Source: Bacteroidales bacterium (GTDB taxonomy: Bacteria > Bacteroidota > Bacteroidia > Bacteroidales > Bacteroidaceae). Taken from it: a DNA stretch of 45,068 nucleotides. The notes below the pieces were generated by a model. The model saw nothing but the letters and a program-made list of their open reading frames with translations, searched no databases and had not been told where the DNA came from. The stretch lies in assembly GCA_015060835.1 (NCBI GenBank), contig SUXT01000010.1, positions 1 to 45,068 of the forward strand. Reading direction: 5' to 3'. The translations under genes and the position numbers were made by a program. Below, piece after piece: positions 1 through 45,068 of the stretch. Numbering within the stretch: the stretch's first letter is position 1; the number at the start of each line of letters is the position of its first letter.

Positions 1-53
1 TTCGATAAGAAAAATGCAGTTTTCGCAGAGTATCGCCTATATTTTCTCACCAT
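1..53 (-). CDS. possible 5' end of a leftward gene (partial)
   Basis: On the minus strand an ATG at 53-51 opens a frame that stays open to the window edge, giving about 17 residues beginning MVRKYRRYSAKTAFF. A GGAG ribosome-binding-like stretch lies about 7 nt upstream, and a near -7 box (TATTCTTG, one mismatch to TAnnTTTG) lies further upstream. Nothing can be said about function from so few residues. The call rests on start context only. Confidence 0.3.
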   Translation of the reverse strand, partial: MVRKYRRYSAKTAFFLS

Positions 54-171
54 TTCACGCTCCTTCAAAGCCTTATATGTGTAATAATCAAGAATATAAC
101 AGAAGAAGTAAAGAAATAACAAGAAATAGAGATAAAAACAGAACAGTATTAACAACAAAAAACCAGAGAAA

Positions 172-348
172 ATGGGAAAATTCATGAAAGTATTAAAGGT
201 CGCGGGAGACGTGGCCGAAATCATTGTGGCGTCATCAATCGTGGTGGAGCTTATCGAGAGATACAGGGCAAAGAAAGCAGCCCAGGTAATTAACCAACCA
301 ACAGCCAACCAACCGACAGAGGAGAAGGCCGAAGTTACAAGAACCTAA
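172..348 (+). CDS. small hypothetical protein, 58 aa
   Basis: A 58-codon frame starts at ATG 172 (MGKFMKVLKVAGDVAEIIVA) and stops with TAA at 346-348. The first 38 residues look like an amphipathic or weakly hydrophobic helix ending in a basic patch (ERYRAKKAAQ). A Gln/Asn/Pro/Thr-rich tail with a repeated NQPT unit follows. Composition is protein-like, and a purine-rich stretch (accagagaaa) precedes the ATG. It does not resemble a family I recognise. It could be a small membrane-associated protein. No partner gene is obvious, since the next gene starts 280 nt downstream. Confidence 0.5.
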   Translation: MGKFMKVLKVAGDVAEIIVASSIVVELIERYRAKKAAQVINQPTANQPTEEKAEVTRT

Positions 349-629
349 ACACACAAACTATGTGAAGAAACTAGAGACTTTTATAGTCATTTTAGAGGTG
401 GCATGGTTATTTGTCACTGAAGGTTGCGATTAGGAAAACGAGAGGCAAGAGATGTTAGCATTTCGGAGAGAGGAGTCAGAGTGCGGGTACCTCCGAGTTC
501 GCGGGATGTGAAACTCCCGCGGTATTTTGCCATAAATCATACTATGCCAGGGAAGTGGCTGGTATTCAGAATTTTTTGTATCTTTACACCCACATTAATA
601 TTCTTGCATCACCATCTGGATGTACAGCG
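349..629 (+). other. intergenic stretch with a GC-rich hairpin
   Basis: No convincing gene lies here. The clearest structure is a 7-bp stem CGCGGGA (500-506) / TCCCGCG (515-521) with an 8-nt loop, preceded by a CGGAG...CTCCG pairing around 465-495. No T-run follows, so it is not a standard intrinsic terminator. A -7-like box TATCTTTA sits at 579-586, about 44 nt ahead of the DUF1573 gene, but no matching -33 TTTG is visible. An open frame from 424 to 633 crosses the hairpins and has no family resemblance. Confidence 0.35.
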
Positions 630-1037
630 ATGAAAGTAAAAGGTTTGAAATATATAATATGTATTGCGTTAGCAATGATGAGTGCGGCTGTAGCTATGGC
701 GCAAGCTGCCGTCAAATTTCCCCACAAAATTTATGATTTTGGGGAAGTTATGGGAAATGTCGATTCTGTTACTTGCAGTTTCGATATTGTAAATGCCGGT
801 AAATCTCCACTTATAATAGAAGGAGTATATGTCAAATGCGGATGCACGCAAGCGTCACATAGCAAAAAGGCTATTAAGCCCGGAGGAAAGGGGTATGTAT
901 ATGTTACATTCTATCCGAAAGGGCGCGAAGGTACATACTTGAAGTCAATTTATGTCTATACAAATACCTCGCCCCGAAAGAATATTCTACGCATAAAGGC
1001 GTTTGTAAAGCCAACCCTTGAAGAGGGGAATAAATAA
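630..1037 (+). CDS. exported DUF1573-family protein, 135 aa
   Basis: The protein starts MKVKGLKYIICIALAMMSAA and has a clear signal peptide, probably cleaved after AMA-Q around residue 24. The mature part is one Ig-like beta sandwich of the DUF1573 type: a KIYDFGEV start, the C-G-C-T-Q centre, then KPGGKGYVYVTFYPKG and a final beta strand. DUF1573 proteins are abundant, poorly characterised exported proteins of Bacteroidetes, related in fold to ASPM/SPD-2/Hydin domains. I chose the ATG at 630 because it places the signal peptide at the N-terminus. The in-frame ATG at 555 would add 25 residues, including a second hydrophobic stretch, and is less likely. The gene converges on the AraC-type gene with a 39-nt gap. 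Confidence 0.85.
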   Translation: MKVKGLKYIICIALAMMSAAVAMAQAAVKFPHKIYDFGEVMGNVDSVTCSFDIVNAGKSPLIIEGVYVKCGCTQASHSKKAIKPGGKGYVYVTFYPKGREGTYLKSIYVYTNTSPRKNILRIKAFVKPTLEEGNK

Positions 1038-1076
1038 TTATAGTGGTCATAGGTGCAGAGCCTTAACCTTATTATT

Positions 1077-2015
1077 CTAACTGTTTCGATACTCCGTGGG
1101 TGTGATATTGAATTCGGCTTTGAATGCGCGACTGAAATAACTGGGTGATTCGAATCCGCATGTTGCCTGAATCTCACTCATAGACATTTCGGAATGTTTC
1201 AGCAGATATTTTGCGTATTGCAGTTTACGCAGACGGATGTAGTTGGTGGTACTCATTCCGGTGATACTGTTCATCTTGCGGTTCAGTGTACCTATGCTTG
1301 TGTTCATATGTTCGGCAAGCATCGCTGCATTAACCTCCCTGTTGGTGATATTTTTATGGATGATTCTGTTTACTTTCTGTAAGAATGTGTGATTCCTTCT
1401 GTCTGTTTCAGATTCGGCATGACTGTCTGTTGTCGCATTTAATGTAAGTTTCAAGTTGGCTCCGGGATTTTCTTCATCTGTTTTGGTTGCTTCATCTTCT
1501 GCATCAGCCCTTATTGAAGCATCGTCTGAGATATCTACGGTATGGTTCTCTATTTTTGCGGCATCGTTGTATTCCACCATTGCCGATAGAAGTTCAAGAA
1601 GTTCCTGACTTTTGTTTGTAAGCGTCTCAAACTCCTGCTTGGCTATTTGGTCGTTTTCAGGGATGAACCGGCTCAGTTGACTGCACATGTCGAGAACTGC
1701 TGTCAACGGAGTATGGAAATGACGGGTTATATTGTTGTAGAATTCTTGGCGTTCCTTGTCTATCTGTTTAAGTGCTCTGTTGATGCGTTTACGTTCAAGT
1801 GAGATATGAATTATTATTGCCAATGTCGTTAGCAACAATACTATTATTATTATACCGATGTCCTGTATAGTATTCTGCATCTTTTTTTCATCTGCATCCT
1901 GTACCGTCATCTCTTGCTGCGCCATTACATCCTCGGCGCAATATTCCTTAGGTCTATTTTTGTTGCAAGCAAGCAAAAAAACAGAAAATACGAATATAAG
2001 AAAAGTTCTTTGCAT
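1077..2015 (-). CDS. membrane-tethered AraC-family regulator with degenerate HisKA-like box
   Basis: The order of parts is a lipoprotein-type signal (LLAC, Cys17), a short periplasmic stretch of about 33 residues, one membrane helix (about 51-72), a helical region resembling a histidine-kinase dimerisation domain (about 75-150), an acidic linker, and an AraC-type double helix-turn-helix (about 210-312) with the classic SPSYFSRAFKAEFNITPTEYR end. It looks like a stripped-down Bacteroides hybrid two-component regulator: no sensor beta-propeller, no ATP-binding domain and no receiver. In the kinase H-box the usual S-H-E-F-R-T-P-L reads T97-R98-H99-F100-H101-T-P-L, so the phosphate-accepting His is Arg. 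It therefore probably acts as a pseudokinase-tethered DNA-binding protein. It is divergent from the surface-protein locus and plausibly controls it. Confidence 0.85.
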   Translation of the reverse strand: MQRTFLIFVFSVFLLACNKNRPKEYCAEDVMAQQEMTVQDADEKKMQNTIQDIGIIIIVLLLTTLAIIIHISLERKRINRALKQIDKERQEFYNNITRHFHTPLTAVLDMCSQLSRFIPENDQIAKQEFETLTNKSQELLELLSAMVEYNDAAKIENHTVDISDDASIRADAEDEATKTDEENPGANLKLTLNATTDSHAESETDRRNHTFLQKVNRIIHKNITNREVNAAMLAEHMNTSIGTLNRKMNSITGMSTTNYIRLRKLQYAKYLLKHSEMSMSEIQATCGFESPSYFSRAFKAEFNITPTEYRNS

Positions 2016-2037
2016 AGTAAACGAATCTTAATTTATG

Positions 2038-2068
2038 CAAATGTAATCAAATAATTATTTAATACGAA
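2038..2068 (-). promoter_or_regulatory. promoter of the AraC-type gene
   Basis: On the minus strand TACATTTG (2038-2045) is an exact match to the Bacteroidetes -7 consensus TAnnTTTG. TTCG (2065-2068), a 3-of-4 match to the -33 TTTG, sits at a 19-nt spacing. The predicted transcript would start near 2031, about 15 nt ahead of the ATG. Confidence 0.6.
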
Positions 2069-2120
2069 ATTTCTACGAATTTTTAGAAGTAAATACGTGT
2101 AAAACGTAAAAATAGGCGAT

Positions 2121-2170
2121 TTTAGTTAAAGTTTGCAGTTTTAGTTAAAACAAAAGCCTTTTGAGTTAAA
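2121..2170 (+). promoter_or_regulatory. three AGTTAAA direct repeats, candidate activator operators
   Basis: AGTTAAA occurs at 2124-2130, 2143-2149 and 2164-2170, each preceded by TTT or TTG. Start-to-start distances are 19 and 21 nt, close to two helical turns, so all copies face the same side of the DNA. A weaker TGTTAAA is at 2189-2195. AraC-family proteins typically bind direct repeats at about this spacing. The third copy occupies the place where a -33 element would be. Confidence 0.55.
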
Positions 2171-2191
2171 ATAAACAAGGTTGTAAAATGT

Positions 2192-2199
2192 TAAATTTG
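2192..2199 (+). promoter_or_regulatory. -7 box of the surface-protein locus
   Basis: TAAATTTG is an exact match to TAnnTTTG. No TTTG lies 19-21 nt upstream; that position reads AAAAT, directly after the third AGTTAAA repeat. This is the arrangement expected of an activator-dependent promoter. The leader would be about 50 nt. Confidence 0.6.
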
Positions 2200-2258
2200 T
2201 ACCGTTATAATGCGTGATTTATCAGCGCAATTTAAAATTAACATAAAAGTAGGAGATT

Positions 2259-5200
2259 ATGAAAAAACATTTATTAACCATCATGTTGGCTTTGTTCGGG
2301 ATGACAGCATGGGCGCAGGTCAGTACGAATCCGGATTGGGTTGATCCTTCAGACAATTATCACGAATTCACGGTTGTCTACGCAAAAGTAGTATCTAGCA
2401 CAAGCAGACCGAGTAGCAATTTACAGATTGCCGCATTTATGCAAGGCGAGGACGGCAAATTGGAACTACGCGGATTGACCAATCAGTATCAGACAATGAA
2501 CGGTGAGGCTATTTTCACTATCATGGTAGGAGGTACAAGCGAAGATCATGGAAAAGGAATTACATTCAAGCTGTACGATTACTACACAAAGTTGGTATAT
2601 CCCATCGAATTGCTTGAGAACTTTACTTACGGGGGAGACATGACAATGAACGAACCTAGCAGTGCCTTTGATTTCAATGTAAATTTTGCAACTACTATGA
2701 AAGTTTTCGAAGGTGAGACTGAAATAAGCGATTATTTGTTCGAGACACGCGTCAATGAAGAAACAGCTCCTGTTAAATTCGATATAAAATTCTATCATGG
2801 GGATATGGAAGTATTCCCCGAATATAGCGCAGAATGGGTCGTATCAGAGGCTGGTGGAGCATATGTGAAGCCAATTGAAAATGAAGAAGGCTTTGCTGTA
2901 ATGGGTATTGGAGAAACACCCGACAATGACGGAGACGGCATTAATGACGAAGTTCAATGTGTAACTTTGAAAGTAGGAAAAGATTCACGCGGTGTCTCTT
3001 ACTTTAGTAAGAATTTCAATGTAAAGATACTTCCCGAGTATATTCCCGTAAAAAGTATAGCTATTCAAAATATAAACGAATATTGGCAAGGTTATGGCCG
3101 CCTGTCGTTAAATGACGTAAACGTAACATACAATAACGGTGAAAGTACTCCAACCAATCCCGGTGTGTCAGTTGTTTCGAGTAGCAACACTGCGGTAGCA
3201 AGCATAGAAGACGGGATTATAGTTTATAAGGGAATAGGTACGACAGAGATTAAAGTACGTTCAATCGAGAATTCCGATGTAGAGACAACCTTCACACTCA
3301 ACATACGCTCTGCACTTGAAAGTATCGAATTAACAAATCCGATAGAGACACTTGAGATTGTGATAAACGGGGAAAATGAGGTGATCACCTATGCAATACC
3401 CGAAATTAAATACAATTATATTCTTACCGAAGATGGACTGCCCGTTATAGCCGTACCAAACGACGGCTACATGTGCCACATCACCAGCGAAGACCAATCT
3501 GTAGTACTTGTAGGCGAAGACGGAACACTCACAGCTTGCAAAAAAGGCTCTACTGTATTGAATTTTACAAGTGTATACGACCCTTCAAAAACAATAAAGT
3601 TGCCGATAGTAATAAAACGCAACGTTGATGCCCTTACTTTTACAATCAATGGTAATGATTATTCAACGTTCGAAAAAGTACACTCAATTGATGTAACTGT
3701 AGGCGATGAGATAACTGCTGTTGCGACAGTTTCGCCTGCAGATGCCGACTTCAGTGAGTTTGAGTTCAAATTCATCAATGCAGACGGTGAGGATATTATC
3801 CCCGAAGCAGAGATTGCAGATATAACCAAATATGTTGAAGAAAATGTACTTACGTACACATTCAAATTCATAAACAAACCTCAAACGACATACAAAATTT
3901 ATGCTTCGGTGCTTCCAGCAACAAACAAGCCAATTACATCCCCCGAAGTTACACTCAATGTATTTAATAACGTAGAAGGTATAGACATTGTGTTGGATGA
4001 TGTATATTGGTTCGATGCTAATACCAACACCATAGACATCAACTGCTCTGTAACCCCCACAGATGTGCTCGATAGAAAAATCGCCATTGAATCATCAGCC
4101 CCTGAAATTGCCGAAATTGCACAGGATGCAAACTATGGTTGCCATATAAACGTTTACCAACCCGGCAAAGTGACATTTACATTCACAAGTGTTGCGAATC
4201 CTGATATAAAAGAGGAGCGGACAGTTGAATTCAAACGTACTCCCGACAATGTAAGAATCGTAAGCGTAGGTGGAGAGACAATAGAACAGAATCCCACAAC
4301 AACTCCCGGCGTAAACATTGCCGTAGGAGAGCAAATTGTAGCAATTGCGCAGGTTGAGCCTAAAAATGCTACCGTTGAGATATTTGAAATGCAGGTACTA
4401 AACTCGGACAGAATGCCGGTAAACGTTTCGAACTCATCACTTGAGCTCAACGAAGATAGAACGACTTGCACATACACATTTACAATCCTGGAAAAGCCTT
4501 TGGACGAAATAGTGCTTCAGGCAAAGGTAAATGACGAATTCTTTGATATTGTAGGACTCAATGTAGTGCAAGGCGTAACAAGAATCGAACTTTCGGAAAC
4601 CCAAAAGACTATATGGTTCAACAGCGATGCACCCGAAACATTCGAGATTGGAGTAAAAGTGATGCCCGACAATGCAAGCAACAAGAACTACACGGTGAGT
4701 ATATCACCCGAAGGCGTACTTGAAGATATTGGTGAAGGAGAGTCGGGACATATGTTCCGCGTAAGCAATAAAGGAGAAGCTACAATTACATTTACAAGTG
4801 CAGATAATTCTTCTGTATCGGCTACTTGCGAAATAATAGCCAAGAAAAAGGTCAACAGCATATCTATAAACGGCTTCGAACCCGATCTATACAACAATGG
4901 CATCACAAAGAAAGCAAATATAGTATATACTCCTGCTGATGCAGACTTCGAACTTGATGCGCTTGATATCAAGGTAGAGGTTCCAGACGCGACCAACCTC
5001 GATTGGGAATATATTAGAATAGATATTTCAAATGATCAGTCTTCAGAAGAAGGAACCGTTCCGTTTAGCTATACAGGACGCTCATTCTGCACATCGGCAA
5101 ATGTAATCTTCACATATAATGGCGAGATTCAGGGAGACGAAGTGAATATTGAGGCGACAGAAACATGCAGGGTACTCGAAATGATAGAACTTAGCGGCGG

Positions 5201-6185
5201 TTGGAATTGGAAATCATTTGTATCCGGCAGTATTGATGTTTCCACATTGTCACAGGGGAATTTCGTAGAGGCACGTAGCCGTAAAAAGCTCGTTTACAAC
5301 GACTCGCAGTGGGGACTCTTCGGTACACTCGAAATTATGGACAACAGCGAGGCTTACAAGATAAAAATGTCAGAGTCGAGCTATGCTATAATAGAAAAAG
5401 CCGAATGGAACTATGATGGCAACGTTGCTGACAAAGTATTCATAAAAGGTTGGAACTGGGTATCGTACCCCTATGAGTATCAGTATCCTCTCGGAGATAT
5501 ATTTATTGCTGAAAACTTCGAAGAAGGAGATATGATTCTCTCGCAAAACGGCGGATTCGTCTTATGCACTGACGGTGTATGGGAAGGATCGTTGGAATAT
5601 CTTACTCCCGGCGAAGGCTACATGATTTACACAAATAGCGCAAAGACATTGCAGATGCCCAACAGATACAACATGGGACAGCTTGAATTCACACAATCAA
5701 CACAGGCACAAAAACGTTCACAGAGAAATTCTGTTTGGGTATACGATGCAAACCGTTTTGCCAATATCATGGCCATTGTGGGCAAGGTTGATGTAGAGGA
5801 TACCGAGCGATACTCTATAGCAGCATTCGTGGGCGAGGAGTGCCGCGGTATCGGCAAGTTCGTGAACGGAAAGGCCTATATAACAGCTGCCGGCGAGAAC
5901 GGCGAGGTTGTAACATTCCGTCTGCACGATGAATTCACAAACGAGTTCCTTGATATTGAAACCAGCATTTCGTTTACCGACAAGGCCGGCTCGGCAAAGG
6001 CTCCCGTGCCTATGGGAGTAGTAAACGGAACAACCGGAATAACTTCTATCGACTCAATTGATGAAGAGACAATAGAGGCTATCTACGACATGAGCGGACG
6101 CGAGGTAAAGGAGATGACCGGCGGTCTGTACATTGTTAAACTGCGCGTAGACGGCAAAACCGTTACTAAAAAAATACGCAAATAA
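2259..6185 (+). CDS. large exported Ig-like (Big2-type) surface protein, 1308 aa
   Basis: It starts with a signal peptide (MKKHLLTIMLALFGMTAWA-Q). The N-terminal domain includes a LQIAAFMQGEDGKLELRG segment. A DNDGDGINDE calcium-binding-like loop lies near residue 228. From about 265 to 970 there is a run of Ig-like/Big2-style modules with motifs of the kind GTTEIKVRS and PGKVTFTFTS. Two GWNW-containing repeats follow (residues about 985 and 1065: GGWNWKSF and KGWNWVSYP). Next is a domain with AAFVGEECRGIGKF that echoes the N-terminal one. The last 35 residues (IYDMSGREV...GLYIVKLRVDGKTVTKKI) look like a type IX secretion sorting tail. It is first in the divergent locus and is separated from the barrel gene by a hairpin. 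Adhesion or assembly at the surface is inference; no catalytic motif is seen. Confidence 0.85.
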   Translation: MKKHLLTIMLALFGMTAWAQVSTNPDWVDPSDNYHEFTVVYAKVVSSTSRPSSNLQIAAFMQGEDGKLELRGLTNQYQTMNGEAIFTIMVGGTSEDHGKGITFKLYDYYTKLVYPIELLENFTYGGDMTMNEPSSAFDFNVNFATTMKVFEGETEISDYLFETRVNEETAPVKFDIKFYHGDMEVFPEYSAEWVVSEAGGAYVKPIENEEGFAVMGIGETPDNDGDGINDEVQCVTLKVGKDSRGVSYFSKNFNVKILPEYIPVKSIAIQNINEYWQGYGRLSLNDVNVTYNNGESTPTNPGVSVVSSSNTAVASIEDGIIVYKGIGTTEIKVRSIENSDVETTFTLNIRSALESIELTNPIETLEIVINGENEVITYAIPEIKYNYILTEDGLPVIAVPNDGYMCHITSEDQSVVLVGEDGTLTACKKGSTVLNFTSVYDPSKTIKLPIVIKRNVDALTFTINGNDYSTFEKVHSIDVTVGDEITAVATVSPADADFSEFEFKFINADGEDIIPEAEIADITKYVEENVLTYTFKFINKPQTTYKIYASVLPATNKPITSPEVTLNVFNNVEGIDIVLDDVYWFDANTNTIDINCSVTPTDVLDRKIAIESSAPEIAEIAQDANYGCHINVYQPGKVTFTFTSVANPDIKEERTVEFKRTPDNVRIVSVGGETIEQNPTTTPGVNIAVGEQIVAIAQVEPKNATVEIFEMQVLNSDRMPVNVSNSSLELNEDRTTCTYTFTILEKPLDEIVLQAKVNDEFFDIVGLNVVQGVTRIELSETQKTIWFNSDAPETFEIGVKVMPDNASNKNYTVSISPEGVLEDIGEGESGHMFRVSNKGEATITFTSADNSSVSATCEIIAKKKVNSISINGFEPDLYNNGITKKANIVYTPADADFELDALDIKVEVPDATNLDWEYIRIDISNDQSSEEGTVPFSYTGRSFCTSANVIFTYNGEIQGDEVNIEATETCRVLEMIELSGGWNWKSFVSGSIDVSTLSQGNFVEARSRKKLVYNDSQWGLFGTLEIMDNSEAYKIKMSESSYAIIEKAEWNYDGNVADKVFIKGWNWVSYPYEYQYPLGDIFIAENFEEGDMILSQNGGFVLCTDGVWEGSLEYLTPGEGYMIYTNSAKTLQMPNRYNMGQLEFTQSTQAQKRSQRNSVWVYDANRFANIMAIVGKVDVEDTERYSIAAFVGEECRGIGKFVNGKAYITAAGENGEVVTFRLHDEFTNEFLDIETSISFTDKAGSAKAPVPMGVVNGTTGITSIDSIDEETIEAIYDMSGREVKEMTGGLYIVKLRVDGKTVTKKIRK

Positions 6186-6198
6186 TAATTGAAGTGAA

Positions 6199-6234
6199 CA
6201 ATGCCCTCCCTGTAAACGGCAGGGAGGGGCATTG
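6199..6234 (+). terminator. hairpin downstream of the Ig-like gene
   Basis: CAATGCCCTCCCTG (6199-6212) pairs with CAGGGAGGGGCATTG (6220-6234), with a single bulged base and a 7-nt loop. The hairpin is strong but is followed by TCGCTT rather than a T-run. It may be a terminator, an attenuator or an RNA-stabilising element that separates expression of the first gene from the rest of the locus. Confidence 0.5.
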
Positions 6235-6420
6235 TCGCTTATTAACATATGAAGCGGGGATGACAATATATGGGTGATACAAAAACTTTAGACAGAGAGT
6301 GATTTGTGCGGTTGATAAGAGAGAAGGCAAGCCTTCTTTACAGATTAAGCAGAAAACAAAAACCACGCTCCAAGCGAGCAGGTTCCATATATAATATTTG
6401 ATACGTCAAATAGCAGTGAT
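6235..6420 (+). other. leader of the barrel/giant-protein operon
   Basis: This 186-nt stretch holds no supportable gene. A small inverted repeat ATTTGA-TACG-TCAAAT sits at 6396-6411, ending 9 nt before the ATG of the barrel gene, where it could occlude or mark the start. No clear TAnnTTTG promoter with a -33 partner was found, so the downstream genes may be read from the 2192 promoter through the hairpin. Confidence 0.35.
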
Positions 6421-8271
6421 ATGAGAAAGTATCTTAAAAGAGTACTCATTTTGGTTGCAATGATGACAACAGCACTTTCAGCGGCTGTTGCCATAGACGA
6501 TCCACGGAAAAAGGATCCGTTGATAATTACAGGCGCCCTCGGTACTCAAAATACATTATATTATTCTTCGGGTGGCAGTTTCGCATCGCCATTCAGCTAC
6601 TCTATGTATGCCAATCTGAATGTTGACCTTTATGGATACAATGCTCCTTTCTCATTCTATTACAGTGGCAACAACTACTCTTTCTCCCATCCTCAGTTTG
6701 CGTTCAATTTCAGTCCAACATACAAAGGATGGACATTGTTGATAGGTCGTCGTTCGATGCCTTTTTCGTCGTATGTATATAATTTGCCATTCAATGGTGT
6801 CGGTCTCGAATATAAAAGCCAGACTACAGGATTCCGCTTTGGAATTTTCTACGGCATCCTGCGCGATGCTGTGAATTTCACTCCTGGCGACATGCCGTCC
6901 GGCAAGCCTGTATACAAACGCTCGGGCTGGGGATTAAAGGTGGGATACGGTAACTCACGCAACTATTTCGACCTTTATCTTTTCCGCTCAAAGGACCACC
7001 GTTCATCAATTGATGAAATATGGTACGACGAAATAAATGCCCAGGAGAACGTTGTTCTTGGTATGCGCGGAAGATGGCAGATCTGCCGTCCATTGTCGTT
7101 GCTCACCAACCTTTCGGCCTCTATTTTCTCGACAGACATTACAGCACCCGAGGTTTCACTAAAACAGACAGACAGATATAATGATATTTTTGATGTGCGA
7201 TACAGCTCTTTGGTGCGTTGGGCCGGTGACGTTACACTGTCGGCCTCTTTCCGTTTGGTGTCCATATCATTGTTCTACAAAATGATACAACCGGATTATA
7301 TGAGTATGGGTGTTTCGTATATGAACAACAACTATCACAATTTGGGTACTTCAATGAATCTCCGTTTGGGTAAATTGAACCTTGGCGGTAGTTTTGCGTT
7401 GCAGGAGGACAATCTTTCAAAGAAACAGCTATACACTACACGCGGACTTACATATGCAGCAAGTGCAACGTTGCCCATTGGCAGCAAACTGAACATTTCG
7501 GGAAACTATAATGGATACAGACAATGCCAATACAACGGTACGGCACAGGTAAACGATACGACACGCATCAACCGTAGCATGCACAGCTTTACTGCAACAA
7601 CAGCGTATAATACAAACACCGACGATCTCGGACACTATATATCCCTCTCCGGAAACTATTCAATCAATCAGGACAAGAACAGGACAATAGCAGGCACCGG
7701 AGATGTGGGCACAATGGCTTATGGAGCAAACTACTCGTTGTCTGTAATACCCATAGAAACAAATTTCGGTTTCAACTACAGTTATCAGAGTTCAAACGGC
7801 TACGATTCGAAATACACCACAGGAGTATACACCGTCAATGCCTCTAAAGCATTGCTTCAGGAGCGCAACCTTTCGCTTTCAGCCTCAGCCTCGCTTGTAG
7901 ACAACCGTATGGACGATAGCAAGAGCATTACGTTAGCCGGCAATTTAGCAGCAAGTTACACATTGGCAAAAGTACATGGTTTTACGCTCAACCTCAATTA
8001 TAGCCGCTATGCAAATACCAACCTTGTGGTAAACGAGTATCAGCGTGACAAAGGCTACGACTTTACCTGCTCGTTCAGCTACAGCTACTCATTTACTGCA
8101 TTCAGCATAAAACGTCGCACAAAAGAGCATATAGCACGCTACGGAAAATATGAGTATTACTCGGACTTCTCACGTGCCGCAGTACGCGAACGCCAATTAC
8201 TTGAGTATCAAAAACAAAAGAATACAGAGAACCGTCAGAAGGTAGGCAGCGTCGAAGCAGCCCCCCTATAA
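6421..8271 (+). CDS. predicted outer-membrane beta-barrel protein, 616 aa
   Basis: The signal peptide (MRKYLKRVLILVAMMTTALSAAVA) is followed by about 530 residues of alternating polar/aromatic strands rich in Tyr, Phe, Ser and Asn (for example YSMYANLNVDLYGYNAPFSFYYSGNNYSF), typical of a Bacteroidetes outer-membrane barrel. No TonB box, plug or carboxypeptidase-like domain is present, so it is not a TonB receptor. It also lacks a usual C-terminal aromatic residue. Instead, residues about 560-616 form a charged, probably helical tail (KRRTKEHIARYGKYEYY...), possibly periplasmic. The next gene, the giant protein, starts 9 nt after its stop. Inference: it may be the outer-membrane anchor or export partner of the giant protein. 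I do not recognise a named family. Confidence 0.75.
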   Translation: MRKYLKRVLILVAMMTTALSAAVAIDDPRKKDPLIITGALGTQNTLYYSSGGSFASPFSYSMYANLNVDLYGYNAPFSFYYSGNNYSFSHPQFAFNFSPTYKGWTLLIGRRSMPFSSYVYNLPFNGVGLEYKSQTTGFRFGIFYGILRDAVNFTPGDMPSGKPVYKRSGWGLKVGYGNSRNYFDLYLFRSKDHRSSIDEIWYDEINAQENVVLGMRGRWQICRPLSLLTNLSASIFSTDITAPEVSLKQTDRYNDIFDVRYSSLVRWAGDVTLSASFRLVSISLFYKMIQPDYMSMGVSYMNNNYHNLGTSMNLRLGKLNLGGSFALQEDNLSKKQLYTTRGLTYAASATLPIGSKLNISGNYNGYRQCQYNGTAQVNDTTRINRSMHSFTATTAYNTNTDDLGHYISLSGNYSINQDKNRTIAGTGDVGTMAYGANYSLSVIPIETNFGFNYSYQSSNGYDSKYTTGVYTVNASKALLQERNLSLSASASLVDNRMDDSKSITLAGNLAASYTLAKVHGFTLNLNYSRYANTNLVVNEYQRDKGYDFTCSFSYSYSFTAFSIKRRTKEHIARYGKYEYYSDFSRAAVRERQLLEYQKQKNTENRQKVGSVEAAPL

Positions 8272-8280
8272 AATATAATC

Positions 8281-11200
8281 ATGAAACAACACACAACCAT
8301 GATAAAGCACAAGATACTATCGATATTCATGCTCGTCGGCGCATTGTTAAGTGCGGTGAGTGCCTTTTCACAGGTAACAGTTTCTGTTGTGCCTCGCCAG
8401 AATCCTCTTCCTGCCCAGGGAACCATATATATGACCGATCCCGGTCGCTTCTTCAACATCTCACTGACAAACACCAACGGCAGTGAATTGTTGCCTGTAC
8501 GCATAGAAGCACGTATCGAAGGTCCCATAGAAAATGGTCTGAACGTATGGCCAAGTGGCGAGTCGTACCTTGCAATCATGGCCGCGCGCACAATGCCCAC
8601 ATATATACCCCTTCAGCCGGGACAGACACGTGTGTTGACACAGACCGACCTCATCAATATGTTCAGACAATATGACGCAGGTACGGAAATGTTCGGTGGT
8701 GGCGAACTATATGACATGTTTCAAGGCGGTAACGAAAACGGAACATTCGGACTGCTTCCTGAGGGACATTATGGCATAAAGATAACAGCCAAGAGCAATT
8801 ACACCGAAACAAACGACCCCGGCGATGTGCTTGGCGAAGGAATATGCTATTTCGACATCTGTTACAATGCCAATCCCCCATCATTCAACAATATACAATA
8901 TCTTGACGACCTTTCAGGGAATTCAGATATTATAGAGAACAGTGGCTACTACACAGCCTATTTCCCAACAGACAATCCGCGTTTCTCGTGGAGTGAGCCA
9001 ACCTTCAACTATAAGCCGCTGACCATCACCCGCCAGTTTATCTACGACTTCCGAATTTATCAGCTTGCTGTCAATCAGGATCCTAACGATGCTATACAGC
9101 ACAATGGAACCATAGCCTATGAACAGGTAGGCTTAATGACCCCTTACTGCGTAGTTCCTTACAATGTCGTAGCCAAGCTCAAAAGGTATACAAATGTGAA
9201 GTATGTAGCACAGGTAACCGCAAGAGCATTGGTTGCCGATGCATCCAATCCCAACTATACCATCATAGGCAATGGCGGCAAGAGCGAACCGGTAGTCCTG
9301 CTCATGGAGAACAACGGCCTTGGTGGCACAAACGACGATGACATTATTGTGGACAACCCCGACAGGGAGTATCCCATAAATGTAGAGATAGAACCGAAGT
9401 TGACCGAACTTACGCACGCCATGGAGTCCTATTTTACCACACCGGGCGAACTATTCAGTATTACCCTCGAAAATACATCAAGCGAAAACATACCGGTATG
9501 TATGCTGCTCCAGTATTATAAAGGCAACTGGGGTGTAACCGCAGCACCTATACGGCAACATACAAATGAATTTATAGAGATAAAAGCCGGCGAAAAAATA
9601 ACACTCAGTGACGAAGATGTCAATCGTCTCGCCGGAAACTATGATTTTGAGACTGATGTAATTGCTTTCAAGGCTAAGACAGGATTCATCATCGGAAAAC
9701 CCACCACGGAATACTTCACCGAAAGGATAGACACAGCCTTTCTGCGTGTCTGCAAATACACCGGTGGCAAGCCCGTATTGCGCGAAACAATCATAGGCAA
9801 AGGACGCGCACCATTTACCGTATCCGGAAACGTTGTTCTGGGAGAGATGTTCAATGTATCATTAGATACAAAAATGCCAATCCTGCCCACTAAGGCCGGC
9901 ACATACTTCAAGACCCCTTCAAGACTCTTTACGTTGAAAATCAAGAGCCTTGCAAAACAAGAAATGCGCATCTATCCACACATGGAGTATTTGACGGCTG
10001 CCGATGCCGTATACAGTGGCGTAATCACAAAAGAGCGTCTTGCTGCCAACAAGTACATTACCATAAAACCCGGCGAAACAAAAGAATTCTCCGCCGAAGA
10101 GATTGACAAATATTTAGGCGGCTTCAAAGAGTACCTAAAAACTGTAGGAGAAGGTGAAAAGGAGACTTTGACAGACTCTACACTTGCCATTTTCGACGAA
10201 GCAGGCGGAAATATGGTCCGCTTGTCAATACTCGACTACGACAAGCTGAATATGCTCAACTTAGAGAAGGATGCTCCCACACAAGCATCGTTGATGCAAT
10301 ACAGCATGTCATACCCCGTCTCATCATCAGTCAGTCTGGGCGATGTAGACATAACAATCACTTCCGGTCAGCAACCACTGCCTGCCAACGGCAACGTATA
10401 CATAAACAATCCCGGCAGAATTTTCAACATCACCCTGAAGAACCTTACCGGACGTGATATGAAGCTCGTGCCTATTCTCACATACGAGAATAGGGTGATT
10501 GATGGTGATAGATACTCCTACACTGCATCAAAGAGTTCAACATCACCGGAATTTGTATTGAAAGCCCGTGAAACCAAGACACTCACACAAAAGGAGTTGA
10601 AGCAGCTTTGCGGTGACACTATAGCGAGCCGCTACAACCATTCGACAGGAGAAAAAGAGGACAATTTCAAGAACTTCAACGAAATAATTACCACAGATGA
10701 TATAAATCATTTGAAACTCACTCTGTGCGATGCGGACAGCATACGGGCGATTGCAGAGAGTGAACCCGACAGGCTCCAACGTATAACCGTATCGGAACAG
10801 GCCTACGATTTCTATGCAGACAAAGAAGTAAAGCTCAACGACATAGATGTTACCTTGAAACTCAAGATGACACCTATGCCCTATAATACCAGAGCATACT
10901 TCACAAAACCCGAAAAACTTTTCGACGTATCCATCACCAACAACACAGACGAGGACCGCAACATCGTCCCCACTGCAACATACAAGTTCAACGACGATGC
11001 ATTCTGCGAATATCTGTCAGGCTCGTACAAAGACAAAGAAGTCCCCTCTATAGCAATAAAGAGCGGCGAGACAATCAGTCTCACAGAGGAGCAGGTGCAT
11101 AAATTCTTTGCAGGCAAGCAGTTTTTCAAGATAAGGAGAGATGTAAACGATAAGGTAACCGAAAGAGAAGTATACGATGTTACCAAAGCAGATAAGGAAA

Positions 11201-14200
11201 TCAGTCTCGACCCCGAAAGAGTAACACATCTGATTGTCGGTGCCTACGATTATAAAGTACGCGTAGCGTATGAAGACAAAATAAACGACTTTCTGCTGGG
11301 AGAAAGCAATATCAGTTTCCAGATATCAAATATGGTACGTCTCGACGATGTATCAGTTATTGTCAAACCCAAGATGAACCCACTGCCGGCCGATGCCGAC
11401 CTCTACTTCAACAGTCCCGGAACACTCTTCGAAATAGAGCTTAAGAACAATACTCTCAACGAGTATAATGTCATTCCCAACATGATGTATCTTTTCGACG
11501 AGTTTGGTTCGTACTACGGTTCGGTATATAAAGATGACCGTTTGGAAAAACCTATAAAACTCGCCGCCAACGAAGTAAAAAAACTCACATCGCAGGATAT
11601 AAATGCCATCTGCGGCAAGCCTGACACCATAAAATGTTTCGAAGCCCGTCTCAACGGTTATGTCGAAAAAAATGTTCCCGACATAAAATCCATACTCAAT
11701 CTCGAGGCATTCAATCAATTAGAGGTAGTAGTCTATAATGTAGACTCACTGAAGAGCATTCCCGGAAATATTGAAAACCGCAAGACACGTGCAATGCTCG
11801 GAGCCGGCAAATCAGACTTCTCAGCCAAAAATATAAAATTCTCCGAAGTAGTAGTAACCGTGGCGCCTAAAGCCGGTGCCACATTCAAGCCCGATCCCGA
11901 AGAATACTTCGAAAAACCGGGTAGTTTATTCGACGTGACACTACTCAACGTCACCAACGAAGAGCAGAAAGTAAACCTGCGCCTGACCTTCAACGACCGC
12001 TATTTTATAAACAAACCCGATAGCGTAATCACACTAAAACCCGAGGAGAAACTGAAACTATCCTCCTCGCGTCTCAACAACATCTGCGGTTACGACATAT
12101 TCTCGTATAACGCACCTGTGTTCGAGTGCGACTCTATTGGAAATATCAAGAAAGAGCAACCAAGAGGAATAGATATAGAATTCAAGAAAGGCGAGAATAA
12201 AGTAACCGGTCTTGTGTGGCGCAAACTTATCGAAGACAAGGAGAATCCCGAAAACTTCAAGACAGACACCATCTCACGTTGCGACACAATTTTCCAACCC
12301 GCACTGCGCGATGTGTGGATAGGAGAGTACAGACTCACCCTTACAGATATTACCAAAATTGAAGCAAAAGACAAAGCGCAAAAAGACAGCACAAACGAAT
12401 GCTTCAAAGGAAAAGGATATGTACACACCACAATAATGGGAATTCCCGCACGTGTAACCGTAGAGTTCGACAGCATATACATAAACGAGAAACTGCAACG
12501 TGTAGTAAAGAACGGGGTACGCTCCATTACCGAAAAAAGCGCACACGTTCCATTGGATATCTTTAAGGAGGAATTTGTAAAAGAGCTGGAAGAAAGCAGC
12601 AAGGAAGAGGCTGAAGCGAAAGTCGATAAATTTCTGAAAGAGAGCAATGTGGGAGCATTCTACACTTATGTCGTAGGCAATGCCATGCAGACAATAAATA
12701 AGATAGACTCGGCTGGAATAGTAACACTGCCATTAGGTCTTACTGTGCCGCTTGACAAAGATCTTGAATGTCCTGCAACTATACAGCTTGCGAAGATGGA
12801 ATTCAATCCAACAAGCGCCAATCTCGATCTTATAGGCGAATTTGTACTTCCCGAGAACGATGCTCCCGAAAAATTGGGATACAGCGACATACTCATTTTT
12901 GCTGCACGCAAACTGAGTACCTCACCCGATAAGTTCCTACCCGAGAGTGGCTCATTGGGACTCGTCAAGGACTTCACGCTCAAAGATCCTGAGTCGGAAT
13001 TCATGTTCACCTTCAAAGCTCCAAGTAATCAAGACTTTGAAAAAGCAACCGACGGCTGTTACATAGCATGGGAAAATAATAAATTCAAGGAGTTGTGTGC
13101 CTCCATCAGCATGAATATTCCCACCGAAGAACTGATAAAGGACAATGGCAAAGATTCTATTGATCCCAAAGTACATCCCGAAATTACACTGACAGCCTAT
13201 ATTGCCGATGCCGAAGACTGGTACGCAACCGTCAAGATGGACCCCTTCCAAGTAGCCGATGCTCCCGGATTCACATTCAGTGCAACAGGAGACTCGGTAG
13301 GTATTATCTACGACCGCTCAAAGAGAAAAACCCCGACAGGAATAAAATTCCCCGAGGAGTACAACTATAAAACGCTCGGACTCTCCGCCGACCCCGGCAA
13401 GAGCGAAAAAGCATACAACGAGTGGAGAGGATTCTACTTTGAAAACCTCAGTTGCAAATTACCTCATTTTGTAGAACTTGACGACAAGGGAGATTCTCGT
13501 GTGAAATTTTCAGTCGGAAACATCATCTACGACGATTCGGGCTTCTCTATGCAAGCAAGCGTAGACAGTCTGCTCAATCGTGGCACTCCCAAATTAGGTG
13601 GTTGGCGCATCACTCTCGACAAAATCTATCTCAACGTAAAACAAGGACATTTTGGCGATGCCGGTATCAACGGTAGAGTTGAAATACCACTCCTATACAC
13701 CAACGACTCCACAAAGGCACAAATAGGCTATCTTGCCAAGATACAATCTATTGACCACGGCAACAAGAAGGGTCTGAAGATGAATTTCCGCGCTCAGCAA
13801 GTGGAGGACAGCATATATTTCGACTTTATGCTGGCGCATGTAAACTTCAACAAAGACAAGACCTATTTCAATATACAATACAACGACTCGTTGCCCGAGA
13901 AGAAAAGGACATTGGTAGAACTGTGTCTGGATGGCAAGGTTAAGATAACATGCTCCGAAAAGATTGGATTCGAACTTCCGGACATTCCATTCGAAAATAT
14001 GCGCTTTGCAAACTTCCCCAAGAACGAATCCAAAGGCAAAGATAAGGACAAAAAGTCTACTGAAGGACAAGGTGTGAGCAGCCCCGACAAGAATGTGAAC
14101 TTCCACACAGGTCGTTGGGCGTTGGCAGGTGACCCGGGAAGCGACGAAGGCGATTTCTGGGGAATGCCTTTTGTACTTGAGAATATCTCAATGAAAATTG

Positions 14201-17200
14201 GCGACGGAGCAAAACACCTTGGACTATACATAGAAGGTGGAATTGTGGTCATGGGTAACAAAAAGTTCGGCATCGGCTGTACAACAGGATTGACCATCTG
14301 GTCCGAAATTGACTGGGAAGAAATGACGGTAAAATACGACAGTGTGCAATTCAACAAATTGCATGTTGAGGGACAATATGCAGGAATGCTATCCGTCGTG
14401 GGCGACCTTAACGTCTCCGAGGAAAAAGAAAAATCGGGCTTTGATGCCGACCTTGCAGTCAAACTCAAAGGATTGTTTGACATTAAACTTGCAGGAGGAT
14501 ATTACAAGATAGAAAAGACCGAAAAAGAGTTTGCACTCGACGACGAGGACGAGAAAAAAGATAAATACTATCATGCAGGATACTTCCTTGCACACGCAGG
14601 GTTCGGCGTAGGATTACCCATGGGGCCTGTATCTTTGAAAAGCATTACCGGTGGTATATTCATAAACTATTCAGTAGCAGTGTCGGAGCTTACAGGAGCA
14701 TCGGATTACGTGAAAGCCCTCGAAGAAAATCTCAAGCCTCAATATAAATCATACGGCGGAACATTTGGCGTAGGATTAGTAATAGGCGAAGAAACATTAG
14801 TAAATGGAAATGCTAATCTTTTGTTGATGATAGACATCAACAAGAATGGTGTGCGCGTACCCGGATTTATGTTCCAAGGTGAGGTGCATGCACTATGCGC
14901 TTCGCCCAACGACGACAAAGGCATTGTAAATGCCGACGTTACCATTCTCTATGAGGACACCACAACCCCCGACCCCGACCCCAACGACAAAAATGCCGTT
15001 ACTCCCACTCCCGAAGAGAAAAAGAACGAACATAAGCTCTTCAGACTCTCTATTACTCTGGATGCAGACATTGCAGCCATGTACAAAAAAATAACAAACG
15101 AAGAGTTTCAGGTAAAGGCTCCATTGACCGACCTTCAGGAGCTTGACCAAAAGAATGCAGATGCAGAAAATCAGGGTGAAAAGAAATCTGATAAATCAGA
15201 TGCAGGAAAGGCCGAAAGCAAGGGCTACATAAAGGCAAACTGTGGTGTAAGCATAAACCTTGAACTCGAAGTAAGGAACTACCCGTCGCGAGACAAGACC
15301 TACTGGCATCTTTATATAGGACAACCCGATGAGAGCAAACGTTGCCGCATCACATTCATCGACTTTGAAGTGGGAAGAAAATCCCCTGTCGGACTATGGG
15401 CAAAACTATATGCAAATGCATACCTATGTATAGGTAACGAACTTCCCGGCAATGGACAACTTCCGCCCATTCCCGAACGCGTACAAGAGGCATTGGGAAT
15501 GAAGGGAGCCGACGGAAAAGTAGATGCCAGCCTGAAGAGTAAACTCGATAAAGCACGCGAACAGACAATGAAAGGCGGTCCTGCCGGCGACATCAACGGA
15601 GGTATAATGACCGGTGCAGCCATCGGAGCCGAAATTGGCTGCAATGCAGTGTTCTGCTATGCTGATGTAGAGGGAATGTTGGGTATGGACCTTGTACTCA
15701 AACAGTATGCCGAAGGTGTAAGATGCACCGATGGTAGCAGAGCAGGCGGAAAGAACGGATTCTATGCGTCCGGACAGGTATATGCCATGCTCAAGGGTGA
15801 GCTTGGACTTATGCTCAACCTGTGGATATTCTCGGGCAAAGTGCCGTTGGTTGACATGACATTGGGCGCATTGCTTCAAGGCGGATTCCCCAACCCCACA
15901 TGGGTTTACGGTCGTCTGCGTGCCAAAGGCGAGGTATTGGGCGGACTTATAAAATTCTCATCGTCCATTGACATGAAAGCCGGCAAGGTATGTGTACCCG
16001 AAATGGGCAATCCATTGGATGACATAAAAGTATTCGGTGATGCACAGCCGGGCAGTGAGGATATTGAAAAGGGATGGAGCGAGAAATCAATAACATCATG
16101 CTACGGCAAGTCTACCTTCACTACAAACATGAAGATAGACAAGATACTTACACTCGTAGATGAAAGTGCCACAATGGAACTGCACGGAATGGGTGGTGAG
16201 GGCAATGATGTAACCCGCAAGTATGTATTCCATCTCGACAACAACTTCGAAATGAAAGAGTACGACGATAGCGATCCCTCAAACGACGACCGCAGCGCAA
16301 TTACATCATACATCGCACATATAAACCCCACATACGATAAGGAGAACTACGAATTGCAGACAGGTTCGCTGGAGCCTAATACCCTTTACCGCATAAGATT
16401 GCGTGGAACATGTAAGGAAATTGTTAATGGCAAAGAGGTTGATCCCATATACAAGGATTCCCTTTCGAACTACAAGGAGGTGCACCGTCCCTACGAAGAT
16501 ATACGGTACATCTATTTCCGCACAGGTGATCTGAGCGATAATATCAATGACGAAGTAAAAGGTTTCCTGCCTAATAATACAAAGTTTACATGTACACTTG
16601 AAAATGCGACCCAACCATCATTCATGGAACAGCATGTCCGTTCGGACTATTGGCAAAATCCCGACCATGAATTCGTGGCAAGCGTAAAGGTGTATGATGA
16701 AAACAGAAAGATGTATGTGCTTCCCGATGCGGTACAAGGTCTGCGCAAAGGACAGACATCCAAATTCGAGAATCTCCGCGTCGTAGAGGTTGTCGAGCAA
16801 GGCATCGACGAGGATGGAAACGAATTCAAATATGCAACTGTAATGCTCGAAAAACCTCTCCCGGGTGAATTCTTCGAAAAAAACAAGAATTATCGCTTCG
16901 AAATTCAGCGCATCGACCGTGCACAGCTCGACAACTACATCAATATGGTAGAGGAGAACTACAAGAGCATCATGGCAATGACAAAAGAGGACATGAAGCA
17001 ATACGAAGAACAGCTCGATGCCATAGATGAAGCCATAGCCTCGGGTGATGCAAAGGCCGGCGACGCAAACACAAACCAAGCTATAAGAGATCTTTATAAC
17101 TACTACAAGGAGGTAAGTGCAACATACGGCGAGAATGAGGCCGAGCAACGAGTTAACGAATACAAAGAGCAGCTGAAGTCCAATACCAGCGGATTTGCCG

Positions 17201-20200
17201 AGGTCGTTTATTCACAGGAATATAAGTACAATGGTATAGAAACTTTCCACGATTATATGGCTTTGGATAGAGGAGATATCATGTGGGACGGTTTTACGGA
17301 TTGGGGTGAGAAGAGCTACTCGACACTGTATTGCAAAGTTAAAGATGTTACCATAAATGATAAAGATTTTAGATACAACAATCCATACTATGCACTTAAC
17401 TTCTGGCATTCGCATGCAGCAGTATGTTATGACAACACACCAAGCTACGATTTTTGCGATAGAGCATACAGGGAATGCTATGCCGATGGTCTTAAAGGTG
17501 GTGTAACATTTGAACCTGGGTACCGGTGGTTGCGCAACGGAATCTGCGACACCGGCAAAATGACTGATGCAGAATACGAGCAGCTATACAGCCCCAAATA
17601 CAATAAGAAATGGTACTCTTACGATGATATAAAAGGGAACTATAAATCAAATGGTTATATGGTAATTCAGGATATATTAGACGCGTTCTATTACGATGCT
17701 CATATAGCGGAAACCTTCGATAAGAAAATACGTGAAGCCTATAGCCAAAAGAAACGCGGCAAGTTCGACTTTACCACTGAAGCCGACAACGGAACCATGA
17801 TAAAGGCTTATTGGCGCACCTACGCTCAGATGGTAGACGTCGATCACGCAAGAATACCCAAATGGCAGGTAGGATTGATGTATGCAGCTGACCATCCGGG
17901 CAAATATGGACTGCGTGAAAATACATCCGGCCGTTTGGCAACATGCTCATATAAATATATGTCAGGTGAATGGCCTTTATTCGAAGCCAATGATTTCCTG
18001 AAACGTATATCGAGAGTGGCAGTAGCCATACGTTTCTGCGACGGATACAATATTGCAAAGGCAAAATCAAGTTCGGGAATAAAGTTTGGTGTACGCCCCT
18101 CTACAAGTGCAATGCGAACTGTAATAATTTCGAGCAATATAAAGAACAATGAGATAAAATCGTATAAAATAGAAAATGAAACAAAGGTACTTGTTGCCGA
18201 CGAAGCCCTGCGCTCATATCTTGTGAAGAACTACGACAAAAGCAAGGATGGCGAATTGCAACAGAATGAACTGGATGCAATAACAACACTTGAACTTGAC
18301 TTTAACAACATAAAAGTTACAAGAAGGAACAATTCGCGCAATTTTGGCAGAGGAGTTGGTGTACGCAACACATACGACACCATATACATCAAGTCACTCG
18401 ATGCTCTGAAAAATATGCCCAACCTGAAGGTTTTGCGTCTGTGCAACGGCAACAACCGTCGTCATGCCGACTTCCTAAGAAACAACACGACATTGTTGTT
18501 CAATGGCAATCCTCAGTTGCACACAGTTGTGATGGACCGCTGGTATGTAGACTCCATTGACTTCAGGTCTAACACTGCTCTGAGAACATTGAAAATTGAT
18601 ATGCGCGATTATTCGCAATCCACCCCTGACGGACGAAGCAGAATTGATAGAAACTATGTTCACAGCAAAGGTGTAAAGTCTATAGACCTTAGCCAGAATC
18701 ACTCACTTGAAATTCTGCACGTAATTGACTGTAACCTCAACAATATTGATCTTTCAAACATTGCCAATCTTCAAGAGGTCGATTTGCGCATGAATCATTT
18801 AGGCAAGATTGACCTGACCGAATCGTTCCGTCTGCAGGAAAATGATGTTAATGTCGGTTGGCAAACTTCGGCTTTGTTGGTTGGTAAGGCTGTCGGTAAT
18901 TACACCTACGGAGTTGATGTCAATGTAAGCAGATTCGGTACTTCAAAAGATTATGCGCAAAGAATAAACCAAGAGAGCAGCCCCAACTTCAAAGTGAAAT
19001 TCATTCAAGAGAAGTACGAACATAACTATTCTGCAAATATGGACGAAAGGTTGCTCAAAGAGATTATTCGACAGGCTGATGAAGCCGGCGCCAATGATTA
19101 TGTCGAATGGGCAGGAAATGTTGTTGTATTCAATGCCGATGATTGCGGAATAGAGTCTATTGAATACCTTGATATGCTGATGCCACAGTTGGAGCGTCTT
19201 TCTGTCAAGAACAACAAACTGAAGGTACTTGACTTGAGCGGATTCTCACGGCTGGAAGAGGTAAATGCCGAAAATAACAACATAAGCAAAATAAATGTAA
19301 AGAGCAAAAACAAAATCACACGTCTCTCTGTGAACAACAACGAGCTGAATTCATTGCCAATAAATCTATTGACAAGCATCGAACGCTTAGATTGTAATAG
19401 CAATAATATTGAGATACTATACGTGAATGATTGTTCGAGACTCAGTCGTCTGGATTGTTCAAACAACAACCTTACAGAGCTTGCCCTCGACAAACTTTCA
19501 AAGCTTTCCGTACTCGATTGCAGCGACAACAAATTCTCTGCGGGTACCATTACATTCCCGGTCAACGCACGATTCACAACATTTAAAGCACAAAGATGTT
19601 TGGGTGATATCAAGGAGGTAGATTTGTCTAATTCAAATACTCTGCGCACGGTCAATGTGTCGGGCAACAAGGCACTGAAATCCTTGACACTGCCCTCCGG
19701 CAATGGAGTGTTGACAAGCGTCTATGCCGCAGATTGTGCGCTCCTGACAACGAATTTCATTGAAGGCATCAACAATGGAAATTACAAAGGAATCGAGGAG
19801 ATTAATCTTTCAAATAACCCCGAATTGCCGGTAGATATAACATATTCTCCCGAGAGATGCCCGCAGTTGAAGAGACTGAACGTAACCGGTTGTGATGTAA
19901 AAAGAGTATTCCTCGGCAATAAAACCGGAAGTAAAATAACATCGTTGTGCGTTGGTGTACCTCAGCGCAAGTATGGTCAAAAGGTCGCAGTTCAAGTACT
20001 CGCAGGAAAATGGTTCGAGAGCTGGGACGAATGGAAGGATTGGCCGGAAAATATACATACTACGTATATGGTTCGGGTAAACAATAGTTCGTATCAGAAT
20101 TATATAATAGATTGGTACGACAAGAGTGTTGCTACAAATCTGGAGCAAATAACAAAATCTGACGATGCTATGCGTGCGGCAATGGGCGAAACTTTCTATA

Positions 20201-22284
20201 AATACATGAAAGATAAGTATGCACCGTCGAACCGTATATTGCATACTTACCATGTTAAGGATTTGACCGAGCTCGATTGCCACAATATGGATATTGTCGA
20301 CCTCGACGGCATTCTCAAGTACTTGCCCGCAATAAAAAATGTCAATGCATCCGGTAACCAGCTTAAGACAATTGACCTGCAGTCTATGCCGAAGGTAGAA
20401 AGTCTTGATTTGTCGGATAATCTCGAACTGGAGAAACTTGCATTTGCAAAAACACCGGCTACCGACGTACTCAATTTATCCAATTCGTTTGTAGACGATG
20501 CTATTCTGGCTGCGGCTCTCAGCGGTGCTAAAAATGGTAAACTGATTGTTGATGGTGACGTTGGTCCGGCACTGTTGAAACTTGGAGCAACTGTTCCCAA
20601 AAATGTACCTCAAAGTATATCCATAAAGAGCAGAAACCGCGAACTTTTCGTAGATAACTGCTATGCAAATACTCTTGAGTTCGGAGGCAAGAGCATCGAA
20701 TTCCGATCGGCAAGAATGAATGCCCTGCTTTACACCTGCAAGGTAGAGACCCTGCGTCTGATGAACAGAGAAGAACCTATCGAACTTATCTTTACAACTG
20801 CTGATATGGCATTGATGTGGGTATGCAAATGGGTGAACGACAACCCCAACCGCAAATTCACTATGAGAATAAAAAGCGGCGATTCCTCTGTCGATTACAA
20901 AATAAACAATCTGCTCTCCCTTGTAAATGAGCAGACGAAAACCGGTCAGTTGAAGAATTTGACTGATGACACAAAGGTGATGGCGTGCCATATGATATTG
21001 AACTATGTGCATACAGGCGAAATATCCAAAGGTGTACTCTTCAGCAAGGTTCTTACCCAATTTGGCTTGGAAGATGAGTTTGCAGCACTCGAAAAATCTT
21101 CGCCAAGCAAGGCTCAATCGGGATATAAGGTAACTCTTCTGTCTGCAGGAGCGACAAAAATAAAAGTGGTGAAAGTTCTTATGGATGTATGCGACATGGG
21201 ATTGCAAGAAGCTTACGATTTCTGCAATCAAGCACCCAATGCCGACATCTCAATGAGTGAAAAAGCCGAAGCTGAGGATGTTAAGCTGGTTCTTGAAAAT
21301 GCAGGTGCGACAGTGAAGATTACAGTCGATGAAGAGGCTATTTTCAATGATAACGGTTATGACTTTGAAGTTGTACTTACTGCCGTCGGAGGGAATAAAC
21401 ACGGTGTTGTAAATGCAATCAGAACCACCTGTTCAAAGATGCTCACAGAGGCGAATGCCATTTGCAACAATGCTCCCGCAGCAATAGATACAGTAAAGAG
21501 TTATGCCGAGGCTCTTGAAATTAAAGAGGCTGTTGAGAGTGCCGGAGGAAGCATCGGAATAAACCCTGTTGCCGAAGTTTCTGAACAAGAAAAAGCCGTG
21601 CCTAACGAAGATGGTACATACAACGTTATATTGACCTCATACGGCAGTTCTAAACTTTCTGTAATAAAGGCTGTAAGAGATTTGTTGTCAGTGGGACTGA
21701 GCGAAGCAAAGAGCATTTGCGAGTCATTGCCCTATACACTGAAGAGTGTAAATACATACGAAGAGGCAGAGAACATAAAGACTGTTATTGTCAATGCCGG
21801 AGGAACAGTGGACATTCCCAATGCTCCGGCACAGCAACAGAGCGGCAGCTGTAAGGTTGTGCTTGTCTCATACGGTGCAAAAAAACTGAATGTAATAAAC
21901 GCTCTGCGAAGCATACTCGGTCTATCATTAATTGAAGCAAAGAACCTGTGCGAAAAGGCTCCCGTTACACTAAAGAGCGAGGTTACGCAAAAAGAGGCAG
22001 CAGAAATGAAAAAAGCAATAGAAGATGCCGGAGGAACAGTGGACATTTCCAATGCTCCGGCACAGCAACAGAGCGGCAGCCGTAAGGTTGTGCTTGTCTC
22101 ATACGGTGCAAAAAAACTGAATGTAATAAACGCTCTGCGAAGCATACTCGGTCTATCATTGATTGAAGCAAAGAGCCTGTGCGAAAAGGCTCCCGTTACA
22201 CTAAAGAGCGAGGTTACGCAAAAAGAGGCAGCAGAAATGAAAAAAGCAATAGAAGATGCCGGCGGCACAGTAGAACTGCGCTGA
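8281..22284 (+). CDS. giant exported repeat protein, 4667 aa, with LRRs and five L7/L12-C-terminal-like domains
   Basis: The signal peptide ends near AFS-Q (residues about 28-31); starts at 8281 and 8299 both give one. Repeats of about 165 residues begin near 32, 364, 523, 686, 851, 1020 and 1186, each with a PLPxxxxxYFxxPGxLFxIxLxN-like core and a G-E-T/K-L-T helix end. A beta-rich core follows (about 1700-2600, WRGFYFENLSCKLP onward) with acidic, Pro-rich linkers. Then come an Ig/FN3-like part near 2680, a coiled helical stretch (about 2880-2970) and a unique domain. A canonical EF-hand loop DKSKDGELQQNE (3319-3330) leads into leucine-rich repeats to about 4080. Residues 4282-4667 are five tandem domains matching the ribosomal L7/L12 C-terminal fold by sequence. 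The head repeats and FN3-protein neighbour recall TANFOR-type giant proteins of Bacteroidetes, but I could not test that. A surface fibre or adhesin role is inference. Confidence 0.85.
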   Translation: MKQHTTMIKHKILSIFMLVGALLSAVSAFSQVTVSVVPRQNPLPAQGTIYMTDPGRFFNISLTNTNGSELLPVRIEARIEGPIENGLNVWPSGESYLAIMAARTMPTYIPLQPGQTRVLTQTDLINMFRQYDAGTEMFGGGELYDMFQGGNENGTFGLLPEGHYGIKITAKSNYTETNDPGDVLGEGICYFDICYNANPPSFNNIQYLDDLSGNSDIIENSGYYTAYFPTDNPRFSWSEPTFNYKPLTITRQFIYDFRIYQLAVNQDPNDAIQHNGTIAYEQVGLMTPYCVVPYNVVAKLKRYTNVKYVAQVTARALVADASNPNYTIIGNGGKSEPVVLLMENNGLGGTNDDDIIVDNPDREYPINVEIEPKLTELTHAMESYFTTPGELFSITLENTSSENIPVCMLLQYYKGNWGVTAAPIRQHTNEFIEIKAGEKITLSDEDVNRLAGNYDFETDVIAFKAKTGFIIGKPTTEYFTERIDTAFLRVCKYTGGKPVLRETIIGKGRAPFTVSGNVVLGEMFNVSLDTKMPILPTKAGTYFKTPSRLFTLKIKSLAKQEMRIYPHMEYLTAADAVYSGVITKERLAANKYITIKPGETKEFSAEEIDKYLGGFKEYLKTVGEGEKETLTDSTLAIFDEAGGNMVRLSILDYDKLNMLNLEKDAPTQASLMQYSMSYPVSSSVSLGDVDITITSGQQPLPANGNVYINNPGRIFNITLKNLTGRDMKLVPILTYENRVIDGDRYSYTASKSSTSPEFVLKARETKTLTQKELKQLCGDTIASRYNHSTGEKEDNFKNFNEIITTDDINHLKLTLCDADSIRAIAESEPDRLQRITVSEQAYDFYADKEVKLNDIDVTLKLKMTPMPYNTRAYFTKPEKLFDVSITNNTDEDRNIVPTATYKFNDDAFCEYLSGSYKDKEVPSIAIKSGETISLTEEQVHKFFAGKQFFKIRRDVNDKVTEREVYDVTKADKEISLDPERVTHLIVGAYDYKVRVAYEDKINDFLLGESNISFQISNMVRLDDVSVIVKPKMNPLPADADLYFNSPGTLFEIELKNNTLNEYNVIPNMMYLFDEFGSYYGSVYKDDRLEKPIKLAANEVKKLTSQDINAICGKPDTIKCFEARLNGYVEKNVPDIKSILNLEAFNQLEVVVYNVDSLKSIPGNIENRKTRAMLGAGKSDFSAKNIKFSEVVVTVAPKAGATFKPDPEEYFEKPGSLFDVTLLNVTNEEQKVNLRLTFNDRYFINKPDSVITLKPEEKLKLSSSRLNNICGYDIFSYNAPVFECDSIGNIKKEQPRGIDIEFKKGENKVTGLVWRKLIEDKENPENFKTDTISRCDTIFQPALRDVWIGEYRLTLTDITKIEAKDKAQKDSTNECFKGKGYVHTTIMGIPARVTVEFDSIYINEKLQRVVKNGVRSITEKSAHVPLDIFKEEFVKELEESSKEEAEAKVDKFLKESNVGAFYTYVVGNAMQTINKIDSAGIVTLPLGLTVPLDKDLECPATIQLAKMEFNPTSANLDLIGEFVLPENDAPEKLGYSDILIFAARKLSTSPDKFLPESGSLGLVKDFTLKDPESEFMFTFKAPSNQDFEKATDGCYIAWENNKFKELCASISMNIPTEELIKDNGKDSIDPKVHPEITLTAYIADAEDWYATVKMDPFQVADAPGFTFSATGDSVGIIYDRSKRKTPTGIKFPEEYNYKTLGLSADPGKSEKAYNEWRGFYFENLSCKLPHFVELDDKGDSRVKFSVGNIIYDDSGFSMQASVDSLLNRGTPKLGGWRITLDKIYLNVKQGHFGDAGINGRVEIPLLYTNDSTKAQIGYLAKIQSIDHGNKKGLKMNFRAQQVEDSIYFDFMLAHVNFNKDKTYFNIQYNDSLPEKKRTLVELCLDGKVKITCSEKIGFELPDIPFENMRFANFPKNESKGKDKDKKSTEGQGVSSPDKNVNFHTGRWALAGDPGSDEGDFWGMPFVLENISMKIGDGAKHLGLYIEGGIVVMGNKKFGIGCTTGLTIWSEIDWEEMTVKYDSVQFNKLHVEGQYAGMLSVVGDLNVSEEKEKSGFDADLAVKLKGLFDIKLAGGYYKIEKTEKEFALDDEDEKKDKYYHAGYFLAHAGFGVGLPMGPVSLKSITGGIFINYSVAVSELTGASDYVKALEENLKPQYKSYGGTFGVGLVIGEETLVNGNANLLLMIDINKNGVRVPGFMFQGEVHALCASPNDDKGIVNADVTILYEDTTTPDPDPNDKNAVTPTPEEKKNEHKLFRLSITLDADIAAMYKKITNEEFQVKAPLTDLQELDQKNADAENQGEKKSDKSDAGKAESKGYIKANCGVSINLELEVRNYPSRDKTYWHLYIGQPDESKRCRITFIDFEVGRKSPVGLWAKLYANAYLCIGNELPGNGQLPPIPERVQEALGMKGADGKVDASLKSKLDKAREQTMKGGPAGDINGGIMTGAAIGAEIGCNAVFCYADVEGMLGMDLVLKQYAEGVRCTDGSRAGGKNGFYASGQVYAMLKGELGLMLNLWIFSGKVPLVDMTLGALLQGGFPNPTWVYGRLRAKGEVLGGLIKFSSSIDMKAGKVCVPEMGNPLDDIKVFGDAQPGSEDIEKGWSEKSITSCYGKSTFTTNMKIDKILTLVDESATMELHGMGGEGNDVTRKYVFHLDNNFEMKEYDDSDPSNDDRSAITSYIAHINPTYDKENYELQTGSLEPNTLYRIRLRGTCKEIVNGKEVDPIYKDSLSNYKEVHRPYEDIRYIYFRTGDLSDNINDEVKGFLPNNTKFTCTLENATQPSFMEQHVRSDYWQNPDHEFVASVKVYDENRKMYVLPDAVQGLRKGQTSKFENLRVVEVVEQGIDEDGNEFKYATVMLEKPLPGEFFEKNKNYRFEIQRIDRAQLDNYINMVEENYKSIMAMTKEDMKQYEEQLDAIDEAIASGDAKAGDANTNQAIRDLYNYYKEVSATYGENEAEQRVNEYKEQLKSNTSGFAEVVYSQEYKYNGIETFHDYMALDRGDIMWDGFTDWGEKSYSTLYCKVKDVTINDKDFRYNNPYYALNFWHSHAAVCYDNTPSYDFCDRAYRECYADGLKGGVTFEPGYRWLRNGICDTGKMTDAEYEQLYSPKYNKKWYSYDDIKGNYKSNGYMVIQDILDAFYYDAHIAETFDKKIREAYSQKKRGKFDFTTEADNGTMIKAYWRTYAQMVDVDHARIPKWQVGLMYAADHPGKYGLRENTSGRLATCSYKYMSGEWPLFEANDFLKRISRVAVAIRFCDGYNIAKAKSSSGIKFGVRPSTSAMRTVIISSNIKNNEIKSYKIENETKVLVADEALRSYLVKNYDKSKDGELQQNELDAITTLELDFNNIKVTRRNNSRNFGRGVGVRNTYDTIYIKSLDALKNMPNLKVLRLCNGNNRRHADFLRNNTTLLFNGNPQLHTVVMDRWYVDSIDFRSNTALRTLKIDMRDYSQSTPDGRSRIDRNYVHSKGVKSIDLSQNHSLEILHVIDCNLNNIDLSNIANLQEVDLRMNHLGKIDLTESFRLQENDVNVGWQTSALLVGKAVGNYTYGVDVNVSRFGTSKDYAQRINQESSPNFKVKFIQEKYEHNYSANMDERLLKEIIRQADEAGANDYVEWAGNVVVFNADDCGIESIEYLDMLMPQLERLSVKNNKLKVLDLSGFSRLEEVNAENNNISKINVKSKNKITRLSVNNNELNSLPINLLTSIERLDCNSNNIEILYVNDCSRLSRLDCSNNNLTELALDKLSKLSVLDCSDNKFSAGTITFPVNARFTTFKAQRCLGDIKEVDLSNSNTLRTVNVSGNKALKSLTLPSGNGVLTSVYAADCALLTTNFIEGINNGNYKGIEEINLSNNPELPVDITYSPERCPQLKRLNVTGCDVKRVFLGNKTGSKITSLCVGVPQRKYGQKVAVQVLAGKWFESWDEWKDWPENIHTTYMVRVNNSSYQNYIIDWYDKSVATNLEQITKSDDAMRAAMGETFYKYMKDKYAPSNRILHTYHVKDLTELDCHNMDIVDLDGILKYLPAIKNVNASGNQLKTIDLQSMPKVESLDLSDNLELEKLAFAKTPATDVLNLSNSFVDDAILAAALSGAKNGKLIVDGDVGPALLKLGATVPKNVPQSISIKSRNRELFVDNCYANTLEFGGKSIEFRSARMNALLYTCKVETLRLMNREEPIELIFTTADMALMWVCKWVNDNPNRKFTMRIKSGDSSVDYKINNLLSLVNEQTKTGQLKNLTDDTKVMACHMILNYVHTGEISKGVLFSKVLTQFGLEDEFAALEKSSPSKAQSGYKVTLLSAGATKIKVVKVLMDVCDMGLQEAYDFCNQAPNADISMSEKAEAEDVKLVLENAGATVKITVDEEAIFNDNGYDFEVVLTAVGGNKHGVVNAIRTTCSKMLTEANAICNNAPAAIDTVKSYAEALEIKEAVESAGGSIGINPVAEVSEQEKAVPNEDGTYNVILTSYGSSKLSVIKAVRDLLSVGLSEAKSICESLPYTLKSVNTYEEAENIKTVIVNAGGTVDIPNAPAQQQSGSCKVVLVSYGAKKLNVINALRSILGLSLIEAKNLCEKAPVTLKSEVTQKEAAEMKKAIEDAGGTVDISNAPAQQQSGSRKVVLVSYGAKKLNVINALRSILGLSLIEAKSLCEKAPVTLKSEVTQKEAAEMKKAIEDAGGTVELR
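8371..12110 (+). repeat. seven ~165-residue repeats in the giant protein
   Basis: Repeats start near nt 8374, 9370, 9847, 10336, 10831, 11338 and 11836. From the second on the spacing is 159-169 residues. The first-to-second distance (332 residues) is about two units and includes an extra FN3-like domain (DNPRFSWSEP...YDFRIYQL). Shared core: P-L/M-P, then Y-F/I-x-x-P-G-x-L/I-F-x-I/V-x-L-x-N, then a charged E-T-x-x-L-T/S-x-x-x-(I/V/L) helix ending in C/A-G. Units are well diverged in DNA, so the array is old. Confidence 0.75.
18235..20500 (+). repeat. EF-hand loop plus leucine-rich repeats in the giant protein
   Basis: Residues 3319-3330 form a 12-residue EF-hand loop with D1, S3, D5, G6, L8 and E12 in place. 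It is followed by LRR units of the form LxxLDLSxNxxL/LDCSxNNL, for example near 18684, 19212, 19390, 19447 and 20400. An insert of about 100 residues (SPNFKVKFIQEKYEHNYS...) splits them. This EF-hand-then-LRR arrangement is common in secreted Bacteroidetes LRR proteins and suggests a calcium-stabilised recognition surface. Confidence 0.7.
21124..22281 (+). repeat. five tandem L7/L12 C-terminal-domain-like repeats
   Basis: Units begin at nt 21124, 21358, 21619, 21850 and 22081 (residues 4282, 4360, 4447, 4524 and 4601), each about 67 residues plus a linker. Each has the pattern V-x-L-x-(S/A)-x-G-(A/S)-x-K-(L/I)-x-V-(I/V)-(K/N)-x-(L/V)-R, then G-L-(S/Q)-(L/E)-x-EA-K-x-(L/I)-C-E-x-(A/L)-P, ending A-G-G-T-V-(D/E)-(I/L). 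This tracks the E. coli L7/L12 C-terminal domain almost without gaps. Residues equivalent to L7/L12 K65, I69, R73, L80 and K84 are kept in units 3-5; units 1 and 2 are more diverged. Confidence 0.85.
21793..22254 (+). repeat. 231-bp nearly identical tandem duplication
   Basis: Nucleotides 21793-22023 and 22024-22254 align without gaps and differ at only four positions by my reading: P/S and C/R in the linker and domain start, one silent change in a Leu-Ile stretch, and one N/S. The unit is 77 codons and includes the NAPAQQQSGS linker. It is a recent in-frame duplication of the fourth L7/L12-like unit. Confidence 0.9.
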
Positions 22285-22329
22285 TGTACGGATAAACATT
22301 GAAAGTTAAAGAAAAAACAGAAACAATAT

Positions 22330-24627
22330 ATGAGAGGATTTTCGAAAATAGTAAAAATGGTCGTTGCAGCTCTTGTCATTACAAGTGTTTTACCTGTGCA
22401 TGCGGCTGAGACAGATAGAAAGATTTTAAACAAGGATGCAAGAAGCACCAACACTGTCCCGGATGACACGACAAAAGTAAATGTTGTTGACATCAGCAAG
22501 ATGAGCCGCGAAGAGTATGAGCGCTATCTGCTAACAGCCAAGATAGACACTACACGCAAAGACACAATGATGGTAGCCTTTTCGGTGCATGTGCTTGCGC
22601 GTCCCAAAGGCGACAGGGTGCTCCTGCGTTGGGCGCCGGATGAATTTGCCCCATGGTATCTTGCCAACAAATATGGATACAATCTGTTGCGTATAAATGA
22701 AGAAAGTGTAATCGATACACTGAAAAAGGGAATGCTTCCTATGCCGCTCGAAACAATGAAGCAACATTTTGCACCCACCGATTCGCTTGCGGGTGCAATG
22801 GCACAGATGCTTTATGGAAAAGGCACAGGACTCAATAATGCAATAGGCAACGATGGCGCTGAGGGCATCATGCAGGTGTACGAAGAGCAGCAGACGCGCT
22901 TCGCCTATGCAATGCTTCTTGCCGAAATACGCCCTGACCTTGCAGAGGCTATGGCGCTGATGTATATTGACAGCACAGCAAGAAAAGGTAAGGAGTATAC
23001 ATATTATGTAACCACCAATATCCCCAGGAAAGAGCTTACTATGGTATATCAGCCTGCTACGGTAAAGAATGTCAAGACAGATCCTCCCCATTTCGAACCG
23101 GTAATAACTGACTCTATCGGTACCGACGGATACTCTACCCGCATCTTTTGGCCCATGAACCCCATGTATAGTTCCTATGACATAGAGTGTCGTTTCAACG
23201 GAGGCGAGTGGAAGAAGCTGAACAAAAACCGTTTCATGACACTTATTACATACGAGGACGAATCTGTTGCACAGAACATATATGAAAATGCCAATTTGGT
23301 TCCGGGAACATACGAATACCGCATTTGCGGCTATGATTCGTTTGGCGAAAAGAGCAATTACAGCAAAATACATAAGGTGGAAATGCCAGACATACTGCCA
23401 CCTACCGCGCCTGTAATAAAAAAGTTCTATGTTGAACGTCCCACGGAAAATACCATCCTTGCCGACATCATCTGGGAAAAAAACAATATCGAGCCCGACT
23501 TCAAAGGTTACAATATATATTACTATAATCCGCAGTTGGACTCCATTTGGGTGAAGCTGAACGACAAACTGTTAGCGCCACAAGATACAACATTCCGTTG
23601 CGAGGTAACATATCTTGGAACCGGACGTGTGACGGTGGTTGCCCTTGACACTCTTGACAACGCATCGCCTTCTATGCCGCAAGAACTGTTCATTGCAGAC
23701 TTTACTCCCCCCTCTCCTCCCAAAGGATTGGAGTATGTAATGTCGCCTACAGGAAGCGTTCTTATCAAATGGGAAAAAAGTCCCGACCCCGATGTTGCAG
23801 GATACAACCTCTATTATGCAAACGACACCACACACACTTTCCTGCAAAAGGCAGGACGCATGACGCGTAATACGATGATATTTGACACCTTGAAGGTAAC
23901 AGGAGTAGCACAACGTTTCACATACTACCGTGTGAAGGCATTCGACTATTCAGGCAACGAGTCGAAATTTTCGGATATCCTCACAGTGAAGCGCAAGAAC
24001 TACGATGCACCCCGTCCTTGTCGCATTGACTCCACATGGATGGATGAGGAGAGAGTATACATGACGTGGTTCCCATCTTCTGAATTTGATGTCGATAAGT
24101 TCTATATATACCGTCGTATGCATGGCGATGAATTCAATTCACTGATAGGTGTATATACAAAAGATTCCATAAGAAACGGACGTCTGCATATATCGGACGC
24201 CCCCGTCCCCAACCGTCAGAAACGCTATTATTACCACATAGAGACAATAAACGAGACAGGTATCACTTCAGAACCATCGGCAGAAACCTCTTTTCTGTTC
24301 AAAGGAAGTACAGTCTATCCGCTTGCAATAAAGATCGGTGCAGGCTATCGTGCCGACGACGACAAAGTGTATATCGGCTGGGATATATCGGGACTCACAC
24401 AGGAAATGATAGACGACGGAGCATACATCTGTATATACAAGATGTGGAGCGACGATGATATTTTCAGACACATAGAGTCATTGAGTATCGACAAGCGCAA
24501 CACCATTGACCACCACATGAAGCCCGGTGACGAAGCCGAATATCGTGTGCGTGTGCGTTCGAAAAATGGGAAAATAAGTCCCTATTCAAACACTGTAAAG
24601 GTTACAGTACCCGGCAAAGAGAAGTAA
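22330..24627 (+). CDS. exported multi-domain fibronectin type III protein, 765 aa
   Basis: The signal peptide is MRGFSKIVKMVVAALVITSV...VHA. After a disordered start, FN3-like modules appear near residue 85 (VHVLARPKGDRVLLRWAPDE), 357 (PPTAPVIKKFYVERP), 460 (PPSPPKGLEYVMSPTGSVLI), 560 (APRPCRID...VYMTWFPSSEFDV) and 668 (KIGAGYRADDDKVYIGWD). An inserted helical segment lies around 160-215 (MAQMLYGKGTGLNNA...AYAMLLAEIRPDLAEAM). No catalytic motif or sorting tail is visible. It begins 45 nt after the giant gene and is probably co-transcribed with it. FN3 chains of this type usually serve as spacers or binding arms, so a role as a structural partner of the giant protein is likely but inferred. 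Confidence 0.8.
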   Translation: MRGFSKIVKMVVAALVITSVLPVHAAETDRKILNKDARSTNTVPDDTTKVNVVDISKMSREEYERYLLTAKIDTTRKDTMMVAFSVHVLARPKGDRVLLRWAPDEFAPWYLANKYGYNLLRINEESVIDTLKKGMLPMPLETMKQHFAPTDSLAGAMAQMLYGKGTGLNNAIGNDGAEGIMQVYEEQQTRFAYAMLLAEIRPDLAEAMALMYIDSTARKGKEYTYYVTTNIPRKELTMVYQPATVKNVKTDPPHFEPVITDSIGTDGYSTRIFWPMNPMYSSYDIECRFNGGEWKKLNKNRFMTLITYEDESVAQNIYENANLVPGTYEYRICGYDSFGEKSNYSKIHKVEMPDILPPTAPVIKKFYVERPTENTILADIIWEKNNIEPDFKGYNIYYYNPQLDSIWVKLNDKLLAPQDTTFRCEVTYLGTGRVTVVALDTLDNASPSMPQELFIADFTPPSPPKGLEYVMSPTGSVLIKWEKSPDPDVAGYNLYYANDTTHTFLQKAGRMTRNTMIFDTLKVTGVAQRFTYYRVKAFDYSGNESKFSDILTVKRKNYDAPRPCRIDSTWMDEERVYMTWFPSSEFDVDKFYIYRRMHGDEFNSLIGVYTKDSIRNGRLHISDAPVPNRQKRYYYHIETINETGITSEPSAETSFLFKGSTVYPLAIKIGAGYRADDDKVYIGWDISGLTQEMIDDGAYICIYKMWSDDDIFRHIESLSIDKRNTIDHHMKPGDEAEYRVRVRSKNGKISPYSNTVKVTVPGKEK

Positions 24628-24637
24628 CAGAATATGT

Positions 24638-24653
24638 ATGGGAATATTCCCAT
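24638..24653. promoter_or_regulatory. perfect 16-bp palindrome in an intergenic gap
   Basis: ATGGGAATATTCCCAT is an exact 16-bp dyad in the 60-nt gap between the FN3 protein and the lipoprotein gene. It has no loop, so it is more likely a dimeric protein-binding site than an RNA hairpin. Its function is unknown. Confidence 0.35.
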
Positions 24654-24687
24654 TGAAGACAAACAGAAGTTTCGCAACATAAACTGA

Positions 24688-25389
24688 ATGGCAATGAAAC
24701 TTACAAGAGATATATTATTGCTAATACTGACAGCAGCATTTTGCTCCTGTGGAGAATTATTCATCTTCGATACGGACAATCCGAACATCGACGGCTTGAG
24801 CATTTCGCATCACGAAATAGACCTGCATGTGGGCGACTCGATATATTTTGATACATATCTGACTCCTGACACACTGCCTGCGTCATTTTATTGGTTCGTA
24901 CAGGGCGACGAAGAGGCAGTGGAACTTGCAGGCAGACGACTTTATGCCATCAATCCCGGACGGGCTGTAGTTACGGTAGAGGCACGGACGACCAACATCG
25001 ACAACACCACGAACACAGTTTCGGACAGTTGCATTGTAAATGTTTTTAAATGGGACGGATGCAGTCCCGATGAATTTCTATATGAAACAGTAGTATATTC
25101 GTCGTTGGTTGTTGATGGCGTATCGCTGACTGAATCACTTGGAAATACGCGTCTGGTAGCAGTGGTTGACGGTGAAATACGTGCCGAGGCTGTGATGCGT
25201 TCGGCATACGGCATTCCATATCTCGAAATGCGCATAAAGGCTCTGTGGCCGGGCGAGCAGGCGGCAATATTATGCTATCATCCGTCTACATATCAGCTTT
25301 TCGAACTTGGTTCCATCAACCTCACCGGTGAAACATACGGCACGCTGTCCAATCTGGTAAAATACAGATGCAACAGCCGCAACAATTAG
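24688..25389 (+). CDS. lipoprotein with Ig-like and AAF/VVDGE-type domain, 233 aa
   Basis: The N-terminus is a lipoprotein signal ending LTAAFCSC, with acylation probably at one of the two Cys (about residue 19 or 21). Residues about 35-115 form a Big2-like Ig module (GLSISHHEIDLHVGDSIYFD ... PGRAVVTVEART). Residues about 140-225 (NTRLVAVVDGEIRAEA...AAILCYHPSTYQLFELG) share the layout of the C-terminal AAFVGEECRG domain of the 1308-residue protein at the start of the locus. The start may be 24688 or the second Met at 24694, which gives a cleaner signal. Likely an outer-membrane-anchored partner in the surface complex. Confidence 0.7.
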   Translation: MAMKLTRDILLLILTAAFCSCGELFIFDTDNPNIDGLSISHHEIDLHVGDSIYFDTYLTPDTLPASFYWFVQGDEEAVELAGRRLYAINPGRAVVTVEARTTNIDNTTNTVSDSCIVNVFKWDGCSPDEFLYETVVYSSLVVDGVSLTESLGNTRLVAVVDGEIRAEAVMRSAYGIPYLEMRIKALWPGEQAAILCYHPSTYQLFELGSINLTGETYGTLSNLVKYRCNSRNN

Positions 25390-25410
25390 AAACAGATTAA
25401 ATATAAGGAT

Positions 25411-25905
25411 ATGAAAAAGTTTGTTTTTCTTCTTATTGGTTTATTTATATATACAGCAGCATCTGCCGATGATAAACTTAAACAATACGATTGTGTACAA
25501 GTGTTGCTGACAGACGGACGAATTTTTGACATCGAGATTGATGCAGAATCGTCGATATACTCCTACACAAAGGATTCTGTTCAGTATGTAGAGGTCATAG
25601 GCAAACGCGAAGAATATATTTTTGAGCGCACAGAAATGCGTTCGGTAAAATTTATAGAGGCGGTTTTTACCTCTATCGACAACCTGCCAATTGTGGATGA
25701 CTCCAATCCTTTGCGATATGCCGACGGAGCTTTGATGTTTCACCGTTCATTGAATGGAGCAACGTTGTATATATTCGATGCCGCGGGCAAACAGATGCTC
25801 TCGGCCGTTGTATGCTCCGATTCTTATGTCAGTCTGAAGCATTTTGCCAAAGGCATATATGTGGCACAAGTTAATGGTTACAGAATTAAAGTGGTAGTAC
25901 GATGA
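25411..25905 (+). CDS. small exported protein with type IX-like C-terminal tail, 164 aa
   Basis: The signal peptide is MKKFVFLLIGLFIYTAASA-D. A short N-terminal beta domain (YDCVQVLLTDGRIFDIEIDA ... MRSVKFIE) is followed by a C-terminal module (LRYADGALMFHRS ... LYIFDAAGKQM ... FAKGIYVAQVNGYRIKVVVR). The latter has the YDxxGKxV...GxYxVxVxG...K pattern of type IX secretion sorting domains. The stop overlaps the next start as ATGA at 25902-25905, so translation is probably coupled. Gut Bacteroides keep such tails even without a full type IX system, so the export route is uncertain. Confidence 0.75.
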   Translation: MKKFVFLLIGLFIYTAASADDKLKQYDCVQVLLTDGRIFDIEIDAESSIYSYTKDSVQYVEVIGKREEYIFERTEMRSVKFIEAVFTSIDNLPIVDDSNPLRYADGALMFHRSLNGATLYIFDAAGKQMLSAVVCSDSYVSLKHFAKGIYVAQVNGYRIKVVVR

Positions 25906-28900
25906 AAAGATTCATGCAACATATTATCATTGCATCGATGGCTATCATGATGATTGTTCTCGATGCATCCGCACAGGTTGATATGCAACGTTCTTTCGGT
26001 GTTGTATGCAAAGACAATAATGACTATATGCTTCCCGAAGGCGGCAACTGGAAAATTACATTCTCAACGACAGACTCTTTGGGCAATAATTACAGGAAGC
26101 CGGTAACAATGGTATTCAACGGCTCGTTGCTTAACGACAGCACAAACATCACTATAGAGACGATTGACAGCCTTATGTTCGATGTGCCGGAACTCCGTTA
26201 TGAGGCAGGGGTCTACGAAATTGAAGAAGAACAGTTCCGGTATATTGTTGAGAGCGACACATTCAAGACCGTATATTTCAGAATAGACTGCATCACCAAA
26301 ATACAGTTGCCCAAGGTGGGACAGAAGGTTATCTGTAATATATACCGAGGGAAATTGCCATACGGTTTTATGGGCGAGGTCGCATCCATGAAAGCCGATT
26401 ATGGCAAAGGATGGATAGAGATGAAATGCAATCCCGTAGCCCTCGAGGATGTCTATTCTGTCTTCTATGGCTGCGGTGTCTCGCACGCAAATGGTTCGGA
26501 TGAGGTTCCCGACTCCATCATCGAAATGCGCAAGGTCAGAAAGCGCGCCTTGACACGCACAATAACCAGAGATGCGATAATCACAGACACCATAGTAAAG
26601 AACATATACACTTTCGAAAAGAAAATCGCCATCACCGATGAAGGAAAAATCAAAGAGGATGAAGATGAAGGTGCGATAGTTATTGCTGCTGAAGGCACTG
26701 CTGTGCTCGGCACATACTGTTCCGTGATAATAAACAATGAAGCCGGAATAAAGAAAGTCAAGTGCACGGTAGACATGACTGTTGGCGGTCTGTTGACAGT
26801 CGATGCCAATGCATCGCTCGAACCCGATGAAGACGAGAAGACATCGCACGATTTTCTCAACATCCCCATTCCGGTGGTAATATTACCTGGATTAAGTGTC
26901 AATGTAGATATAGGAGCGACATGGAACTACAAGTTGGAAGCAAGTTTGCATGCCGAGTCGTGGTTTAATATCTCGCGTACGGCAGGAATAAGCATAGACG
27001 GCAGCAATCGCGATGTAATCTGGACCACAGAAAAAGAGGACAATTCAAAGAAACCATTCAAGTTGGAGAACGGCAATTCGGCAGAAATAACCCTTCAAGG
27101 AGAATTGTTCTTGGCACTACACTGCAAGGTTGGCATAGGTCTCGGAGGTGAAGGTCTTGTATTCCAGCTTAAGTTCGGTACCGGTCCCAAATTTTCGGCA
27201 TCACTACATTACAAGACCGGGCAGAAGGCAAGCACCCTGAATGACGACCCCGACTGGCTTAATGAACGAATAGAGATATACAAAAGCCTCAACGACGGTA
27301 CATTCTTCAAGATAGAATGGGGATTCCTTTTCGATCTTGAATTCTCGGTGGCTAAAGACCAATGGTCGTTTGCCGTGAGCGAATGGCTCGAAAAACTGGG
27401 TATAGACAATGTTCTCTACGTTGATATGTACAGCTTGTTGGCCACCCCATCTACGGATGAGATTAAAAAACGTATGCACTACAACGACTATTGTTACCGA
27501 GGCATACTTCCCAATACCAACAACCTGATATTCTTCTACGATGCAGGAATGATGTTTATAGATGCATCGCCCGGTGCAACCGTCGATGGTCATCCCGATT
27601 ATGTTGTCGAGGGCATTGGCAAATTTGAAGCCATAAAGCCTAATGAAGTCAGTTTCGACCTTAACCTTGAAGATAAGGCGCATATTAAAGGTCGCAGACT
27701 TCATGCCTACCCGATACTCTATAATCCGTTCTTTACGGAGTATGCAGTAATAGGCATTGTGGACACATTGTATATGAACTATAAAGTCAAAATGACGGAT
27801 TCGAAGAAGGATTATGACACATGTACTCTGAAAGCCGAATTTGATGCTGACGCATTGCAGAATCCCAATATAACTGAAGGCGGCTTCATTATATATGACC
27901 CTGAAAACGGAGAAGAGGCGGGACGGGAAATTCTATTCAGCGGTATTTTACCATCCGAGAACAAGCTCGAAACTGTAATGCGCCGTGGAAAATATGTCTT
28001 TGAAGAGTACAACGTAAAAGCCTATCTTTACGACTCGGTAAACGATGAATATTCGTACAGCCCCACATGGCCCTGCGGATTCCTCAGTTATTACACCCCT
28101 GAGACATTGGCACCTACCGAAATAACTGCTGTGGGCGCAACGCTCAACGGTGCAGTGCATCAGGCAGTCGTAGACGCTGAAAACTTCGACCACATAACAA
28201 ACAAGTTCAGTGTGGGATTCACATACTATCCCAACGGCAGCACCGCCATGGATTATCTGAACAATGTCAGAGGCGCAAGTTATAATTGGGACCTTTCAGG
28301 CAAGCTCACTCCGGATACAGAATACCGTTTCCGCACCGTACTTCGCGACAATGAAACCAACAAGCAGTACAATGGTGCCGAGCTCGTTTTTAAGACCAAG
28401 CCCGTATTCTATAACTTCAAGCCATATGTAAATAACGACAATGTCCTCTTGGCAGTAATGGCTGATAAAGGCTTTGTGGACACCGGCAACAAGAGTAAAT
28501 ACTACTTTGTAATTTCCGAAGAGCGCGACAAATGGGAGGACGACAAGGACGTAAGGGTAGTTTACGACGAAGAAATGAACGATGAACTTGACAACAAGGA
28601 TGATAGTCGCGTGCTTGTCCGGATTGTGAAAGTAGGCAACAATGACTTTGGACGCGACGACGATGAGCAGGACTATGACATTGGCATAATGTCCGAAAAA
28701 GGATGGGAGCCGGGTCGCACATATTATGCTAAAGCTGTGTATGACGATGGAAAAGGCCGTCGCTATGAAACAGACATTGTCTCGTTCAAGACACCGGCAC
28801 CGATAGACAACCTTAAGGAGACTCCCGATGCAGAATTTGCTACACTTTTTGCCGATGTCCTATCAACATACGCAGACGGTGCTGCAAAGATAATACTGCG

Positions 28901-29975
28901 ATACACAGAACCCGACAATAAAGCCAAAAGCGAAGGCGACGACGATTATTCCCGAATATGGGACTTCGAAGAACTCGAAATCCAGGAACAATCCGTATGG
29001 AACGATAAGCATAATGGTTTTGAATACATGTCTTATGTGCTTGACGGATTGGAACCATCTACCGAATATATTTACTACTACAAGGTCGTAAAGGAAGTTG
29101 ATGGTGTAAGCACCACATATACCTCTACGTTGGAGAATTTCAAGACAAAGAAACTCGAATATAAAGCGACCACTGAAACTCCGCTCATCAACAAGAACAA
29201 AGTGACACTGAAAGGCAACATCAATGAACTGTTGTGCGACCTGTTGAACAAATCCATAACCGAAGAGAGCGACAGAGACTTCATCATCTACTTTGACGTT
29301 GCTCGCGACAGGGAGATGACCGATGCGATACGCATATACGAAAAGTTCGATGGAGGCCGCACATTCGAAACACAACTTACTAATCTTGCATGGAGCTGTG
29401 ATTTCTATTGCCGATTCTCAGTTCAACCCAAGGGCAATGACAGAGTGTATCGCGGAGCTGTGAAGAAATTTTCGATAGGCGCTGAACCTGTAGACAATTT
29501 CGAAGTAGAGACCTTTGACGTGGCTATAGAGGACGAGTGGACAATCTGCAAAAGCAAAGTAAACAACACCGTACTGGATATAATCAATTCCGACAAGTAT
29601 GATGATATACGTCTCGGCTTTGAATTTGCACCGACAGAGGCAGATATTTTAAATGGAACGGAAGCTGTGGACCGCATTTCCGATGGTACGTTGAACAAAA
29701 GCACCGGTCTTTTTTCAAGCGTGCTTAAACTGAAGCCCAATTCTACTTATTATGCCCGTTCGTTCCTATATTGTGGCGGCAAACTTGTAAACGGCGGTAT
29801 CCGCTCATTCAAGACCGCCGAATACGATGCAGGTCTTATAATTCCTGACATGGAAGCTGTACGCCGTGCCCTTGAAACAAAAGCTGTTTCAAGAGGAAAC
29901 GCTACAGACGAACTTGTAATATTTGACAAAAATGGTGTTTCATCCCGCAATAAAAAGAGAACAACCGATAAATGA
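25902..29975 (+). CDS. large exported beta-rich protein with FN3-like modules, 1357 aa
   Basis: The signal peptide is MKRFMQHIIIASMAIMMIVLDASA-Q. The first half (about 25-720) is beta-rich. It includes a stretch (about 255-450) with Gly/Val/Ile-rich strands (VDMTVGGLLTVDANASLEPD, IPIPVVILPGLSVNVDIGA) reminiscent of the core of the giant protein. From about residue 737 there are five FN3-like modules starting near 737, 840, 976, 1086 and 1203. Each ends with a LxPxTxYxxRxxL...FKT-type motif (LTPDTEYRFRTVLRD, LEPSTEYIYYYKVV, LKPNSTYYARSFLY). The tail is basic (SSRNKKRTTDK) and has no sorting signature. It overlaps both neighbours by ATGA, so it sits firmly within the operon. The function is unknown; it is probably structural or adhesive. 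Confidence 0.8.
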   Translation: MKRFMQHIIIASMAIMMIVLDASAQVDMQRSFGVVCKDNNDYMLPEGGNWKITFSTTDSLGNNYRKPVTMVFNGSLLNDSTNITIETIDSLMFDVPELRYEAGVYEIEEEQFRYIVESDTFKTVYFRIDCITKIQLPKVGQKVICNIYRGKLPYGFMGEVASMKADYGKGWIEMKCNPVALEDVYSVFYGCGVSHANGSDEVPDSIIEMRKVRKRALTRTITRDAIITDTIVKNIYTFEKKIAITDEGKIKEDEDEGAIVIAAEGTAVLGTYCSVIINNEAGIKKVKCTVDMTVGGLLTVDANASLEPDEDEKTSHDFLNIPIPVVILPGLSVNVDIGATWNYKLEASLHAESWFNISRTAGISIDGSNRDVIWTTEKEDNSKKPFKLENGNSAEITLQGELFLALHCKVGIGLGGEGLVFQLKFGTGPKFSASLHYKTGQKASTLNDDPDWLNERIEIYKSLNDGTFFKIEWGFLFDLEFSVAKDQWSFAVSEWLEKLGIDNVLYVDMYSLLATPSTDEIKKRMHYNDYCYRGILPNTNNLIFFYDAGMMFIDASPGATVDGHPDYVVEGIGKFEAIKPNEVSFDLNLEDKAHIKGRRLHAYPILYNPFFTEYAVIGIVDTLYMNYKVKMTDSKKDYDTCTLKAEFDADALQNPNITEGGFIIYDPENGEEAGREILFSGILPSENKLETVMRRGKYVFEEYNVKAYLYDSVNDEYSYSPTWPCGFLSYYTPETLAPTEITAVGATLNGAVHQAVVDAENFDHITNKFSVGFTYYPNGSTAMDYLNNVRGASYNWDLSGKLTPDTEYRFRTVLRDNETNKQYNGAELVFKTKPVFYNFKPYVNNDNVLLAVMADKGFVDTGNKSKYYFVISEERDKWEDDKDVRVVYDEEMNDELDNKDDSRVLVRIVKVGNNDFGRDDDEQDYDIGIMSEKGWEPGRTYYAKAVYDDGKGRRYETDIVSFKTPAPIDNLKETPDAEFATLFADVLSTYADGAAKIILRYTEPDNKAKSEGDDDYSRIWDFEELEIQEQSVWNDKHNGFEYMSYVLDGLEPSTEYIYYYKVVKEVDGVSTTYTSTLENFKTKKLEYKATTETPLINKNKVTLKGNINELLCDLLNKSITEESDRDFIIYFDVARDREMTDAIRIYEKFDGGRTFETQLTNLAWSCDFYCRFSVQPKGNDRVYRGAVKKFSIGAEPVDNFEVETFDVAIEDEWTICKSKVNNTVLDIINSDKYDDIRLGFEFAPTEADILNGTEAVDRISDGTLNKSTGLFSSVLKLKPNSTYYARSFLYCGGKLVNGGIRSFKTAEYDAGLIIPDMEAVRRALETKAVSRGNATDELVIFDKNGVSSRNKKRTTDK

Positions 29976-30361
29976 TAATATCTATGCAGAAAACATATTT
30001 TATAATGCTGATGTTGGCGGCTCTTGTGCCGCTGACATTTGTCTCGTGTGAACTGAACGGTCCATTGTCAATATACGAAATTGTGGTAAACGACAACATT
30101 AACTACCTACCGCCAGAAACCCGAAACGAGATAGCCGAACTAAATCAGGAATTTGCGACAAATGCAAGAGAAAAGGAATATGCACTTACCCGGTTCGACA
30201 AGATTTGCAATGAATTGCAGGCATATTACGACGAAAACCGTGGGAAACTTATTTGGGACGACCTGAATTTTGACATATCACTTTACAATACATCCAATTA
30301 CCGAGGAACAGGTGAAGGCCTACTTGTCAAAAGCCGGATAATTACATACAGAACGGAATAA
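29972..30361 (+). CDS. small lipoprotein, 129 aa
   Basis: A lipoprotein signal (MQKTYFIMLMLAALVPLTFVSC when started at the second Met, 29984) has Cys at the end of LTFVSC. The mature part has a helical region (PPETRNEIAELNQEFATNAREKEYALTRFDKICNELQAYYDE) and a short beta tail (WDDLNFDISLYNTSNY). It overlaps the previous stop by ATGA and is the last gene before the terminator. I do not recognise a family. It is probably a periplasmic or surface accessory of the operon. Confidence 0.75.
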   Translation: MIISMQKTYFIMLMLAALVPLTFVSCELNGPLSIYEIVVNDNINYLPPETRNEIAELNQEFATNAREKEYALTRFDKICNELQAYYDENRGKLIWDDLNFDISLYNTSNYRGTGEGLLVKSRIITYRTE

Positions 30362-30400
30362 TTTTGGAGAGCATAAGCTCTCCAAAATTATCTTTTATTA
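30360..30400 (+). terminator. intrinsic terminator of the surface operon
   Basis: ATTTTGGAGAGC (30361-30372) and GCTCTCCAAAAT (30377-30388) form a perfect 12-bp stem around the loop ATAA, followed by a T-rich ATCTTTTATTATT. The hairpin begins inside the stop codon of the last gene, so it ends the operon. Confidence 0.9.
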
Positions 30401-30497
30401 TTGCAAATTATTCTGTCCGGTAAACATGTTTAAGTTCTTAAGGTTCTATTCTTTAATATTGTTGTCCGGTAAATTTTATTCTGCTTATGTTTTGAAC

Positions 30498-30700
30498 TCC
30501 TCCGTCTTCAAAAACAATGTTTTTGAATCCACCTCCTCTTCAAGAGGAGGAATATAAATCATTGAAAATTACCAATATACGAAATTCTCCCTCTTGAAGA
30601 GGGACATTGCGTAATAAGCAATGTTTGCGACGACGAAAGCTTTAGCTTTCCAAAGGAGTGCCGAGCTTGTGAGGCTTAGCAGGGCGAGGGAGTTCCAATC
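30498..30700. repeat. dispersed palindromic intergenic repeat cluster
   Basis: Several palindromes are packed here. One is CCGTCTTCAAAAACAATG followed by TTTTTGAATCCACCTCC (30502-30536). The others are CCTCCTCTTCAAGAGGAGG (30532-30550), TCCCTCTTGAAGAGGGA (30588-30604) and GAAAGCTTTAGCTTTC near 30637. They are followed by a stretch ending GGCGAGGGAGTTC. The reverse complement of the first part recurs at the window end (45033-45068). This looks like a multicopy non-coding repeat family of the host genome. No gene is supportable here. Confidence 0.6.
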
Positions 30701-30717
30701 ATAGACTTAAATTTGTC

Positions 30718-31114
30718 TTAACCCAACTTTGCTTATCATCAGATGATTCTTTTTGCCTATCAGTCATTTGCCGTTTTTCATTTGTGGCTTTGGGTACTAC
30801 AAACTTTTTTCAATCCTTATCCTTCTGAATGGCATTTTCCTATAGTTTAGCAGTTCGTAGATGTTGTCCGCCGCTTTGTTTGGTTCACTGCACATCCGCA
30901 AGTGGACTTTCTCTCCAAGTGCGTTCGTGGCCTCTGTCGTGACAGCCTTCTGCGTCTTCATCACTCTGACTATTTCCGTCCAGTGGGAAGTGTACCCTTT
31001 CTGTTTGAGTTTGTATCGTATTGTGTTGACTATCCAATAGGCCAGCAGCCCGAAGAAAAGGTGTGCGTCCGAGCGGTCGTCCTTCTGGTGGTGGATGGGT
31101 CAAAGTTGGGTTAA
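30718..31114 (-). mobile_element. internally deleted IS remnant (397 bp) with 14-bp inverted ends
   Basis: TTAACCCAACTTTG (30718-30731) and CAAAGTTGGGTTAA (31101-31114) are perfect 14-bp inverted repeats. Between them, on the minus strand, lies the C-terminal end of a transposase (see the pseudogene entry). The start of the transposase gene is missing. The result is a non-autonomous, MITE-like derivative that could still be moved in trans by a full-length relative. Confidence 0.65.
30797..31096 (-). pseudogene. transposase C-terminal fragment (IS4/IS1634-like)
   Basis: The minus-strand frame reads IHHQKDDRSDAHLFFGLLAY at its start, then YKLKQKGYTSHWTEIVRVM, KAVTTEATNALGEKVHLRMC and a YRKMPFRRIRIEKSL end before TAG at 30799-30797. 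This is the familiar tail of DDE transposases of the IS4/IS1634 type, including the late helix with a catalytic-region YWIVNTIRY-like segment. An in-frame TGA lies two codons upstream of the Ile at 31096, so only about 100 residues remain. The fragment fills most of the small inverted-repeat element. Confidence 0.7.
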
Positions 31115-31489
31115 TTGTTTCCATAAGGGTTGTTTTTGTACCCCTGGTTTAACTCGTCGTGCAGAAAAGTACCAAAAAACAGCTCTACGACACTTCTAAA
31201 CGTTGATTTTTGGTTTAACTCATGGTTTTACTTTACGCTTAAAAACGCCCAAAACAGCAACAAAAAAAGAGTTACATTTCTGCAACCCTCTGATTTACAA
31301 TTTCTTTGCTGTGGTGCCACCAGAATCCTTGAACCATAGCTTTAATGCACGATGTCTCAATTACTTATGATTTGACAACTGCTCAAAAAAGGCCATTTCC
31401 ATAATTGTATCACTCGATTTTTTCACAATTTTGCATCGAAATAGAGGGGTGATTTTAGGCAGTTTTTTAGGGGTATTTTTGAGCGTTTT
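31115..31489. other. gene-free spacer with tRNA-Phe 3'-end-like fragment
   Basis: I see no gene here. GTGGTGCCACCAG at 31311-31323 is identical to 13 nt spanning the 3' end of the tRNA-Phe gene at 36665-36677, in the same orientation, and the next bases (AATCCTTGAACC against GAATCGAACC) resemble the T-arm with an insertion. Two copies of a TTTTTGGTTTAACTC-like string occur near 31152 and 31203. The stretch is AT-rich up to the Fic gene stop. Confidence 0.4.
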
Positions 31490-32377
31490 TCACTCCTCCT
31501 GCTCGTAGTAGTACGAGTAATCAATACCCTTCATAAAGGTTTCACGGTCGTTGATTTTGTCGGTCAAAGCAGACTGCAAAAGTCGCTTGATATCCGACGA
31601 GTCGGCAACACTCTTTTGCATCGCATTCAAGTAGTCGTTCTTGTCAATCTTACTCCAATCAACGCATTTCTGCAACTGCTTTTTGAGAATCAGATCGAGC
31701 CATATACGGGTCGCACGACCATTGCCCTCACGGAACGGGTGAGCGATGTTCATCTCGACATATTTATCGGCAATCTCCTCAAAATTCGTTTCGGGCATTT
31801 GCTCGATGGTTGCAAGTGCCTGCGGAAGAAACTGCGCCATTGCAAACTGAAAACCACCCTTTGCGATATTCACAGTGCGAATTTGACCGGCAAAGTCATA
31901 CAAACCACCAAATAGGTAGGCGTGAATCTGCTGCAAGCCTTTGACCGTGCCGACCTCGATATTGTCGATTAGGCTGCTCTCAAAGAGGGCATACGCCTTC
32001 GACTTGCTCTTGCCGTCAATAGTCTCGTCGCTATTGGTAAACCACTCGACAAAACGCATCGCACGGGCGTTGGGAAAACTCTTTGCGAGGAGCAAAACAC
32101 CATTGTAGTCGAGGACATCAGCGAGTCGTCGCTTGCCATCGGGCGCAAGAAGTCTCAACTGGTTAGTGCCACTAACCACTTCACTTTTCTCGCCTTTAAG
32201 CTTTGTTTTGAGATATTTCCAGTAGTTGCGGTTTTTCTGGTAGTCGTCTTGGTCGTTCAGCACTCCTACGATATCAAGCACAGAGAACCACCATTTGGAT
32301 TTTTCCTCATCCCAAACAGCTCGCACCTCACGGTCATTATAAAATCGAATGGATATTTTTGTCATAAAATTTAGCAC
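31490..32377 (-). CDS. Fic-domain protein with N-terminal Bro-N-like domain, 295 aa
   Basis: Residues about 6-115 resemble the Bro-N/phage antirepressor-type domain ([31 protein letters not shown], then [11 protein letters not shown] and RRLADVLD). Residues about 130-270 form a Fic domain: [20 protein letters not shown] ahead of a complete catalytic motif H213-P-F-R-E-G-N-G-R221. Fic proteins transfer AMP or other groups from nucleotides to target hydroxyls, often as toxins. All motif residues are present, so activity is plausible. No separate antitoxin is seen next to it. The start may be 32377 or Met5 at 32365. It lies 23 nt after the type IIG enzyme on the same strand, so it is probably the last gene of that defence operon. 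Confidence 0.88.
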
Positions 32378-32400
32378 CGCTATTGTATCAAAACTATTAG

Positions 32401-35400
32401 CTATCTATTTTCAAAAACTAGTCTTACTATAGCATCTATTTTCTTCTGTATATCATTAAGTTTATCCATTCTACCGCCTGTATATGCATCATGAGCATCA
32501 ATAGATAGTTCGGCCAAACTCTTATGATCGTTGTCATTTTTATTGTATTCAGGAATGTTTATATTTTTAACAATATCAATACCTCTATTTGTATTAATTG
32601 TGTAGCCTTGAACTATTGCTTCTATGTCAGATGAGTTTAACACGGCACATAAATAGTGAGCTTCATACTTATCGTCCAAAGAAACACTTAGAACCTTAGA
32701 ATCAGTAACAACTATCTTATTAGAAACATATTGATCTGAAATATTTGAAACGACAACACATTTCATTTCTTGACTTTGCTCCTTCCATAATACTTTATAT
32801 GGCTTAAAAGTATATTCTCCAACATTATCCAATCGATACCAAGGGAATTGTTTGGGGTCAAAGAATTTGCCACTGCGAACTCTAGTTTCATACAATAACT
32901 TTTTGAAATAAAATAGCCATTTATAAGTTAGACTATATTTTGTTTTAAGCACAGATTCTTCAATACCTCTATATATACCATCGCCACTTGAATTATGAGG
33001 AACTAGCATATATAGATAAGAGTTTATACCCCACTTATCAATATTGCGTCCTCCCACCATTGGATAAATTAATTCTTCATCAACAAAGTCTGTGTGTACT
33101 CCTAATTCTAACGCTTCCTTTAATCGCGAGCGCTCTATCAAGTTTGATATATTTATTTTATTATTATGCTTGCTATTTATATTAACTAAATAGACACCCT
33201 TTGCACCGCATGGCTCAATACCTTTACGACCTTTATAAACAGATTTGCCCCGATATAGGTTAAGGTTTTTGATGATTGCAGGCTTTAGTGTTAGCCAAGG
33301 ACTTCTAATATCATCATTTATAGGTATTGCCCATAAATTATCATAATGTATCAACGATTTAATTTGATCCCACTTTGTACTTGAAGATAATTTGTTGCCA
33401 GGTAATATACTACATTCATAATAATGAGTCATCGGATATTGCATCTGTATTCCTTTTTGGAATAGGTATACAGATGTCTTATTTGCCGCAACTCCCTTAA
33501 ATGGATTGATCTTTAACATATCATATACAGCAGTTATGGCAAATGGTATATTTAGACCATCTCTAGTTATAGAAAATTTACGAAAACCCTCTCCACCTTT
33601 TAATGATTTAACAAATGTTTGTGGTAACACAAAGGCCATAATCCCTTTATCATTTAGATAATGGTCCATTGCTACATAAGTAACAGCCATTGCGAAGTCA
33701 TCATGGCTAGTTATTTTATCGTACGCATTTTTTTCAAAAATACCATATGACAGCCATATATCCAGCGTTAATTTTCTATAGCTACTAGACATTGACTTCC
33801 ATCCAATCCAGGGTGGATTTCCCATTATATAATCAAATTTTCCTTTCAGGAAAAGAGGTGCAAATGAATTCTTTAGAATTATAGGCCAGAATCCATCTTT
33901 ACCACTCATGTGTAGAGTTATTAGTTTATTAAAAAGTGTCTCAGTATATTTCTGTTCTTGCTTATTCAGTGATAATTTATTCTCACTTTCTAACCTACCT
34001 AAGAATTCCTCAAATGTAGTATAATCTGTAAGAACACAATCAGAAATAGTCTTAAAAAAATAGTAACTCTTGCTCCTGTCTGACAAAACGGGAATATTAA
34101 ACTCTCCGACCGATGTTGCAATCTCAATGACTCCGGTATTCTCTTTTTGTTTTGCATGAACAGTTGGAACAAGAATAGAATCACACATATATATTGGAAC
34201 AGAGATAGCCTCGCTTAATTGTGTTATATCTCCTAAGGATAATATATAATTTCCTTTCGCAGATATAACTGCAATAGGATTAATATCAAATCCAATGAAA
34301 TTATCTATGATTCTATGTATTAACTCTTGTTCACTAAATCTATTTTGATTAGACTTTATAAAACCTTTTATGAGATGTGTTAAAAACGCACCAGAGCCAC
34401 AAGTAGGGTCTAAAACTCTTTTATCTATATCATAGTTATATCCTGATTTTTCAATTGTAAAGTCTACCAACCAGTCAACTGTATAATATTCACCCATTAA
34501 GTGCCTAATATCTTTAGGCATTAGGTCTTCATATGTTTTCTTTAGAACATCGCCTACAATTTCTGGTTTAATAACAGACGCTGTGGTTTCAAAAGTGTCT
34601 AATTCTTCAATTATTAGATTTATATAATTAATATCTAAATGCTCAGAAAAAAGAAACCATTCAAAAAAATGTATCTCAAAGAAATTGTCAATATATTGAT
34701 TAAAAGAGGATGCCTGCCCTTTAAATAAACGAAGTATATCTGATCGTTGTGCTATATTGTTATTCTTCTCGTATGGATGTTGCAAAGATGAAAATAGGTT
34801 GTATATAAGTATTTTTATAACAATACTATAATATGTTTGTATTGTAAATAATGCTCGCTTAACATCTATATCGCCACAAAGTGAATATGTATTTTTGATT
34901 GCAGATATATGCTTAACAAAATCTGTTTCTTGCTTTTCATATATATCACCAAATATGCGCTGCCACTCATTGTACAGTGTTGCAATGCGAGAGTTTGAGG
35001 TAATATTCGAATTTAATAATTCATATAGATATGGAATAACAGTAGATGTTATCTTCGATTTCGCCGAGAATGACTCTAAAAGGCAATCAGAAGTTAACAT
35101 TTTACGGTCTGTGGAACGAATATACAATATGGTTCTTCTTATTCCAGAATCAATTTCTTTAATTATAGTTGTTTCAAACTCAAGGCTGCGAACATTCTGT
35201 ATTGATTCTGGAATTCTTTTAGTCTTATTTTTATCTATTAGATTGATTGTAGCTCTGGATTTCTTGAATCGACAAAAAACAAAAGTAGAACCATCAAATG
35301 CAATTCCAACCTTAGATAACAAAAGTTTCTCAAATAAGGAATCATCACCAGATGATTGCTCTAATGAAAAATTTATTAAATAATGAAATAAACCACGATC

Positions 35401-35682
35401 TGTCTTGCTACTTTTTCGTCCTCTAAGAGCTTCTTCAACACCATCGTTCGTTCGGAAGTGATTAGGTTTTTTGTACTCAAACAATATATTTGAATAGATA
35501 CTATCGGCACGACCTCCGTATACACTAGATATCTCATTATGAACAGTGTCGGTGAGTCCAAATTGCTGACATATTATAGATATGAAGAAATTGCCAGCAA
35601 TTCTGATTTCCTCTTCGTTGCTTGCTACTAAACATTGCTGTTTAAACTGCTCAATATATAACTTATTACTATTTCTCATCAT
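32401..35682 (-). CDS. type IIG-like restriction-modification enzyme (Eco57I-type), 1093 aa
   Basis: The N-terminus carries a PD-(D/E)XK-like nuclease signature: GGRAD60 ... ILFE69-Y-K71-KP. A helical connector follows, then an N6-adenine methyltransferase with motif I D425-P-T-C-G-S-G-A-F and catalytic N622-P-P-W. A target-recognition region follows (roughly 760-1050, with [20 protein letters not shown] and [18 protein letters not shown]). Nuclease, methylase and specificity parts in one chain are the mark of type IIG systems. The start ATGATGAG overlaps the end of the regulator gene, so translation is probably coupled. Codon use and base composition are clearly more AT-rich than in neighbouring core genes, suggesting horizontal acquisition. 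Alternatives are a BREX- or DISARM-type methylase, but no other genes of those systems are present. Confidence 0.85.
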
Positions 35683-35887
35683 ACCCTATCAATTCTTTTG
35701 GATTCACATTTAATATCTTGGCGATCTCGAAGAGTTGTTCGAGGCTGGGTTGGCGGCGATTGCACGCATAGGCATTGACAATACTGAAGCTCTTGCCAAG
35801 TTGTTCGGCAAGCCAAGTCTGCTTGATTCCCTTTGCTTCAAGGACTTCCTTTATTCTGTTCATATATATTGTATTATTTATTCGCAA
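35669..35887 (-). CDS. XRE-family HTH regulator (controller-type), 72 aa
   Basis: It is a small helix-turn-helix protein: MNRIKEVLEAKGIKQTWLAE, then QLGKSFSIVNAYACNRRQPS and LEQLFEIAKILNVNPKELI, matching the five-helix XRE fold. The Met at 35863 (residue 9) is the likelier start. It begins the HTH domain directly, and a -7-like TATCTTTA at 35898-35905 would put the transcript start near 35891, leaving almost no leader for the first Met. Its last codons overlap the start of the restriction enzyme by 14 nt. Small XRE proteins in this position often act as controller proteins timing restriction expression. Confidence 0.85.
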   Translation of the reverse strand: MRINNTIYMNRIKEVLEAKGIKQTWLAEQLGKSFSIVNAYACNRRQPSLEQLFEIAKILNVNPKELIGYDEK

Positions 35888-35959
35888 TAATTTGTCATAA
35901 AGATATGAAAAATTTTGCTATAATCATAAATTTTAAGGAAAAAACAATGCATTTAGGCA

Positions 35960-36603
35960 ATCGGGTAGGAGGTAAACGCTAATAGAAGTGTTTACCTCCT
36001 ACTTCACGTTTACCGACCTCCCACACCACCGTACGTGCCGTTCGGCATACGGCGGTTTCGCGCTTTCTCATCTTACGATGTGTGGCAAGTTGTTTTCAGC
36101 CATCCCGCAGAGAAACGTCACTTCCAACCTATTTTCGGATTCCGTCCTATCGTATGGTTAGAGAGCTTCTTTCGAACATCTGACTACAAAAGACTCTTGC
36201 AGGTAGCAGTCATTTACTTTTGCATTGCACGATTCAGTCCTTCCCCGTAAGCACACGTGCTTTAGGTACTATAACCTCTGCTGACTTCTCGCAGTTCGTT
36301 GTTACTACTTACTTTTCAGCTCGTCTGCGAGACCTCCTCAGATAAGGGCATTAACTTTCCACCTTATGTCTGCTTCATTTACACCACCCGTTCCGAATAG
36401 CTATGGGGCTTCAGTTTGTTTTGCAACCTTACTCACGAGCATATGCCTTGTATGAAGTTTCTGTTCGTCAGACCAGATGTTTGCCGCCGGCTTCCTTCAG
36501 ATTCCACCTCACGATGGACACCCTTGCCTTAGGCTATGCGATTCCCACTATTAGGGCTCGCTCGGGACTCTCACCCGTTAGCTTATACTCATGCTGAGCG
36601 TAC
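35960..36603 (-). ncRNA. ORF-less group II intron (about 640 nt)
   Basis: Read on the minus strand, the element starts GTACGCTCAGCATGAG and shows characteristic domain I text such as GGTGAGAGTCCCGAGCGAGC, CATAGCCTAAGGCAAGGGTG, GGAAGCCGGCGGCAAA and GACGAACAGAAACTTCATAC. Near its end is a domain V-like hairpin ACCGCCGTA...TACGGTGGT (about 36029-36057) with the tip GCCGAACGGC. A long final stem GTAGGAGGTAAAC (35965-35977 paired with 35990-36002) sits where domain VI belongs. The reverse transcriptase frame normally found in domain IV is missing. The 5' end lies right after the T-run of the tRNA-Phe terminator, an insertion habit typical of class C introns. Ends are approximate. Confidence 0.7.
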
Positions 36604-36639
36604 AAAGAAAAACGCCGCAAATCATTGATTTGCAGCGTT
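36602..36639 (-). terminator. intrinsic terminator of tRNA-Phe
   Basis: On the minus strand AACGCTGCAAATCA / TGATTTGCGGCGTT (36639-36611) form a long stem with one mismatch, followed by TTTTTCTTT (36610-36602). It lies 26 nt downstream of the tRNA-Phe 3' end. The group II intron begins immediately after its T-run. Confidence 0.8.
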
Positions 36640-36665
36640 TTGTTGATTTTAACTTTTGGTTCAAG

Positions 36666-36738
36666 TGGTGCCACCAGGAATCGAACCGGGGACACAAGGA
36701 TTTTCAGTCCTTTGCTCTACCAACTGAGCTATGGCACC
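36666..36738 (-). tRNA. tRNA-Phe (GAA)
   Basis: The minus strand folds as a cloverleaf: acceptor GGTGCCA/TGGCACC, D-arm GCTC-AGTTGGTA-GAGC, anticodon stem AAGGA/TCCTT with loop CTGAAAA (anticodon GAA), and T-loop TTCGATT. The discriminator is A, and CCA is not encoded (CTT follows). The T-stem has one central C-T mismatch. It has its own promoter and terminator. Confidence 0.95.
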
Positions 36739-36779
36739 TTTTTTATTTGTAATCGGTGTTTGTTTCCCGATTGCGAGTG

Positions 36780-36811
36780 CAAAGATAGAACGTTTTTTTT
36801 TACTGTGCAAA
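36780..36811 (-). promoter_or_regulatory. consensus promoter of tRNA-Phe
   Basis: On the minus strand TTTG (36811-36808), a 20-nt spacer and TATCTTTG (36787-36780) match the Bacteroidetes -33/-7 consensus (TTTG, TAnnTTTG) exactly. Confidence 0.85.
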
Positions 36812-36836
36812 TATTTTCGAGAAAAAGTTTAAAAAA

Positions 36837-36868
36837 TTTTTCTCTTTGCCATTTTTGTTATACCTTTG
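36837..36868 (+). promoter_or_regulatory. promoter of tRNA-Pro
   Basis: TACCTTTG (36861-36868) is an exact TAnnTTTG. TTTT at 36837-36840 sits at a 20-nt spacing as a 3-of-4 -33 element. It is divergent from the tRNA-Phe promoter. Confidence 0.75.
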
Positions 36869-36884
36869 CATCATCAAAAGTGGA

Positions 36885-36957
36885 CGGAATGTAGCGCAGT
36901 TGGTAGCGCACTACGTTCGGGACGTAGGGGTCGGGCGTTCGAGTCGCCTCATTCCGA
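36885..36957 (+). tRNA. tRNA-Pro (CGG)
   Basis: Cloverleaf: acceptor CGGAATG/CATTCCG, D-arm GCGC-AGTTGGTA-GCGC, anticodon stem CTACG/CGTAG with loop TTCGGGA (anticodon CGG), T-arm GGGCG-TTCGAGT-CGCCT with one G-U pair, and discriminator A. CCA is not encoded. Confidence 0.95.
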
Positions 36958-36963
36958 CACAAG

Positions 36964-37002
36964 GCGACAAACGATTTTCACCGTTTGTCGCTTTTTCTTT
37001 TT
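36964..37002 (+). terminator. intrinsic terminator of tRNA-Pro
   Basis: GCGACAAACG (36964-36973) pairs with CGTTTGTCGC (36982-36991) over an 8-nt loop, followed by TTTTTCTTTTTT. It starts 7 nt after the tRNA. Confidence 0.9.
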
Positions 37003-37375
37003 TACCACCGTAAATACCTGAGAAACAGTGCATCGTCTCAAATGAATCATTTTCACATTCTGCCGGCACATGAAAAAATCAAACGCATTTCAGCCGCACA
37101 ACCACTGTTCGAATGTACCAATAATTACGTGCGAACATATTTTTTTGCAATTTTTCTTGAAAAATTCGTGAGATTCCCACATAGTTTATGCTCTAATAAA
37201 TAGAAGGGGGGGGAAAGGATACTCAGGAGTGAGTTTCAGCATCAAGAAGCAGTCGACAACCACATAGCCTGCACCAACCACAAATTCAATCCATTTCCAA
37301 AATTATAACACATTTTTCAAGTAAACGACTAAATAATTCAGTAACTTTACAGCGCAACAACTACACACGCCGACA
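37003..37375. other. intergenic stretch, nothing supportable
   Basis: No gene, tRNA or repeat family is visible. It contains a run of eight G at 37206-37213 and a -7-like TAACTTTA at 37342-37349 (last base off consensus), which is the best promoter candidate for the FemAB-like gene. Confidence 0.4.
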
Positions 37376-38359
37376 ATGCGCATAGAGCAATACACAAGCA
37401 AAGAGAAACTGCCCGCACTGATGAAAGGTTCCTATTACCACTCGGCAGAGTTCTTTCATCTGCTCGAAGATTCATCGGGCATCACCCCCATAATGTTCGT
37501 AGCCTACGACGGCGACGAAGAGCTTGGGCACATGCTCGCCATCCTCAAGAGAGACCTGCGCTTACTGCCGCCCGGCATCTACCATTGGTGCAGCATCTAC
37601 GGCGAAGGGGTATACAGTGAAAAGTGCACCGACCGCAACACACTGTTCCACCACTTCATGCAAAGACTGATAAAGGCGCTCGATATGCGATACCTCTTCA
37701 TAGAGGTGCGCCACATAACCGACCCGCGCACGACATACCGCACATTCAGCCGCTTCGGGTTTGTGCCACGCGACGACACACGCATATACATCTCCCTGCA
37801 CAGCCGCAACCCCGAGGAGCGCCTCTCCCGCGCCTACCGCGCACACATACGCCGCGCAACAGAGCGAGGGGTAACATATTCACAGGCGACAGGCGCAGAA
37901 GAGATAAAGGAGGGTATGAAACTGCTGAAGAAATACTACGCATCGAAAATATCGCGTTACTTTGCCCCCACCGACCTGCTGCACAAGATACTCCTCGGCA
38001 GCACACAGGAGTCGCCCGATGCACGTATGTTCACCGTCCGCAACAAAGAGGGCAAAATGATAGGTTGCTCCATCTGCCTATACTCCGAAGAGCGCGTATA
38101 TCTGCTATACAGCTGCGGACTGCGCAAGAGCCACCCTCTGCTCTACCCCGGCATAATGTCGGTGTGGGCCGCAATAGAGGATGCGCACAAGAGAGGAATC
38201 CCCCACTTCGAATTTGCAGTCTCGGGAGCGCCATTGAGAAAGAATACAGGTTTCCGCAATTTCATCCTCAACTTCGGCGGCAAGCAGGTAAGCACCATAC
38301 GCTGGTACCGCTACCGTTGGATGTGGATAAACAAAATATTGCGCAAGATATACGTTTAA
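37376..38359 (+). CDS. FemAB/GNAT-like acyl- or aminoacyltransferase, 327 aa
   Basis: The sequence has the double-GNAT layout of FemAB/BioF2-like proteins. An N-terminal part includes SYYHSAEFFHLLEDSSGITP. A central RAYRAHIRRATERGV segment (about 152-167) corresponds to the RNxxxKAxxxGV region of that family. The C-terminal GNAT core includes MIGCSICLYSEERVYLLYSC, LLYPGIMSVWAAIEDAHKRG and FEFAVSG, and ends with NFGGKQVSTIRWYRYR. Members transfer amino acids or acyl groups onto cell-wall or lipid targets, or act on unknown metabolites; the substrate cannot be told here. No signal peptide is present, so it is cytoplasmic. The TonB receptor gene starts 45 nt downstream and may share its transcript. 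Confidence 0.75.
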   Translation: MRIEQYTSKEKLPALMKGSYYHSAEFFHLLEDSSGITPIMFVAYDGDEELGHMLAILKRDLRLLPPGIYHWCSIYGEGVYSEKCTDRNTLFHHFMQRLIKALDMRYLFIEVRHITDPRTTYRTFSRFGFVPRDDTRIYISLHSRNPEERLSRAYRAHIRRATERGVTYSQATGAEEIKEGMKLLKKYYASKISRYFAPTDLLHKILLGSTQESPDARMFTVRNKEGKMIGCSICLYSEERVYLLYSCGLRKSHPLLYPGIMSVWAAIEDAHKRGIPHFEFAVSGAPLRKNTGFRNFILNFGGKQVSTIRWYRYRWMWINKILRKIYV

Positions 38360-38404
38360 GCACATTTCCGCGTTATTATAAGGTACACGCATCTGCACAG
38401 ACAA

Positions 38405-40792
38405 ATGAAAAGAACACTGCTATATACACTTATCACACTGCTCGCCTTACTTGAACTTCAAGCGCAGAAAGTAACCATCAAAGGCACTGTGAGCGACGAC
38501 AAAGGCTCACCCATAGAGGTTGCAAGCGTAAGCGCCGAGGGGCAGGCTGCCGGCACATTCACCGACCTCAAGGGACGATACGCCTTCACCTGCGACAGCC
38601 GCGACAGCCTTGTGATAGTATACTCCATGCTCGGTTACCAGACAAGGAAAAAGGTGCTGCGCAACCCCACCGACACCGTAACCCTCAATGTAAAGCTCCC
38701 CGCCGCCGACCACACACTCGACGGCATTGAGATTATTGACGAGCAGCGGCAGATGGGTGGCACACAAGAGATAAAAGTCCCCAAAAACATACGTCTGATG
38801 CCCGATGCCAGCGGCAACGGCATCGAATCGATAATATCCACACAGGCGGGTGTAAGCTCGCACAACGAGATGAGCTCGCAGTACAACGTACGCGGAGGAA
38901 ACTTCGACGAGAACAGCGTATATGTCAACGGAGTGGAAATCTACCGTCCTCTGCTCATACGCGCCGGCCAGCAGGAGGGACTCAGCTTCCTCAACCCCGA
39001 CATGGTAGGCTCCATCGCATTCTCCACCGGCGGCTACGAAGCGAAGTACGGCGACAAGACAGCCTCGGTGCTCGACATTACCTACCGCAAGCCACGCCGG
39101 TTCGAGAGCACCCTGTCGGCAAGCCTTCTGGGTGCAAGTCTCTATGTGGGTGCAGGAAATTCCAAGATAAGTTTCTCCAACTCCTTGCGCTACAAGACCA
39201 ACAGCTATCTGCTGGGCACACTCGACACAAAAGGCGAATACACCCCCAAATTCCTCGACTACCAGACACACTTCGACTGGCGCATCACCCCCCATCTGAG
39301 CCTCGGATTCATAGGCAACATCTCGCGCAACCGCTACAACTTCACCCCCAGCGACCGCACCACCAGCTTCGGTACCATGGAGGACGTAAAAGAGTTCAAA
39401 GTATATTTCGGCGGATGGGAGAGCGACCTCTTCCGCACAATGTTCGGCTCGGCATCGCTCAACTACTCCCCCAACGAATACAACCAGATAACGCTGCTCG
39501 CCTCGGCATTCAGTTCGCGCGAGGAGGAGACATACGACATAATGGGGCAATACTGGATAGACGACGTCAACAGCGAAGAGAACATTGCCGTAGGCAGCTA
39601 CATGGAGCACGCCCGCAACTACCTCGACGCCGATGTACGCACAGCAGCCCTGCGCGGAATGCACTTCCTCGGCAGCCACGACCTGCGCTGGGGCATAGAG
39701 TGGAAAAACGAAAATATAAAGGAGAACCAGCGCGAATGGGAAATGCGCGACTCGGCAGGATACAACCTGCCCCACGGCGGCGCCAACCTCGAAATGATAT
39801 ACAGCCTGCGCTCAAACACCTCCACAAGCAGCAACCGCCTATCGGCCTACTTGCAGGACACATACAAGTTCCAAAGCTCGCTGGGCACCATCTCGCTCAA
39901 CGGCGGAGTGCGTCTCTCATACTGGGACTGGAACAAGGAGTGCATAGTGTCGCCACGCGCATCTGTGGGGCTCATCCCCAAGTTCAACGACAAGATGACA
40001 CTGCGCTTCGCAACAGGCGTCTACTATCAGGCACCATTCTACAAGGAGTTCCGCGACACCATCTGCACCGACGGTATCGGCACCGTACGCCTGAACAAGG
40101 ATATAAAATCGCCTCGCTCGCTACACTTCGTCCTCGGCTGCGACTATAAATTCAAGATGAACGAGCGCCCCTTCAAATTCACAGCCGAAGCATACTACAA
40201 GAAGCTCGACAACATCATCCCCTACAATGTGGACAATGTACGCGTAGTCTACTATGGCGAGAACTGCGCCAAAGGATACGCCACAGGAATAGACTTGAAA
40301 CTTTTCGGAGAATTTGTCCCCGGCACCGACTCGTGGGTAACCTTCTCGGTGATGGAGACGAAAGAGAAAATAAACGGCGGCGACTGGTTGCCCCGCCCCA
40401 CCGACCAAACCTTCAACATGTCGATACACTTCACCGACTACTTCCCAGGCACCGACCGCTGGAAGATGACACTGCGCGGAGTATATGCCGATGGTCTGCC
40501 ATTCGGTCCCCCGCACAGCGGCAGAGAGAAACACATCTTCCGCGCCCCCGCCTACAAGCGCGTAGACATAGGAATGTCCTACCGCCTGCTCGACAACGAG
40601 GAGCACATTTATCGCACCGGCATCCGCCGCCACATAAAGAATATATGGTTGGGAGCCGATGCGCTCAATCTGCTTGATATAAACAATGTAAACTCCTACT
40701 ATTGGGTGTCGGACATCTACAATCAGAACTATGCCGTCCCCAACTATCTGACGGGACGACAGCTTAATGTAAGAATACTTGTCGAACTGTAA
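38405..40792 (+). CDS. TonB-dependent outer-membrane receptor, 795 aa
   Basis: The signal peptide is MKRTLLYTLITLLALLELQA-Q. A carboxypeptidase-regulatory-like domain follows (about 22-105: KGTVSDDKGSPIEVASVSAE ... FTDLKGRYAF). The plug is at about 125-225 (VRGGNFDENSVYVNGVEIYR, FSTGGYEAKYGDKTASVLDI). A barrel of about 570 residues ends ...RQLNVRILVEL, with the aromatic-rich strands expected. It imports a ligand across the outer membrane using TonB energy. There is no SusD partner next door, so a polysaccharide role is unlikely; a siderophore, vitamin or peptide ligand is possible. It is paired with the FemAB-like gene upstream. Confidence 0.92.
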   Translation: MKRTLLYTLITLLALLELQAQKVTIKGTVSDDKGSPIEVASVSAEGQAAGTFTDLKGRYAFTCDSRDSLVIVYSMLGYQTRKKVLRNPTDTVTLNVKLPAADHTLDGIEIIDEQRQMGGTQEIKVPKNIRLMPDASGNGIESIISTQAGVSSHNEMSSQYNVRGGNFDENSVYVNGVEIYRPLLIRAGQQEGLSFLNPDMVGSIAFSTGGYEAKYGDKTASVLDITYRKPRRFESTLSASLLGASLYVGAGNSKISFSNSLRYKTNSYLLGTLDTKGEYTPKFLDYQTHFDWRITPHLSLGFIGNISRNRYNFTPSDRTTSFGTMEDVKEFKVYFGGWESDLFRTMFGSASLNYSPNEYNQITLLASAFSSREEETYDIMGQYWIDDVNSEENIAVGSYMEHARNYLDADVRTAALRGMHFLGSHDLRWGIEWKNENIKENQREWEMRDSAGYNLPHGGANLEMIYSLRSNTSTSSNRLSAYLQDTYKFQSSLGTISLNGGVRLSYWDWNKECIVSPRASVGLIPKFNDKMTLRFATGVYYQAPFYKEFRDTICTDGIGTVRLNKDIKSPRSLHFVLGCDYKFKMNERPFKFTAEAYYKKLDNIIPYNVDNVRVVYYGENCAKGYATGIDLKLFGEFVPGTDSWVTFSVMETKEKINGGDWLPRPTDQTFNMSIHFTDYFPGTDRWKMTLRGVYADGLPFGPPHSGREKHIFRAPAYKRVDIGMSYRLLDNEEHIYRTGIRRHIKNIWLGADALNLLDINNVNSYYWVSDIYNQNYAVPNYLTGRQLNVRILVEL

Positions 40793-40827
40793 ACGGTTAA
40801 TTTACAGTCCCCAAAAAGAAACATTCA

Positions 40828-41307
40828 TCAATCTTCGAGCACAAACTCCTCGAATCCCATTTCGGCAACAGCCTTCTCCTTTGACAGACAGAAGAATGTG
40901 GAGACAGCACGGCAACAAAGTTCCTTGTTGCCATTGTAGATGCATGCCTCAATTTCGGCAAGATTGCGACGTTGGCTGAGAACCTTACCACGAATCTCCA
41001 GGCACTCCTCGTTGGTTGATATCGACTTCTTGTATTGCAGCTCCATCTTGGCCGTAACGGCAGCAGTCTGCAACTTGCGCGAAACTACCCAACCGCTCAT
41101 CTCATCAAGCAGCAACGCCTGAATACCGCCATGCAGCACATCAATCCATCCCTGGTAACGCGCCTGAGGCTTCCACAAAGAGACAATCTCCTCGCCATCC
41201 TCGTAAAATTCCATTTTCAGTCCTGCCTCGTTGGTGGGGCAACAGCCTATACACTGGTATCCCTCTTTGCCTATCCACGGATTTTTTATCTTTTTCATAT
41301 TGCACAC
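40828..41307 (-). CDS. PaaI-like hotdog-fold thioesterase, 159 aa
   Basis: The family signature lies at residues 57-73: V-L-H59-G-G61-I-Q-A-L-L-L-D68-E69-M-S-G, the HGG...DE motif of 4HBT/PaaI-type acyl-CoA thioesterases. An upstream CIGCCPTNEAGLKMEF segment is typical of the Cys-containing subgroup, and strands such as AVTAKMELQYKKSI complete the hotdog. It probably hydrolyses a thioester of unknown acyl group in the cytoplasm. The fourth codon (41298, MKKIKNPWIG) is the likelier start. A promoter is present upstream. It is convergent with the TonB gene, with a 35-nt gap. Confidence 0.85.
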   Translation of the reverse strand: MCNMKKIKNPWIGKEGYQCIGCCPTNEAGLKMEFYEDGEEIVSLWKPQARYQGWIDVLHGGIQALLLDEMSGWVVSRKLQTAAVTAKMELQYKKSISTNEECLEIRGKVLSQRRNLAEIEACIYNGNKELCCRAVSTFFCLSKEKAVAEMGFEEFVLED

Positions 41308-41322
41308 ATTTTAAATTTTGTG

Positions 41323-41354
41323 CAAAGATAGTAATTGATTGGTAAAATATCAAC
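41323..41354 (-). promoter_or_regulatory. promoter of the thioesterase gene
   Basis: On the minus strand TATCTTTG (41330-41323) matches TAnnTTTG exactly. GTTG (41354-41351) lies at a 20-nt spacing as a 3-of-4 -33 element. Confidence 0.75.
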
Positions 41355-41381
41355 GTAAAATTTGTATATCTGATTTTAAAT

Positions 41382-41480
41382 TGTGATATTTGAATAACTT
41401 CGAATATCAACTGCACTCGCTGTGAAATATTCAAGCAAGCTTGATATTATTTCGCTCGTTTGTGAAATATTTGAAATAAA
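41382..41480. repeat. small palindromic/direct repeat cluster upstream of the DUF418 gene
   Basis: Three related strings occur: TGTGATATTTGAA (near 41382), TGTGAAATATTCAAG (near 41421) and TGTGAAATATTTGAA (near 41461). Palindromes TCAAGC-AA-GCTTGA (41431-41444) and GATATTTGAA/TTCGAATATC are interleaved. The block looks like an intergenic repeat; a regulatory role is possible but not shown. Confidence 0.45.
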
Positions 41481-41493
41481 CACTCCCAAGAGT

Positions 41494-42651
41494 ATGATAA
41501 AACAAGAACGCATAGACGTAGCAGACGTCCTCAGAGGATTGGCCGTACTTGGAATAGTGCTGCTGCACAGCCTCGAACATTTCAATTTCTACTGTTATCC
41601 TGCAACCGAAAATACATTGTTGCAGTTCACCAACAAAGCAATATGGGACTCGACAACTTTTCTGCTCGCCGGAAAAGCCTACGGAATATTCGCTCTGCTC
41701 TTCGGATTCAGTTTCTACATTCAGGACAGCCGGCAGTTGGAAAGAGGGTACGATTTTCGTCTGAGATTCATGTGGCGACTGCTGTTGCTCTTCCTTTGGG
41801 GACAGCTGAACGCAATGTTCTTCACCGCAGAGGTGCTTGTACTGTATGCCGTTACAGGATTCGTACTGCCTCTGTTTGCGCGATGCAGCAACCGTACGAT
41901 ACTTATTGCCGCAGCAATAATGATGCTGCAACCGCTTGAAATAGGCGAAATGATATACGCCATTCTTAATCCCGAATATACCGCACCGCGTCCGCTCGAC
42001 TCACAATACTGGGGCATGGCATACCAAGTGCAGAGCAGCGGAACATTCCTTGAAACAGTGAAAATGAACCTGTGGGAGGGACAGCTTGCGAGCCTCACAT
42101 GGGCGTGGGAGAATGCACGTTTCTTTCAGACACCCGCCCTCTTCCTGCTGGGTATGTGGATAGGCCGGCAGAAACTGTTCATGGGCGGAGAGAAAAACAT
42201 ACGTTTCTGGTTGGCAACAGCCGGATGCTCACTTGCGCTCTTCTTCCCGTTGCGGGGAGTGGAGCCTATGCTTAGAGAATATATTGCAAACAGAGCCGTA
42301 GCAGCACCCGCGATACTCATAGTAAGCTCACTCTACAAGTTCGCATTCATGATGTTGCTTGTGTCGGGCACAGTGCTGCTCTACTACCTCACCTCGCTGA
42401 GAAAGTTGCTCGACAAGATCATCCCCTATGGCCGCATGAGTCTCACCAATTATATAACACAGTCAGTGATAGGCAGTTTCCTATTCTACCATTGGGGCCT
42501 GCATCTTAAACTCAACCACACATACAGCCTGCTTGTGGGAATAGGAATATTCGCAGTACAGTACATTTTCGCCTGCCTATGGTTCAAGAGCCATAAGCAG
42601 GGACCGTTTGAATATTTATGGAAAAAAGCAACATGGATAGGAAAGAGATAA
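41494..42651 (+). CDS. DUF418-family integral membrane protein, 385 aa
   Basis: The N-terminus RIDVADVLRGLAVLGIVLLH and the C-terminal block (YGRMSLTNYITQSVIGSFLF, then LLVGIGIFAVQYIFACLWF) are hallmarks of the DUF418/YeiB family, with about 8-10 membrane helices between. Family members are inner-membrane proteins distantly related to acyltransferases; their substrate is unknown. I chose ATG 41494 (MIKQERIDVADVLRG) rather than an in-frame ATG at 41422. The extra 24 residues fall in the repeat cluster and do not match the family start, and AAGAG precedes 41494. The GNAT gene overlaps its end. Confidence 0.88.
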   Translation: MIKQERIDVADVLRGLAVLGIVLLHSLEHFNFYCYPATENTLLQFTNKAIWDSTTFLLAGKAYGIFALLFGFSFYIQDSRQLERGYDFRLRFMWRLLLLFLWGQLNAMFFTAEVLVLYAVTGFVLPLFARCSNRTILIAAAIMMLQPLEIGEMIYAILNPEYTAPRPLDSQYWGMAYQVQSSGTFLETVKMNLWEGQLASLTWAWENARFFQTPALFLLGMWIGRQKLFMGGEKNIRFWLATAGCSLALFFPLRGVEPMLREYIANRAVAAPAILIVSSLYKFAFMMLLVSGTVLLYYLTSLRKLLDKIIPYGRMSLTNYITQSVIGSFLFYHWGLHLKLNHTYSLLVGIGIFAVQYIFACLWFKSHKQGPFEYLWKKATWIGKR

Positions 42652-43175
42652 AGAGAAAAAGAATAAAAAACACCACAAGCGAAGAGTACAGATTCGTAGA
42701 AAAGTTGTTGACTGCCTCCTTCCCCGCAGACGAATACCGCCCGCTCGAAGAGCAGCGCAGAAACGTGGAGAGCATCGACATGTTCCACATGAACATCCTC
42801 TTCGCCGGAGAAGAACCTGCGGGCCTGCTCAGCTATTGGCAGTTCGAAGAGTTTGTGTATGTAGAGCACTTTGCCGTACTCCCCACCCTGCGTGGCAAAG
42901 GATACGGCTGCGAAGTAATCAGCGGGCTTATAAAAGAAAAAGGCAGAATAGTCCTCGAAGTAGAACTCCCCACCGACGACCTCAGCCGCCGGCGCATAGC
43001 ATTCTACACCCGATGCGGGCTCACACTCTCCCCCGAAGAGTACATACAGCCCGCCTATCGCGCAGGCGGCAACGAAATACCGATGCGACTGATGTACTGC
43101 GGCGTGGAGATGGAACAGGATTATGAGCAGATAAAAAATTCCATTTATCGCACAGTATACGGCAAAAGCATATAG
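42618..43175 (+). CDS. GNAT-family N-acetyltransferase, 185 aa
   Basis: The acetyl-CoA-binding motif A is R92-G-K-G-Y-G97 after the strand YVEHFAVLPT. It is followed by IVLEVELPTDDLSRRRIAFY and TRCGL, the usual motif B (AxxFYxxxGF-like). The start at 42618 overlaps the DUF418 gene by 34 nt; Met6 at 42633 is an alternative that still overlaps. The two genes are probably translated from one message. The substrate is unknown; no toxin-antitoxin partner is seen. Confidence 0.88.
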   Translation: MEKSNMDRKEIKRKRIKNTTSEEYRFVEKLLTASFPADEYRPLEEQRRNVESIDMFHMNILFAGEEPAGLLSYWQFEEFVYVEHFAVLPTLRGKGYGCEVISGLIKEKGRIVLEVELPTDDLSRRRIAFYTRCGLTLSPEEYIQPAYRAGGNEIPMRLMYCGVEMEQDYEQIKNSIYRTVYGKSI

Positions 43176-43279
43176 AAACAAATTATTTCATAAAATAATT
43201 GAAAAACAGCGCCATCGTATTGTAAAAATCAGTACTTTAGCAAAAAATATCACAACAACCATCAATAATCTTACAAAGT

Positions 43280-44689
43280 ATGGAAACACGTCTCGAACAT
43301 GATTCATTAGGCGAAATGCAGGTACCCGCCGAAGCCTATTACGGTGTACAGACACTCCGCGCTATTGAGAATTTTAACGGAATAAGCGGAATAACCATCA
43401 GCGACCACCCCTACTATGTAAAGGCCCTCGCAATGGTAAAATGGGCTGCAGCCCATGCAAATATGTCGCTCGGCATTCTCGACGAAAAGATAGGCAAGGC
43501 CATAAAGGCAGCCTGCGAAGAGATTATAGGGGGAGCGCTTGTAGACCAGTTCCCTGTAGACCTTGTACAAGGTGGCGCCGGAACATCCACCAACATGAAC
43601 ATCAACGAAGTGGTGGCCAACCGCGCACTCGAACTTATGGGCCACAAGAAGGGCGAATACAAATACTGCCACCCCAACGACCATGTAAACCTCTCGCAGT
43701 CTACCAACGACGCCTACCCCACCTCGTTCAAACTATGCTTTATCTTCCACAACGAGGATCTTGTAGCCGAGCTTAAGAAACTGATAGCATCCTTCCGCGC
43801 AAAAGGCAAGGAGTTTGACCACATACTGAAGATGGGCCGCACACAGTTGCAGGATGCCGTACCCATGACATTGGGACAGGAATTCGAAGCATTCGCATCG
43901 ACACTCGAAGAGGAGGTAGACCGTCTCAACCAGATGGCACGCCTTTTCCTCGAAGTGAATATGGGCGCAACAGCCATCGGCACAGGTATCAACACCGAAC
44001 CCGGATACTCCGAGGCCTGCGTGACAGCCCTGCGCATAATCTCAGGCAAGGAATTTGTGCTTGCCGGCAACCTTGTCGAAGCTACCCCCGACGCAGGCTC
44101 ATCAGTAATGTACTCCTCGGCAATGAAGCGTCTTGCTGTGAAGCTTTCAAAAATCTGCAACGACCTGCGCCTGCTCTCAAGCGGCCCCCGCTGCGGACTC
44201 AACGAGATTAACCTGCCGCCAATGCAGCCCGGTTCCAGCATCATGCCCGGCAAGGTAAACCCCGTTATCCCCGAGGTTGTCAACCAGATATGCTTCAATG
44301 TCATAGGCAACGACCTTACAATCACTTTCGCTGCCGAAGCCGGACAGTTGCAGCTCAATGTAATGGAGCCAATCATCGTTCACGCCACAATTTCATCCAT
44401 CCGCATGCTGCTCAAGGGAATGGCGCGTCTGAGAACCCTCTGCATCGACGGCATAACAGCCAACGAAGGACACTGCCGCGAACTTGTGATGGGAAGCATA
44501 GGCATCGTTACCGCTCTGAACCCCACATTGGGATACGAAAATTCGGCACGCATTGCCAAACGCGCACTCAAGGAGAACAGAAGCGTGTACGACCTTGTAC
44601 TCGAAGAGGAACTGCTTACTAAAGATGAACTCGACAAGCTGTTGAAGCCCGAACTTATGATTAAGCCGCATAAGTTCTACACAAAATAA
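43280..44689 (+). CDS. aspA: aspartate ammonia-lyase, 469 aa
   Basis: The enzyme interconverts L-aspartate with fumarate and ammonia in the cytoplasm, feeding fumarate to anaerobic respiration. The fumarase/aspartase signature G318-SSIMPGKVNP is intact, and the flexible loop carrying the catalytic Ser is inside it. Other family blocks are present: GGAGTSTNMNINEVVANRA, HPNDHVNLSQSTNDAYPTS, GRTQLQDAVPMTLGQEF and NEGHCRELVMGSIG. The length is normal for the family, and the start METRLEHDSLGEMQVP matches known aspartases better than fumarases. It is a single-gene unit with a strong terminator downstream; its promoter is not clear. Confidence 0.95.
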   Translation: METRLEHDSLGEMQVPAEAYYGVQTLRAIENFNGISGITISDHPYYVKALAMVKWAAAHANMSLGILDEKIGKAIKAACEEIIGGALVDQFPVDLVQGGAGTSTNMNINEVVANRALELMGHKKGEYKYCHPNDHVNLSQSTNDAYPTSFKLCFIFHNEDLVAELKKLIASFRAKGKEFDHILKMGRTQLQDAVPMTLGQEFEAFASTLEEEVDRLNQMARLFLEVNMGATAIGTGINTEPGYSEACVTALRIISGKEFVLAGNLVEATPDAGSSVMYSSAMKRLAVKLSKICNDLRLLSSGPRCGLNEINLPPMQPGSSIMPGKVNPVIPEVVNQICFNVIGNDLTITFAAEAGQLQLNVMEPIIVHATISSIRMLLKGMARLRTLCIDGITANEGHCRELVMGSIGIVTALNPTLGYENSARIAKRALKENRSVYDLVLEEELLTKDELDKLLKPELMIKPHKFYTK

Positions 44690-44710
44690 CGATCCCCCAA
44701 TAGGACGTAA

Positions 44711-44757
44711 ATAAAATATGCGCTTCACTCAGCTATGATGTGAAGCGCATATTTTAT
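44711..44757 (+). terminator. intrinsic terminator of aspA
   Basis: An 18-bp perfect stem (44711-44728 with 44740-44757; core ATGCGCTTCAC/GTGAAGCGCAT) with an 11-nt loop and AT-rich flanks ends in TTTTATTTA. It could act in both directions. Confidence 0.9.
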
Positions 44758-44761
44758 TTAT

Positions 44762-44941
44762 CCCAAATCGGTCATTAGAAGTACAAAAAACTGTGGTCAA
44801 GTCTGTAATGCCTTGAAAATAAGTTATTTGCAAAATCGTTTTTCTAATGGCGGTCATTAGAAAAATCAAATTACAAAAGGCTTGTAGCCAATTAGTTACG
44901 AAGTCGACCACAAAAATAGCCGTTCTAATGACCGATTTGGG
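44762..44941. mobile_element. 180-bp foldback MITE-like element
   Basis: Perfect 19-bp inverted ends CCCAAATCGGTCATTAGAA (44762-44780) and its complement (44923-44941) enclose a central near-palindrome, TTCTAATG-GCG-GTCATTAGAA written in two halves at 44842-44862. The arms also share GTGGTC..AGTC / GA.GT.GACCAC. The element thus consists of two inverted arms of about 90 bp, each bounded by TTCTAATG-type ends. Flanks read TTTAT and TTTAA, which might be a decayed target duplication. It encodes no protein. Confidence 0.7.
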
Positions 44942-45013
44942 TTTAAATGATTATGCGATATTATACCTAAAAAGTACAACCCCATCCTTCAATGGATAAA
45001 AAACTATTCTAAA

Positions 45014-45068
45014 AAGTTCCTGCCCTTAAAGGGGAGGTGGATTCAAAAACGACAGTTTTTGAAGACGG
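45014..45068. repeat. second copy of the dispersed palindromic repeat, cut by the window end
   Basis: GGAGGTGGATTCAAAAAC (45033-45050) plus GACA and GTTTTTGAAGACGG (45055-45068) is the reverse complement of 30502-30536 with a different loop. The preceding CCTGCCCTTAAAGGGGAGG is a palindrome equivalent to CCTCCTCTTCAAGAGGAGG at 30532-30550. Both copies therefore keep the same two-hairpin layout while their loops and stems differ. Confidence 0.7.

Follow-up and report, generated by a model that had tools for sequence, protein, structure and literature searches.

The 45,068-nucleotide stretch of DNA analysed here (the window) holds an eight-gene run in which every product reads by eye as having a signal. 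Within this run lies a gene for a giant protein of 4667 residues that reads as exported, and its final 386 residues are occupied by five L7/L12 C-terminal domains. This domain is the ribosomes' usual means of catching translation factors, and ribosomal protein domains are usually seen as bound to translation. The features discussed below are as follows.

2259..6185, + strand: Ig-like protein, signal by eye, weak T9SS type A tail (TIGR04183, E 0.0012, below cut-off)
6421..8271, + strand: barrel-like protein (by eye), 616 aa, no Pfam match
8281..22284, + strand: giant protein, 4667 aa, single open frame, reads as exported
8281..8373, + strand: its signal peptide as judged by eye, with cleavage close to AFS/Q
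8281..12270, + strand: its TANFOR-like N-terminal region (hhalign), best at residues 1-190, with weaker windows to residue 1330
15610..16080, + strand: its core, residues about 2444-2600, common to relatives in the order, mostly of about 1500 codons
19180..19740, + strand: its leucine-rich repeats, residues about 3634-3820 (PF12799, E 8.5e-18)
20167..21078, + strand: leucine-rich module of ~300 aa, residues 3963-4266; a single copy here, two or three copies in orthologues
21127..21321, + strand: L12 unit 1 (PF00542, 56.5 bits)
21364..21561, + strand: L12 unit 2 (PF00542, 44 bits)
21619..21816, + strand: L12 unit 3 (PF00542, 67.8 bits)
21853..22047, + strand: L12 unit 4 (PF00542, 73 bits)
22084..22278, + strand: L12 unit 5 (PF00542, 73.5 bits), a near copy of unit 4 and its linker
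22330..24627, + strand: fn3 protein, 765 aa (PF00041, 25.7 bits against a cut-off of 25)
24688..30361, + strand: four further genes of the run, signals by eye, two reading as lipoproteins

The array units are true L7/L12 C-terminal domains. All five score above the curated PF00542 cut-off of 25.9 bits, and their identity to the genome's own rplL is 33-45%. The predicted structure of the array consists of five well-folded beads joined by loose linkers, and its last unit superposes on PDB 1CTF at 0.7 Å. These results bear out a preliminary description of the locus, which had recognised the L7/L12 fold in five units at the C-terminus of an exported protein and had correctly named the basic residues of the last unit (equivalents of K65, R73 and K84); export likewise agrees with the signal read by eye. 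Units 4 and 5 are identical at 187 of 195 bases. Compared with ribosomal bL12, the giant shares the domain itself but lacks the N-terminal dimerisation domain, the best stretch of the bL12 model TIGR00855 covering positions 52-124 of 125. Its units, moreover, stand in tandem, belong to an apparently exported protein and have lost many ribosome-invariant charges, while rplL is still present in the genome.

A Sec signal is also clear by eye in two of the orthologues. The giant itself has no match to the T9SS type A sorting domain (TIGR04183), in a genome with SprA and 20 TIGR04183 tail matches at E <= 0.1; the tail of the Ig-like protein passes the TIGR04183 cut-off when scored together with its neighbours in frame. 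The barrel-like protein adjoins five of the ten relatives opened and the fn3 protein seven of them. Among the leucine-rich matches, internalin_J reaches 60.8 bits on residues 3634-3820, far below its cut-off of 1700, and the NCBIfam matches to two effector families are similarly weak, leucine-rich and far below their cut-offs.

Profile comparison indicates divergent TANFOR homology at the N-terminus. When seven N-termini were aligned by hhalign with 12 TANFOR sequences, the match reached 98.9% (E 3.5e-17), and 98.8% with nine N-termini; three giants of the genus taken alone gave 97.0% at residues 1-190 in a window scan, with a median of 0.2% over 48 windows and a top value of 1.7% past residue 1425. 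Against the one TANFOR sequence above the curated cut-off, the N-terminus still matched at 95.7%. The curated model itself (TIGR02542) matched nothing in the genome up to E 10 and nothing in the first 500 residues of the giant up to E 1. In the available part of PMC7073777, TANFOR proteins are described as Bacteroidetes polymorphic toxins with variable C-terminal toxins. The giant resembles this class in its N-terminus and great size, in having a signal peptide by eye and a C-terminus that differs between relatives, and in its fn3 and T9SS-tailed neighbours; it differs in having neither a TIGR02542 match nor a detected toxin domain and immunity gene. The TANFOR-like N-terminus, the mobility of the L12 module and the tandem units in other proteins lay beyond what the preliminary description could see.

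The giant occurs in 13 of 44 genomes of the genus (its own included), and all 13 giants end in one to five L12 units. The named carriers are metagenome-assembled genomes. Complete orthologues number nine, with open frames of 4788-4978 codons. In the 12 tails that could be counted, one leucine-rich module accompanies five L12 units, two accompany three or four, and three accompany one; since L12 units become fewer as leucine-rich modules increase, the tail looks modular. All 15 comparisons of close pairs give an array dN/dS below 1, although constraint varies: one orthologue set has 0.11-0.17 over its six pairs, and two sets are less constrained, the four-unit set with 0.23-0.51 over six pairs and the one-unit set with 0.13, 0.20 and 0.68. 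The core, at 0.04-0.07 in three pairs, is more strongly constrained than the array in the four-unit and one-unit sets. The array is thus no accident of one assembly, given its presence in every giant found and the dN/dS values below 1. In the unit tree, the first units of nine tails cluster together (support 98/94), and unit 3 of L055 and of L109 falls with unit 2 of the others, so that some inner units have changed places.

Elsewhere in the order Bacteroidales, the L12 C-terminal domain is a mobile module, since single units are found both in proteins reading as exported and in signal-less ones. The former include proteins with Cleaved_Adhesin (L042, L043) or Cthe_2159 (L039), and a dockerin lies beside the unit in L043 and, weakly, in L040, both of which read as exported. 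Single units are commoner in signal-less proteins, and 13 of the 17 other non-ribosomal L12 carriers opened have no signal by eye; some are combined with TIR, caspase or EF-Tu-domain-2, and others with Sel1. Arrays of more than one unit are likewise seen in some smaller proteins, in which no signal peptide was evident by eye. The TIR, caspase and EF-Tu-domain-2 partners, together with the missing signals, suggest that, in general, the module has functions connected with translation. The portion of PMC12419801 available places a ClpS-ribosomal L7/L12 domain in the cytoplasmic region of single-TM, non-ribosomal membrane proteins; these share with the giant the same domain class outside the ribosome, but as described there they hold it in the cytoplasm, whereas the giant bears a tandem array and reads as exported.

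Taken together, these observations suggest that a gut bacterium has put the L12 domain to new use beyond its cytoplasm, as a repeated block with a structural or binding function. In the reading that we favour, and to which we give about an even chance, the array consists of ex-ribosomal L12 domains acting as structural or binding beads in an exported tail that holds a non-cytoplasmic partner. L12 domains would have left the ribosome and become attached to the C-terminal end of an exported, TANFOR-like giant, probably once, in the ancestor of part of the genus, after which units would have multiplied and been lost within the gene. They may now serve as compact repeated beads at the tip of the modular tail, which would most likely hold a partner outside the cytoplasm, such as another envelope protein encoded in the cluster, or a ligand carried by a second cell or by host or plant material; the number of copies would determine reach and avidity. 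We infer that the protein is exported (from the signal read by eye) and exposed, that the tail binds, that the joining took place once and that the partner is something other than a translation factor. This reading is favoured by the Pfam scores and 1CTF fold of the units, their predicted arrangement as beads with loose linkers, their presence in all 13 giants, their count relative to leucine-rich modules, the retention of core positions while charges were lost, the dN/dS values below 1, the exported single-unit proteins and the run of signal-bearing genes. It is weakened by the signal-less state of most other L12 carriers, by a factor site conserved slightly above chance and by the looser constraint in the four-unit and one-unit sets.

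The units could instead be pure spacers, stable beads that determine no more than how long or how flexible the tail is and have no partner of their own. The trade-off between unit and leucine-rich module number, the loose predicted linkers and the drift of many exposed charges would suit such a role: across 39 array units, core and turn positions are retained (P91 and A103 in 39/39, G62 and G77 in 36/39), and many charges near-invariant in rplL are gone (K59 in 0/39, K81 in 4/39, K95 in 3/39). However, basic residues of helix 4 survive somewhat more often than other charges, and a mere spacer would not need the cluster of first units, even if some inner units have moved. We regard this as unlikely, at somewhat over one chance in five.

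The preliminary description had offered two roles: an extracellular module with a structural or binding function, and the binding of released EF-Tu. The first fits best with the occurrence and counts of the units, and the second is neither supported nor refuted. Under the second, the tail would bind translational GTPases such as EF-Tu displayed or released outside cells, through the ribosomal helix 4/5 surface. We take the basic residues of the factor site to be positions 65, 70, 73 and 84; the available part of PMC6753160 is no more specific than 'helices 4 and 5, positively charged'. Position 65 is basic in 35 of the 39 units and positions 70 and 73 in 26 each, and the mean conservation of the four sites is 0.68 against 0.43 over all 22 charged positions, although the permutation p of 0.049 is marginal. 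Position 84 is basic in just 15 units and is N in 22, position 70 is N in window units 2, 4 and 5, and all four are basic only in the window's unit 3. Moreover, positions 102, 107 and 111, which lie beyond the site, are retained as well as most of it or better. GTPase binding is improbable, at perhaps one chance in seven.

A payload role is a long shot. Here the array, at the position of a TANFOR toxin, would become a translation-factor decoy once delivered into a rival cell. The TANFOR-like N-terminus, the variable C-terminal toxins of that class in the available part of PMC7073777, a single 1888-codon frame in G268 that unites a TIGR02542 match with the core, and the differing C-termini of relatives outside the clade (L12 being absent from L111, L112 and L113) would all accommodate it. 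Against it, no immunity gene was found downstream, where the fn3 protein comes next and matches neither an immunity model nor anything in PADLOC; no toxin model in Pfam, NCBIfam or PADLOC matched the giant at the limits used, nor did TIGR02542; and within the genus L12 is never swapped for another payload. Equally doubtful is a broader form in which the array, as the working end of a TANFOR-class protein, would bind translational GTPases outside cells or, if delivered, divert them from a rival's ribosomes; if true, it would be a stalk mimic built by a bacterium to act outside its own cytoplasm. A functionless relic of a chance-captured L12 copy, to which the unstable copy number and the dN/dS of 0.68 in one pair might point, is the least credible, being already unlikely given the retention of units in every giant, dN/dS below 1 in every pair, five units above the Pfam cut-off and nine complete orthologues with open frames.

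Here a ribosomal domain recurs, and evolves, as a component of an apparently exported giant protein, numbering one to five copies in every carrier found in the genus. The divergent units of the array form a natural series in which factor-binding residues could be sought, and allow a test of bacterial stalk-mimic use outside the ribosome. The array is also an annotation trap: because the scores of its five stretches add up to 214.4, above the TIGR00855 cut-off of 84.4, the giant could pass as a ribosomal L7/L12 protein under NCBI's model.

The preliminary description placed five L7/L12 C-terminal (PF00542) units at the end of a giant exported protein of 4667 residues, and this array is borne out as real, present in every carrier found and constrained. 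It is also an odd feature. Within the genus, the full-score giant was found in 13 of 44 genomes, its own included, a relative of 2474 codons scoring about 225 bits in two, and no match at E <= 1e-10 in 29. L12 units stand at the end of all 13 giants, as follows.

L12 units at the end of each giant (L-numbers are loci)
5 units: window
4 units: L051, L055, L059, L109
3 units: L048, L049, L056, L057, L108
1 unit: L052, L053, L110

L108, L109 and L110 are C-terminal contig fragments whose genomes carry the giant's core (residues about 2444-2600) on a different contig. Across the order, 37 of 393 genomes (the window's own among them) have a match to this core, most often in a frame of about 1500 codons. 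Three relatives outside the clade (L111, L112, L113) lack any L12 unit. The 12 named core loci are from MAGs titled Bacteroidaceae (11) or Bacteroidales (1), and goat, sheep, roe deer, water deer or yak gut is the source of 11 of them. Directly before the array lies a leucine-rich module some 300 residues long; in the 12 countable tails (L109 is cut), modules and units stand at 1 : 5 in the window, 2 : 3 or 4, and 3 : 1, with an additional weak partial leucine-rich match (11-12 bits) in L048, L049 and L057. Because so few lineages are involved, these inverse numbers are a pattern, not a statistic.

Array dN/dS was 0.11-0.17 in one set (6 pairs), 0.23-0.51 in the 4-unit set (6 pairs), and 0.13, 0.20 and 0.68 in the 1-unit set (3 pairs, the last with a dS of 0.04), compared to 0.04-0.07 for the core (3 pairs). 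The L12 units are therefore constrained, but more weakly than the core. We favour, with about even confidence, a repeated structural or binding module that ends a modular exported tail; a predicted model of the array agrees with this reading, and leaves the likelihood of all readings unaltered. An array serving purely as a spacer seems unlikely.

The array could instead bind translation factors, as had been suggested for EF-Tu. The published factor site of L12 lies on helices 4 and 5, where the surface is conserved and positively charged (PMC6753160). When 39 array units were compared with 31 rplL (ribosomal L7/L12) sequences, core and turn residues were kept and many charges near-invariant in rplL were lost. 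Over the 22 positions charged in >= 90% of rplL, with units grouped into 14 clusters at 80% identity, mean retention at site residues 65, 70, 73 and 84 was 0.68 across the clusters versus 0.43 over all 22 (permutation p 0.049, Mann-Whitney p 0.044). Positions 102, 107 and 111, outside the factor site, were retained at 1.00, 0.90 and 0.79, and all four site residues are kept in 1/39 units. Taken together, these residues weigh clearly neither for nor against factor binding, which is rated as improbable.

More than one PF00542 match occurs in 12 of 151 genomes of the family (own included; extra match below cut-off in 4/12) and in 9 of 198 of the order (own included; below cut-off in 2/9); in one genome, G204, the extra match is a further frame the size of rplL. 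Seventeen non-ribosomal carriers were opened, and by eye four read as exported and 13 do not.

Carriers of the L12 domain outside the ribosome and the giants
L042: reads as exported; Cleaved_Adhesin and a single L12 unit
L043: reads as exported; Cleaved_Adhesin, dockerin and a single L12 unit
L039: reads as exported; Cthe_2159 and a single L12 unit, tail reads as T9SS-like
L040: reads as exported; single L12 unit, dockerin below cut-off
L105:2397-3476 (G547:C95, same genus): no signal by eye; TIR, L12 and SEC-C motif, 360 aa
L104:2463-9149 (G571:C33, same genus): no signal by eye; three neighbouring genes, one L12 unit each
L106: does not read as exported; one gene
L125:528-2279 (G284:C1): no signal by eye; EF-Tu domain 2 (E 9.4e-10), caspase (E 3.9e-38), weak L12 unit (E 3.4e-5)
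L121:101-1171: no signal peptide by eye; three tandem L12 units
L123:1813-2370: no signal peptide by eye; two tandem L12 units
L122, L124: look membrane-bound, do not read as exported
L044, L107: look membrane-bound, do not read as exported; both below L12 cut-off
L041: does not read as exported

The L105 protein resembles a defence-type effector that carries a translation-linked module, and the L125 protein, with two translation-linked domains beside a protease, is perhaps a sensor of translation state. The starts of the three L104 genes and one L106 gene read as zinc ribbons (Pfam match below cut-off in one of three scanned); 15 Sel1 repeats were matched in the second L104 gene, those of the unscanned third being seen by eye. 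Published work also has the domain in single-TM proteins, within their cytoplasmic region, under the name ClpS-ribosomal L7/L12 (PMC12419801). Two or three tandem units occur in other families of the order (L121:101-1171, L122:1510-3054, L123:1813-2370), units 1 and 2 of L121 being near copies. The window is therefore not the only case of the domain leaving the ribosome, nor of its tandem arrangement. Those of the 17 opened carriers that read as exported have a single unit, and among carriers opened only these giants combine tandem L12 with a protein reading as exported.

At the other end, by profile comparison, the giant's first residues resemble TANFOR, a domain of Bacteroidetes polymorphic toxins, although the curated model TIGR02542 itself does not match the giant. 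Seven N-termini scored 98.8% (E 7.9e-17) against nine TANFOR sequences and 98.9% (E 3.5e-17) against 12, of which 11 lie below the curated cut-off (E 3.4e-11 or better); the latter comparison still gave 98.7% without the L116 locus. Three giants of the genus by themselves gave 97.0% (E 1.1e-10), and the N-termini scored 95.7% against the sole TANFOR sequence above the curated cut-off. As a control, a 190-residue window was slid along the giant: the best of 48 positions was residues 1-190 (97%), all further positions scoring over 40% fell between residues 96 and 1330, the median was 0.2%, and the top score beyond residue 1425 was 1.7%. Furthermore, a 1888-codon frame in genome G268 (G268:C42:133034-137224) combines a match to TIGR02542 with the giant's core, read as a single frame as both matches share contig and frame length and are in step; this frame links the two families. 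A published account of TANFOR proteins describes them as polymorphic toxins whose C-termini vary, which have fn3 domains and whose neighbours are T9SS-linked (PMC7073777). No toxin model or immunity gene was found for the window's giant, which is therefore not filed in this toxin class. That the array is a payload is very improbable, and that it is a relic, set beside the constraint on its units, is less probable still.

The giant gene belongs to a run of eight same-strand genes in the window, all of whose products appear, by eye, to start with a signal sequence.

Gene run and flanking proteins
2259-30361: run of eight genes
8281-22284, forward strand: giant
Upstream of giant: barrel-like protein by eye, without Pfam match
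Downstream of giant: fn3 protein, score just above cut-off

In 10 core-bearing loci, some of them truncated where the contig or the fetched stretch stopped, homologues of the barrel-like protein were found in five and of the fn3 protein in seven. SprA is present in the genome, and a T9SS tail search gave 20 matches across it at E <= 0.1 and none in the giant. Beyond the run, 31490-35682 on the reverse strand encodes a Fic/DOC protein, which also matches BRO-N below cut-off, adjoining an Eco57I-like restriction-methylase of 1093 aa; this stretch has a lower GC of 0.32-0.35.
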